From: a virus
Virus record (IMG/VR): IMGVR_UViG_3300024516_000004
Span: 1 to 36,944 of that record
Length of the DNA stretch: 36,944 nt
Direction: 5' to 3' (one strand)
Shown: in pieces, positions 1 to 36,944 of the stretch
Layout of the letters: every line of letters starts with the position of its first letter
How positions within the stretch are numbered: the stretch's first letter is position 1
Made by a program: the position numbers and the translations under genes
Notes under the pieces: generated by a model
What the model was told of the DNA's origin: nothing
The model's input: only the letters and a program-made list of their open reading frames with translations
Database searches by the model: none

Positions 1-99
1 GCATCAAACACGCCATCCCTTGTAATTAAACAACCATCTAACTGAAGCGTTGACGGATTAACAAAGTTAGATGCAGCAAAGTCAATAAATGAAGCGCTT
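1..99. repeat. Terminal direct repeat, left copy
   Basis: These 99 bases are identical to 36846-36944. Joining the copies gives a 36,845 bp circle and restores an uninterrupted gene across the junction. This is most simply the overlap left by assembling a circular or circularly permuted genome, although a true short terminal repeat cannot be excluded from sequence alone. Confidence 0.95.
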
Positions 100-791
100 G
101 CAGGTAAATCAATGTTTTGATTACTTCTAAAGCGTGATGCCATACTAAAGCCAGCACCGGCACTGAACAAAGAATAAGCGCCATCATCTAGGTTTCTAAC
201 TATTGACGTATCAATAAAGTAACCACCTACCCAAGTTCCGATAAGTGTTAACTCAGGCTTGCCACCGAAGCGACCAGTACCAACCTCTAATCCTTGCCTG
301 TAATTAGTGATGGATCCAAGTGATGAGCAATTATTATAATTAACGCGAGAGAATTCAAAAGCATTAAAGCCTGTTGCATCAGTAATATTGTAAACTTGTG
401 ATCCTGTGCCTGTTATTTCAACGGCATAATCCATACCTAGAATGTTGCCGCTACCACCTACTGGAGATGTAAATAATGTATAACCAATATCTGAGCAAAT
501 TATTTTTGATATATCAAAAGTAGAACCGCCAATACTTACACCTCCGGCTGGTACTTCTATGTTTAAACCTGTGCCGGTGAAGTCAACAATACCATCAAGA
601 AAGTAAAGCTTTGTACTGTCTATTGCGCCACCTAGAGTTGTTGCTAGGTTTGCTTGATTTACAACAACAGTGCTTTTTAGGTTGTCAGTAAATAACACGT
701 CAAAATTATGCTGTGTTTTTGTAAAGGCAGAAAACAAAGTATCACCTTGCTTAGCGTCTGCCGTACCTATAATTATATCTTCTTGTATCAT
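1..791 (-). CDS. Tail fibre/appendage-like virion protein, N-terminal part (gene crosses the window ends)
   Basis: This is the 5' part of a leftward gene that continues across the circle junction to a stop at 36320. The joined gene is 1317 bp, encoding 438 aa. It starts at ATG 791-789, overlapping the TAA of the upstream 98-aa gene by one base (TAATG). The N-terminus contains GDTLFSAFTKTQHNFDVLF, which fits the GD-L-xAF-K-xNF-L signature common at the start of podoviral appendage proteins. The rest is rich in Gly, Thr, Ser and Asn with alternating hydrophobic residues, consistent with beta-structured fibre material. No enzymatic motif is seen. It lies just downstream of the gp10-like DNA-stabilisation gene, so a tail or fibre-associated virion role is inferred; the exact role is unknown. 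Confidence 0.8.
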   Translation of the reverse strand, partial: MIQEDIIIGTADAKQGDTLFSAFTKTQHNFDVLFTDNLKSTVVVNQANLATTLGGAIDSTKLYFLDGIVDFTGTGLNIEVPAGGVSIGGSTFDISKIICSDIGYTLFTSPVGGSGNILGMDYAVEITGTGSQVYNITDATGFNAFEFSRVNYNNCSSLGSITNYRQGLEVGTGRFGGKPELTLIGTWVGGYFIDTSIVRNLDDGAYSLFSAGAGFSMASRFRSNQNIDLPASASFIDFAASNFVNPSTLQLDGCLITRDGVFD

Positions 792-1087
792 TATGCGATC
801 ACCTTATCGGCAGTTATAAATGTTAAATCTGTTGTGAATCCTGACGTATCAATTGTGAATTCAGGCAAACCGTCTAATTGTTTTGTTACTTGCTGCAATA
901 TTGATGAAAAATTACTAATGCCCTCGTTGCCTATCTCGCTTATTGGGTCAGTTGTTCCACCTAGTTTGCGATACAACTGGAATATCATAACGTTTTGCTG
1001 TTCAACAAAAGCTCTGACCTCTCTATCCTCTAAAAAGGCGCTTGGCAATCTTAAGAATGGGGGCGGATTTACCGTTACAGCAGCCAT
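791..1087 (-). CDS. Small virion-associated protein, unknown function
   Basis: The product is 98 aa. The start overlaps the stop of the gp10-like gene (TAATG at 1087), and its own stop overlaps the next start (TAATG at 791), so translation is coupled on both sides. The N-terminus has a proline run (NPPPFLRLP), then a helical segment with VRAFVEQQNVMIFQLYRKLG. Short proteins of this layout, with a proline-rich start followed by one helix and a polar tail, often sit between the tail-stabilisation and fibre genes of podoviruses. No signal peptide or membrane segment is present. A structural or assembly role is inferred from position only. Confidence 0.7.
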   Translation of the reverse strand: MAAVTVNPPPFLRLPSAFLEDREVRAFVEQQNVMIFQLYRKLGGTTDPISEIGNEGISNFSSILQQVTKQLDGLPEFTIDTSGFTTDLTFITADKVIA

Positions 1088-2508
1088 TATTTACCAGCAA
1101 ACCTTAAGCTAATCGAAGCGCTGTACACACTATAATTAACTGGATCACTAGTTGAGAATCTAAATATTCTAGAGTAAAATGTGCCTAAATTATCGAATTC
1201 AACTAGCAACACAAACTCACCTAATCGACCTACGCGCGCCCATGTACCAGAGCTAAACGTCCTGCCGCCATCGTCACTGTATTCTATCATAATGCGAGGA
1301 TTATCGCCTTGCCCCTCTATTATTCCGGTGCCTGTTTCCATCTCGATAGTTAGCGTTGACATACCTATGCGATCTTTTTTACTGCCACCTATTAAAGTTG
1401 CGTCAACAGTTTGTGTAACTCTTGTTCGATTTAATACTTCACCGTTGTTCTGGTAAGTATCAATATCTAATTCATACACGTTACCGTTATTTTTATCAGC
1501 AACTATAATTTTATCGTAAGCACTAATAAATGATGTGCCTTGATAAGCGCCGTCATTTGTTCCGCTTGATATTTCAAACCATCCATCTTCACCTAAAGCC
1601 TCACTAAGAACAAAAGTTCTATTACCAGTAGGGAATGAAAGCGCGTAAAAGTTTTGGCCTTCAAATGTGAACGTGTGACCCAGTGCGTCATCAACGCGTG
1701 AATAGCTTTGTATTTCATTTGATATAGCATCGGTACTAATTCTTTCTTTACGTCCACCAGCAGAGCGATAGATAGCGTTATCATCACCTAACCAGTAGAA
1801 ACCTTCATCTGTTTCAGCAATAGAGTTAATAGCCGCTAAACCTGTGTTAAATATTCTGCCTTGTAGTTTTTCGATAGGGGGCGAGCCTACGCCAGAGTTG
1901 AACCAACCAACAATGGAGCGCACACCGCAACGATAAATTATTTCTTCAAATACAAAGTCTCTAACTAGGTCATCGGGTAAGGTTTCCTCACCTACAATGT
2001 TTAATCCACTTGCCGCCGCACCGTTGCCAACATCTGAAACAGTGGTAAATTTATCTTTAGTGTAAAGAAATTGATTGTTAATAAAATCGACTGACTTTGA
2101 ACCGGTTATTTCAGGGTCTGTTACTTCCACCACTGATAAGCTATCAGTTGAGTATTGATATACTTTCAAATCAGTAACTATGAATAAGTTAACACCATCG
2201 TTTGCCATGATAGCGCGACCAGTGCCAGGTATTGTGCCACGGTTTGTATGTGTGCCGAACTTATCTATCTCATAAAGAGTATTACCTTTAACTTGATAAA
2301 GTATTTCAGCCATACGATTAAAGCCGCGATCTATTCCAGCAGCATTACCGATAACTTTAAGTCCAGGGAATGGCATTAATACATATTGATCTTTGCCGCC
2401 ATCGTTGAATTGTTGATACCAATTTTTAGTTTGTTGGCTAGATAAAGGCTTAGACCTACTTTTGTAAGATGGCCCAGTTGTATTTATGTTGACAACTGCG
2501 TATGTCAT
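1087..2508 (-). CDS. P22 gp10-like packaged-DNA stabilisation / tail hub protein
   Basis: The product is 473 aa, the usual length for P22 gp10-type tail accessory factors that plug the portal channel and form the hub for tailspikes. The N-terminus (NINTTGPSYKSRSKPLSSQQTKNWYQQ) and the following MPFPGLKVIGNA segment fit this family. The middle has repeated beta-strand units such as INNQFLYTKD, EGFYWLGDDNAIYRSAGGRKERIS and DGWFEISSG, as expected for a propeller-like fold. The start overlaps the adaptor stop by ATGA (2505-2508). The gene order of portal, capsid, adaptor and gp10 supports the call strongly. No catalytic function is expected. Confidence 0.85.
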   Translation of the reverse strand: MTYAVVNINTTGPSYKSRSKPLSSQQTKNWYQQFNDGGKDQYVLMPFPGLKVIGNAAGIDRGFNRMAEILYQVKGNTLYEIDKFGTHTNRGTIPGTGRAIMANDGVNLFIVTDLKVYQYSTDSLSVVEVTDPEITGSKSVDFINNQFLYTKDKFTTVSDVGNGAAASGLNIVGEETLPDDLVRDFVFEEIIYRCGVRSIVGWFNSGVGSPPIEKLQGRIFNTGLAAINSIAETDEGFYWLGDDNAIYRSAGGRKERISTDAISNEIQSYSRVDDALGHTFTFEGQNFYALSFPTGNRTFVLSEALGEDGWFEISSGTNDGAYQGTSFISAYDKIIVADKNNGNVYELDIDTYQNNGEVLNRTRVTQTVDATLIGGSKKDRIGMSTLTIEMETGTGIIEGQGDNPRIMIEYSDDGGRTFSSGTWARVGRLGEFVLLVEFDNLGTFYSRIFRFSTSDPVNYSVYSASISLRFAGK

Positions 2509-3131
2509 GGAGTCATTCCACCATCTAAGGATAATGCAGGAGCAGGGCCGTAACGACCTTTCTTATCTGCTTGATTAGCGCCTTGAATAGCACCAATAAA
2601 TTTAAGTGTATAAGATGACTCTTGTTCTGTATCTTGTGCAAAGCTAAACAACATAGCTAATGCACCAAATAAATATATTTGAGGATGGTTAGTTAGTATC
2701 TCGTTAGTTTGATTCAACGTTGTTAGTGGTTGAGCCTTACGAAAGTATTGAATCTCTAACGTGTAATCGCTATCAGGTACGCGCCCAAATTGAATCTCAT
2801 TACCAACGATAGTATAAAATAATGGTTTACCGGTAGCTACATGTTTGAATAATTGCTCTGGCGCTTGATATCTTAACTCGCCTGAATTATCCCCAAGCAC
2901 TAAACGAACTGAACGGGCGCTTTCAAAGTCAGGCGGTAATTCTACATATTGCCCGGCAGTTGCGGCAGTTGAAACTGTTTCCATACTGCGCACCTTGAGA
3001 GGTTGTACACCGTTTGAATACATAGCGTTTTCAGCTAATTGTATAAACGTGTCGAGTCTTGTACCCATATCATTACGATGTGAATAGTCGGCAATCTCTT
3101 TTTTTAGGTTATCAAACGTATCTAAAGCCAT
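2505..3131 (-). CDS. Head-tail adaptor protein (P22 gp4 / SU10 adaptor-like)
   Basis: The product is 208 aa. It carries features typical of podoviral adaptors: an N-terminal helical part with the segment RLDTFIQLAENAMYSNGVQPLKVRSME, a central beta part ending in YVELPPDFESARSVRL, then IVGNEIQFGRVPDSDYTLEIQY, and a helical C-terminus (NHPQIYLFGALAMLFSF). The pattern of PPDF, followed by a block beginning YTIVGNEIQ and then a strand leading to YF, is seen in ring-forming adaptor proteins that extend the portal. It is coupled upstream by TAATG at 3131 and downstream by ATGA to the gp10-like gene. It is predicted to form a dodecameric ring below the portal. Confidence 0.8.
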   Translation of the reverse strand: MALDTFDNLKKEIADYSHRNDMGTRLDTFIQLAENAMYSNGVQPLKVRSMETVSTAATAGQYVELPPDFESARSVRLVLGDNSGELRYQAPEQLFKHVATGKPLFYTIVGNEIQFGRVPDSDYTLEIQYFRKAQPLTTLNQTNEILTNHPQIYLFGALAMLFSFAQDTEQESSYTLKFIGAIQGANQADKKGRYGPAPALSLDGGMTP

Positions 3132-3457
3132 TAGATTACACCTTGTTTAGTTCTTAAGTATGCGTAGTCGCTAGAATTTAGATGACCTAGCAAAAACTTT
3201 CTATTCTTTTTATCTAAAGGGTTAATGCAATCAGCACCCTTAGCTTTTAATTCTTCTGTCCATTGTACTATAACGATAGGCGGTATTGATGCCATACGAT
3301 GCCAATCACCTTGAAAGCCTCCACCGTTAACGTCTTGAGCTTGTTTGTTATGCTCTAAGAATGGTTTAACATCTTGAGTCTGATAAACTTGTATTTTACC
3401 ATCGGCATTTTTAGAATACTTTTCTACAATGTCGGTTTGCTCATCTCTTGCGTACAT
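3131..3457 (-). CDS. Conserved podoviral virion-module protein, unknown function
   Basis: The product is 108 aa. It has a short charged N-terminus, a predicted helix around VKPFLEHNKQAQD, then the conserved-looking segment HRMASIPPIVIVQWTEEL and the C-terminal LNSSDYAYLRTKQGVI. Small proteins with the arrangement helix, R-x-A-x-IPxxVxxxW, and a YLRT-type end are commonly found beside the adaptor gene in podoviruses. An AAGGC ribosome site lies six bases upstream of ATG 3457, immediately after the leader hairpin at 3475-3492. Its stop overlaps the adaptor start (TAATG). Its function is not known; a head-completion or assembly role is possible from context. Confidence 0.72.
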   Translation of the reverse strand: MYARDEQTDIVEKYSKNADGKIQVYQTQDVKPFLEHNKQAQDVNGGGFQGDWHRMASIPPIVIVQWTEELKAKGADCINPLDKKNRKFLLGHLNSSDYAYLRTKQGVI

Positions 3458-3474
3458 TTGATAGCCTTATATTG

Positions 3475-3492
3475 TGCGGCTTTTACACCGCA
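3475..3492 (-). promoter_or_regulatory. Leader hairpin before the 108-aa virion gene
   Basis: In the 41-bp gap between two virion genes, TGCGG and CCGCA form a perfect five-base-pair stem around an eight-base loop. There is no following T-run, so it is not a typical intrinsic terminator. The AAGGC ribosome site comes directly after it. It may tune translation or protect the processed message from decay; this is inference. Confidence 0.45.
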
Positions 3493-3498
3493 TTCAAT

Positions 3499-3657
3499 TT
3501 ACTTGCTTTTCTTTTCTTCTTTTACTTTAGTTACACATTTATTGTCGTGTGCAAATTCTAATTCTTTACCGCTTAACTCAACAATAGTACCTTTACGATG
3601 CATTTTTGAGTCTTTTTCTTCTGCCCGAAAGCCTTTATCTATAATGTATTTAGCCAT
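3499..3657 (-). CDS. Small basic protein of the head module
   Basis: The product is 52 aa and starts MAKYIIDKGFRAEEKDSKMH. ATG 3657 is preferred over the upstream in-frame ATG 3684 because an AAGG ribosome site lies nine bases before it, and homologous-looking small head proteins begin at such a MxKYxIxKGFR sequence. The C-terminus is very lysine-rich (VKEEKKSK). The gene sits directly after the major capsid gene, separated by a leader that contains an ANGGAN-loop hairpin (3679-3692). A role in head maturation or decoration is possible but only from position. Confidence 0.65.
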   Translation of the reverse strand: MAKYIIDKGFRAEEKDSKMHRKGTIVELSGKELEFAHDNKCVTKVKEEKKSK

Positions 3658-3678
3658 GATATTTGCCTTAAAATTAAT

Positions 3679-3692
3679 GGGCATCCTTGCCC
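3679..3692 (-). promoter_or_regulatory. ANGGAN hexaloop hairpin (CsrA/RsmA-site-like)
   Basis: On the leftward transcript, the sequence is GGGC-AAGGAT-GCCC: a perfect four-pair GC stem closing the hexaloop AAGGAT. The core CAAGGATG matches the established CsrA/RsmE preference for ANGGAN in a hexaloop closed by C-G. The actual ribosome site of the next gene (AAGG before ATG 3657) lies further downstream, so this loop is not simply its Shine-Dalgarno sequence. See the related hairpins at 15981-15992, 16214-16227 and 21547-21562. Binding by CsrA is inference. Confidence 0.5.
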
Positions 3693-3703
3693 TTATGTTA
3701 TTC

Positions 3704-4660
3704 CTATGAGGTTAATGCGGTGATGATACCGCTTGATTTCTCGTTACGTGCCTCAAGAGTGTACTCAGAAAGCAATTGAACGCGATCCGAATCACCATTT
3801 TTAGCAAGTGGATTTTCTCGGAAGTCTGCAAGAGTTGCTAAGCTCCACATACCCATATCAAGAACTAACATTGAAGTTTGAACTTGGAAACGGTTAGGGA
3901 TAACAGCCAATGAGCCAAAATCTGATACATAAATATCAATAGCCGTATGAACTGTCGCCGCATTACCATCAACAACACGCTGTGCTGCACCGGCAGTGCC
4001 ACCATTAACAATACCAGACATGGCTTGCTTAATAGTTGCGCCAACCATGATGGTATCAGGCTCTCCACCTTCGGTAAAAGCAGATGCTAATACAGTTTTA
4101 AGTTGAGCCTCGTCAAAAGCTCTGTTAGTGCCTGGTGTGTTTGTGTCCGTACCGTCACCAGTAGGAGCAACAGCACCAACACCGCCATCAAAGTTGGTTG
4201 CTAGCCATGACTCAACACCAGCACAAATACGTGCGGCTGCTGTTGAACCTGCAACTTTTGACTTGTTAGCTAAGATAACTTTTTCCATATCTCGCTTAAG
4301 CTCTTTAGTCTTAAGCATGATTTGATAGTCCATCTCATCACCACGGCCAGCACTTTCTACTTGGCGCTGTGTACGTGTTACTTGAGGAACTTTATCAGAT
4401 ATTTGGGTCTGATTACCTAAACGAACCGAAGGAGTCGGTGCGGTTGTAGTCGCATCGTTACCCTCGATTTGTGCGTTAGTGTCATCGGCTGCGGCTAAAT
4501 CTTGAGTTTGCCACTCGTGATTTGTTGCGTTAGCTGGGCCGCGAGAAATACCACTAATAAAAGGGGTAGCTGTTGGCGCGATGTTATAAATGTTATTGAT
4601 TAAATCTTCTCTGTTGCCGATAGCATCGTATGTGCTTACCGAATCTGCTGGAGTAGTCAT
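3704..4660 (-). CDS. Major capsid protein, SU10-type HK97 fold
   Basis: The product is 318 aa. The N-terminus shows the SU10-type capsid signature: REDLINNIYNIAPTATPFIS, then HEWQTQDLAAADDTNAQIEG at about residues 48-67, followed by TQISDKVPQVTRTQRQVE near 107-124. The C-terminal part, with IDIYVSDFGSLAVIPNRF and MLVLDMGMWSLA, is the usual HK97-fold A-domain and closing segment. It is encoded after the scaffold gene (12 bp gap), in the standard order portal, scaffold, capsid. It self-assembles into the procapsid around the scaffold. Confidence 0.9.
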   Translation of the reverse strand: MTTPADSVSTYDAIGNREDLINNIYNIAPTATPFISGISRGPANATNHEWQTQDLAAADDTNAQIEGNDATTTAPTPSVRLGNQTQISDKVPQVTRTQRQVESAGRGDEMDYQIMLKTKELKRDMEKVILANKSKVAGSTAAARICAGVESWLATNFDGGVGAVAPTGDGTDTNTPGTNRAFDEAQLKTVLASAFTEGGEPDTIMVGATIKQAMSGIVNGGTAGAAQRVVDGNAATVHTAIDIYVSDFGSLAVIPNRFQVQTSMLVLDMGMWSLATLADFRENPLAKNGDSDRVQLLSEYTLEARNEKSSGIITALTS

Positions 4661-4671
4661 GATAATTTACC

Positions 4672-5622
4672 TTACTTTAGTTGTCGTTGTAGCCTACGTA
4701 ATTGCAAGAAATCTTTATCAGATCCGGTCTTGTTAAACCGCTTCTGAACTACATCAATCTCACTTTGTATGCCGTTGTTGGCTTTCGCCCTTGGTTTAGT
4801 CGTAACCGGAGCAAGTCTAACTTTCTTTTCAATAGCAGCATTCTTATTGTTTAATGCTAGATACTTGGATGCGTTTAACATCGTCTGAAAATCATTCGCT
4901 TTAAAATTTGAGAAATCACTGTAACCGTTGTCTTTAGCGTAGCTTTCTAAAAGCTTCATATCAGACGCGTAAGCTTTGGTTGGTTTATCTGCCGCACCCC
5001 ATAAAGGGTTAGCACTCCATAACTTTTGTCGCTCATCGTTAACGTTAAAGCTAACCTTTGTTTCAGGCTTTACTTTATTGTCACTAACAAACTTTTTACG
5101 TTTAGCTAACTTCTCAGTGTATTCAATGTACTTTTCCGGTTCGTACTCTCGTAATTCAACAAGCGCCTCATCATTTAAAGACTCTTCGCTTATCATCGCC
5201 TCAAGTGTTGCTATGTGGCTATCAAACTTAGATTGCTTACCTTTAAATTCTTCAACATCTGCCTTAAATATTTTCACATCTTCGGCATGTTCTTGTGTTT
5301 TACGAGTATAATCAGCTTGCCTTAGTTGCCCTTGCTCTGTCTCGTAAACGTCTTTGAGATTTATTTCACGCCCTTGGTATTCAACGTAAAGATCCTCGCT
5401 CTCGTTTTCGTCTGTAGCTTGTGCAATTTCCGTTTCTGCTGGTTCTTCAATCTCCGCTGCAACTTCCTCATCAACTTTCGCCTCTTCGGTTATTACCTCT
5501 TCAATTGGTGCGTCTTTCGACACATCGACAGCCTCAGTATTTTCAGGTTGTTCAATGATTGATTCCTGATCACTCCTAGCTTGCTTTCTAATTTCTAAAT
5601 ATTCTTTTTCTATTGTTTGCAT
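4672..5622 (-). CDS. Scaffolding protein
   Basis: The product is 316 aa. Residues 1-75 are strongly acidic (runs such as EEVITEEAKVDEEVAAEIEE). The middle is helical and charged with coiled-coil character (about residues 85-190), and the C-terminus is basic (FNKTGSDKDFLQLRRLQRQLK), as expected for the capsid-binding tail of podoviral scaffolds. No catalytic protease motif is evident, so release rather than self-cleavage is likely. AAGGA precedes the ATG, eight bases upstream. It lies between portal and capsid genes, which fixes the assignment. Confidence 0.82.
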   Translation of the reverse strand: MQTIEKEYLEIRKQARSDQESIIEQPENTEAVDVSKDAPIEEVITEEAKVDEEVAAEIEEPAETEIAQATDENESEDLYVEYQGREINLKDVYETEQGQLRQADYTRKTQEHAEDVKIFKADVEEFKGKQSKFDSHIATLEAMISEESLNDEALVELREYEPEKYIEYTEKLAKRKKFVSDNKVKPETKVSFNVNDERQKLWSANPLWGAADKPTKAYASDMKLLESYAKDNGYSDFSNFKANDFQTMLNASKYLALNNKNAAIEKKVRLAPVTTKPRAKANNGIQSEIDVVQKRFNKTGSDKDFLQLRRLQRQLK

Positions 5623-5654
5623 TTTGTCAGTCCTTACGGTTATTGACGGTTAAG

Positions 5655-5939
5655 TTAAATAATATTTCTCAGCGTATGCTTTGCCTGTTCTAACATTGAC
5701 CTAGCATCCTTACCCTCTTTGATAGCTCTAGTGAACTTATCTAAGAATAACTTTAATACTTGCCCTTGGTTGTATGCTGATAGCCTTTCAGCCTCGCTAC
5801 TTAAATCAGTGCTTTCAAACCTGTTAAGTAAGTCACCACGACAAGATACAATGAACTCCTGTATTAATGGATCGTTAAGTAACTGGTCAGCACGTTGAGC
5901 TTTCTGTATTTGGTTTTTTAATTCTGTTTCGCTTCTCAA
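5655..5939 (-). CDS. Small helical protein downstream of portal (TTG start)
   Basis: The product is 94 aa, mostly helical and charged, with no recognised domain. The start codon is TTG at 5939-5937: the portal stop TGA overlaps it (TTGA), a GGTGG ribosome-like site lies eight bases upstream, and there is no in-frame ATG until residue 82. Codon use and the tight junction argue that it is real. Its position between portal and scaffold suggests an assembly role, for example a small scaffold partner, but nothing in the sequence proves this. Confidence 0.68.
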   Translation of the reverse strand: MRSETELKNQIQKAQRADQLLNDPLIQEFIVSCRGDLLNRFESTDLSSEAERLSAYNQGQVLKLFLDKFTRAIKEGKDARSMLEQAKHTLRNII

Positions 5940-7990
5940 TTTAAACCACCTGGTAAGTCAGTGTTGTTATCTAATTCCATCTTAGTAATAGCTAAAGCTG
6001 TTTCTTCGTCCTGCTCTCTGTGCTTCTGCTCTGCTGTAATATTAAACTGCCTTGAATCTTCTTGTAATGTTGCAACTTTAATCTGTGCATCACTCTGAGC
6101 TTTAGTTAAGAAAGCTTTTTGTTTAATCTCTTCGGCTTCGGCTAATGGATTTTGTAATTGTTGCATTTGCTCTTGTAACTGTAAGACCATTTGATTTAAT
6201 AGCTCGTTTTGTGCTTTCAATAATTCTTCTGGCTCTTCTGGATTGTTAAAGAATTCGTCCACTCTTGGGAATCCTAAACCGTCAGTAATGCGTTTCAATG
6301 TATTGTAAATATCAACTTCATCAGTAAGCGTTGAACCTTGCTGCTTAAGTTGTTGTTGAATAGCTAATAAACCTTGCAGGCTTTGTACTGACTTCTCATT
6401 GTTGCCAGCACCTAAACCAACGTTAGATTGAACATGATGGTTAAACTTCCATTGAGTAGGGTTAACGGTTAAAGCTTTGCCTAATACCCTGAACTCTGTT
6501 TGTGTATCTTGAAATCTTGATACTAGCCATGCTATGCCCTCGTACAATTTACGGACACCTGTCTCAGCATAGTTACGGGCGATCAATTCCATCTTCTCGT
6601 CGCCTTTAGCCTCGATACCATTAAATCTAGTTGCTGTCTCTTTGCCTATTGAGTCAGCATCTAAGCCTTGGTTGGCCATGTTAGTGCCGGTTGTTTGCGC
6701 TCTTGCTCCGTCTACATATTGAATTACTTGTAATGTACGGTCGCCAATATAAGGAATAACCAGAGGCATTACAGCATTCTGAGGCAGTATTTTAGTATCG
6801 TCATCTAAACGGATAATACCGTTAGTTCGTACTGTTAACAGGTCATCTAAGTCAACATCAGGATGCACAACGTTACGCGGATTGTTAACCATGTAAATAT
6901 TGTCATTCATGCCACGGACTAAGGCTGTTTTTTGTAACTGTGTCGGGTAAGTAATTTCTGCACGGCTTCTGCCAATAGCTTTATGAGGCATTAAGATTGC
7001 TGATAGTGAGGCATAAGGCACATGGTTAAAGTATTCGTTAACTAGAATCTTATTACCGGACATCATCACGTGTCTGCGCTCTGCAATTCCATCACCATCA
7101 AAATCAATCTTGACGTATAAGTCAGATATTTCTACAAACTCACTAGCCCAGTTGTTTATGGTTCCATCTGGATTATTGCCACCTTGGTCACGGTCGCGTA
7201 CTGCTTTAATATTTGAATTGCGGTTATCTTCTTCATCAACAGTTGATAGCATATCAATTAAGTCACGCTTAAATCCTTCTGCTAATAACTCACCGCGAGT
7301 CTTTCTAACTCTATCACCAACTAACTCAGCATCTTCTATGCTTGTGGCGCTACGTGTAATTAAGAATGATTCAGGCGGTATATTAAGAATGCAAACCTTT
7401 TTAGTTTCGCGTGTTACTTTAAATGTTAAATCCCAAACTCCGCTACCTTCTTCGGTTTCTTCTTGTCCTGTAATTTCTGACTTAGTTACACTTGGGTCGT
7501 TAAGGCTTTCAACAATAACGGATAGCTCGTCAGTATCAACGCCGGTAAACCTTACCTCATCAACTTCCTTTTGCTCATCAATGAAGTATTTAACAACGCC
7601 GTTCTTTTGAATCTCGGCACCCTTTAACCAGTCATGCCACATTTTAAATGAGTCTGGTTGATTGCGAATAATCCAGTTAACATACTTGGTTTTTTCTTCG
7701 GCTTCTTGGACTTCGGCAGGGTTATCAGTATTTGGTTGAAAGTCTACTACATCACCTGAACCATAAAAGATACGCATTAAGGCAGGCATATCAGACTCAA
7801 TTACATCTGCTATATCAGTGGAGACTACGCTTGATTGATTTGGTATTGCTGCGAATTCGCCTGACTTATCACCTAAATATGCTGCTAAGAATTTGGTATT
7901 CTCGCGCATAAACTCACCGCTATAAATAGCCGCTTGTTCTTCTGCTTGAGATAATAGCGAAACTAACTCACCTTCTGACATTTTAGGCAT
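5936..7990 (-). CDS. Portal protein, P22-like
   Basis: The product is 684 aa, within the range of long podoviral portals. The N-terminal part (SGELVSLLSQAEEQAAIYSG-like helix, then SVVSTDIADVIESDMPALMRIFYG at about 52-75) matches the portal core, followed by the wing/stem region with RKTRGELLAEGF and FVEISDLYVKIDFDGDGIAERR. The C-terminal 100 residues are a Gln/Glu-rich helical barrel-like tail. It forms the dodecameric vertex through which DNA is packaged. It is the first gene of the leftward virion operon, with a candidate TATAAT box 40 bp upstream. Two in-frame ATGs occur at residues 1 and 4; neither has a strong ribosome site. Confidence 0.88.
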   Translation of the reverse strand: MPKMSEGELVSLLSQAEEQAAIYSGEFMRENTKFLAAYLGDKSGEFAAIPNQSSVVSTDIADVIESDMPALMRIFYGSGDVVDFQPNTDNPAEVQEAEEKTKYVNWIIRNQPDSFKMWHDWLKGAEIQKNGVVKYFIDEQKEVDEVRFTGVDTDELSVIVESLNDPSVTKSEITGQEETEEGSGVWDLTFKVTRETKKVCILNIPPESFLITRSATSIEDAELVGDRVRKTRGELLAEGFKRDLIDMLSTVDEEDNRNSNIKAVRDRDQGGNNPDGTINNWASEFVEISDLYVKIDFDGDGIAERRHVMMSGNKILVNEYFNHVPYASLSAILMPHKAIGRSRAEITYPTQLQKTALVRGMNDNIYMVNNPRNVVHPDVDLDDLLTVRTNGIIRLDDDTKILPQNAVMPLVIPYIGDRTLQVIQYVDGARAQTTGTNMANQGLDADSIGKETATRFNGIEAKGDEKMELIARNYAETGVRKLYEGIAWLVSRFQDTQTEFRVLGKALTVNPTQWKFNHHVQSNVGLGAGNNEKSVQSLQGLLAIQQQLKQQGSTLTDEVDIYNTLKRITDGLGFPRVDEFFNNPEEPEELLKAQNELLNQMVLQLQEQMQQLQNPLAEAEEIKQKAFLTKAQSDAQIKVATLQEDSRQFNITAEQKHREQDEETALAITKMELDNNTDLPGGLN

Positions 7991-8030
7991 TAATAAAGCA
8001 CTCTAAGGATAGTTTGAATTTGTTTTACTT

Positions 8031-8052
8031 ATTATACATTGTTTGCTATGGT
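8031..8052. promoter_or_regulatory. Divergent promoter region between portal operon and rightward island
   Basis: The 114-bp divergent gap 7991-8104 contains a perfect leftward -10 (TATAAT on the minus strand, 8036-8031) with a poor -35; it would start transcription about 35 bases before the portal ATG. A weaker rightward pair, TTTACT (8024-8029) and TATGGT (8047-8052), is spaced by 17. The two signals overlap, so the directions could compete. The assignment rests on consensus matching by eye. Confidence 0.45.
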
Positions 8053-8068
8053 TATTGCATACCGTGAT

Positions 8069-8082
8069 TCATTGGTTAATGA
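8069..8082. promoter_or_regulatory. Candidate operator palindrome
   Basis: TCATT-GGTT-AATGA is a perfect inverted repeat with five-base arms, located between the rightward promoter candidate and the first island gene. Its size and position suit a dimeric repressor. No second copy was noticed. Confidence 0.3.
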
Positions 8083-8104
8083 CGGGTTTTACTGGGAAAT
8101 AAAC

Positions 8105-8401
8105 ATGTTAAAGTTTAAATTTTTTAATAAAGATAAGTCAGAAGAAGTTGATGTAAAAGTAGAGTCAGATAATAAATCAATGGATGACATTAGGGTTAAG
8201 GCAGATAAGGCTTGTTTAAAAACCTACAATAGCTCAGTTGTAAGCCACATTAAAGCTAAGCTAATGCTCCAGTACAAAGTAAGATCATCCAATCATATTT
8301 CCATGTGTACCATCTATCAAGAGGAAAATATACTAGTTGATTCTATCTGTGAGGACATAGCCAAAGAGATGGGTTTATTAAAAGAGGTAGGCAATGAATA
8401 A
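8105..8401 (+). CDS. Hypothetical protein, first gene of the rightward island
   Basis: The product is 98 aa, starting MLKFKFFNKDKSEEVDVKV. The ATG at 8105 is chosen over an upstream in-frame ATG at 8039 because a GGGA ribosome-like site precedes it and the upstream segment overlaps promoter signals. The protein is lysine- and glutamate-rich with a C-terminal helix (ENILVDSICEDIAKEMGLL). It overlaps the next gene by eight bases. No family is recognised. As the lead gene of an island antisense to the late genes, it is likely expressed early. Confidence 0.65.
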   Translation: MLKFKFFNKDKSEEVDVKVESDNKSMDDIRVKADKACLKTYNSSVVSHIKAKLMLQYKVRSSNHISMCTIYQEENILVDSICEDIAKEMGLLKEVGNE

Positions 8402-8663
8402 ATTCACACTACTAATCCATAACAAAGGTTGGAAGGTGCAAGATGCTTGTGATTATTGGGGTATACATTACGATACTTACAACAAACGCTGTAACTCTGT
8501 TAAGTTTCACAATCAATTAGAGAGTATGTGTTTAGGGCTAGAGGATAAAGGTAATGATGTAATATGGCGACCTGTTGATAGTCATAACGCTATAGCCGTA
8601 TATAACGAGGTTGCTAAGATGATGGAAAATACACCTACAACTTTCGAGGTTAAAACCAAATGA
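8394..8663 (+). CDS. Small helix-turn-helix-like protein
   Basis: The product is 89 aa. Residues about 10-40 (HNKGWKVQDACDYWGIHYDT then YNKRCNS) fit a Cro/XRE-like helix-turn-helix: a W-x-x-x-x-A-x-x-W-G-I turn followed by a recognition helix with Y-x-x-Y-x-K-R. The rest (HNQLESMCLGLEDKG) could be a supporting helix. It overlaps both neighbours (eight and four bases), so it is translationally coupled. A regulatory DNA-binding role inside the island is inferred; it could act at the palindrome at 8069-8082, but this is untested. Confidence 0.62.
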   Translation: MNKFTLLIHNKGWKVQDACDYWGIHYDTYNKRCNSVKFHNQLESMCLGLEDKGNDVIWRPVDSHNAIAVYNEVAKMMENTPTTFEVKTK

Positions 8664-8923
8664 AAACAGCAATATACATTGAAGATGGCATAGTTCAACT
8701 TGTTATCACTCCTGAGTCAGAGTTTGAAAAGAATGCTTTATCATCATTTGAGCAGAAAGAATTAGACGCCAAAGTATTTTCAGGTACGTTTTATGATTGT
8801 CGTGGTGGCTGGATTAGACAAACAGAGCATTATAGCTCACACATGATACACGATGAAAGCCGCGACAAGAGTATGATAATAACTTTAAGGGAAGATAAGG
8901 AGGTTAAATCAAATGAGCAATAA
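8660..8923 (+). CDS. Conserved small phage protein (MKTAIYIEDG type)
   Basis: The product is 87 aa. It begins MKTAIYIEDGIVQLVITPES, a start seen in a group of small phage proteins of unknown function, and includes GTFYDCRGGWIRQ. The predicted structure is mixed beta strands. It overlaps the previous stop by ATGA and the next start by 11 bases, with GGAGG upstream of the next gene inside its 3' end. No enzymatic residues stand out. Confidence 0.65.
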   Translation: MKTAIYIEDGIVQLVITPESEFEKNALSSFEQKELDAKVFSGTFYDCRGGWIRQTEHYSSHMIHDESRDKSMIITLREDKEVKSNEQ

Positions 8924-9110
8924 AGAAGGGTTAAAGACTGCGATATTATTAATCGACAATAGAAAGGCTGAGATCAAAAAGGATCTAGAGATATTAAATA
9001 AAGCTAAGAAGCTATTAGGGGATGATGCTGTGACTATCAAGTATGCAAACCTTGTTGATATTTCTTGTGAATTAACAATATTAAAAGGTGATATGGTGGA
9101 TTTACTATGA
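8913..9110 (+). CDS. Hypothetical small helical protein
   Basis: The product is 65 aa and predicted to be almost entirely helical with alternating charges (DNRKAEIKKDLEILNKAKKL), suggesting a short coiled-coil dimer. A strong ribosome site (AAGGAGG) lies 10 bases upstream of the ATG. It ends in an ATGA overlap with the following gene. Its function is unknown. Confidence 0.65.
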   Translation: MSNKEGLKTAILLIDNRKAEIKKDLEILNKAKKLLGDDAVTIKYANLVDISCELTILKGDMVDLL

Positions 9111-9463
9111 CTAACGAAATGAAATTACTCAGGGCTTTTATAGAAGCTAGTGGGTTTGATATTACAGACGTTCCGACACCTGAAAGCATCATTGAACGAG
9201 ACGAGTATATTAAACTTGGTTGTGCTTTTGATCCAAAGCTTGAATATGATTACAAAGTAACTAAGAAGCTAACTGAGACTATATCAGCAACCAAAATAGG
9301 TATTGACCCCCGTATAATAGAAAGACAAAACAATCGTGATGTTATCGTAGAAAAGCTAAAGGGTATTATCTTTATGGCGCTAAAAAAAGCAGGTAAGGAA
9401 CCAAAGAAAGACACAAGAATCATCATCAACCACCACATAAACGAGGCCATTAGAAACCTATGA
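9107..9463 (+). CDS. Hypothetical protein
   Basis: The product is 118 aa. A conserved-looking N-terminus (MKLLRAFIEASGFDITDVPTPES) is followed by a short beta/loop part with FDPKLEYDYKVTKK and a helical C-terminus. It has no cysteine pairs or membrane segments. It is joined by ATGA overlaps to both neighbours (9107-9110 and 9460-9463). No family is recognised; it belongs to the co-translated island. Confidence 0.65.
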   Translation: MTNEMKLLRAFIEASGFDITDVPTPESIIERDEYIKLGCAFDPKLEYDYKVTKKLTETISATKIGIDPRIIERQNNRDVIVEKLKGIIFMALKKAGKEPKKDTRIIINHHINEAIRNL

Positions 9464-9711
9464 ACAAATATGAAATAGTAGACGGATTAGGGGTATCGCG
9501 AGAGGTATCAGCTAGCTACTTCAAAGTAGAGGGTGAGTATATTGTGTTTTATGTTAGTACCCTTTTTGTAGGTGCACTCGAGGATATAACCACACATAAG
9601 CCAGTCTATCTATGCTCTAACATTCTCGAGGTGATATTACTTGAAGATAAAGATATGGCATCATTTTTCGATGAAGTATTAAAAAGGCAGGTAACTAACC
9701 ATGAAACTTAA
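9460..9711 (+). CDS. Hypothetical protein
   Basis: The product is 83 aa with a beta-rich, hydrophobic middle (YIVFYVSTLFVGALEDI) and an acidic C-terminal helix (LEDKDMASFFDEVLK). The middle is not long or uniform enough to be a confident membrane span. It overlaps the upstream gene by ATGA, and its end overlaps the next small gene by 11 bases. Its function is unknown. Confidence 0.6.
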   Translation: MNKYEIVDGLGVSREVSASYFKVEGEYIVFYVSTLFVGALEDITTHKPVYLCSNILEVILLEDKDMASFFDEVLKRQVTNHET

Positions 9712-9868
9712 ACTTACACCACAATGCGTATGGCACAAATGGTTTGCTTGGCATCCTGTTAGAATACAAGGTGATGAGCTTGTATGGCTTGAGTATGTGC
9801 AACGCTGGCATGCTAAAACTGCCGCTTGCCCTTTACAATATAGAGGTTTGCATGATGAAGATGTATAA
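9701..9868 (+). CDS. Tryptophan-rich 55-aa phage protein
   Basis: The product is 55 aa with a striking aromatic composition: VWHKWFAWHPV at residues 10-20, then VWLEYVQRWH. Small phage proteins with the W-x-K-W-F-A-W-x-P-V motif followed by G-x-x-V-W-L-E are recurrent in tailed phages and remain of unknown function. The ATG lies within the end of the preceding gene, with AGG upstream. The stop lies inside the next gene. The distinctive motif makes it a confident gene despite its size. Confidence 0.7.
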   Translation: MKLKLTPQCVWHKWFAWHPVRIQGDELVWLEYVQRWHAKTAACPLQYRGLHDEDV

Positions 9869-10037
9869 CAACTTTAAGTGTTCAAAGTCTAACGTGATAT
9901 TTGAGAGGCTAATAGATAATAGTATCAAGGCGCTTGATTGTGACTGTGGTGCTGATGCCATCAGGACACTATCAGCACCTAAGTATTTTGGTAATAGCTG
10001 TGGTAAGTCTCCGTCAACTAGTAATAGGAAGGGTTAA
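9852..10037 (+). CDS. FmdB-like zinc-ribbon remnant, 61 aa
   Basis: The product is 61 aa. The pattern YNNFKC, VIFERL, LDCDCGADAIRTLSAPKYFG (residues 5-10, 15-20, 28-47) aligns by eye with FmdB-type regulators (Y-F-x-C-x-x-C-x-x-x-F-E then C-x-x-C-G then R-x-LSAP). The first zinc knuckle is degraded: only C10 remains and the partner is replaced (CSKSN). The second is CDCG rather than CPxCG, so zinc binding is doubtful. ATG 9852 is chosen because AGGT precedes it; a longer upstream frame lacks a ribosome site. Confidence 0.62.
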   Translation: MMKMYNNFKCSKSNVIFERLIDNSIKALDCDCGADAIRTLSAPKYFGNSCGKSPSTSNRKG

Positions 10038-10038
10038 G

Positions 10039-10197
10039 ATGATTGCATATATATTATTAAGCTACGTGTTTATGTTTGTGTGGTGCGTTGTGGTGTTATT
10101 CATTAAAGACCTTGACACTAAAGAGGTGTTTAAGATTTGGGTATTATCACCTTTATCAATGCCTTTGATTTTAGTGTGTAAGTTTATTAACTGGTGA
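10039..10197 (+). CDS. Small two-span membrane protein
   Basis: The product is 52 aa. Residues 1-22 (AYILLSYVFMFVWCVVVLFI) and about 33-50 (IWVLSPLSMPLILVCKFI) are predicted membrane segments joined by a charged loop (KDLDTKEVFK). The ATG follows a GGAAGGG ribosome site directly after the previous stop. Possible roles include membrane anchoring or superinfection interference, but nothing specific is shown. Confidence 0.6.
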   Translation: MIAYILLSYVFMFVWCVVVLFIKDLDTKEVFKIWVLSPLSMPLILVCKFINW

Positions 10198-10202
10198 TTG
10201 AT

Positions 10203-10451
10203 ATGAATGATTTTATGGACAAAGAACAGCGAATTGAACATATGTTATCTTGTGCCATTGACGAGATTCGCCGCCTTAATAAACAAATAGAAACTTATAG
10301 GTACGCCCTTGCTGAGTCTAACGAATGGTTAATTGCCAGTGAGGGTATAGACCTTTGTTATCATATGGATAGTGAGCCAAAGGATAAGCAGTTAGTTAGG
10401 GAGCTGTTAGATAACATTATCAGCGAGCCTAAACAGCGACAGGGTGAATAA
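10203..10451 (+). CDS. Hypothetical coiled-coil protein
   Basis: The product is 82 aa (from ATG 10203; an alternative GTG at 10194 would add three residues and overlap the previous stop as GTGA). The N-terminal half (EQRIEHMLSCAIDEIRRLNK) is a long amphipathic helix and the remainder is acidic. It belongs to the group of small phage proteins with a helical heptad start and a charged tail. No function is assigned. The start choice is uncertain because neither candidate has a good ribosome site. Confidence 0.55.
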   Translation: MNDFMDKEQRIEHMLSCAIDEIRRLNKQIETYRYALAESNEWLIASEGIDLCYHMDSEPKDKQLVRELLDNIISEPKQRQGE

Positions 10452-10452
10452 T

Positions 10453-10623
10453 ATGGATACCTTTAAAGTTATTGCTGTACTTGTTGCGATTGCAATATTT
10501 ACATGGGGGTTTTGGCCTAACAGGAAAGCCAACACTATTAAAAAGATAAGAATTAAAGCTTATTCAAGCAGGTATTACAGTTGGTTTGCTTTTGTTGATA
10601 TGGAGCGTGAAGGTTTAGTTTAA
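10453..10623 (+). CDS. Small membrane protein converging on terminase
   Basis: The product is 56 aa. Residues 4-21 (FKVIAVLVAIAIFTWGFW) form one membrane segment, followed by a basic tail (NRKANTIKKIRIKAYSSRYY). It starts one base after the upstream stop, and its own TAA overlaps the terminase stop on the other strand by four bases. It closes the rightward island. A topology with a short outside N-terminus or a cytoplasmic basic tail is likely. Its function is unknown. Confidence 0.55.
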   Translation: MDTFKVIAVLVAIAIFTWGFWPNRKANTIKKIRIKAYSSRYYSWFAFVDMEREGLV

Positions 10624-12074
10624 ACAACGTTAGCCGCACCATAGTTTAACTTCTTGCGCTTTTTCTTTAGTGGTGGCACGAACATCAGCATCATTAAAGA
10701 ATCAGCCATACCGGGGGAGTCTATCCCTTGGCTTTTCATTTCCTGCTTATTCATTAATTGCTGTAATCCGTTGCTGTTATTCTTTCTTGGTATTCTACAT
10801 AGCTCAGACCTTAGCGCTGGTATGCTTTCTATACCGTCACTATCAAAGCTTATCATCTCACTTGGGTCAACATATTCTCCTTTAACAACGCACCGGTAAG
10901 TGTTGTAGCATCTATCAGCTAACAGGATATAGTATTGCGCTCTGTTATTTTTAAATACTTCGGCGTTCGTTAGGTCGTTCTTCTTATCACCATAGCCTGA
11001 TTGATATATTTTCTCTGCGTTGTCCTGCCCCTTACCAGATAGTGAACCCTTGAACATTTGATACTTAATACTTGTTCCATCTAGGTTATTAGATACTTGA
11101 CGCTTAAGACCTGCACCCATTCCGTCACCATCCCACACAAACCAATCAGCTTTATGATCTCTTGCTAAATTAGTGGCCCAATCACAACCTACATCAATTT
11201 CACCCGTGTTCTTTTCGTAGATGTGTTGAACAATTGAGCCGTGACGCATAGCATAACCTTTGTTGTCGTTACCGGTATCGCTTGGGTCATGTGCTGCCAC
11301 CCTTACACCTAGCGGTTTGAATACTTCTTTTAACTTATCTATCTTATGAGCATCTACGCAAGCATCGAACCATTCAGCTTTAATAATTGAATCCTCGACC
11401 TCATCATTAAACTTACCTTCCCATATCCAATCGTATTTGGCGCGTGATAGGTTATGATAATCCCATACCCTTAATGTTTCTTGCTCTGAATTCCACCACG
11501 GATTGTCTCGCCAGTTAACAACAATGATTAAATGTAGGTCATCTTCATAATAACCATTACGCTCTAGCTCTCTAAGGTATGGCACTATAAAACGCTGTGA
11601 GAATGGATCGGCACTTGATTGAGGGTTAGCACTAAACCAACACTCCGCGCCTGGGTTTCTTAGTATGGTAGGCAATAGTTTATCGATAGATGCTTGGCTC
11701 ATTGTCTGAGCTTCTTCAAACCATGAATATTTATAGCCTTGAGCTGATTGAATAGAGTTAGGGTTTCTTGATGCCCCTTTGTACGAAGTTACCGCACCGT
11801 CTGGTGATATAATTCTTTTCTCTTGTACGTTCCAACCCTCAAGCATTAAACGGTCGTTAATTGAACCCTCGAATACTCTGTGTACTGAATCACTGATAGA
11901 GTCTTGAAATTCACGCAAGCAATATATATCTGCTTTCTCTGTTGCCATCTTAAAAGTTAAAGCGTCACCAATACCGATAGACTTACCTGAACCCCTACCG
12001 CCTATGGCTATTTTTAGTTGCTTCTTCTTTGTTATGAATGGTTCTAGCTTTTTATTAATCTTGAGGAGTGGCAT
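10620..12074 (-). CDS. terL: Terminase large subunit (headful packaging motor)
   Basis: The product is 484 aa. The ATPase half has Walker A GGRGSGKS (residues 25-32), Walker B with catalytic Glu in YSWFEEAQ (116-123) and a coupling motif SANPQS (148-153). The nuclease half has acidic residues in AAHDPSDTGND (D263/D266) and WDGDGMGAG (D315/D317), as in Sf6/P22-type terminases. That group packages by headful from concatemers, which agrees with the circularly permuted map. The start overlaps the small-subunit gene by 20 bases. The gene ends in a four-base convergent overlap with the rightward island. Confidence 0.93.
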   Translation of the reverse strand: MPLLKINKKLEPFITKKKQLKIAIGGRGSGKSIGIGDALTFKMATEKADIYCLREFQDSISDSVHRVFEGSINDRLMLEGWNVQEKRIISPDGAVTSYKGASRNPNSIQSAQGYKYSWFEEAQTMSQASIDKLLPTILRNPGAECWFSANPQSSADPFSQRFIVPYLRELERNGYYEDDLHLIIVVNWRDNPWWNSEQETLRVWDYHNLSRAKYDWIWEGKFNDEVEDSIIKAEWFDACVDAHKIDKLKEVFKPLGVRVAAHDPSDTGNDNKGYAMRHGSIVQHIYEKNTGEIDVGCDWATNLARDHKADWFVWDGDGMGAGLKRQVSNNLDGTSIKYQMFKGSLSGKGQDNAEKIYQSGYGDKKNDLTNAEVFKNNRAQYYILLADRCYNTYRCVVKGEYVDPSEMISFDSDGIESIPALRSELCRIPRKNNSNGLQQLMNKQEMKSQGIDSPGMADSLMMLMFVPPLKKKRKKLNYGAANVV

Positions 12075-12363
12075 TAATAAACTCTACTGTCCACTTACCG
12101 TCAGTCTTAAACGTTTCACCGTCAGCGTTTTTAATTTCTACTGATTTTTCATCAGGAAGGTATTTTTTAAGGAGCGCTAAACGTGTTGAAGTTGCTGAAT
12201 TTAATCGAGATACCATGACACCATCAAGCTCTAATGCCTCATCCTCTAGTTTTTCAAGGTTATCAAAGATGTGCGATAGCTTACCCCTCTCGGCTAAGTA
12301 TCGTTTTAATTCCTCTCTGTTTATCTCTCTTCGCTTTGCAGCGGTATTAGCTTTTGAAGCCAT
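12055..12363 (-). CDS. terS: Terminase small subunit
   Basis: The product is 102 aa. It is a charged helical protein (KRREINREELKRYLAERGKL, then LEDEALELDGVMVSRLNSAT) ending in KWTVEFINATPQD. Size, composition and a 20-base overlap with the large subunit fit a DNA-recognition small terminase. It would bind the packaging initiation site, often located within or near its own gene in P22-type phages. No separate pac site is evident by eye. Confidence 0.78.
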   Translation of the reverse strand: MASKANTAAKRREINREELKRYLAERGKLSHIFDNLEKLEDEALELDGVMVSRLNSATSTRLALLKKYLPDEKSVEIKNADGETFKTDGKWTVEFINATPQD

Positions 12364-12399
12364 AGTGTCATTCCTATTAAGGTTCTTGACTGGTTAAAA

Positions 12400-12462
12400 T
12401 TACTTTTTCTTTTTGTGCGTCTTGGTTCGTTGACCACGTTTAGGTTTTGTTTTATGTACCAT
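12400..12462 (-). CDS. Tiny lysine-rich peptide, 20 aa
   Basis: This 20-aa ORF (MVHKTKPKRG then QRTKTHKKKK) fills the 100-bp gap before the terminase small subunit. Its ATG is three bases after the stop of the preceding gene, so it could be translated by reinitiation. Eleven of 20 residues are Lys, Arg or His. It has no good ribosome site and could be chance, although similar basic mini-proteins occur in virion modules. Confidence 0.35.
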   Translation of the reverse strand: MVHKTKPKRGQRTKTHKKKK

Positions 12463-12465
12463 GAT

Positions 12466-12888
12466 TTATACCAGTGTAAATAATGTAGCTTGTACGTCCA
12501 GTGTAAATGTTTCAGTATCGGCCAATGTCAAGCTTGAGCCTCTATCATAAAAACTGATTAATGGGTCTGCTGGGCTTGTTGGCGTATCGTTATATAATAC
12601 TACATATCTGAATGGGCCAATTGAGCCACCAGAAGCAGTAAATACAACATCAGCTGTTGGTACTAGTGAATATGTGCCGCTTGTTTGCGTTGAGCTTGTA
12701 ATAGCCACTGCTGTGCCACCTGCTGTATATCCATTACCTGCCGCTATTTCAGTTAGGTTAGCTTTAACGCTATTTGTGGCTAATGGCGTGGTATTTGTTA
12801 GTAAAAACTTTAACGTGTTAGCGCTTAAGTCATGTACACCATTGGCTAAGTCTGCCACTGTTTGATTGAATTTCTGATAGCTTGCCAT
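12466..12888 (-). CDS. Conserved virion-associated protein (MASYxKFN type)
   Basis: The product is 140 aa. The sequence pattern SYQKFNQTVADLANGVHDLS, LKFLLTNTTPLATN, LTEIAAGNGYTAGG, GPFRYVVLYNDT and ISFYDRGSSLTL is typical of a beta-rich phage protein family found near head and packaging genes, usually annotated only as structural. It precedes terminase in a late operon and has no signal peptide. A head decoration or appendage function is plausible but unproven. Confidence 0.75.
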   Translation of the reverse strand: MASYQKFNQTVADLANGVHDLSANTLKFLLTNTTPLATNSVKANLTEIAAGNGYTAGGTAVAITSSTQTSGTYSLVPTADVVFTASGGSIGPFRYVVLYNDTPTSPADPLISFYDRGSSLTLADTETFTLDVQATLFTLV

Positions 12889-12889
12889 G

Positions 12890-13891
12890 TTATTTATCCG
12901 TCCAGTTAGTTATTACAGGTGTTTTATCACCCCATAAAGTAACAACGCTAGGCTTATCAGTCCAGATGTTACCAGTATTGCTAAATTCTATATCCGTTCC
13001 CTGTATTATATAACTTCCTGCTTCAATTGTCATACCCCTTGTAATTGCAAAGTTTATTGCAGTTCCAGTTAATGCGTATGAGTCTGTATTTACCTGTGTT
13101 TTTATTGCTGTTTGTATTAGTGTACCGGTTAATAAATACGAGCCTGGGTCTATTGTTATTGTTTGTGATGTAGGAGGATCGACAAGTATTATGTCTGTGC
13201 CGGTATAAGCGTAAGCGCCTGTTGATATAATCTCTCTATAATCTGCCTTAAGATTTACATCAGTACCAGTTAAAGAATAACTTCCGCTATCTAGTGTTAC
13301 TGTTATACCGCTACCACCTATATCAATCCATGCGCTACCAGGCTCACCAAGTGCTGCTGTTGGCATGTTTACGCCTGTAGCATCATTCCCACTTATAGTA
13401 TCGGTAATGACAGGTGTTCCGGCTGTGTGAACTGAATCGTTTGGCCTCCAATCGTTAGCTGTTCCGTTTGTTATGTATTCTATCTGACCTGATAAGGACA
13501 CTTGCTGATCAAACCCACCTATGGCATTAGGGGTATATCCTAATGTTGATGATATAGTGCCTATTACAGCACCATCCAACCTAACCTCGTACGATGAAGA
13601 GCTAGTTCTATCTAACTCTAAAACAAACCAAACATTTAGCGCTGGCTGTGTGTATCCTGTCGATACTCTGTGGTTTTGAGTGCTATTCCCTAGCCTGACG
13701 TTAATGTCATTTGAGCCGACCTCTAACAATGACAAAAATCCATCATCACGACCTGTTAGTCTATAAGTTCCTGCGGCGTTACCTGAAAAGCCCCTAGCCC
13801 TTATTGTTAGCACTTCACCAACAGCCAAATCCATTTGACTATCCATCGCACAATAATCATCGTTACCATCGAATTCTAATACAATAGTCAT
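12890..13891 (-). CDS. LamG-like appendage protein with two tandem-repeat tracts
   Basis: The product is 333 aa. Residues 1-145 look like a concanavalin/LamG jelly-roll: LEFDGNDDYCAM, NVWFVLELDRTSSSSYEVRL and IGGFDQQVSLSGQIEYI. Residues 203-302 hold five imperfect repeats of about 20-25 aa sharing G(S/A)Y-x-L-T-G-T-x-I (near 203, 225, 250, 270 and 292). The last 24 residues contain a ten-residue period of W-x-D-K (W310, W320, W330). Such proteins are usually virion surface appendages that bind glycans. It overlaps the upstream 111-aa gene by ATGA. The repeat tract could vary in copy number. Confidence 0.72.
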   Translation of the reverse strand: MTIVLEFDGNDDYCAMDSQMDLAVGEVLTIRARGFSGNAAGTYRLTGRDDGFLSLLEVGSNDINVRLGNSTQNHRVSTGYTQPALNVWFVLELDRTSSSSYEVRLDGAVIGTISSTLGYTPNAIGGFDQQVSLSGQIEYITNGTANDWRPNDSVHTAGTPVITDTISGNDATGVNMPTAALGEPGSAWIDIGGSGITVTLDSGSYSLTGTDVNLKADYREIISTGAYAYTGTDIILVDPPTSQTITIDPGSYLLTGTLIQTAIKTQVNTDSYALTGTAINFAITRGMTIEAGSYIIQGTDIEFSNTGNIWTDKPSVVTLWGDKTPVITNWTDK

Positions 13892-14223
13892 GACGTGTAA
13901 TTCTTAGGGTTTATATACCATTCGCTGTTGAGGTCGTCTTTCATGGTTTTATATTCGCTTACTTTTAACTCGTATGAGCTATAAAGGATTGCTTGAACGC
14001 ATTGAGCAGGGTCAGGCTCACCCCTGCATAAATAAAGTAAATAGTTCTCAGCTTGGCATAGTGTTTTAGGTAGGGTTACATTTTCATTTTCATCAACAAC
14101 ATACCCGTCAATCTGGCGCTTTGTTCTGTCTAAGTTGAATATACCCTTATTAAATCGGGTGTTTAATTCTATTACTGAATCGGGAATAGTTGACATTAAG
14201 AGTATTAACCGGTTGTGTGCCAT
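13888..14223 (-). CDS. Hypothetical protein of the late region
   Basis: The product is 111 aa. The C-terminal two thirds is helical with TLCQAENYLLYLCRGEPDPA and VSEYKTMKDDLNSEWYINPKN. It has no signal peptide; the first residues (LILLMSTIPDS) are hydrophobic but short. AAGGG precedes the ATG. It is coupled by ATGA to the LamG-like gene and may assist it, for example as a connector or chaperone, which is inference from adjacency. Confidence 0.65.
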   Translation of the reverse strand: MAHNRLILLMSTIPDSVIELNTRFNKGIFNLDRTKRQIDGYVVDENENVTLPKTLCQAENYLLYLCRGEPDPAQCVQAILYSSYELKVSEYKTMKDDLNSEWYINPKNYTS

Positions 14224-14244
14224 TGTATAACCCTTATTGTGATG

Positions 14245-14451
14245 TTATTTTTTAGAATCTTTCTTGAAGTCGCGATAGTGTTTGATAAATAATAGCGTGA
14301 GTATACCAAGGCCGATTATTTTACCAACTCCGTCAACTAAAGGTTCGCCCCAATCTAACCAGAAAGGACTTGAAAAGAATCCTGCTAATGCGATATGAGT
14401 TTTTGGGCTATTCGCTACGTCTGCCGCTATCTGCTTTAGTTCTTCGCTCAT
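14245..14451 (-). CDS. Small holin-like membrane protein
   Basis: The product is 68 aa. It has an amphipathic N-terminus (SEELKQIAADVANSPKTHIA), a semi-hydrophobic segment around 22-34 and a clear membrane span at about 42-58 (GKIIGLGILTLLFIKHY), then a basic tail (RDFKKDSKK). Size and charge distribution are typical of phage holins or antiholins. It overlaps the upstream membrane-protein gene by ATGA and lies in the lysis region with an endolysin and a second holin candidate. Confidence 0.62.
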   Translation of the reverse strand: MSEELKQIAADVANSPKTHIALAGFFSSPFWLDWGEPLVDGVGKIIGLGILTLLFIKHYRDFKKDSKK

Positions 14452-14909
14452 TGCTTTTTACTCGACGCTGTTTTACACATTGTATCACACGCTTTGTTGC
14501 TATTAAAACCATGTAAGAAAGCCAAAGGATGTTGGTTATTATCTCTACTGCTTCCATGTGTTAATAGTCTCATTGAGATAGCGATTAGTTGGATAATAAT
14601 TATTATACCAGAAATAACGTTATATAAATCAGGTGAATAATAATTTACCCATAAGTAAAAGCCTAAAACGTTTACAGGGACTAGTACAAATGCGCAAATA
14701 GCAGCAATTTTATATTTGTATTGAAGGAACATGCCAGAAATGAGATTTAGCGCAGCCGTTAACGAGTAGTAAAATGTTGCACTTGTGTCAATTATGAATA
14801 GGCTATAAATTACTTTTGCTGAAATAAAAATAAAAGCGCCCTCTCGGGTCGCCTTATTAATTAATAGCAATACACAAATGAATAATATTGCCCAATCCAT
14901 GTAAATCAT
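14448..14909 (-). CDS. Multi-span membrane protein of the lysis region
   Basis: The product is 153 aa. Four to five hydrophobic segments (about 5-17, 24-40, 47-63, 67-90 and 97-113) are followed by a polar C-terminal tail of 40 residues (SSRDNNQHPLAFLHGF, then CDTMCKTASSKKQ). It starts in a TAATG overlap with the 42-aa gene and ends in ATGA with the small holin-like gene. It matches no lysis protein I can name. A different frame over its last third encodes another possible small membrane protein (14408-14557), so the exact C-terminus deserves caution. Confidence 0.62.
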   Translation of the reverse strand: MIYMDWAILFICVLLLINKATREGAFIFISAKVIYSLFIIDTSATFYYSLTAALNLISGMFLQYKYKIAAICAFVLVPVNVLGFYLWVNYYSPDLYNVISGIIIIIQLIAISMRLLTHGSSRDNNQHPLAFLHGFNSNKACDTMCKTASSKKQ

Positions 14910-15037
14910 TAGCTGGTTCTAGCTCTGGCGACAGCTCTAGCTTTTGCTAATTTCTTGGCTTTTTCTTTCACTTCATCTTCCTCGACTTGTGCCGCTGTGC
15001 GTCTTGGTCTTGTTTTTCCGTGTCCGCCTACTGTCAT
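14909..15037 (-). CDS. Small basic helical protein, 42 aa
   Basis: The product is 42 aa: an N-terminal MTVGGHGKTRPRRTAA segment followed by a charged helix (VEEDEVKEKAKKLAKARAVA) and an Arg-rich end. An AAGGA ribosome site lies eight bases upstream, and its stop overlaps the next start as TAATG, both strong evidence of a real gene. A candidate extended -10 promoter lies 34 bases upstream. The function is unknown; the basic helix suggests nucleic-acid or membrane-surface binding. Confidence 0.6.
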   Translation of the reverse strand: MTVGGHGKTRPRRTAAQVEEDEVKEKAKKLAKARAVARARTS

Positions 15038-15070
15038 GGTGTTATTCCTTGGTTGGGTTGGTTTGGCTCT

Positions 15071-15079
15071 ATTATATCA
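15071..15079 (-). promoter_or_regulatory. Extended -10 promoter candidate (leftward)
   Basis: The minus strand reads TGATATAAT, a perfect extended -10 (TGnTATAAT), just after the holin stop and 34 bases before the 42-aa gene. The -35 region is poor, which extended -10 promoters tolerate. It could drive the genes from here to terminase. Confidence 0.45.
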
Positions 15080-15448
15080 CTATTTACCTTTGATTGTATT
15101 TGCATAGTTAACACCGAATGAGGCGCTTACTATTACACCGAATAAGGTTGTGATAGGTAAGAATAAATCAGTCCATTTACTTGTGGCTGCTGCTATTGCC
15201 TTTGCTTCACCATAGCCAAAGCTTTCGCATATTAGTAAGAATGCGGCCACGACTATATAAAATATATAAAGCCCGGTAACAGCCTTGGATAAATCACGCC
15301 TCATTATTCCATTAGGATCAAGCGCTTTAATCATAACAACTTTAGCCTCCGCGCTTTCTTGTTCTGTTTCTATCCACTCGGACGCGATGTTTTCAATTGA
15401 TTTAATAACGCCAGCACCTGAGAATAAAGCCTTAATTGCACCAATCAC
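15080..15448 (-). CDS. Holin, 3TM (GTA-holin-like)
   Basis: The product is 122 aa. An amphipathic N-terminal region (IGAIKALFSGAGVIKSIENI) and an acidic stretch are followed by DPNGIMRRDLSKAV, a membrane span at 56-76 (TGLYIFYIVVAAFLLICESF) and a second at 94-114 (DLFLPITTLFGVIVSASFGV). This is the organisation of the three-TM gene-transfer-agent holin family. The start is GTG at 15448, chosen for the AGGGG ribosome site six to seven bases upstream; the overlapping ATG is in a frame that stops at once. The endolysin gene is just upstream. Confidence 0.78.
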   Translation of the reverse strand: MIGAIKALFSGAGVIKSIENIASEWIETEQESAEAKVVMIKALDPNGIMRRDLSKAVTGLYIFYIVVAAFLLICESFGYGEAKAIAAATSKWTDLFLPITTLFGVIVSASFGVNYANTIKGK

Positions 15449-15449
15449 A

Positions 15450-15521
15450 TTAAACCCCTGTAAATTCGTTGTTGATAGTTAAATAATCCCAATCTTCTTC
15501 AATCCATTTGTTATCGTTCAT
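15450..15521 (-). CDS. Tiny acidic ORF between endolysin and holin, 23 aa
   Basis: This 23-aa ORF (MNDNKWIEED then WDYLTINNEFTGV) fills the gap between endolysin and holin. AAGGG lies seven bases before its ATG, and its stop is one base from the holin GTG. The signals suggest translation and coupling to holin expression, possibly as a leader peptide. No function can be read from its sequence. Confidence 0.42.
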   Translation of the reverse strand: MNDNKWIEEDWDYLTINNEFTGV

Positions 15522-15531
15522 AATTTAACCC

Positions 15532-15957
15532 TTATAAAGTTATAGCAATTTGAATGTGTGGTAAATCCCAACCGGTAAAGTCTGAGCTACCAAACTGGCC
15601 GCCCCAGTATAAATCAATTGTGATCTTACCTTCTTTCTTTAATCGATTTGCTGTGGACATTATAACACTTGCTACCATTGATAGGTGATGTACTGACCAG
15701 CTAGCCGCACCGTCAACGTAAGCGTAAAAATCTAAAGCCTTGCCTGATTGATGATAAGACTTATTTTCATAGCCGTCACACTGAGAAGCGCCCTCGTCAC
15801 ATAGTTGTTTTTGCCTTGCCGCTGTTCTTAATCCACCATCTCCGGGTATACCAAAATCGATAGGGCTGTTTTTAATTGCCTCTGTGAATATGATTATTAA
15901 ATCAGGATGTACGCCTTGCATTCTTTTAACGCTGCTCTTGCTAAATTTATAACACAT
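15532..15957 (-). CDS. Endolysin, M15 family L-alanyl-D-glutamate-type peptidase
   Basis: The product is 141 aa. It shows the M15 signature: RMQGVHPDLI (11-21), GLRTAARQKQL (42-52), the zinc-binding SYHQSGKALDF with H69 and D76, and WGGQF followed by DLPHIQI with D131 and H134. It would cut the peptide stem of peptidoglycan at the end of infection. There is no signal peptide, so release by the downstream holins is expected. ATG 15957 is preferred because GGAG sits nine bases upstream, the same spacing as at the duplicated leader before 16192; in-frame ATGs at 15963 and 15972 are alternatives. Confidence 0.9.
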   Translation of the reverse strand: MCYKFSKSSVKRMQGVHPDLIIIFTEAIKNSPIDFGIPGDGGLRTAARQKQLCDEGASQCDGYENKSYHQSGKALDFYAYVDGAASWSVHHLSMVASVIMSTANRLKKEGKITIDLYWGGQFGSSDFTGWDLPHIQIAITL

Positions 15958-15967
15958 GTTCATTATC

Positions 15968-16006
15968 TCCATTGGTTAGAGCCGTCCTTGGCACTGGCTA
16001 GTTAAA
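15968..16006 (-). repeat. Duplicated leader element, copy A, with ANGGAN hairpin
   Basis: This intergenic leader before the endolysin repeats the one at 16203-16238. Both share TTTAACTAGC, CAAGGACG and CTCTAACCAATGGAGA on the leftward strand. In this copy the loop AAGGAC is closed by GCC/GGC (15981-15992). The left arm differs from copy B, with a matching change in the right arm, so pairing is kept. The closing C-G and ANGGAN loop resemble CsrA/RsmA sites. Confidence 0.6.
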
Positions 16007-16192
16007 TCAATCCATCAAATCTTTATCGGGATCAACTGAGTTTTCAAGGTTCTTGCCGATAGTCTTGCAACTTTTAGCAATCGCGCTTTCTTCGTTTGTG
16101 ATACTGCCGCCTAAAGTGACTGTATCTTTAACTATGGCAACGGGTAAATCTATTGCCACGCCCACTACTGCTTTCAATAAACTTCCAAACAT
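16007..16192 (-). CDS. Conserved small phage protein of the lysis region
   Basis: The product is 61 aa, starting MFGSLLKAVVGVAIDLPVAI. The N-terminal part is hydrophobic or amphipathic and is followed by VTLGGSITNEESAIAKSCKT and an acidic end (SVDPDKDLMD). Short proteins with this FGSLxKAVVGVxxDxPV start and TLGG motif are widespread in phages, without a known role. ATG 16192 is chosen because GGAG lies nine bases upstream; an earlier in-frame ATG at 16207 would overlap that site. Confidence 0.68.
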   Translation of the reverse strand: MFGSLLKAVVGVAIDLPVAIVKDTVTLGGSITNEESAIAKSCKTIGKNLENSVDPDKDLMD

Positions 16193-16202
16193 AATTTTAT
16201 TC

Positions 16203-16238
16203 TCCATTGGTTAGAGCGTCCTTGCTCAGTGCTAGTTA
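16203..16238 (-). repeat. Duplicated leader element, copy B, with ANGGAN hairpin
   Basis: This leader between the SSB stop and the 61-aa gene is the partner of 15968-16006. Its hairpin GAGC-AAGGAC-GCTC (16214-16227) has four perfect pairs and the same AAGGAC loop. Retention of the loop while both stem arms changed argues for selection on RNA structure rather than on sequence alone. Confidence 0.6.
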
Positions 16239-16703
16239 AAAAGGCGGTTCGTCGTTGTTATATACGGGTTGGTGCTGCGCTTGTGCTGGTGGTGGGTTAT
16301 GAAATCCGCCTTGACCTTGTTGTTGATTAGGCTGTGCTTTCTGCTGAAAACCTGAACCTTGTTGCTGTGTGTTCTGATTATATTGCGGCGCTTGTTGTTG
16401 GCCCGTATAAGCATAACCAAGTTTAGCATCGAGTAATTCAATAGAATATTTGCCTTCATACTCTTGTATTAATTCACCGGTAGCAGTTAACTCAATAACA
16501 GCGTTTTCAATTAATACATCATTCATGTACTGAATTAATTTAGGGTTTCTAGCAAATAATACGGCGCTGTAATTGGTCCACTGTTTTTCTTTTGTTTTGG
16601 GATTGTAAACTTGTACGCCTAACCTAACGCCAAAGCCTGTTGATTCACCTGCCTGGAATTGGTTGGCTGATTTGTTAAGTTTACCGGTTATTACTGTTGT
16701 CAT
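16236..16703 (-). CDS. ssb: Single-stranded DNA-binding protein
   Basis: The product is 155 aa. Residues 1-110 form an OB-fold-like domain (VITGKLNKSANQF, GFGVRLGVQVYNPKTKEKQW, IELTATGELIQEYEGKYSIE). A Gln/Gly/Pro-rich linker of about 35 residues follows, ending in an acidic tip NNDEPPF, which resembles the DDIPF tail used to recruit partner proteins. AGGAG precedes the ATG. It lies with an annealing protein and would protect single strands during replication and recombination. Confidence 0.88.
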   Translation of the reverse strand: MTTVITGKLNKSANQFQAGESTGFGVRLGVQVYNPKTKEKQWTNYSAVLFARNPKLIQYMNDVLIENAVIELTATGELIQEYEGKYSIELLDAKLGYAYTGQQQAPQYNQNTQQQGSGFQQKAQPNQQQGQGGFHNPPPAQAQHQPVYNNDEPPF

Positions 16704-16716
16704 TTTTTACTCCTGA

Positions 16717-17424
16717 TTAATAATTAATTGTTAGTTGTGGTAATAAGCCTTTAGCGGCTAGTCTAATAACATTCATTGCTACACCTGTGCTTATGTCGTT
16801 TTCTTCTAATACATCTAGTATCGCTCTATTTACCGACCTTACATGCTCCTTATTTGCTAGTCGTGCGCTTTCCTCGTTCTTTTCACGCTGTAAACTTTCA
16901 ATAATTCCTTGCTTTTGTCGTTCCTCTGCTAAGACAACTTGTTGTGCTGCGTATTTATCTCGCTCAACTAATCTTAAAGCATCATCATCTAACTGTCTTT
17001 GTATCGCTTGTTGCTTGTCGAACTCATAAGTTTTATTGATCAACAATGCCATTTCATGATCACACTCTTTTTGTTCAGCATCAAGTATCGCTTGTTTACG
17101 TGCCTTTTCTTTATCAAGTATCTTTTTGCGCTCTATGGCGTAATCATCAATCAATACCTGAAAGGGTGAGTTAGCATCTTGTAAGCGTGATATTATTGCT
17201 TGTGCTTGCTTCTCAACTTCAACCTTATAATCTTTGGCTGAGTCAATACGAACCCTATCAATTTTTTTAAGTAGTCCAGATATAAACGCCGCCTTATCTT
17301 TTACATACTTTCTTTCTGGTGCGTTATCCATATCAACATAAAGGCCATCGTATTTTTTACCTTCTGTTTCTAGTGTGATCAAAGCGCTTTCAGTTGTTAC
17401 GCTTTCAAATATTGTTATGTCCAT
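16717..17424 (-). CDS. Coiled-coil protein of the recombination operon
   Basis: The product is 235 aa. The N-terminus (MDITIFESVTTESALITLET then KYDGLYVDMDNAPERKYVK) is followed by a long helical region at about 60-200 rich in Lys, Glu and Gln, predicted as coiled coil, and a C-terminal HVRSVNRAILDVLEENDIST segment. Proteins of this layout commonly sit next to phage annealases and are annotated only as phage recombination-associated. The ATG at 17424 overlaps the annealase stop (TAATG). No nuclease motif is visible. It may be a partner or loader for the annealing protein, which is inference. Confidence 0.65.
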   Translation of the reverse strand: MDITIFESVTTESALITLETEGKKYDGLYVDMDNAPERKYVKDKAAFISGLLKKIDRVRIDSAKDYKVEVEKQAQAIISRLQDANSPFQVLIDDYAIERKKILDKEKARKQAILDAEQKECDHEMALLINKTYEFDKQQAIQRQLDDDALRLVERDKYAAQQVVLAEERQKQGIIESLQREKNEESARLANKEHVRSVNRAILDVLEENDISTGVAMNVIRLAAKGLLPQLTINY

Positions 17425-17882
17425 TATGATTCCTTGGCTGTTGGATAAGCCCATTTAGGCAAGCTTGGTATTTGTGCTATTTTTCCGTTTTGCAGTTTCG
17501 ACCATACGGTTGGCAGGTAATAAAGGTATCTACCAACACCCCATAATACAGCAGCACGTTTAAAGGCATCTGAGCCTTGGCCTTTTTCACCTTCAACCTG
17601 TGTCTCTCCTGCTACATTACTACGCCAAAGCCACTCACCGCCAATTTTAAGCCCTATCTCGCAACACCCCTTGAAAGGATATCTAACTTGCCAATCATCA
17701 CCACAAACATCATCTAGGCGCTTCATAACATCACGAGCATCAATATAAGCTAGTGCTATTCCGCTTGTTGCCTCCCAAGGTTTACACCCTAGTTTTTTAG
17801 CGTTAGTTGAACCGACACGCCAGTGAATTACTTTAGGGTCAAATGGTTCTTTTAATTGTTGGGTTATAGTTAAATCAGACAT
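17424..17882 (-). CDS. Rad52-family single-strand annealing protein
   Basis: The product is 152 aa. The diagnostic segment is GEKGQGSDAFKRAAVLWGVG then RYLYYL (99-123), the hallmark of Rad52/Rad22-type phage annealases. Upstream are ALAYIDARDVMKRLDDVCGD and WQVRYPFKGCCEIGLKIGGEW. It would anneal complementary single strands, promoting recombination and concatemer formation, with SSB encoded in the same operon. ATG 17882 is preferred; an upstream in-frame ATG at 17930 lies within the preceding small gene and adds a basic, non-family extension. Confidence 0.85.
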   Translation of the reverse strand: MSDLTITQQLKEPFDPKVIHWRVGSTNAKKLGCKPWEATSGIALAYIDARDVMKRLDDVCGDDWQVRYPFKGCCEIGLKIGGEWLWRSNVAGETQVEGEKGQGSDAFKRAAVLWGVGRYLYYLPTVWSKLQNGKIAQIPSLPKWAYPTAKES

Positions 17883-17946
17883 TAGGAAATTGCTCCGATG
17901 ATCTATGATCCGCTTTTGCTTCTTCTTCATACTGCTCTGGTGTCAT
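17875..17946 (-). CDS. Tiny acidic ORF overlapping the annealase start, 23 aa
   Basis: This 23-aa ORF (MTPEQYEEEA then KADHRSSEQFPNV) begins one base after the stop of the 58-aa gene and ends eight bases inside the annealase start. Its position allows reinitiation and could regulate access to the annealase ribosome site (GGAG, inside this ORF). It has no strong ribosome site of its own. Confidence 0.33.
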   Translation of the reverse strand: MTPEQYEEEAKADHRSSEQFPNV

Positions 17947-17947
17947 G

Positions 17948-18124
17948 TTATTCATCAAGCATCACCTTAATTTTAGCTACTTTCTTGTCAATCAACGCTA
18001 TAACCTGTGTTGTTGTTAAGCCTTGTCCTATCACCTCAATCAAAACATCTTGAAGTATTAAACACGCGCCTGATAAAACCATTGTGCGACCTGCTTTGTC
18101 GCCTGGTAAGTTTGCTTCATCCAT
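17948..18124 (-). CDS. Hypothetical 58-aa protein
   Basis: The product is 58 aa: a short polar start (MDEANLPGDKAGR) then two hydrophobic or amphipathic helices (MVLSGACLILQDVLIEVIG, and TTTQVIALIDKKVAKIKVML). AAAGGGAG lies six bases upstream of the ATG, and the gene overlaps the preceding stop as TAATG, giving high confidence of translation. Its function is unknown; it belongs to the leftward recombination operon. Confidence 0.62.
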   Translation of the reverse strand: MDEANLPGDKAGRTMVLSGACLILQDVLIEVIGQGLTTTQVIALIDKKVAKIKVMLDE

Positions 18125-18351
18125 TACATTCTCCCTTTAATTTCTTCTACATAGAATTTGTTAAGCTTAGTCATATCGCCTTGAATAGCCCATTGCATAG
18201 CCTCGCGCATATTTTCCTCATCAATAGAGTCTGTTATTTGATATAGCTCTACTAACTCGCCGCTTATATATGTTTGCTCATGCTCTTTTAATTCAGCCAA
18301 GTATTCATAAGCAACGTTTGATTTCATTTTATCCATTTTCGGCTTGCTCAT
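18124..18351 (-). CDS. Hypothetical 75-aa helical protein
   Basis: The product is 75 aa, charged and predicted mostly helical (YEYLAELKEHEQTYISGELV then IDEENMREAMQWAIQGDM). It is joined by TAATG overlaps on both sides (18351 and 18124). No cysteine pairs or membrane segments are present. No family is recognised. Confidence 0.6.
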   Translation of the reverse strand: MSKPKMDKMKSNVAYEYLAELKEHEQTYISGELVELYQITDSIDEENMREAMQWAIQGDMTKLNKFYVEEIKGRM

Positions 18352-18545
18352 TATTCATCATCCTCATCTGGTGCGTAATTTACGAAAGTGCAACCTTTAT
18401 TATATTGATCATCACAACATAGGTTTCCCCAATCATCTGATTCCATTGTACTGCCGCACTTTGGACACTCGGCTTCTTCTGGTTCATTCCAAGGTAAGTG
18501 TGTTCCGTTGCCTTGGCAGTCCATCGGTAAGTTGTTATCAATCAT
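18351..18545 (-). CDS. Small zinc-ribbon protein
   Basis: The product is 64 aa. AECPKCGSTMESDDWGNLCC followed by a later GC gives one C-x2-C pair and a second cysteine cluster, as in a zinc ribbon, with a strongly acidic tail (APDEDDE). It is the first gene of the leftward recombination operon and overlaps the next gene as TAATG. A DNA- or RNA-binding, or protein-adaptor, function is possible; the sequence does not settle it. Confidence 0.62.
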   Translation of the reverse strand: MIDNNLPMDCQGNGTHLPWNEPEEAECPKCGSTMESDDWGNLCCDDQYNKGCTFVNYAPDEDDE

Positions 18546-18583
18546 TTCGTTTTACTCATTCGTTTAACTTGTACCAATCTTAA

Positions 18584-18620
18584 TTTATAATTTGACATTG
18601 TGCAAGTATTAATTTAATAT
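18584..18620. promoter_or_regulatory. Divergent promoters between recombination operon and HTH bicistron
   Basis: Rightward: a perfect TTGACA (18592-18597), a 17-base spacer and TAATAT (18615-18620), followed 30 bases later by the HTH gene. Leftward: TATAAA (18589-18584, minus strand) with a weaker TTAATA 17 bases upstream (18612-18607). The two overlap, so polymerase binding would be mutually exclusive. The rightward promoter is the better match. Confidence 0.6.
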
Positions 18621-18650
18621 TATTTTAACTTAATCAAACAGGATATAAAA

Positions 18651-18863
18651 ATGACAAACAAACAGTTAAGCAAATTAGTACAGGACGCAGCAAAAGCAAA
18701 GGGTTATCAAGGTATCATGGCGTTAACCGTTGATTCACCTATTAGCTATGAGCGCACCAGGAAGGTTTGGAACGGTGTTAAAGAGGCCAAGATTTTAGAC
18801 TATATTGAGATTATGGATTTTCTTGGCTATAAACTTAAATTTATTATTAAAGGGGAATCATAA
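18651..18863 (+). CDS. Small helix-turn-helix-like regulator
   Basis: The product is 70 aa. Four to five short helices are predicted, with SKLVQDAAKAKGYQGIMALT and SPISYERTRKVWNGVKEAKI resembling the turn and recognition helix of an XRE/Cro-type domain, then IEIMDFLGYKLKFI, the usual closing helix and strand. AGGA precedes the ATG and a consensus TTGACA promoter lies just upstream. It is a candidate repressor for the overlapping divergent promoters at 18584-18620. DNA binding is inferred from pattern only. Confidence 0.6.
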   Translation: MTNKQLSKLVQDAAKAKGYQGIMALTVDSPISYERTRKVWNGVKEAKILDYIEIMDFLGYKLKFIIKGES

Positions 18864-19105
18864 TGAGCATAAATTCACTTCGCCCGGCTGAGCTAATCAG
18901 ATTTAGAAAAATGCTGTCTGATGTTAAGAACGATACTAACGACTTAACATTTGATACTGTTAATCATAATGCTAACGCTAAAGCTTATAACTCAGTACGT
19001 GATAAAAAAGATGATGATTATATTGCCGGTTTAATGAAAGCTGATAATGATAGCGATATGCTGGCCGAACTTGAGCTGTTAGAAGAGGATTCGATTAATG
19101 GATGA
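18863..19105 (+). CDS. Hypothetical acidic protein paired with the HTH gene
   Basis: The product is 80 aa. The first part is basic (SLRPAELIRFRKMLSDVKND) and the rest acidic (ADNDSDMLAELELLEEDS). It starts in a TAATG overlap with the HTH-like gene and is followed by a terminator 41 bases downstream, so the two form a closed bicistron. It may be a partner or anti-repressor of the first product. No toxin-like signature is seen. Confidence 0.58.
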   Translation: MSINSLRPAELIRFRKMLSDVKNDTNDLTFDTVNHNANAKAYNSVRDKKDDDYIAGLMKADNDSDMLAELELLEEDSING

Positions 19106-19145
19106 TTATGTATGCACTGTATGAATTATTGAGAAGGTAGAAAAT

Positions 19146-19168
19146 GCCAGTTGATAGCTGGCTTTTTT
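19146..19168 (+). terminator. Rho-independent terminator after the HTH bicistron
   Basis: GCCAGTT and AGCTGGC form a seven-pair stem (one G-T pair) with a three-base loop, followed by six T residues. It sits between convergent transcription units. On the opposite strand the stem is followed by ATTTTC, so it may also act weakly on leftward transcripts. Confidence 0.8.
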
Positions 19169-19175
19169 GTGCGTG

Positions 19176-19445
19176 TTATCCTATGCCGTAATCATAAAAT
19201 ACATGACCAACAAACCCTTCGTGTTGAAATGTAGCGAGATAACTAAGATAAAAATCATTGCCAAAATCTTGACCTGTAGCGGCTATATAAATATTTACTG
19301 AACTATAAAGGCTAGTTTCTTTATCTATAATCGCCCATAAAACAAGGGAGCCATCTTGTACTTGTACATCAATAACCTCGCTTAAGTCTGGAATAGTTAT
19401 AATTTGTGCATCAGTTAGGTTTAAATTGTATTTAAATACTTTCAT
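19176..19445 (-). CDS. DUF7352-like conserved phage protein
   Basis: The product is 89 aa. The order MKVFKYNLNLTDAQIITIPD, VIDVQVQDGSLVLWAIID, IYIAATGQDF and TFQHEGFVGHVFYD matches a very common small phage protein family of unknown function, with a beta-rich fold and a closing WHVF/GHVF motif. AAGGA precedes the ATG. It is the last gene of the leftward early block, just before the shared terminator at 19146-19168. Confidence 0.78.
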   Translation of the reverse strand: MKVFKYNLNLTDAQIITIPDLSEVIDVQVQDGSLVLWAIIDKETSLYSSVNIYIAATGQDFGNDFYLSYLATFQHEGFVGHVFYDYGIG

Positions 19446-19469
19446 CTTTGTATTCCTTATTGGGTGTTA

Positions 19470-19826
19470 TTAAATATGTTTAAAATTAAATTCAAACCAA
19501 AATGTAACATTCGCTTGTGTTTCTTCTACCAATAAATACTTTTTAGCAAACTTATATTGTGTTGAATAATTATTTAATGAGTTAATGAAATCGCCAACAG
19601 TAGCCCTAAACGCTTCGATACTCATTGATGACTTCATTCGGTTACACTGTGGGCATGATGGAACTTTATTTGCTTCTGTGTCGTTCTCAGGATTTAAACA
19701 AGTACCATCGGGATTACGCCTAATAGGGTAGAAGTGGTCAGCGTGCCAGCCTTTACCAAGCATACAGCCACAATACCAACAATAGCCGCCTGACTTATCA
19801 AATATAACTTGCCGTTTGTTATTCAT
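19470..19826 (-). CDS. HNH endonuclease
   Basis: The product is 118 aa. A zinc-stabilised HNH core is visible: C16-x2-C19 (CWYCGC), WHADHFYPI (H28, D30, H31), LNPENDTEANKVPSCPQCNR with the second cysteine pair C58-x2-C61, and a following N. The C-terminal 45 residues are helical and aromatic. It could be a homing nuclease, a packaging-associated nuclease or an anti-host nuclease; position in the early block favours a selfish or defensive role. AAAGGAAC precedes the ATG within a repeated leader. Confidence 0.82.
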   Translation of the reverse strand: MNNKRQVIFDKSGGYCWYCGCMLGKGWHADHFYPIRRNPDGTCLNPENDTEANKVPSCPQCNRMKSSMSIEAFRATVGDFINSLNNYSTQYKFAKKYLLVEETQANVTFWFEFNFKHI

Positions 19827-19865
19827 AATTGTTCCTTTGTTTATATTTTAAATGTTTCGGTCTAT

Positions 19866-20057
19866 TTATTCGGGTGTATCCATAGACTGTGCATATGCCA
19901 GTATTTCATATTCCATAGATTCGATTGTTGATTCTAACTCTAAAACCTTTTCCTCTAAATAAGACTTTCTATTTAAGTCTGCAACAATATCGTGACTAAA
20001 CATTGTGTGACCATCTTTTAAAATGTCACAATTTGGTGCTTCCGTATATTTATACAT
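19866..20057 (-). CDS. Hypothetical 63-aa protein
   Basis: The product is 63 aa. The C-terminal half (EEKVLELESTIESMEYEILA) is a clear coiled coil; the N-terminus is YKYTEAPNCDILKDGHTMFS. AAAGGAAA lies upstream in a variant of the leader found before 20329 and 19826. Its function is unknown. Confidence 0.55.
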   Translation of the reverse strand: MYKYTEAPNCDILKDGHTMFSHDIVADLNRKSYLEEKVLELESTIESMEYEILAYAQSMDTPE

Positions 20058-20059
20058 AA

Positions 20060-20329
20060 TTACTTTCCTTTGTTTGTATTTGATTGTTTACTTGGGTCAA
20101 TCGTTGTTACATCTGAGTGATGCAGCCACTCAGCACAACCTTTACCAGTAAAAACGTCAACGTATGCAACTTTATATCGGTATGGTTCAAAGTTGCTATA
20201 AAAGTCAGTCTTACTCACAAAATAAAGGCAATCATTACTTTTTTCAATACCTACTATTTTACCTTGATTGTATTGCCCGTCTGTTTTCTTGCTGCTTATG
20301 ATCCAAACCTTTTTATTCATGTTCAACAT
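20060..20329 (-). CDS. Hypothetical 89-aa protein
   Basis: The product is 89 aa and predicted beta-rich: KKVWIISSKKTDGQYNQGKI, NDCLYFVSKTDFYSNFEPYR, YKVAYVDVFTGKGCAEWLHH. The pattern suggests a small barrel such as an SH3-like fold, but no family can be named. ATG 20329 follows AAAGGAAC at good spacing. It lies two bases upstream of the 63-aa gene. Confidence 0.58.
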   Translation of the reverse strand: MLNMNKKVWIISSKKTDGQYNQGKIVGIEKSNDCLYFVSKTDFYSNFEPYRYKVAYVDVFTGKGCAEWLHHSDVTTIDPSKQSNTNKGK

Positions 20330-20367
20330 AATTGTTCCTTTGTTTATATTTAGTTAATTAGATTTAG

Positions 20368-20748
20368 TTAAAATGGTATATCTGAACACCATTGAGTTAC
20401 TTTCTCACCGGCTTTAGCTGGTTCAGCCCTTCGTCTTTGCTCTTTTATTGTTAGTCGATTATAGGCACAATGATAGTTATGAAGTTGCCCATCTTCATCG
20501 AGGTTATTTAAATCAAACTCAGACCAACCATTTTCATCATGGTGATTATACTTGTCGAAATATTCTTTTTCTTCTTCAAGGTCGCGCCAGTATGTTATCT
20601 GCCAAAACCAATTTCCATCTTCGTCTAATACTCTCATTGCTTGTAAATAGTTATAACCCCAATCTTGATGATGCTCACCACCTTGTAAGCTATCAACTAT
20701 CCATTCAAACTTTAAATAAACCTTTCTGTATAACTTTGGTAGTTTCAT
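20368..20748 (-). CDS. Hypothetical acidic, aromatic-rich protein
   Basis: The product is 126 aa, rich in Trp, Tyr and acidic residues (YLQAMRVLDEDGNWFWQITY, YNHHDENGWSEFDLNNLDED). Its low pI and surface-aromatic composition recall DNA-mimic or protein-binding early phage proteins, but no family is recognised. AAAGGAT precedes the ATG. An anti-defence or host-takeover role is speculative. Confidence 0.55.
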   Translation of the reverse strand: MKLPKLYRKVYLKFEWIVDSLQGGEHHQDWGYNYLQAMRVLDEDGNWFWQITYWRDLEEEKEYFDKYNHHDENGWSEFDLNNLDEDGQLHNYHCAYNRLTIKEQRRRAEPAKAGEKVTQWCSDIPF

Positions 20749-20778
20749 TATTTTATCCTTTTAATTTAATAGTAGTCA

Positions 20779-21261
20779 TTAGATACGTTTGTAAAATTTA
20801 CCTTGTACCTCTTTCCTTTTATCTTCAATTTCAATAGATGCAGTTACAGGATCATCATAAGCCCCGAGGTCATAATTAACACCTTCATGTTTAAATCTAC
20901 CAATCCACTTACCTGATTTTTTATGAAACATAACACCCCTAAAGCCCGAGGTATTGTTTTTATTTAAGCTGCTGTTTGCTCTGTTTTCACTAACAGTACA
21001 CGGCCTTAAATTCCAAATGTAATTGCCTATTGATTTACCGTGTTTGTGATCAATAAATTTTGGCATGTAACCATAATGATATAAATAAATAAGTCGATGT
21101 ATGTAGTATTGAACCTTATCAACTTGAACTATGTAATAGCCACCTGCGTTTAAGTTCCCTACTTTGGATCCAACCTTTCCTCTTGTGCCTAGTTTGATCC
21201 GCCAATAGAGATTACCTTGAACATATTTGAATACTTGCTTAACTCTTTCTTGTGTAATCAT
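20779..21261 (-). CDS. HNH homing endonuclease with AP2 domain
   Basis: The product is 160 aa. Residues 45-97 form an HNH core: YYIHRLIYLYHYGYMPKFID, with H55, D71-H72 and the NLR of YIWNLRPCTVSENRAN (N84). Residues 105-146 form an AP2-like DNA-binding domain (SGFRGVMFHKKSGKWIGRFK, then YDLGAYDDPVTAS). This fusion is typical of free-standing phage homing endonucleases. ATG 21261 is chosen over 21285 for the GGGGA ribosome site. It lies beyond a strong terminator and has its own promoter candidate, consistent with a mobile, separately expressed gene. Confidence 0.87.
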   Translation of the reverse strand: MITQERVKQVFKYVQGNLYWRIKLGTRGKVGSKVGNLNAGGYYIVQVDKVQYYIHRLIYLYHYGYMPKFIDHKHGKSIGNYIWNLRPCTVSENRANSSLNKNNTSGFRGVMFHKKSGKWIGRFKHEGVNYDLGAYDDPVTASIEIEDKRKEVQGKFYKRI

Positions 21262-21325
21262 TATATTTTCCCCATAAGGTGACATTTAAGTACGTTGGTT
21301 GGTAAGCCAAGGTACCTCTATATAA

Positions 21326-21353
21326 TTTATAATAACTAATCAATTACAAACAA
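21326..21353 (-). promoter_or_regulatory. Promoter candidate for the HNH-AP2 gene
   Basis: On the minus strand, TTGTTT (21353-21348), a 16-base spacer and TATAAA (21331-21326) precede the HNH-AP2 gene by about 65 bases. It would allow expression independent of the terminated upstream operon. Confidence 0.42.
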
Positions 21354-21609
21354 CTTTATCGAGCAAATTTTAACGTCTTATCAGGACGGGTAACATTAAT
21401 GAGCTTCTTGTTTTGTTAATGCAGCTTCAACATCTGCTTATCTCTATAATGATCTTGCCAACACATACTCGTTTATCCACCACTACCCATAGTTACTTAG
21501 GGGTTAGGCTCCCGTACTTCTCACGTAATGCTTCACAGCAGAGGCGGTCGCGTCCTTACGACTAGGAGGTTGTTTGTTCGATTGTTTGAAGTGGAGAAAG
21601 AAAGGCAAT
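21354..21609. other. Unexplained 256-bp noncoding stretch
   Basis: No supported gene lies between the terminator at 21610 and the HNH promoter candidate. The part at about 21480-21570 is visibly richer in G and C than its surroundings and contains the hairpin GTCGT-AAGGAC-GCGAC (minus strand, 21547-21562, with a U-G closing pair). Reading frames on both strands break within about 30 codons. It could be a structured RNA, a remnant of a gene disrupted by the endonuclease, or an untranslated leader. Confidence 0.5.
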
Positions 21610-21678
21610 AAAAAAGGCTTAGTAGGAATCTCTGGTGGTGAGGGTTAACCTAATAACCCCAGAAATTCTTACTAAACC
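21610..21678 (-). terminator. Long-hairpin terminator, leftward
   Basis: Two 20-base arms (21616-21635 and 21659-21678) pair over 17 Watson-Crick and two G-U pairs on the leftward RNA. Inside is a second perfect six-pair stem (GGGTTA/TAACCC), and T6 follows (21615-21610). This is a strong intrinsic terminator for the operon ending at 21734. The long stem could also be a double-strand-RNA processing site. Confidence 0.75.
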
Positions 21679-21733
21679 TTATCTATTATTCAGTCACCAC
21701 AACTAAACAACAATTTACATGTACTATTGTACG

Positions 21734-22006
21734 CTATTTATCCTTATTTTCAACTAGTTTAATCGTTGTTTCAAATGGCAGCTCTAACCCCATAGTCATA
21801 TGACCGCCGAATACATTCATTAAATCCCATAGTTGCCACTTAGAAAAACCATCATCATCAACACCTTTTCCTATGAATGGTGTTGTATGGTTGGGATAAC
21901 CAAGTTGCCTTTCTTTGTGCTGCTCTTTCATTATGGCTATGCCTGTATCTGTTAACTTAACGTATACAGGGTAATTGATATTATATTCTTTTAATTCGTT
22001 ACTCAT
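21734..22006 (-). CDS. Conserved small phage protein (90 aa)
   Basis: The product is 90 aa. The pattern YPVYVKLTDTGIAIMKEQHK, GYPNHTTPFIGKGVDDDGFS and KWQLWDLMNVFGGHMTMGLE with an ELPFETTIKL end is characteristic of a small phage protein group encoded near early genes. No catalytic motif is visible. It overlaps the upstream 63-aa gene by ATGA, and the strong terminator at 21610-21678 closes the operon. Confidence 0.66.
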   Translation of the reverse strand: MSNELKEYNINYPVYVKLTDTGIAIMKEQHKERQLGYPNHTTPFIGKGVDDDGFSKWQLWDLMNVFGGHMTMGLELPFETTIKLVENKDK

Positions 22007-22194
22007 TGCTTACTCTCCTTAACTTCAACTTTTTCAAATAAAGTATCAACCATACTTGCTATTGCTTTATAAGCTTCACGGTATACCTTCTGGTCAACAC
22101 CGTATTCATCATCGACCATTACGTCATGTAGAATAGGAATTATCATTCTTACCTTGGCTAGGTTGGTTGCTGTTATGTATTCTTGTTCATTCAT
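22003..22194 (-). CDS. Hypothetical 63-aa helical protein
   Basis: The product is 63 aa, mostly helical with LAKVRMIIPILHDVMVDDEY and VYREAYKAIASMVDTLFEKV. AAGGAG precedes the ATG by about nine bases in the leader shared by this small-gene cluster. It overlaps the next gene by four bases. Its function is unknown. Confidence 0.62.
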   Translation of the reverse strand: MNEQEYITATNLAKVRMIIPILHDVMVDDEYGVDQKVYREAYKAIASMVDTLFEKVEVKESKQ

Positions 22195-22220
22195 TCTGCT
22201 TTACTCCTTATGTTAGTTAA

Positions 22221-22370
22221 TTAATCTTCTACAGCAAGTAATTCAGCAGCTATTGATATCAAATCTGTAGCTAATTCCTTTGCTTGCTTCGCGTCAAGCG
22301 TTCCTGTTTCAATATCGTCAACCTTAACTTCTACAAGTTTAGATGTTATCCAGTGTAAATTAAATTTCAT
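22221..22370 (-). CDS. Hypothetical 49-aa protein
   Basis: The product is 49 aa: MKFNLHWITSKLVEVKVDD then an acidic helix (DAKQAKELATDLISIAAELL). AAGGAG lies nine bases upstream of the ATG, and the gene is spaced like its neighbours in the leftward cluster. It is supported by the ribosome site and the operon layout rather than by any known family. Confidence 0.6.
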   Translation of the reverse strand: MKFNLHWITSKLVEVKVDDIETGTLDAKQAKELATDLISIAAELLAVED

Positions 22371-22395
22371 TCTTTCTATCTCCTTAGTTAGTTAA

Positions 22396-22560
22396 TTAAA
22401 TATCCCACTCGCACAACGCATGTTCACAAGCATCACTTAAATCTCTAAGCGTAAAGCCCTTTACAGCCATTTCATTTACCAATGCGACTACACACTCAAG
22501 CTCAAGGCCATGTACCTTAGCCTTATCTAGCATTGTTGATATGATTATCATTTCTTCCAT
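22396..22560 (-). CDS. Conserved small phage protein ending ALCEWDI
   Basis: The product is 54 aa. The pattern ISTMLDKAKVHGLELECVVA followed by LSDACEHALCEWDI matches a recurrent family of small phage proteins with a conserved E-x-E-x-x-x-x-x-x-x then A-C-x-x-A-L-x-E-W-D-x ending; its function is unknown. GGAGAG lies upstream of the ATG. It is the first gene leftward from the divergent control region. Confidence 0.7.
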   Translation of the reverse strand: MEEMIIISTMLDKAKVHGLELECVVALVNEMAVKGFTLRDLSDACEHALCEWDI

Positions 22561-22589
22561 TTTTACTCTCCGTTGTTGTTAGTCATTAA

Positions 22590-22618
22590 ACAATAGCAAA
22601 TGATTCTTGACTTGTCTA
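22590..22618 (-). promoter_or_regulatory. Leftward sigma70-like promoter
   Basis: On the minus strand, TAGACA (22618-22613), a 17-base spacer and TATTGT (22595-22590) lie about 30 bases before the 54-aa gene. The -35 box directly abuts that of the rightward promoter at 22607-22635. Confidence 0.58.
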
Positions 22619-22635
22619 ATACTTTCTATTATATT
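22607..22635 (+). promoter_or_regulatory. Rightward early sigma70-like promoter
   Basis: TTGACT (22607-22612), a 17-base spacer and TATATT (22630-22635) each match consensus at five of six positions. The initiation point would be about 30 bases before the replication-like gene. It abuts the leftward -35 box, so binding of polymerase in the two directions should be exclusive. Confidence 0.7.
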
Positions 22636-22672
22636 TGATAGCGTAACTATTAACACAAAGGAAAACATACAT

Positions 22673-23131
22673 ATGACACGCAAAACAAAGATAAGTTGTG
22701 ACGTAACACGAGAGGCAGATAACATGCTTAAGGCTTACTGTTTGAAACATGAGCGCTCTAAAGGCTATCTAATAGAGAAGATGATTAGAAAGTTTTGCGG
22801 TGAAGTAGAAGCAGTTACAGAGCCAACCACAACAACCAAGGGTGCAATGAATTCAGCTAAACGCTCTAAGCCTAAAAAGGCAGCATCATACCCTAGTAAC
22901 CTAGATGAGCAGTTTGAAATACTGTGGGATACAAAAGGCAAGAAGGGCGCTAAAAATGGAACAAGGGGAGCTTATGAGATATTTAAAAAGCTAGCTGCTA
23001 ATGTTGATGATGATACCTGTGAAACTTTTACTAAAATGTTAATAGATGACATCAACAAAAATAGTGGTGAGTGTGGCTATCCTGAAATGCACCTTACTTC
23101 ATATCTTAATCAACAACGTTGGGATAAATAA
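22673..23131 (+). CDS. Replication-associated protein with RHH-like N-terminus
   Basis: The product is 152 aa. Residues 1-43 (RKTKISCDVTREADNMLKAY, then KGYLIEKMIRKFC) resemble a ribbon-helix-helix DNA-binding unit. After a lysine-rich linker, residues 73-152 (NLDEQFEILWDTKGKKGAKN, AYEIFKKL, then HLTSYLNQQRW) match the C-terminal domain of phage replication proteins, which end in FLNxxRW. It leads the rightward early operon, as replication initiators often do. ATG 22673 follows AAAGGAAAA; an upstream TTG frame extension overlaps the promoter and is rejected. Confidence 0.68.
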   Translation: MTRKTKISCDVTREADNMLKAYCLKHERSKGYLIEKMIRKFCGEVEAVTEPTTTTKGAMNSAKRSKPKKAASYPSNLDEQFEILWDTKGKKGAKNGTRGAYEIFKKLAANVDDDTCETFTKMLIDDINKNSGECGYPEMHLTSYLNQQRWDK

Positions 23132-23553
23132 TGGCTAGCATGAATGAACTGGTTGCTGGTGTAAAAGTTGGCAAAGGCAGAAGCGACAAGGCTAAAGAAT
23201 ATGCTCATGCTATGGAATGGCCTAAATGCTCACACAATGGTTGCCCTCTACCTACTACTATTAAAGCTGAAACTGTTACATGCGGCTATCACTATAGGGA
23301 GCATGGTTTAAACGCTGAGTGTATCACTGAGGCTATTATTGAGCATCAAGGCTTTCTAGTTAAATACAATCAAATGATTTATTGGAATACTCGCCAATGG
23401 AAAGAAAAACGCGCTCAAATAATGGGTTGGCCTGTGCTACCTGCCACCGAAGCTGAAATGAATTACCCTAACAGTTATTTAACGAGATTATATGATTGGA
23501 TTGGTAAAAGCATAGTAAAGAGAACCGCAGAAATTTACGCAGATAAAAATTAA
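23131..23553 (+). CDS. Cysteine/histidine-containing early protein
   Basis: The product is 140 aa. A possible zinc site is formed by KCSHNGCPLPTTIKAETVTC and GYHYREHG (C-x4-C then C-x2-Y-H-x4-H). The remainder has WNTRQWKEKRAQIMGWPVLP and LTRLYDWIGKSIVKRTAEI helices. It starts in a TAATG overlap with the replication-like gene, so the two are probably functional partners. No primase or helicase-loader motif is found, though such a role fits the position. Confidence 0.66.
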   Translation: MASMNELVAGVKVGKGRSDKAKEYAHAMEWPKCSHNGCPLPTTIKAETVTCGYHYREHGLNAECITEAIIEHQGFLVKYNQMIYWNTRQWKEKRAQIMGWPVLPATEAEMNYPNSYLTRLYDWIGKSIVKRTAEIYADKN

Positions 23554-23573
23554 CAACAAGTAAGGGTTTAAAA

Positions 23574-23828
23574 ATGAATACATTGAATCAAGCAAAGAAC
23601 CTTATTAAGCAGTTAACATCATTCAAGCCTGAGTTGGTTATTGCTAGCACTGGTAGTTGCTACATTCACTTAACAGGCAGCAAGGTTAAGTGTATTCGTG
23701 TTGCTAATCATACCGGCCATAAAGAGAAACCTAAAACTTGGCAATTAAGATGTGATGTTAGTAGTTCAAGAAAAAGCACAAACAGAATTTACAATGATAT
23801 TAATAGACTGGTATCAGATTTAGTTTAA
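23574..23828 (+). CDS. Hypothetical 84-aa early protein
   Basis: The product is 84 aa. The helix-strand pattern LNQAKNLIKQLTSFK, ELVIASTGSCYIHL, CIRVANHTGHKEKPKTWQLR resembles a widespread family of small phage proteins with an S-x-Y-I, then I-R-V-A-x-H, then W-x-x-R layout; its function is unknown. AAGGG precedes the ATG. Confidence 0.6.
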   Translation: MNTLNQAKNLIKQLTSFKPELVIASTGSCYIHLTGSKVKCIRVANHTGHKEKPKTWQLRCDVSSSRKSTNRIYNDINRLVSDLV

Positions 23829-23856
23829 ACAAACGCAGATTAAATAAGGATAACTA

Positions 23857-23997
23857 ATGAATAATAAAACAGTATGGGTTGTTCACTTCGACGCACAAAA
23901 CACAAGTGTTGTTGAGGGCGTATATTCCAAAAAGGAAGATGCAGAAGAAGCAGCAGGGGAATATAGCGAAATAAGCGAGATGGAATTAATTAAATAA
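23857..23997 (+). CDS. Hypothetical 46-aa early protein
   Basis: The product is 46 aa (MNNKTVWVVHFDAQNTSVVE, then YSKKEDAEEAAGEYSEIS). It resembles short phage proteins with a beta-hairpin start and an acidic helix of the kind x-F-x-x-x-E-D-A-E-x-A. AAGGA precedes the ATG by nine bases. Its function is unknown. Confidence 0.58.
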   Translation: MNNKTVWVVHFDAQNTSVVEGVYSKKEDAEEAAGEYSEISEMELIK

Positions 23998-24009
23998 AGG
24001 AACATAACA

Positions 24010-24234
24010 ATGAACATAGTAATTGAAAATGATAACACCATAACGGCTTATGTAAGTATAAATGGAAGGGATGTTGATATTATACATCTTGCTAAATACC
24101 GCGACAATGAGTTTTCGGTTGGTTCGTCTACTTGCCTACCTAGCAATATAAACAAGGCTAGGGTTTATTTAAAGGCAATGAACGCAGCCTTTGAGGCTAT
24201 GGATGATTTAACTGCTGATGATATAAAGGAATAA
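24010..24234 (+). CDS. Hypothetical 74-aa early protein
   Basis: The product is 74 aa, starting NIVIENDNTITAYVSINGRD, with strand-rich first half and a C-terminal helix (ARVYLKAMNAAFEAMDDLTA). AAAGGAAC precedes the ATG. It ends two bases before the methyltransferase gene, so co-translation is likely. No family is recognised. Confidence 0.58.
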   Translation: MNIVIENDNTITAYVSINGRDVDIIHLAKYRDNEFSVGSSTCLPSNINKARVYLKAMNAAFEAMDDLTADDIKE

Positions 24235-24236
24235 CT

Positions 24237-24851
24237 ATGCACTACGATAAAGAAAGAGAGGCAGAGCTTGAACAAAAAAAGTATTCAATAATTTACGCTG
24301 ATCCACCTTGGCAGTTTAGCAACAAGAAAACCGGTGGCTCTATGAAGTCAGGCGCAGCACATCAATATTTAACTACTGGTATTGAAGGTTTAAAGGTTAT
24401 GGACGTTAACGCTATAACAGAAGATAACGCCGTTTTATTCATGTGGTACGTTGGCGCTATGCCACAAGAAGCGATCGATCTTGTTCATGCATGGGGTTTT
24501 ACTATTAAAAACATGAATGGCTTTGTTTGGAATAAATTAACACAGAACAATAAACCTCATTTTGGTATGGGCTTTTATACTCGCGCCGGTAGTGAGTCGG
24601 TGATCATTGCCACCAAAGGCAAATTTAAACCAGCATCACACAGCGTAAGAGCGGTATTTAACGCTTATAGTCAGATTCAATTTGAAGGTAAGGCGCTTGT
24701 ACACTCAAGAAAGCCCGAACAGGTTAGAGATTTAATTGTTGAGTTGTGTGGTGATTTGCCACGGCTTGAGATGTTCGCAAGGGGTCAAGCTTATGGCTGG
24801 GATGTATTCGGCAATGAAGTGCCATGCTCAATTAATATTAAGGATAAATAA
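24237..24851 (+). CDS. DNA N6-adenine methyltransferase, MT-A70 family
   Basis: The product is 204 aa. The catalytic motif DPPW (22-25) lies in SIIYADPPWQF, followed by AVLFMWYVGAMPQEAIDLVH, WGFTIKNMNGFVWNKLT, GSESVIIATKGKF and SRKPEQVRDLIVELCG, with LEMFARGQAYGWDVFGNE at the end, the normal MT-A70 order. It would transfer methyl from S-adenosylmethionine to adenine N6. No cognate restriction nuclease is nearby, so protection of phage DNA from host restriction, or regulation, is the likely role. Confidence 0.9.
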   Translation: MHYDKEREAELEQKKYSIIYADPPWQFSNKKTGGSMKSGAAHQYLTTGIEGLKVMDVNAITEDNAVLFMWYVGAMPQEAIDLVHAWGFTIKNMNGFVWNKLTQNNKPHFGMGFYTRAGSESVIIATKGKFKPASHSVRAVFNAYSQIQFEGKALVHSRKPEQVRDLIVELCGDLPRLEMFARGQAYGWDVFGNEVPCSINIKDK

Positions 24852-24853
24852 CC

Positions 24854-25111
24854 ATGAACATAGAAGAAGCCCTAAAAAAAATTGATGAGCTAAACGAAAC
24901 TGTCGAAGAGCTAAAGCAGGAGGTTGAAGAAAAAACAGAAGAGGTAACTGATACCTTTGAAAATATAACGGAGCATTACAGCGATAGCTTAGATATTGAA
25001 GGCCAAGAGAAGCAAGCAGAGCAATCATTTTATGCTGGATACAAAGCCGGTGCCAATAGCGAGTTTGTTTTACAGGCATGGCTTAACCATAAAATAGAGG
25101 CGAGGTTATGA
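24854..25111 (+). CDS. Coiled-coil hypothetical protein
   Basis: The product is 85 aa. Residues 1-45 are an almost continuous acidic heptad (LKKIDELNETVEELKQEVEE), predicted as a coiled coil. The rest has AEQSFYAGYKAGANSEFVLQ and AWLNHKIEARL. It starts two bases after the methyltransferase stop and overlaps the following gene by four bases. It may dimerise with a neighbouring product. Confidence 0.6.
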   Translation: MNIEEALKKIDELNETVEELKQEVEEKTEEVTDTFENITEHYSDSLDIEGQEKQAEQSFYAGYKAGANSEFVLQAWLNHKIEARL

Positions 25112-25305
25112 CACCTAACGATTTGATTTATGACTCAGTATACAAGCGATGCTTAGCGGCAGGATGTATAGATAGAGTAGCGAAAGACGCGGCGGTATCT
25201 GCATTGCAGAAGTTTAAGAATAACCAATTCACAAAGGCAGCGAAACTTGTTGATCAAGCTGTTACCGATGCCAAGAAGCTAATTATTAAAAAGAGGCGCA
25301 AATAA
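25108..25305 (+). CDS. Small basic helical protein
   Basis: The product is 65 aa and all-helical, with cysteines in YKRCLAAGCIDRVAKDAAV and a strongly basic C-terminus (AKKLIIKKRRK). It is coupled upstream by ATGA. The basic end suggests nucleic-acid contact; there is no identified family. Confidence 0.58.
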   Translation: MTPNDLIYDSVYKRCLAAGCIDRVAKDAAVSALQKFKNNQFTKAAKLVDQAVTDAKKLIIKKRRK

Positions 25306-25307
25306 CC

Positions 25308-25592
25308 ATGAACATAGTAACAAGCTCAATTAAACCTTTTGCAGTCGGGATAGCCAAATCACACAAGGTTAGTGAGGCAAGTTTAAGGTCTGTTTATAAG
25401 GCTATATCGAACGGATTTAATGCGACCAATAATAGCATTTCAAGGATTACGGGGTTAAGTGTTAGCTCTGTAATTAGGGCTACAAGTGAATTATTTAATC
25501 TTGGCAACCTATCCAGGATACAAATAACAGAAGGTCAAGACCGTTATTGCTGGGGTTATACAGCGATTAAACCGTTAAGGGGTGACTTATGA
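25308..25592 (+). CDS. Winged-helix-like DNA-binding protein
   Basis: The product is 94 aa. FNATNNSISRITGLSVSSVI followed by RATSELFNLGNLSRIQITEG gives a helix-turn-helix and wing like phage MarR/PadR-type small regulators (N-S-I-S-x-x-T-G-L-S-x-x-x-V). It starts two bases after the previous stop and ends in ATGA with a 36-aa membrane peptide. It is a candidate early regulator; its target is unknown. Confidence 0.62.
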   Translation: MNIVTSSIKPFAVGIAKSHKVSEASLRSVYKAISNGFNATNNSISRITGLSVSSVIRATSELFNLGNLSRIQITEGQDRYCWGYTAIKPLRGDL

Positions 25593-25699
25593 GACGCATA
25601 GATAAGCATGATAATAATTCAACAGCCAGACGAAAAGAGTTTACTTATGGTGTGGCATCCACTTTGATGTCAGTAGCTTTTATATGGTGCATATTGTGA
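25589..25699 (+). CDS. Membrane mini-protein, 36 aa
   Basis: The product is 36 aa: a basic N-terminus (MRRIDKHDNNSTARRKEF) and one C-terminal hydrophobic span (YGVASTLMSVAFIWCIL). ATGA overlap with the regulator gene and AAGGGG upstream support translation. An N-in topology is predicted from the positive charge. Its function is unknown. Confidence 0.52.
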   Translation: MRRIDKHDNNSTARRKEFTYGVASTLMSVAFIWCIL

Positions 25700-25887
25700 A
25701 CGAGTTAGAAAGGCGTATCGAGATATTAGAAAAGCAGCTCAAGGAGAAGGAGGTTGAATTAAGGCTTGCCGACCAAATTAACTTTGATGAAATTGCAGAG
25801 TGTAGGTTTTATAATTGGTTGCTGATTGGCTTGGTTATCTCAATGGTAATATTCTCATCTACAAAATGCTATCACCTAGTTTTATAG
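25684..25887 (+). CDS. Coiled-coil tail-anchored membrane protein
   Basis: The product is 67 aa from ATG 25684 (or 63 aa from GTG 25696, which overlaps the previous stop as GTGA). A coiled coil (ELERRIEILEKQLKEKEVEL) precedes a C-terminal membrane span (FYNWLLIGLVISMVIFSS). It is probably anchored with the coiled coil in the cytoplasm. Its last 29 bases overlap a convergent lipoprotein gene. Which start is used is not decided. Confidence 0.55.
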   Translation: MVHIVNELERRIEILEKQLKEKEVELRLADQINFDEIAECRFYNWLLIGLVISMVIFSSTKCYHLVL

Positions 25888-26017
25888 TATCGCTTGAGCA
25901 TGTGATTTTAACCTTTTTGCAGTCGTCACAAACAATCTCACAACCTTCTTTGGTAACTGTGCAAGATGTAAGCAGAACGACTAAAACCCCAATTAAGAGG
26001 CGTTTACTGGATAGCAT
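25859..26017 (-). CDS. Small lipoprotein encoded antisense to the early operon
   Basis: The product is 52 aa. It has a textbook lipoprotein signal: basic MLSSKR, hydrophobic LLIGVLVVLL and lipobox LTSC with C19 as the acylated residue. The mature part (CTVTKEGCEIVCDDCKKVKI, then TCSSD) has five further cysteines. AGGT lies eight bases upstream. It runs against the rightward early operon. Known roles of small phage lipoproteins include outer-membrane spanins and receptor-blocking superinfection exclusion; the sequence does not choose between them. No inner-membrane spanin partner is obvious. Confidence 0.62.
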   Translation of the reverse strand: MLSSKRLLIGVLVVLLTSCTVTKEGCEIVCDDCKKVKITCSSDTIKLGDSIL

Positions 26018-26020
26018 CGT

Positions 26021-26098
26021 CTAAACCTGTGATGGTAAAGGAGCTGGAGGACAAATAGGCGGTAGGTATGGTGGCCTGTAGCCTTTTACAACTAACAT
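26021..26098 (-). CDS. Proline-rich 25-aa ORF upstream of the lipoprotein
   Basis: This leftward 25-aa ORF (MLVVKGYRPPYLPPI then CPPAPLPSQV, nine prolines including) ends three bases before the lipoprotein start, a spacing suited to coupling. It lacks a ribosome site, and an overlapping frame encodes a different 38-aa ORF, so it is only a candidate. The opposite strand reads as a glycine-rich frame without a start. Confidence 0.3.
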   Translation of the reverse strand: MLVVKGYRPPYLPPICPPAPLPSQV

Positions 26099-26244
26099 GA
26101 TTGGTCATTTGTTTGTTCATTGATTGATAAGTAAGCGTATTTTAACATAAACATGAATTAATTGATATTAGCTCAACTGGTCGGATATGTATAACGGGTA
26201 TTGTGGGTTATAGTGGTTTTGAAATTAATTAACAGGAAATTGAA
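26099..26244. other. AT-rich intergenic region without a supported gene
   Basis: With the doubtful 26021-26098 ORF, this makes a gap of about 230 bp. It holds the upstream region for both the leftward lipoprotein and the rightward membrane gene at 26245. No clear consensus promoter, tRNA or terminator is seen. A stretch at about 26169-26182 resembles a tRNA D-arm but has no other tRNA parts. Confidence 0.4.
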
Positions 26245-26544
26245 ATGAATGAAAAGTTAGCTAAATTTGTATTAGGGGTTGTGGCGCTGATTGTCGCAAT
26301 ATTAGGTAACGGCTATGCAACCATGACTCTTTGGGGTTGGTTTATATCACCTACATTTGATTTGTCAGTATTGAGCTTTTCAGAGTCGATAGGTCTTAGT
26401 GTTTTCGTTACTTACTGCACATACCACCCGTTATTTATTAAGGATGAGTTTAAAGATAGTTTTGGCGAACAACTTCTTCACTGTGTATTTAGACCTTTAG
26501 CTGTTTTAGCTATTGCTTTCATATATTTAAAAGTATTTTTCTAA
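26245..26544 (+). CDS. Three-span membrane protein
   Basis: The product is 99 aa with predicted spans at about 7-33 (FVLGVVALIVAILGNGYATM), 46-60 and 80-98 (PLAVLAIAFIYLKVFF). AGGAAA precedes the ATG. Small multi-span proteins with a VVALIVAILGNGY-like start recur in phage early regions without known function. It could affect host membrane functions or superinfection. Confidence 0.62.
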   Translation: MNEKLAKFVLGVVALIVAILGNGYATMTLWGWFISPTFDLSVLSFSESIGLSVFVTYCTYHPLFIKDEFKDSFGEQLLHCVFRPLAVLAIAFIYLKVFF

Positions 26545-26552
26545 GGATAATC

Positions 26553-26684
26553 ATGGCAACTACATCAGACGGGTTAAAAGCTCTACTCAAAAGAAAAGGC
26601 ATTAGCCCGACTGGTGATAGAGCTACGGATTTAGAGCTAGCCAGAAAGGTTATGCCACCAAGTTATAAACAGGTTAAGCAATGA
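26553..26684 (+). CDS. Hypothetical 43-aa early protein
   Basis: The product is 43 aa. TSDGLKALLKRKGISPTGDR then ATDLELARKV forms a compact helix pair resembling a SAP/HeH-type or LEM-like unit. AAGGA lies six bases upstream. It sits between a membrane protein and the YopX-like gene. Its function is unknown. Confidence 0.55.
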   Translation: MATTSDGLKALLKRKGISPTGDRATDLELARKVMPPSYKQVKQ

Positions 26685-26696
26685 AAGGATTATCTA

Positions 26697-27071
26697 ATGA
26701 ATAGAACAATTAAGTTTCGAGCATGGGACACCAAAAGAAATATTATGCTTAATGGTGTTAGCGTTAATGATGGCAAGGCAGTTGAAAAGGGCTACCAGTG
26801 GGTAACTCAACCCACAAGCGCAGCATACCTAAGATTAATGCAATTCACTGGCTTAACCGATAAGAACGGCGTTGATATTTATGAGGGCGATATTGTTAGC
26901 AGTAGAAACAATTGCATGTATGACGATGGGCGATCAAATAATGAGGTTGTTTTTATTCACGATGCTTTTTGTGTTAACGGAAACTCTCTGTATATGATTA
27001 TAGATTCGTTTGATGCTGAGGTTATCGGTAATATTTATGAAAATAAGGATTTATTAAATGGGCAGCAATAA
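26697..27071 (+). CDS. YopX family protein
   Basis: The product is 124 aa. The family pattern is clear: IKFRAWDTKRNIMLNGV at the start, LMQFTGLTDKNGVDIYEGDI near residues 47-66, and a closing DAEVIGNIYENKDLL. YopX proteins are common in Gram-negative and Gram-positive phages and have no established biochemical role. AAAGGA precedes the ATG. Its end overlaps the following HNH-like gene by 14 bases. Confidence 0.88.
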   Translation: MNRTIKFRAWDTKRNIMLNGVSVNDGKAVEKGYQWVTQPTSAAYLRLMQFTGLTDKNGVDIYEGDIVSSRNNCMYDDGRSNNEVVFIHDAFCVNGNSLYMIIDSFDAEVIGNIYENKDLLNGQQ

Positions 27072-27462
27072 AAATCCGAGAGTTGTATTTAATTGCGACA
27101 ACTGTGGGGAAGAATCAAGCGACAAGGCATCTCATTACAAAAGAAAGAAAAGACATTTTTGTAATCAGTCTTGTTATTCAGGCTTTAGAGCTAACAAGCT
27201 ACCTATCGAGGAGCAGAACGCATACAAGGGTGGCGGCATGAGTGATAAAGATAAATCTATAAGAATAAAAGCTAGAAGTTGCCTTAATCATGCTGTCAGA
27301 GATAATAAGATTAAAAGGCTTCCTTGTGAGGTTTGCGGTGATTCTAAATCAGAAGCTCATCATCATGATTACAGTAAGCCGTTAGATGTAAATTGGCTGT
27401 GTGATACTCACCACCACGAAGAACACAAAAGAATCAACCAAAACCCTGAGTTGTTAAAGTGA
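27058..27462 (+). CDS. Zinc-finger / HNH-like nuclease protein
   Basis: The product is 134 aa. The N-terminal zinc finger (NCDNCGEESSDKASHYKRKK, then FCNQSC) has C-x2-C and C-x3-C. The C-terminal part CEVCGDSKSEAHHHDYSKPL then NWLCDTHHHEEH is a compact HNH-like site with zinc cysteines and the H-H and H-x-H residues. Similar two-domain proteins are frequent small phage nucleases of uncertain target. AAGGA is upstream. It ends in a GTGA overlap with the next gene. Confidence 0.78.
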   Translation: MGSNKNPRVVFNCDNCGEESSDKASHYKRKKRHFCNQSCYSGFRANKLPIEEQNAYKGGGMSDKDKSIRIKARSCLNHAVRDNKIKRLPCEVCGDSKSEAHHHDYSKPLDVNWLCDTHHHEEHKRINQNPELLK

Positions 27463-27779
27463 TTAATTACAACGACTCAGAAGTGGCGCTTAACTTTCTT
27501 GTTAATACAGACATCGAAGCAGCTAGGGCAAAGTGTTTATATGATGGATTACTCCTACAAAAGAAAACTGTTAGAGCTATTCAGTTCTTAAACTCATCAG
27601 GAAGCGCCGCAGAACGAACAGAAAAAGCATTGGCCAGTGAAGAGTATAAGTTGCACTTAAAAAAGATTGAAGATGCTCAGATTGAATTTGAGACGTTTAG
27701 AAATCAACGGGGTAGTAACGCTTTAATTATTGATATGTGGCGCTCTGTTAATAGCAATCAAAAGAAAGGCAACATCTAA
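27459..27779 (+). CDS. Conserved phage protein, ends WRSVNxNxKxGNI
   Basis: The product is 106 aa. The order of helices, ALNFLVNTDIEAARAKCLYD, GLLLQKKTVRAIQFLNSSGS, KALASEEYKLHLKKIEDAQI and LIIDMWRSVNSNQKKGNI, matches a well-populated phage protein family of unknown function. The start is GTG 27459, overlapping the previous TGA. It ends in TAATG with a membrane peptide. It may act in DNA metabolism by context, but this is not shown. Confidence 0.72.
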   Translation: MINYNDSEVALNFLVNTDIEAARAKCLYDGLLLQKKTVRAIQFLNSSGSAAERTEKALASEEYKLHLKKIEDAQIEFETFRNQRGSNALIIDMWRSVNSNQKKGNI

Positions 27780-27919
27780 TGAAACATCTAATCAAAGAGT
27801 TTAAGTATCGATTAAAAACCGAACTATGGGCGCAAGTGTTAATGGTTCTTGCTGGTAGTGTTGTTGTTGCTTCTGCAATGTATAGCGCTCATTTGTATAA
27901 TGTTAATTTTGTTTATTAG
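27779..27919 (+). CDS. Single-span membrane protein, 46 aa
   Basis: The product is 46 aa. A basic amphipathic start (KHLIKEFKYRLKTELWAQ) precedes a membrane segment (VLMVLAGSVVVASAMYSA). The ATG overlaps the previous stop (TAATG), with AAGG ten bases upstream. Its function is unknown. Confidence 0.55.
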   Translation: MKHLIKEFKYRLKTELWAQVLMVLAGSVVVASAMYSAHLYNVNFVY

Positions 27920-27928
27920 GGGTAGGTT

Positions 27929-28129
27929 ATGATTAAAGGTAAATTTTTCTATAATTACACAGCACAAAAGGCAGATTCTTATGATAAATTTTCCTATGGA
28001 ATTATCGAAGTAGGCTGTGATGATTCAAAAGACTTGATAGATGAAGCGTTTAAAGAAATAAAAAAGGCATCAAGGGATAATTATCCAGACGCTGATAATA
28101 TTAATTTTACAGCATTTAATAAGCTTTAA
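27929..28129 (+). CDS. Hypothetical 66-aa early protein
   Basis: The product is 66 aa with a strand-helix arrangement: GKFFYNYTAQKADSYDKFSY, GIIEVGCDDSKDLIDEAFKE, then DADNINFTAFNKL. AGGGG and AGG lie upstream of the ATG. This resembles small phage proteins whose ends carry an N-x-x-A-F-N-K/x-L sequence; no role is known. Confidence 0.58.
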   Translation: MIKGKFFYNYTAQKADSYDKFSYGIIEVGCDDSKDLIDEAFKEIKKASRDNYPDADNINFTAFNKL

Positions 28130-28144
28130 ATAAGGCGAACAACA

Positions 28145-28405
28145 ATGATTAGAATGTCAGCAAACGAGGTTAAACAATGCGGTAAGTGTGGTAATGATAT
28201 ATACACGCATGAGCCTAGAGATAACCGCGACAATGGTCATACAGTACATTTGCGAGGCCAGTGCCCTAATGTAATGGATAGGCCACCTGGAACAAGTAAT
28301 CCTGTGCCGGGTGTTGATAGTGTAAAGGCTGATAATATAAAACTGCTCAAGTTTATCGGTACTATGATTTTAATTGTAATATTTTTGCTATGGGCAAGGG
28401 GTTAA
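28145..28405 (+). CDS. Zinc-ribbon and membrane-anchor protein
   Basis: The product is 86 aa. EVKQCGKCGNDIYTHEPRDN contains C-x2-C, followed by VHLRGQCPN, forming a possible zinc ribbon, then a proline-rich linker (RPPGTSNPVPG) and a C-terminal membrane span (FIGTMILIVIFLLWARG). A cytoplasmic zinc ribbon attached to the inner membrane is predicted. Its role is unknown. Confidence 0.58.
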   Translation: MIRMSANEVKQCGKCGNDIYTHEPRDNRDNGHTVHLRGQCPNVMDRPPGTSNPVPGVDSVKADNIKLLKFIGTMILIVIFLLWARG

Positions 28406-28645
28406 ATGATGGCCAATAATTACGTGTTTGCTTTGTATGAAGTACATCATATTGAAGGCGCTCACATGCACAGCTTGTTTACAACAAGAAAGGCAGCGCT
28501 AAAGTCTGGTTTGGAGTTAAAAAGAAAACGAGTACAAGAGGCTTTAGATGATTATAGGCTTTTAGGGATGAAGGAGGCCGAATACCTTTACAGGAATTGC
28601 TGGTCTGGTATTAGTGTTTGCGTTGAAAAAGAAAGAGTTTACTAA
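28406..28645 (+). CDS. Hypothetical 79-aa early protein
   Basis: The product is 79 aa. NNYVFALYEVHHIEGAHMHS then a basic helical segment (LELKRKRVQEALDDYR) and YLYRNCWSGISVCVEKERVY suggest an alpha/beta domain. It begins one base after the previous stop and ends in TAATG with the next small gene. No family is recognised. Confidence 0.55.
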   Translation: MMANNYVFALYEVHHIEGAHMHSLFTTRKAALKSGLELKRKRVQEALDDYRLLGMKEAEYLYRNCWSGISVCVEKERVY

Positions 28646-28776
28646 TGCACATAACTATTAAGCACGGCAAGTACAACGTATTTACAAGCAAGGCGACATC
28701 AAGGGATTGTATGCCGATACAAATATTTTATACTATGGGGGATTTGAAAGCATGGCTAAAAGAAAACAAACACTGA
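28645..28776 (+). CDS. Hypothetical 43-aa early protein
   Basis: The product is 43 aa (MHITIKHGKYNVFTSKATSR, then YTMGDLKAWLKENKH). It starts in TAATG overlap with the upstream gene, and its 3' end overlaps the YbcO-like start by 25 bases while carrying that gene's ribosome site (GGGGGA). The final M-x-D-L-K-A-W-L motif resembles a short amphipathic helix. Its function is unknown. Confidence 0.52.
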   Translation: MHITIKHGKYNVFTSKATSRDCMPIQIFYTMGDLKAWLKENKH

Positions 28777-29051
28777 TAACTAAGTCTGCAAGGGGTGAGT
28801 ATTGCACATTAATACTTGGCAACTGCTCCGATGATGACACCGTTGTATTGTGCCACATTGGAAAGAATAGAGGTATGGCTTACAAGTGTAGCGACCACTT
28901 TGCTGTATATGCTTGCTCTAATTGTCACGATATTATTGATGGCCGTGCTGAACCCATGTATGGCTGGGATATGGTAGACAGTGCAAAGCTTACAGCGCTT
29001 GAGCGAACTCAACAGAAGTTAATTGATAAAGGTTTATTGGTGATAGCATGA
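28752..29051 (+). CDS. YbcO-like (DUF1364) nuclease-domain protein
   Basis: The product is 99 aa. ITKSARGEYCTLILGNCSDD, VVLCHIGKNRGMAYKCSDHF and YACSNCHDIIDGR give the cysteine/histidine pattern of lambda-region YbcO/DUF1364 proteins (C18, C25, H35, C55, C58 and H59). That family is a small metal-binding nuclease fold found beside RusA in lambdoid phages, as here. ATG 28752 is chosen for the GGGGGA site; an upstream frame extension overlaps the previous gene. Confidence 0.82.
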   Translation: MAKRKQTLITKSARGEYCTLILGNCSDDDTVVLCHIGKNRGMAYKCSDHFAVYACSNCHDIIDGRAEPMYGWDMVDSAKLTALERTQQKLIDKGLLVIA

Positions 29052-29377
29052 GGATAGACATCAAACCTCTATCAGTAAACCAAGCTTGGAAGGGTAGAAG
29101 ATTCAAAACAAAAGCTTATGATAAATATATCCGTGATGTTATGCACTTATTATCACCGCTTAAAGTGTCAAACGATAAGCTAGAGTTAGAAATTACCTTC
29201 GGGCTATCCAATCGTGCGGCTGATATTGATAACCCGTTAAAATGCTTTATAGACGTTTTACAGAAAAAGTATAACTTTGATGATAAAATGATTTATAGGC
29301 TTATAGTTAATAAAAGCATTACTAAAAAGGGTGGTGAGTTTATTGAATTTAAATTAAAGGAGCTAAACCATGAGTGA
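29048..29377 (+). CDS. rusA: RusA-like Holliday junction resolvase
   Basis: The product is 109 aa, close to the E. coli RusA length of about 120. The start LSVNQAWKGRRFKTKAYDKY is the RusA N-terminal signature. The acidic active-site region is RAADIDNPLKCFIDVLQKKY (D59, D61) with NFDDKMIY (D78/D79). It would cut Holliday junctions formed during phage recombination and debranch DNA before packaging. ATGA overlaps with both neighbours place it in a tight operon. Confidence 0.9.
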   Translation: MRIDIKPLSVNQAWKGRRFKTKAYDKYIRDVMHLLSPLKVSNDKLELEITFGLSNRAADIDNPLKCFIDVLQKKYNFDDKMIYRLIVNKSITKKGGEFIEFKLKELNHE

Positions 29378-29477
29378 TTTAACCCCTCCCGATTGGTATG
29401 TTTACTACTGCTTTATTTGTGGCTGCAATGGTGAAATACCTATGCCGTTTAATTACCTAAAGAGTAAGACGATATAG
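29370..29477 (+). CDS. Small cysteine-containing protein, last gene of the early operon
   Basis: The product is 35 aa (MSDLTPPDWYVYYCFICGCN then GEIPMPFNYLKSKTI). An excellent GGAG site lies eight bases before the ATG, which overlaps the RusA stop as ATGA. C-F-I-C-G-C could bind a metal. Its last 29 bases overlap the convergent tailspike gene, so the early and late operons run into each other here without a terminator. Confidence 0.55.
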   Translation: MSDLTPPDWYVYYCFICGCNGEIPMPFNYLKSKTI

Positions 29478-31548
29478 AACCAGTGCCAGCCGTAGCGGTA
29501 AAGCTAAATAGTACCGATGTACCGGTTATAACTGTGGTTATTTCCAATATACTACCATCGTCTGCTGTGGCTGATTCTCTATAATCTGCACCGGTTAAGC
29601 GTAAGTCTCTTAGGTTTAACCTTACTGGGTATCTATGAGCGCTACTGCTATGAGTCATAATTACAGTAATGAACTGATAAGGATTATCTCCATTAGTTCC
29701 TGCTATGTCATAGGTAAAGCTTGAACCACCTACCGCCGTATTAGGTCTATCAGTCAACACATTATATATGTCAATATCAGTTACCCAACCGGACGGGGCA
29801 AAGTTATCTTTAAAGGTAAAACGTGCTGGTTTAGATAGCGTCACCTTTCCAGAATAAGGGGTAAATGTACCGGTAGCTGCTGAAAAATCACAATCACGTA
29901 CATCTAATTCATTCCATAAACCTTCATTTGGTGATAGTTGCGAGATAAAAATTGTACTGTTAAGGCTATCAACACATTCCATGTCTCTAATTTTGATTTT
30001 CTTAAGTGGTCTAGTTTGTGGAGCAACACCGCCTCGCCTAGCTAAGAATGTAACATTTTTATATCTACCACCATTTAAATTAACTTGGCCTGTCTCATTA
30101 AGAGCAACCATGAATATAGCGTTTTCAAGATATCCACAATTGATATCGACTAAGTTACAATCTATAACATTGACAAGTGTGCCTAGTGAGCCAAGATTTA
30201 AAACAGCATCACCAAGGGTTACACTTACATAATCTAAGTCTTGAACTAGTATTGATTCGCCCACAGTACCGTTACGGGTAGCGCCGCTTAACCTTCCGAT
30301 ATTGATAGATGCAGAGTTAACCTCTCCCTCAGTGCCTTTCATTGTCACGGCTCTATCATCATAGTTACTAATGTAATCTATGTTTATTTTAGAGTTTATA
30401 CCTAGCCCATCAAAAGCCAGTGCATTATGATCACACTCAGTTACACCGCCCGTACCAGTTACAGAGCAATTATCACCATGAAAGAAAGCAATTACGTTGT
30501 TATTATGTGGCTGTGAATGAATAGCGTTAAATTCAGTGCCTACCTCGCCATCTAAAATATAATTAGCATCATTTACTGGGTCGCCTGTTAAAGTATTATT
30601 AGGCCCCTCTGGTAATGGGTCAACATAACTTACAAAACCGAACATGTGACCGGCTTGCATTAGTCCAGGGTGATTTGGTGGATCGTCATATCTACCTTTA
30701 ATCCTACAGCCCATTAAATGTCTAACTGTAATATCACTACGACCTACATTTACAGAACCAACAATCCAGATTAATTCGTCTTTAGGTGCAAATGTAAAAT
30801 CATTTTTATCAGTATTGTTAAGCATTACCTCATAGGCTTTTCTGTTTACAAATGCCTCATTGAACACATAAGAGCTATTTGTTATTACACCATACCAATC
30901 ATCAATAACTGTTTTATCTACCAATCTACGCCATACTCCTGTGCCTACCGGTGAAGTATCGCCGTTATACCAAACATAAATAGATGCCTGACTGCTAATA
31001 GTGTAAAAAGTAACATCTGGATCAATTGTTAAACCACCATCATGCTCTGTTTTTACTCCGTCAGCATCCCAGTAAAATTTACCGCCACCTACACCAGTTG
31101 CTAGATAACCTGTAATAGATGCTTTCTTACCATCAGGAAAGGTTATTGTGCTATCAATCAAGTCTTGCATTGTGTCGAATTCATAAGACTGTGATAAGTC
31201 AGCTATTAGGTCAGTAGCTATAGTGTCATTTAAGATCTCTAAGGTTACAGCGCCAGTGATATTGTCAGCAACTTGTTCAGCGTTAGTTGTATTATTTGCA
31301 TCCGCCTCGGCTTCTGTAGGAAACAAAAATAAATCATAAGCAGAGTCAATATACGGAATAACGAGCGCACCGCCAGCAGATTCTAAAAATCCATCCTTGT
31401 TAACTTCTAACTTAGCAACCTGTGTGCCTCCGTCAGACTCTAGTGCCATTGGCAAAGGGGTTGTTTCGCCCTGCTCGTAAGCTTTAAGCCAATAGTTTTT
31501 AAATCCATCGTAATTAATTGCTACAAACGAAATCGGTGAAAATGCCAT
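29449..31548 (-). CDS. Tailspike protein, right-handed beta-helix type
   Basis: The product is 699 aa, the length of P22-type tailspikes. The N-terminal part (YWLKAYEQGETTPLPMALES, LVIPYIDSAYDLFLFPTEAE) is a virion-attachment domain shared by many marine and Vibrio podophages. The segment TFPDGKKASITGYLATGVGG (about 134-153) is the usual entry to the beta-helix, followed by Asn/Gly-rich strand repeats to about residue 530 and a C-terminal beta-rich domain. It should bind and probably cleave a host surface glycan. Active-site acids cannot be assigned by eye. It is the last gene of the late operon. Confidence 0.87.
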   Translation of the reverse strand: MAFSPISFVAINYDGFKNYWLKAYEQGETTPLPMALESDGGTQVAKLEVNKDGFLESAGGALVIPYIDSAYDLFLFPTEAEADANNTTNAEQVADNITGAVTLEILNDTIATDLIADLSQSYEFDTMQDLIDSTITFPDGKKASITGYLATGVGGGKFYWDADGVKTEHDGGLTIDPDVTFYTISSQASIYVWYNGDTSPVGTGVWRRLVDKTVIDDWYGVITNSSYVFNEAFVNRKAYEVMLNNTDKNDFTFAPKDELIWIVGSVNVGRSDITVRHLMGCRIKGRYDDPPNHPGLMQAGHMFGFVSYVDPLPEGPNNTLTGDPVNDANYILDGEVGTEFNAIHSQPHNNNVIAFFHGDNCSVTGTGGVTECDHNALAFDGLGINSKINIDYISNYDDRAVTMKGTEGEVNSASINIGRLSGATRNGTVGESILVQDLDYVSVTLGDAVLNLGSLGTLVNVIDCNLVDINCGYLENAIFMVALNETGQVNLNGGRYKNVTFLARRGGVAPQTRPLKKIKIRDMECVDSLNSTIFISQLSPNEGLWNELDVRDCDFSAATGTFTPYSGKVTLSKPARFTFKDNFAPSGWVTDIDIYNVLTDRPNTAVGGSSFTYDIAGTNGDNPYQFITVIMTHSSSAHRYPVRLNLRDLRLTGADYRESATADDGSILEITTVITGTSVLFSFTATAGTGSISSYSLGN

Positions 31549-31549
31549 C

Positions 31550-33751
31550 TTATTTTTGCTCCTGTTCTTGGCTGAATAAATAGCCTAATAAGCCGCCTTG
31601 TAATGCTGCTCTGTCGTTGTCAGTTAAGGTGTTAACCCACTCTTGATATCGTTTTGATTTCATTAATTTTGACTCTGCATCTAATAGTTTTTGTGAGGCT
31701 TTATTACCATCAACAACACCGTCTTTAACTGATTGCCTAATAACATTCTGAAATTGTGATGTACTCATTAAATCAGACGCCTTTCTTGAGCTATCAGTTG
31801 TTTGTTTTAGGAACTGCTCAACAGCACCGCTAGCCATTACCGAAGCTGTTGGGCTACCTGTTGCAAAAGCTACGACTGTTGGCACTGTACGGCCTACCAT
31901 CTTGCGAACAAAGCCAGTTTCATTGTTAAACATTGCGTTTATTCTACCCGTTGGCGTTGTCTGGCCTAATGCACGGCTAATACCTCTTGATACTTCAAAA
32001 AGATTATCAATAGCTTTTTTACTTTCAGGCGGTAAAGCATCAAACAAAGCCTTACTTGCAGCAGGGGAGCGTTTTATAGTTTGATACCACTTAGTAAAGC
32101 TTGTTGGGCTTAACTGTTGCTGATTGACACCAGTACCTTTAAATACATCATTCATGGCAGATAAAACAACCTCGCCACGCTTTTGTTTAGGTATTGCACG
32201 AATAACTTGATTGAATTTATCAACCTCGCCTTTCTGTAGGTTTTTAACAACACCAGCAACATTAACATTAAGTGCCTGATTTAAATCTTTACCTAATAAA
32301 GTGACTAAATTATCTTCTATTTGCTTACGTTGTCTAACTAAACCTTTAGCTGTATCACTAAGTGCTAAAGCATCACCACCAGAGTTTGTTGCTATATCGT
32401 CCATATCTCTAGACAATCGAGCATACAAAGCCTTATTTAAGCCTGTTTCAACGTCTTTAAATTGGCCGCTACCCTTTCCTATTGCTTGGCCTATTTCTTT
32501 CCTTACGATGTCAATGCGGCCTAGTGTTGGGTTTATTGTCTCGGTTGTTCCTGTTGATGTTCTTGCACCCGTAGCAGGATTAACAGTAACCTTACCTTTA
32601 GTTGTTTTGGTTTTAGGCTTTAACTGCGTCAACATTTTAGATAACTTAGGTGAAAGCTTATCCTGTCTTTGTAACTGCTCTAAAAAAGAAACAGTTGCAG
32701 CAGGATTAAACCTACTTTCTTGCGGTAGCACTTGCTTTAATGAACTATAAGCCTCATCAGCCTGTTCAAATAAATTATCAACAGTCCTTAATGAATCCGC
32801 TTTAAAGTCTAAACCTAATTGAGCCTTGTCTAGTGTGCCGCCATATTGAGTTATTAAATTATCGGCAATTTGACTTGTCTCATTTATAAAAGTTCTAGCT
32901 TGCACATCTAAAACACTACCTGGTACTTTCTGCAAAGCGCCCGATACATCTCTAAACTGTGGGTTTTTACTAGTGAATGCGGCTAATGGCTCTGTGCTTA
33001 TTCCTAACTCATCAGCAGCAGCAAAGAATTTTGGATCAGCTTGCACAATATCCGCTATTTCTTTAGGTGTTCCGCGCTGTATTGTGTCTGCAATATCTTG
33101 AAGCCCTGCATCGGTAACAGTTCCTGACTCTATGGCATCAATTGCTTTTTGTGCTGTATCTGTTCTGGTTTCCGCTTTAGCTACTTTGGTTGCACCTATT
33201 GCGCGACCTAATAAACCACCTGCCGCTTCTTCAAGTAATACGGGCGCAGTTTCAAATGCTGTAGCTATTGCAGGGCTTCCAGTAACATCAAAAGCCTGTT
33301 GACCTGCTGACCTTCCTAAGCCTTGCTCCCTAACCGACCGAACGGTTTGTTTTGCACCGGCTAAATCTGTTGGCCTTAATGCTAACTGAGCTAAACCAGC
33401 AGTACCGGCAACAGCAGGACGTATAATATTTTCATCAACGGCTTGTATTGCGCCGCCAACCGTTTCAAGTCCTCGCCTACCTGCTTCTGTTTCTGGTGCG
33501 AATTGTTCAGACACACCTTGTTGAACTGCTCTAACAGCGTTAGCAGCAGAATCAAGATCGCCTGTTCTTATTAGTTCAGCAATACCAGACAAGCCAGAGC
33601 CAACAAAACCAGCAAGACCAGCGCCTATTGATCCAAGTGGTTCGATTATAGCGTCAGTTATTCCACCTTGCTTTTGAGCTATCAAAGCATCAATATCGGC
33701 TATGCGTTGTCTTTTTGCTATCTCTGCATCTATTTCTTGAACAGTTGCCAT
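31550..33751 (-). CDS. DNA ejection (internal virion) protein, P22 gp16-like
   Basis: The product is 733 aa. The N-terminus (IDAEIAKRQRIADIDALIAQ) leads into a glycine-rich hydrophobic region at about 30-65 (IGAGLAGFVGSGLSGIAELI), suited to membrane insertion. The rest is long and helical, Ala/Gln-rich, with a late hydrophobic part (VPTVVAFATGSPTASVMASG). It is the third in a run of three genes (309, 411 and 733 aa) placed before the tailspike, the order of P22-type ejection proteins. It would be released into the cell envelope to help DNA cross the membrane. Confidence 0.78.
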   Translation of the reverse strand: MATVQEIDAEIAKRQRIADIDALIAQKQGGITDAIIEPLGSIGAGLAGFVGSGLSGIAELIRTGDLDSAANAVRAVQQGVSEQFAPETEAGRRGLETVGGAIQAVDENIIRPAVAGTAGLAQLALRPTDLAGAKQTVRSVREQGLGRSAGQQAFDVTGSPAIATAFETAPVLLEEAAGGLLGRAIGATKVAKAETRTDTAQKAIDAIESGTVTDAGLQDIADTIQRGTPKEIADIVQADPKFFAAADELGISTEPLAAFTSKNPQFRDVSGALQKVPGSVLDVQARTFINETSQIADNLITQYGGTLDKAQLGLDFKADSLRTVDNLFEQADEAYSSLKQVLPQESRFNPAATVSFLEQLQRQDKLSPKLSKMLTQLKPKTKTTKGKVTVNPATGARTSTGTTETINPTLGRIDIVRKEIGQAIGKGSGQFKDVETGLNKALYARLSRDMDDIATNSGGDALALSDTAKGLVRQRKQIEDNLVTLLGKDLNQALNVNVAGVVKNLQKGEVDKFNQVIRAIPKQKRGEVVLSAMNDVFKGTGVNQQQLSPTSFTKWYQTIKRSPAASKALFDALPPESKKAIDNLFEVSRGISRALGQTTPTGRINAMFNNETGFVRKMVGRTVPTVVAFATGSPTASVMASGAVEQFLKQTTDSSRKASDLMSTSQFQNVIRQSVKDGVVDGNKASQKLLDAESKLMKSKRYQEWVNTLTDNDRAALQGGLLGYLFSQEQEQK

Positions 33752-34986
33752 TATTGACCGCCTAATCGGTTACGTTCTGCTATTAATTCTTCTATGGATA
33801 GATTAGATAAATCAGCAGGGGGTGCAGCTACTTGTGTTGATTGTGGTACACCCAAGTTAACGCCAGTTTCTTGTTGTTGTAAGTTTTGAAGCCTTTGCTG
33901 TGCTGCTAATATGTTTCTTTCTTTCTGCTCAATAAATGAAGTTAATTGCTCTACTTTTTGAGTAGGGCTAGCATCTGGATCAACTAGTGAAGCTTCAAGT
34001 CTTTTACCTTCGCCCTCTGTAAATGCAGAGCCAAAGGTTTCTTTTAATAATGGCAGCACCTGATTAGATACTATGGCAATCAATTTAGCTCTTGCGTTTG
34101 CGCCTTTAGTTGAGCCAAAACCACTTTCTTTAAGTGCAAAATCAAAAGCGCGACCACCTATGGTACTGGTAGCCATAAAAGCTAAGTCTTTTAATTGTGA
34201 AATTGTTTCTTTTAATGTTGGTAATGTTGCCTCCATTCTAGCTAGATCACTAAGAGCCTCACCTTGTTGAGATGCTTGTCTTTCGGCTTCTTTTACTAGT
34301 CTAGAAATCTGCGGTTTAAATAACTTTTGCTGCGTTAATTTAGCGCTCTCTACTGCTGATGCTTCTGCACCTTTTTGTTTTGCTATTAATGCAGCAAGCT
34401 CTTTATCTTTTGCGATTCTCTCATCTTTAGTTAGTGAGGCTTTCGCTGTCAACCCTAAAGCAATTGATGCAGCCCGACCCTCTACAGTTTCAAGGTTTGG
34501 ATCAGCTTTAACTGCTGCAACATTCGCATTAAAATCACGTTGACCTACTGATTGCTGAACACTACCACTCAAGGTTGAGTTAACCTCTTGCGCTAACATC
34601 GCTAAACCTTCGGGTGTTTGTATTTGTGCTAAATCATCATCAACACCGGCAGTAGGTAAACCAAGTTCGGTTAACCTTTCTTTGTTGCGCTGTAATTGCT
34701 GTTGTAATGCAGGAAGATTATTAGAATCTAACAAAGGCTTTAACGAGCTAGCATAACCCTGTGCAATACTTTGTGCTTGAGTTTGCTGTCTTAATTGTTG
34801 AGCTTGAGGCGTGTTTGCTTCTGTTTGTTGCTGCTCTAATGCAGTATTCCGTATTTGCTGACCTCTTAACTGCTCATCTGATACTTTTCTATTCTGCCTA
34901 GCAAGTAAAGCATTGTTAAACATATTAAGCACGTTAGCGTTATCTGTTGCACCTATGCTTTGTAGTATTCTATGATCAATAGCCAT
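33751..34986 (-). CDS. DNA ejection protein, P22 gp20-like
   Basis: The product is 411 aa, highly helical, Gln/Ala-rich and lacking cysteine. A long Q-rich region (residues 40-110) is followed by helical stretches and the segment LPLLKETFGSAFTEGEGKRL at about 308-327, which recurs in podoviral ejection proteins. TAATG overlaps connect it to both neighbouring ejection genes. It likely forms part of the internal trans-envelope channel. No enzymatic motif is present. Confidence 0.78.
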   Translation of the reverse strand: MAIDHRILQSIGATDNANVLNMFNNALLARQNRKVSDEQLRGQQIRNTALEQQQTEANTPQAQQLRQQTQAQSIAQGYASSLKPLLDSNNLPALQQQLQRNKERLTELGLPTAGVDDDLAQIQTPEGLAMLAQEVNSTLSGSVQQSVGQRDFNANVAAVKADPNLETVEGRAASIALGLTAKASLTKDERIAKDKELAALIAKQKGAEASAVESAKLTQQKLFKPQISRLVKEAERQASQQGEALSDLARMEATLPTLKETISQLKDLAFMATSTIGGRAFDFALKESGFGSTKGANARAKLIAIVSNQVLPLLKETFGSAFTEGEGKRLEASLVDPDASPTQKVEQLTSFIEQKERNILAAQQRLQNLQQQETGVNLGVPQSTQVAAPPADLSNLSIEELIAERNRLGGQ

Positions 34987-35915
34987 TACACGCCCACCAT
35001 ACTATAATTAACTTTCATAAATCCATGCTCATAACTCACCGCTTCGGGCATTTTACTTAAGACTTCATCAGCCATAACACCTTGGCTTGAGCCGGTTAAA
35101 TAAAGCGTTCTAGCTAAATCGTTCCAATCCCATGACCACAATGTAAAGCCGTTTTTCTCACCTATAATTTTCTTATTTGTTTTAAGTTTAGGGTCTGAGA
35201 ATGCGCTTGCCACGGTAATAGCTAGTTGTTGGTTGTTTGCTCTTTGCTGCTGATTAATGGCATTGTTTTGTGCTGTAGCTGCTGCTTGCACATTGCCGCT
35301 ATCTTGAATCAATCCAGATAAACCAGAACCAAGACCAAGCGCCGCGTTTGATTGCGCTCTTGATGTTCCTGAGCCAAAATTAAGCAAGTCCACAATACTG
35401 CCTTTCTGTCCTTGGATTAATGGAGCGGCTGAAAGTAGAACGTTGTTAGATAAATCCTCGAATGTATCACCGGCACTTAAACGGCTTCGTGATGCTGCGA
35501 ATTGATTAGTTTGTCTATTGGCGTTATCTAAACTCAATTGAAATAAAGGATTGTTTTGCAAGAAATCAAATTGTGCTTGAGGGTCTGTTAAGAAACCTGC
35601 TTGATCAACACCTTGCTGACCAACACCGGCAAACGGTTCAAGAAACCCTTGGGCTATACCAGTTGAACGCCTAAGTTCTTGCTGTGCGGAGTCTAAAGCC
35701 GATAACTGCTCGGCTTCTGCTTCTTCAAGCGCTGATTGTTCTTCTCTTTTTTTAGTTGTTCCTGCAAAGTCTAATGGATCTAAAGCAGACTCAAACGAGC
35801 CTAACTCGTTAATTCCTGCTTTTTTAAGGGCTTTGTTTATACCTAACTTATCAGCAGCCTTTTTTGTTAAGTCCATGCCTAGCTTGCCGCTAATTAAATC
35901 ACCTAAAAAACTCAT
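34986..35915 (-). CDS. DNA ejection protein, P22 gp7-like, with S74-type end motif
   Basis: The product is 309 aa. The first 60 residues are basic/helical, followed by a region rich in Ala, Gln and Ser. The C-terminal 75 residues contain FSDPKLKTNKKIIGEKNGFT, WSWDWNDLARTLYLTGSSQG and VMADEVLSKMPEAVSYEHGF with VNYSMV, the pattern (SDxxLKxN, G-x-x-A-x-E-V, P-x-A-V, V-x-Y) seen in S74-like chaperone ends and in podoviral internal proteins. GAGG precedes the ATG. Whether the end motif self-cleaves is unclear. Confidence 0.78.
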   Translation of the reverse strand: MSFLGDLISGKLGMDLTKKAADKLGINKALKKAGINELGSFESALDPLDFAGTTKKREEQSALEEAEAEQLSALDSAQQELRRSTGIAQGFLEPFAGVGQQGVDQAGFLTDPQAQFDFLQNNPLFQLSLDNANRQTNQFAASRSRLSAGDTFEDLSNNVLLSAAPLIQGQKGSIVDLLNFGSGTSRAQSNAALGLGSGLSGLIQDSGNVQAAATAQNNAINQQQRANNQQLAITVASAFSDPKLKTNKKIIGEKNGFTLWSWDWNDLARTLYLTGSSQGVMADEVLSKMPEAVSYEHGFMKVNYSMVGV

Positions 35916-35980
35916 AAAAACCTCACTAAATAAAACCTTGTTGCGATATAAACATTTAATACCGTTGATTATACTAAATT

Positions 35981-36310
35981 CTAGCTTAATACTCTACCTG
36001 ACACCGTAAAGTACAGGCTATTGAGCGCTGATGACTCAACCTGTAATGAACCACCTTTGGGTATAACTTGATTTACTATGCCAATACCTAGTTTGTTTTC
36101 ACCCCATGTAACTATTGTAAATGGAATGATAGGCGATAAAATTCCTGTTGATGATTGTATGTAAGCCTTATAACTCGCGTCAACATTTGAGTTATTAGTC
36201 ACCGTAAATGAGTCAATAACGACATCGTTAACAGCGTCCACCGTTCTAGCCTCTTGAGGCGTATCAACAAACGTATTTAAAAAGTTATCAACTAGTTGTG
36301 AAGATGCCAT
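35981..36310 (-). CDS. Small beta-rich virion-module protein
   Basis: The product is 109 aa. After a short helical start (QLVDNFLNTFVDTPQEARTV) it is mainly beta: VVIDSFTVTNNSNVDASYKA, FTIVTWGENKLGIGIVNQVI and SLQVESSALNSLYFTVSGRV. This resembles phage proteins with an immunoglobulin-like or adhesin-like fold. AAGGG precedes the ATG, and the gene follows the fibre-like gene by nine bases, suggesting a partner role. Confidence 0.66.
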   Translation of the reverse strand: MASSQLVDNFLNTFVDTPQEARTVDAVNDVVIDSFTVTNNSNVDASYKAYIQSSTGILSPIIPFTIVTWGENKLGIGIVNQVIPKGGSLQVESSALNSLYFTVSGRVLS

Positions 36311-36319
36311 TATTAACCC

Positions 36320-36944
36320 TTATCTAGCTTGAACAGCGAAAGAGCTGTCTAACTCTGCTGTGACATTGTTAGTTGCGCCAATGTTAGCCACTTGAAAAAA
36401 TACATAATCATTTTTGTTTAGTGTAATATTGTCGAAATAAACATAGTAGCCAATATTTCGACCACCGGCTAAATTATTAATAACCCTAGATTGTACCTTT
36501 TGATCTTCAAAGGATGTGCTAGAAAACCTAAACACTACTGCTTTTAAGTTAACAACATCATTAGCTGAACCCTCTATAACAATTTGACCACCTATTTGAT
36601 ATTCTCTTGGCGAGTCTCCTAAATGCCTTAACTGACCGCTTGCAGGTGAGTCGAAGTGGGTTAACTCTGTTGCTGTAAATGTACCAGCCAAATCAACATA
36701 AACGCCATCACTAACAATTGTTGTTGCTACCTCAACCGTTAAAATAGTCTCACCACCTACAAAAGTATTGTCTATGCCGTTGTTTCCCATCCATTCACAC
36801 ACTAAAGCGCTTGCCGCTATGTTAGGTATTATATTTGAATCTGTTGCATCAAACACGCCATCCCTTGTAATTAAACAACCATCTAACTGAAGCGTTGACG
36901 GATTAACAAAGTTAGATGCAGCAAAGTCAATAAATGAAGCGCTT
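36320..36944 (-). CDS. Tail fibre/appendage-like virion protein, C-terminal part (continues from position 1 of the circle)
   Basis: This is the 3' part of the gene starting at 791. In the circle it contributes 526 bp (36320-36845) plus the overlap. The apparent GTG start at 36856 is an artefact of the window edge. The segment is beta-rich (GGETILTVEVATTIVSDGVY, IGGQIVIEGSANDVVNLKAV, RNIGYYVYFDNITLNKNDYV) and ends DSSFAVQAR, consistent with a fibre or spike-like trimerisation end. The partner feature is 1-791. Confidence 0.8.
   Translation of the reverse strand, partial: SASFIDFAASNFVNPSTLQLDGCLITRDGVFDATDSNIIPNIAASALVCEWMGNNGIDNTFVGGETILTVEVATTIVSDGVYVDLAGTFTATELTHFDSPASGQLRHLGDSPREYQIGGQIVIEGSANDVVNLKAVVFRFSSTSFEDQKVQSRVINNLAGGRNIGYYVYFDNITLNKNDYVFFQVANIGATNNVTAELDSSFAVQAR
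36846..36944. repeat. Terminal direct repeat, right copy
   Basis: This is identical to 1-99. Together they show that the sequence closes on itself at this point; see the left copy. Confidence 0.95.

Follow-up and report, generated by a model that had tools for sequence, protein, structure and literature searches.

CsrA is a global post-transcriptional regulator in gammaproteobacteria. The high-affinity site of the Csr/Rsm type is an ANGGAX hexaloop placed directly on a stem, in which N and X are looped out and variable (PMC4005645; PMC7652899), and in RsmZ this hexaloop is closed by a C-G pair (PMC4005645). Repression of the glgC type combines a hairpin site with a GGA in the Shine-Dalgarno sequence (PMC7652899). 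The literature likewise describes csrA genes carried by phages (PMC7366521, PMC11879866) and Csr control of CRISPR, and among open-licence papers no report of phage mRNAs carrying conserved CsrA sites was found.

The phage hairpins described here resemble the CsrA/RsmE stem-loops of the hcnA leader and of RsmZ SL2 in presenting ANGGAN on a stem, frequently with C-G closing, and differ from them in lying on mRNA after capsid genes and genes for proteins like single-strand DNA-binding protein (SSB), in having A-U closing in some cases and in being known from sequence (PMC4005645). With the phages that carry csrA genes (PMC7366521, PMC11879866) they have the Csr link in common, the difference being that RNA sites are found here and no csrA is detectable. 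Such conserved, CsrA-shaped hairpins suggest that a global regulator of the host is used or sequestered by these phages.

The window, i.e., the whole stretch of DNA analysed (36,944 nucleotides, 36.9 kb), is an IMG/VR virus record whose two ends carry a 99-bp repeat, so that the record is probably complete. It encodes capsid, scaffold, portal, terminase, an Erf-like annealing protein, an HNH endonuclease and an endolysin. No near DNA match to named phages was found for its first 25 kb, the identity of its capsid protein to named ones does not exceed 46%, and an Rfam scan of the window gave nothing above chance.

All four hairpins listed by an earlier sequence-only reading are present, each on the minus strand. 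The hairpin GGGC-AAGGAT-GCCC (3679-3692) lies directly 3' of the major capsid protein gene (3704..4660, minus strand; phrog_1328 major head protein, E 3.2e-97). The hairpin GAGC-AAGGAC-GCTC (16214-16227) lies directly 3' of a putative single-strand DNA-binding protein gene (16236..16703, minus strand), whose relatives L411-L414 match phrog_44 (single strand DNA binding protein), whose protein has a Q-rich tail ending in EPPF and for which a PDB search found no relatives. It is followed by the Shine-Dalgarno sequence ATGGAG (16202..16207, minus strand, read from the letters) of a 66-aa gene with likely start at ATG 16192; a search of viral contigs gave no relatives of the 66-aa protein. GCC-AAGGAC-GGC (15981-15992), a weak duplicate, stands before the endolysin gene (15532..15972, minus strand; phrog_465 endolysin, E 1.7e-37), the start of which may be internal (ATG 15957). 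GTCGT-AAGGAC-GCGAC (21547-21562), with a U-G closing pair, is found in a noncoding stretch.

Folding of the leaders, a check that the sequence-only reading had proposed, separates these sites. In local folding the closing pair has a probability of 0.99 at 3679, 0.82 at 21547, 0.33 at 15981 and 0.07 at 16214. The low value at 16214 arises from competition by alternative pairings; one of these, CUCUA/UGGAG, would mask the Shine-Dalgarno sequence. The high-affinity CsrA/RsmA form, an A-N-GGA-N hexaloop on a stem, is thus seen at 3679 by sequence and folding, and at 16214 by sequence and by conservation in the orthologous locus L411, with a competing local fold. Sites 15981 and 16214 are not independent, because the 17-nt element GCTCTAACCAATGGAGA is common to both within a duplicated leader; a search for the exact duplicated-leader pattern elsewhere found nothing. 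The stems of the two copies do differ, though. We regard 15981 as a weak member of the group. The membership of 21547 has little support and is doubtful; its loop is kept, as AAGGAT, in one relative (L393).

The strong evidence for the ANGGAN hairpins is in the relatives, not in the window. Among 80 relatives collected by their capsid protein, a hairpin separates the capsid stop from the following start in most, and many more distant relatives also have one, with UUCG, GNRA-like and other loops. In the clade of the window the post-capsid ANGGAN loops are AAGGAC, AAGGAT, AAGGAA, ATGGAT, ACGGAC and AGGGAA, and the stems below them vary (e.g., GGGC, GAGC, GGGGA, GGCGC, AGCAC). On a tree of 50 capsid proteins the loop is ANGGAN in 22, UUCG in 9 and of another kind or absent in 19, which requires eight changes of loop state, at least six of them forced by well-supported branches. 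L010 and L017 differ in their post-capsid loop within nearly identical flanks. There are one to three ANGGAN sites per phage genome, as single hairpins between genes; at least one site is present in 12/12 sampled records of the 73-100% capsid-identity band, and none was found in four records at 65-69% capsid identity (G009, G010, G012, G020).

The remaining ANGGAN hairpins (G006, G008, G013, G014, G017 and window 16214) are situated directly 3' of Q-rich genes. Three dissimilar types of SSB-like gene precede such hairpins, and in the second type the proteins close with DDDIPF-like tails, as is typical of the SSB tip. In L411, the orthologue of the SSB-like gene of the window, GAGC-AAGGAC-GCTC is kept and the flanks and the next gene differ. 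Two other phages with the second type have GCCC-AAGGAC-GGGC (L426) and GCC-AAGGAT-GGC (L462) behind the SSB-like gene; most other relatives of this type are without an ANGGAN hairpin at that place. G006 and G017 have no ANGGAN behind the capsid gene and possess one behind SSB. Across the sequences compared, an A-N-GGA-N hairpin with a G+C-rich stem and a C or A as 5' closing base is kept directly 3' of capsid and SSB-like genes, while the stem, both N positions and the downstream genes change.

Conservation of loop plus stem in relatives, the lack of which would have refuted the sequence-only reading, is found at both the capsid and the SSB position. The description of the sites as late-gene leaders is only partly right, because the hairpins stand directly 3' of capsid (3679) or SSB-like genes (16214) whatever lies downstream, and go with the upstream gene. 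The suggested control of capsid-linked and lysis genes is likewise less certain, since the hairpins follow capsid and SSB genes and the one before the endolysin gene (15981) is the weak duplicate.

The enrichment was measured in 217 non-redundant co-directional intergenic regions of the clade, delimited by simple ORF calls, in which hexaloop hairpins with a stem of at least 4 were collected. ANGGAN accounts for 13 of 51 sense hexaloop hairpins and for none in antisense, the next pattern occurring three times; dinucleotide shuffles (n=100) gave a mean of 0.15 and a maximum of 1. Thirteen of 15 GGA-bearing loops are exact ANGGAN hexaloops, a count that includes four AGGA/CGGA tetraloops taken as hexaloops because the A-U pair on their outer side may open. 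Of the 13 hexaloops, 10 have C, 3 have A and none has G/T as the 5' closing base, compared with C in 8, A in 6 and G/T in 24 of the 38 other hexaloops (p 5e-5); the C-G closing pair is preferred, not absolute. In an alignment of 18 distinct hairpins the columns A5, G7, G8 and A9 are invariant and the two N columns vary, N2 being replaced by C, T or G in a number of relatives; G is absent from position 6. All four pairs have changed on both sides, with 98.6% of cells paired, a count that illustrates rather than proves covariation because the hairpins were chosen for having stems. Comparison gives good support to the resemblance to CsrA/RsmA sites: fixed A1 and GGA3-5, free N2 and N6, the hexaloop and C/A closing match the published site, and the phage hairpins change at the positions left free by the Csr/Rsm rule and are constant at the others.

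The pattern is confined to a narrow group. Distant relatives gave a single ANGGAN hairpin in 153 regions, in L140, which is a clade member on the same contig as L008. No ANGGAN hairpin occurs in 241 regions of prophage loci, in 62 regions of four phages of Pelagibacter, Methylophilales and Flavobacterium, or in 282 regions of 800 kb of a Colwellia chromosome, where ANGGAN was not seen as a host terminator loop. Nine gammaproteobacterial isolate phages yielded one in 142 regions (1/55 hexaloops, Pseudomonas phage AH02), which leaves a general property of such phages unsupported. In a scan of viral contigs for GGGCAAGGACGCCC, most matches are coding and due to chance (102/120), and of the co-directional intergenic ones, some of which lie in other phages, 10 are sense and 2 antisense. 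With the scrambled loop GGGCAGAGACGCCC the numbers are 2 sense and 3 antisense, so that there is no sense bias.

The hosts of this uncultured marine phage group are probably Colwellia-like bacteria. The nearest phage with a named bin (capsid 80%) sits in a Colwellia MAG, the host assignment being drawn from this one bin, and the G+C content is 0.384 in the window, 0.388 in that phage and 0.367 in a Colwellia chromosome. CsrA, the presence of which the sequence-only reading had made a test of its proposal, is found in 21/21 Colwellia genomes searched, Colwellia being the genus suggested by that single bin. Two CsrB-like RNAs rich in GGA (18 and 22 in 330 nt) occur in one Colwellia genome, both scoring under the Rfam threshold. 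A lone Colwellia ANGGAN hairpin, L248:16335, was ruled out as a CsrB RNA. A csrA gene of the phages themselves was looked for and not detected in the window or in 15 relatives.

We consider it rather probable that the hairpins at 3679 and 16214 are CsrA-type (RsmA-type) sites on phage mRNA that are read by CsrA of the host. This interpretation is supported by the frequency of ANGGAN over shuffled and antisense sequence, by the geometry shared by nearly all GGA loops, by closing bases and fixed and free positions in agreement with the published site, by recurrence after the capsid gene and three SSB-like types, by the missing sense bias of the scrambled loop, and by CsrA and, in at least one genome, CsrB-like RNAs in the likely host genus. 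Against it stand the alternative in silico fold of 16214, the derivation of the host from one MAG bin, the nine gammaproteobacterial isolate phages, which are expected to meet CsrA and are without the module, and above all the loop at the capsid site, which close relatives swap for UUCG or others, even G006 and G013, which keep ANGGAN after SSB. That UUCG can take its place is what speaks most strongly against a strict CsrA role.

A host CsrA dimer would dock on the ANGGAN loop, and the most likely consequence, among several that the data do not separate, would be that, once docked, the hairpin shields or insulates the capsid or SSB message upstream of it; this is our first choice because the hairpin follows these genes whatever comes next. 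At some sites the hairpin may also hold CsrA beside the following ribosome site, as at glgC. Sites 16214 and 15981 pair a loop GGA with a Shine-Dalgarno GGA at a distance of 16-17 nt (16 nt at 16214), and a CsrA dimer bridging hairpin and Shine-Dalgarno sequence may fit both of them. It does not fit the capsid site of the window, where the next Shine-Dalgarno sequence is AAGGC, without GGA; a further difference from glgC is that the phage hairpin is tied to an upstream gene and not to one target. Titration of CsrA may be an added effect, as the capsid and SSB messages are presumably abundant, although the sites are far fewer than in CsrB. The GGA loops resemble CsrB/RsmZ-type RNAs in that they could titrate CsrA, and differ in being one to three per genome and inside mRNA, compared with the many GGA of the Colwellia CsrB-like RNAs; single intergenic hairpins in place of many loops per RNA exclude a sponge RNA of that type. 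Only tentatively do we propose the wider scenario, in which a marine phage lineage, by retaining docking hairpins behind its capsid and SSB genes, might have adopted host CsrA as a trans-acting expression factor whose docking protects or insulates these messages and partly titrates the Csr network. A conserved docking site behind capsid and SSB genes would offer a directly testable example of a phage that exploits a host RNA regulator or drains it.

A different and less probable explanation is that the hairpins are generic: placed behind genes with strong expression, they would stop 3'-to-5' decay or serve as weak terminators, with ANGGAN as one tolerated loop beside UUCG and GNRA-like loops, and no reader. 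The wide occurrence of a capsid-position hairpin with many loops, and the switching of loops among close relatives, would be expected from it. UUCG makes for a stable loop and contains no CsrA motif. The UUCG hairpins behind phage capsid genes occupy the same position as ANGGAN and are interchangeable with it in close relatives; the loop sequence differs. A generic hairpin leaves unexplained the roughly 90-fold enrichment over shuffles of a loop in which A1 and GGA are constant, N2 and N6 vary and the closing base is C or A, and the absence of ANGGAN from distant relatives that do have the hairpin. Nor do most ANGGAN stems have a T-run directly behind them, a short one past the stem being seen in a few relatives; the window sites continue with ATTAATTTT, TAACCAAT and TCTAACC and so lack the U-run directly 3' of the stem that marks an intrinsic terminator.

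It is rather improbable that the loop is recognised by a different RNA-binding protein or nuclease, whether from the phage or from the host. That the signal is limited to a single clade and, beyond it, to a few other phages is what a phage-encoded reader predicts; no candidate was found, and the pattern equals the known CsrA site in detail. RegB-like nucleases prefer GGAG, which conflicts with the lack of G at position 6. Presentation of a Shine-Dalgarno-like AAGGA to ribosomes, as a standby or decoy site, is very unlikely: AAGGA is the commonest loop core, yet N2 turns into C, T or G, position 6 avoids G, GGA does not spread to other loop lengths and the genes have their own Shine-Dalgarno sequence further down. 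Chance aided by local duplication, the main alternative in the sequence-only reading, draws on the lack of ANGGA enrichment in the window (196 matches vs 211 expected) and on the single duplication behind two of three sites, and is negligible overall; the sense-only enrichment in non-redundant regions of relatives and the scrambled-loop control rule it out for the clade and for the 3679 and 16214 positions, and it may still apply to 15981 and 21547. Taken as a whole, the earlier observation is partly confirmed and its interpretation partly supported.

The ANGGAN-hairpin pattern is a simple sequence rule by which further cases may be found. The small gene past the capsid hairpin (3499..3657, minus strand) starts at ATG 3657 and not at ATG 3684 inside the hairpin, and its ATGGCTAAATA-like start is preserved in L002-L005, L020 and L084.

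The element GCTCTAACCAATGGAGA occurs in two identical copies on the minus strand (window positions 15966-15982 and 16201-16217), each part of the duplicated leader. Within this element CUCUA can pair with UGGAG, which would hide the Shine-Dalgarno sequence. This pairing and the GGA hairpin, whose ANGGAN hexaloop resembles a CsrA/RsmA site, are mutually exclusive, and a CsrA-driven switch is therefore conceivable. The CUCUA/UGGAG pairing is, however, not conserved in L411, which has an orthologue of the window's SSB-like gene.

Other uncultured phages carry GGGCAAGGACGCCC on the sense strand, between a stop codon and the following start (L263:9263, L288:9027, L294:9854, L307:3614 and L329:6305). 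In one genome of the likely host genus, Colwellia, two GGA-rich CsrB-like RNAs lie about 800 nt apart (L402 and L404, G029:C74), both scoring below the Rfam cut-off.

Upstream of the HNH endonuclease gene, a stretch of about 300 nt free of ORFs (21286-21590, minus strand) retains 80.6% identity to the relative G011 (L393). A 448-nt stretch at this region, for which no Rfam family gave a match, folds better than its shuffles (z -2.7); the ORF-free stretch is possibly a phage noncoding RNA or an intron-like element. A long hairpin with a T-run, AAGGTTTAGTAAGAATTTCTGG...CCAGAGATTCCTACTAAGCCTTTTTT (21603-21689, minus strand), recurs in the relatives G001 and G002 with 85% and 76% identity, respectively, and with both arms altered. 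It is a candidate conserved terminator.

A hairpin directly following the major capsid gene is recurrent in widely diverged phages, including prophages, among the distant relatives (L085-L218), where its loop is frequently UUCG.
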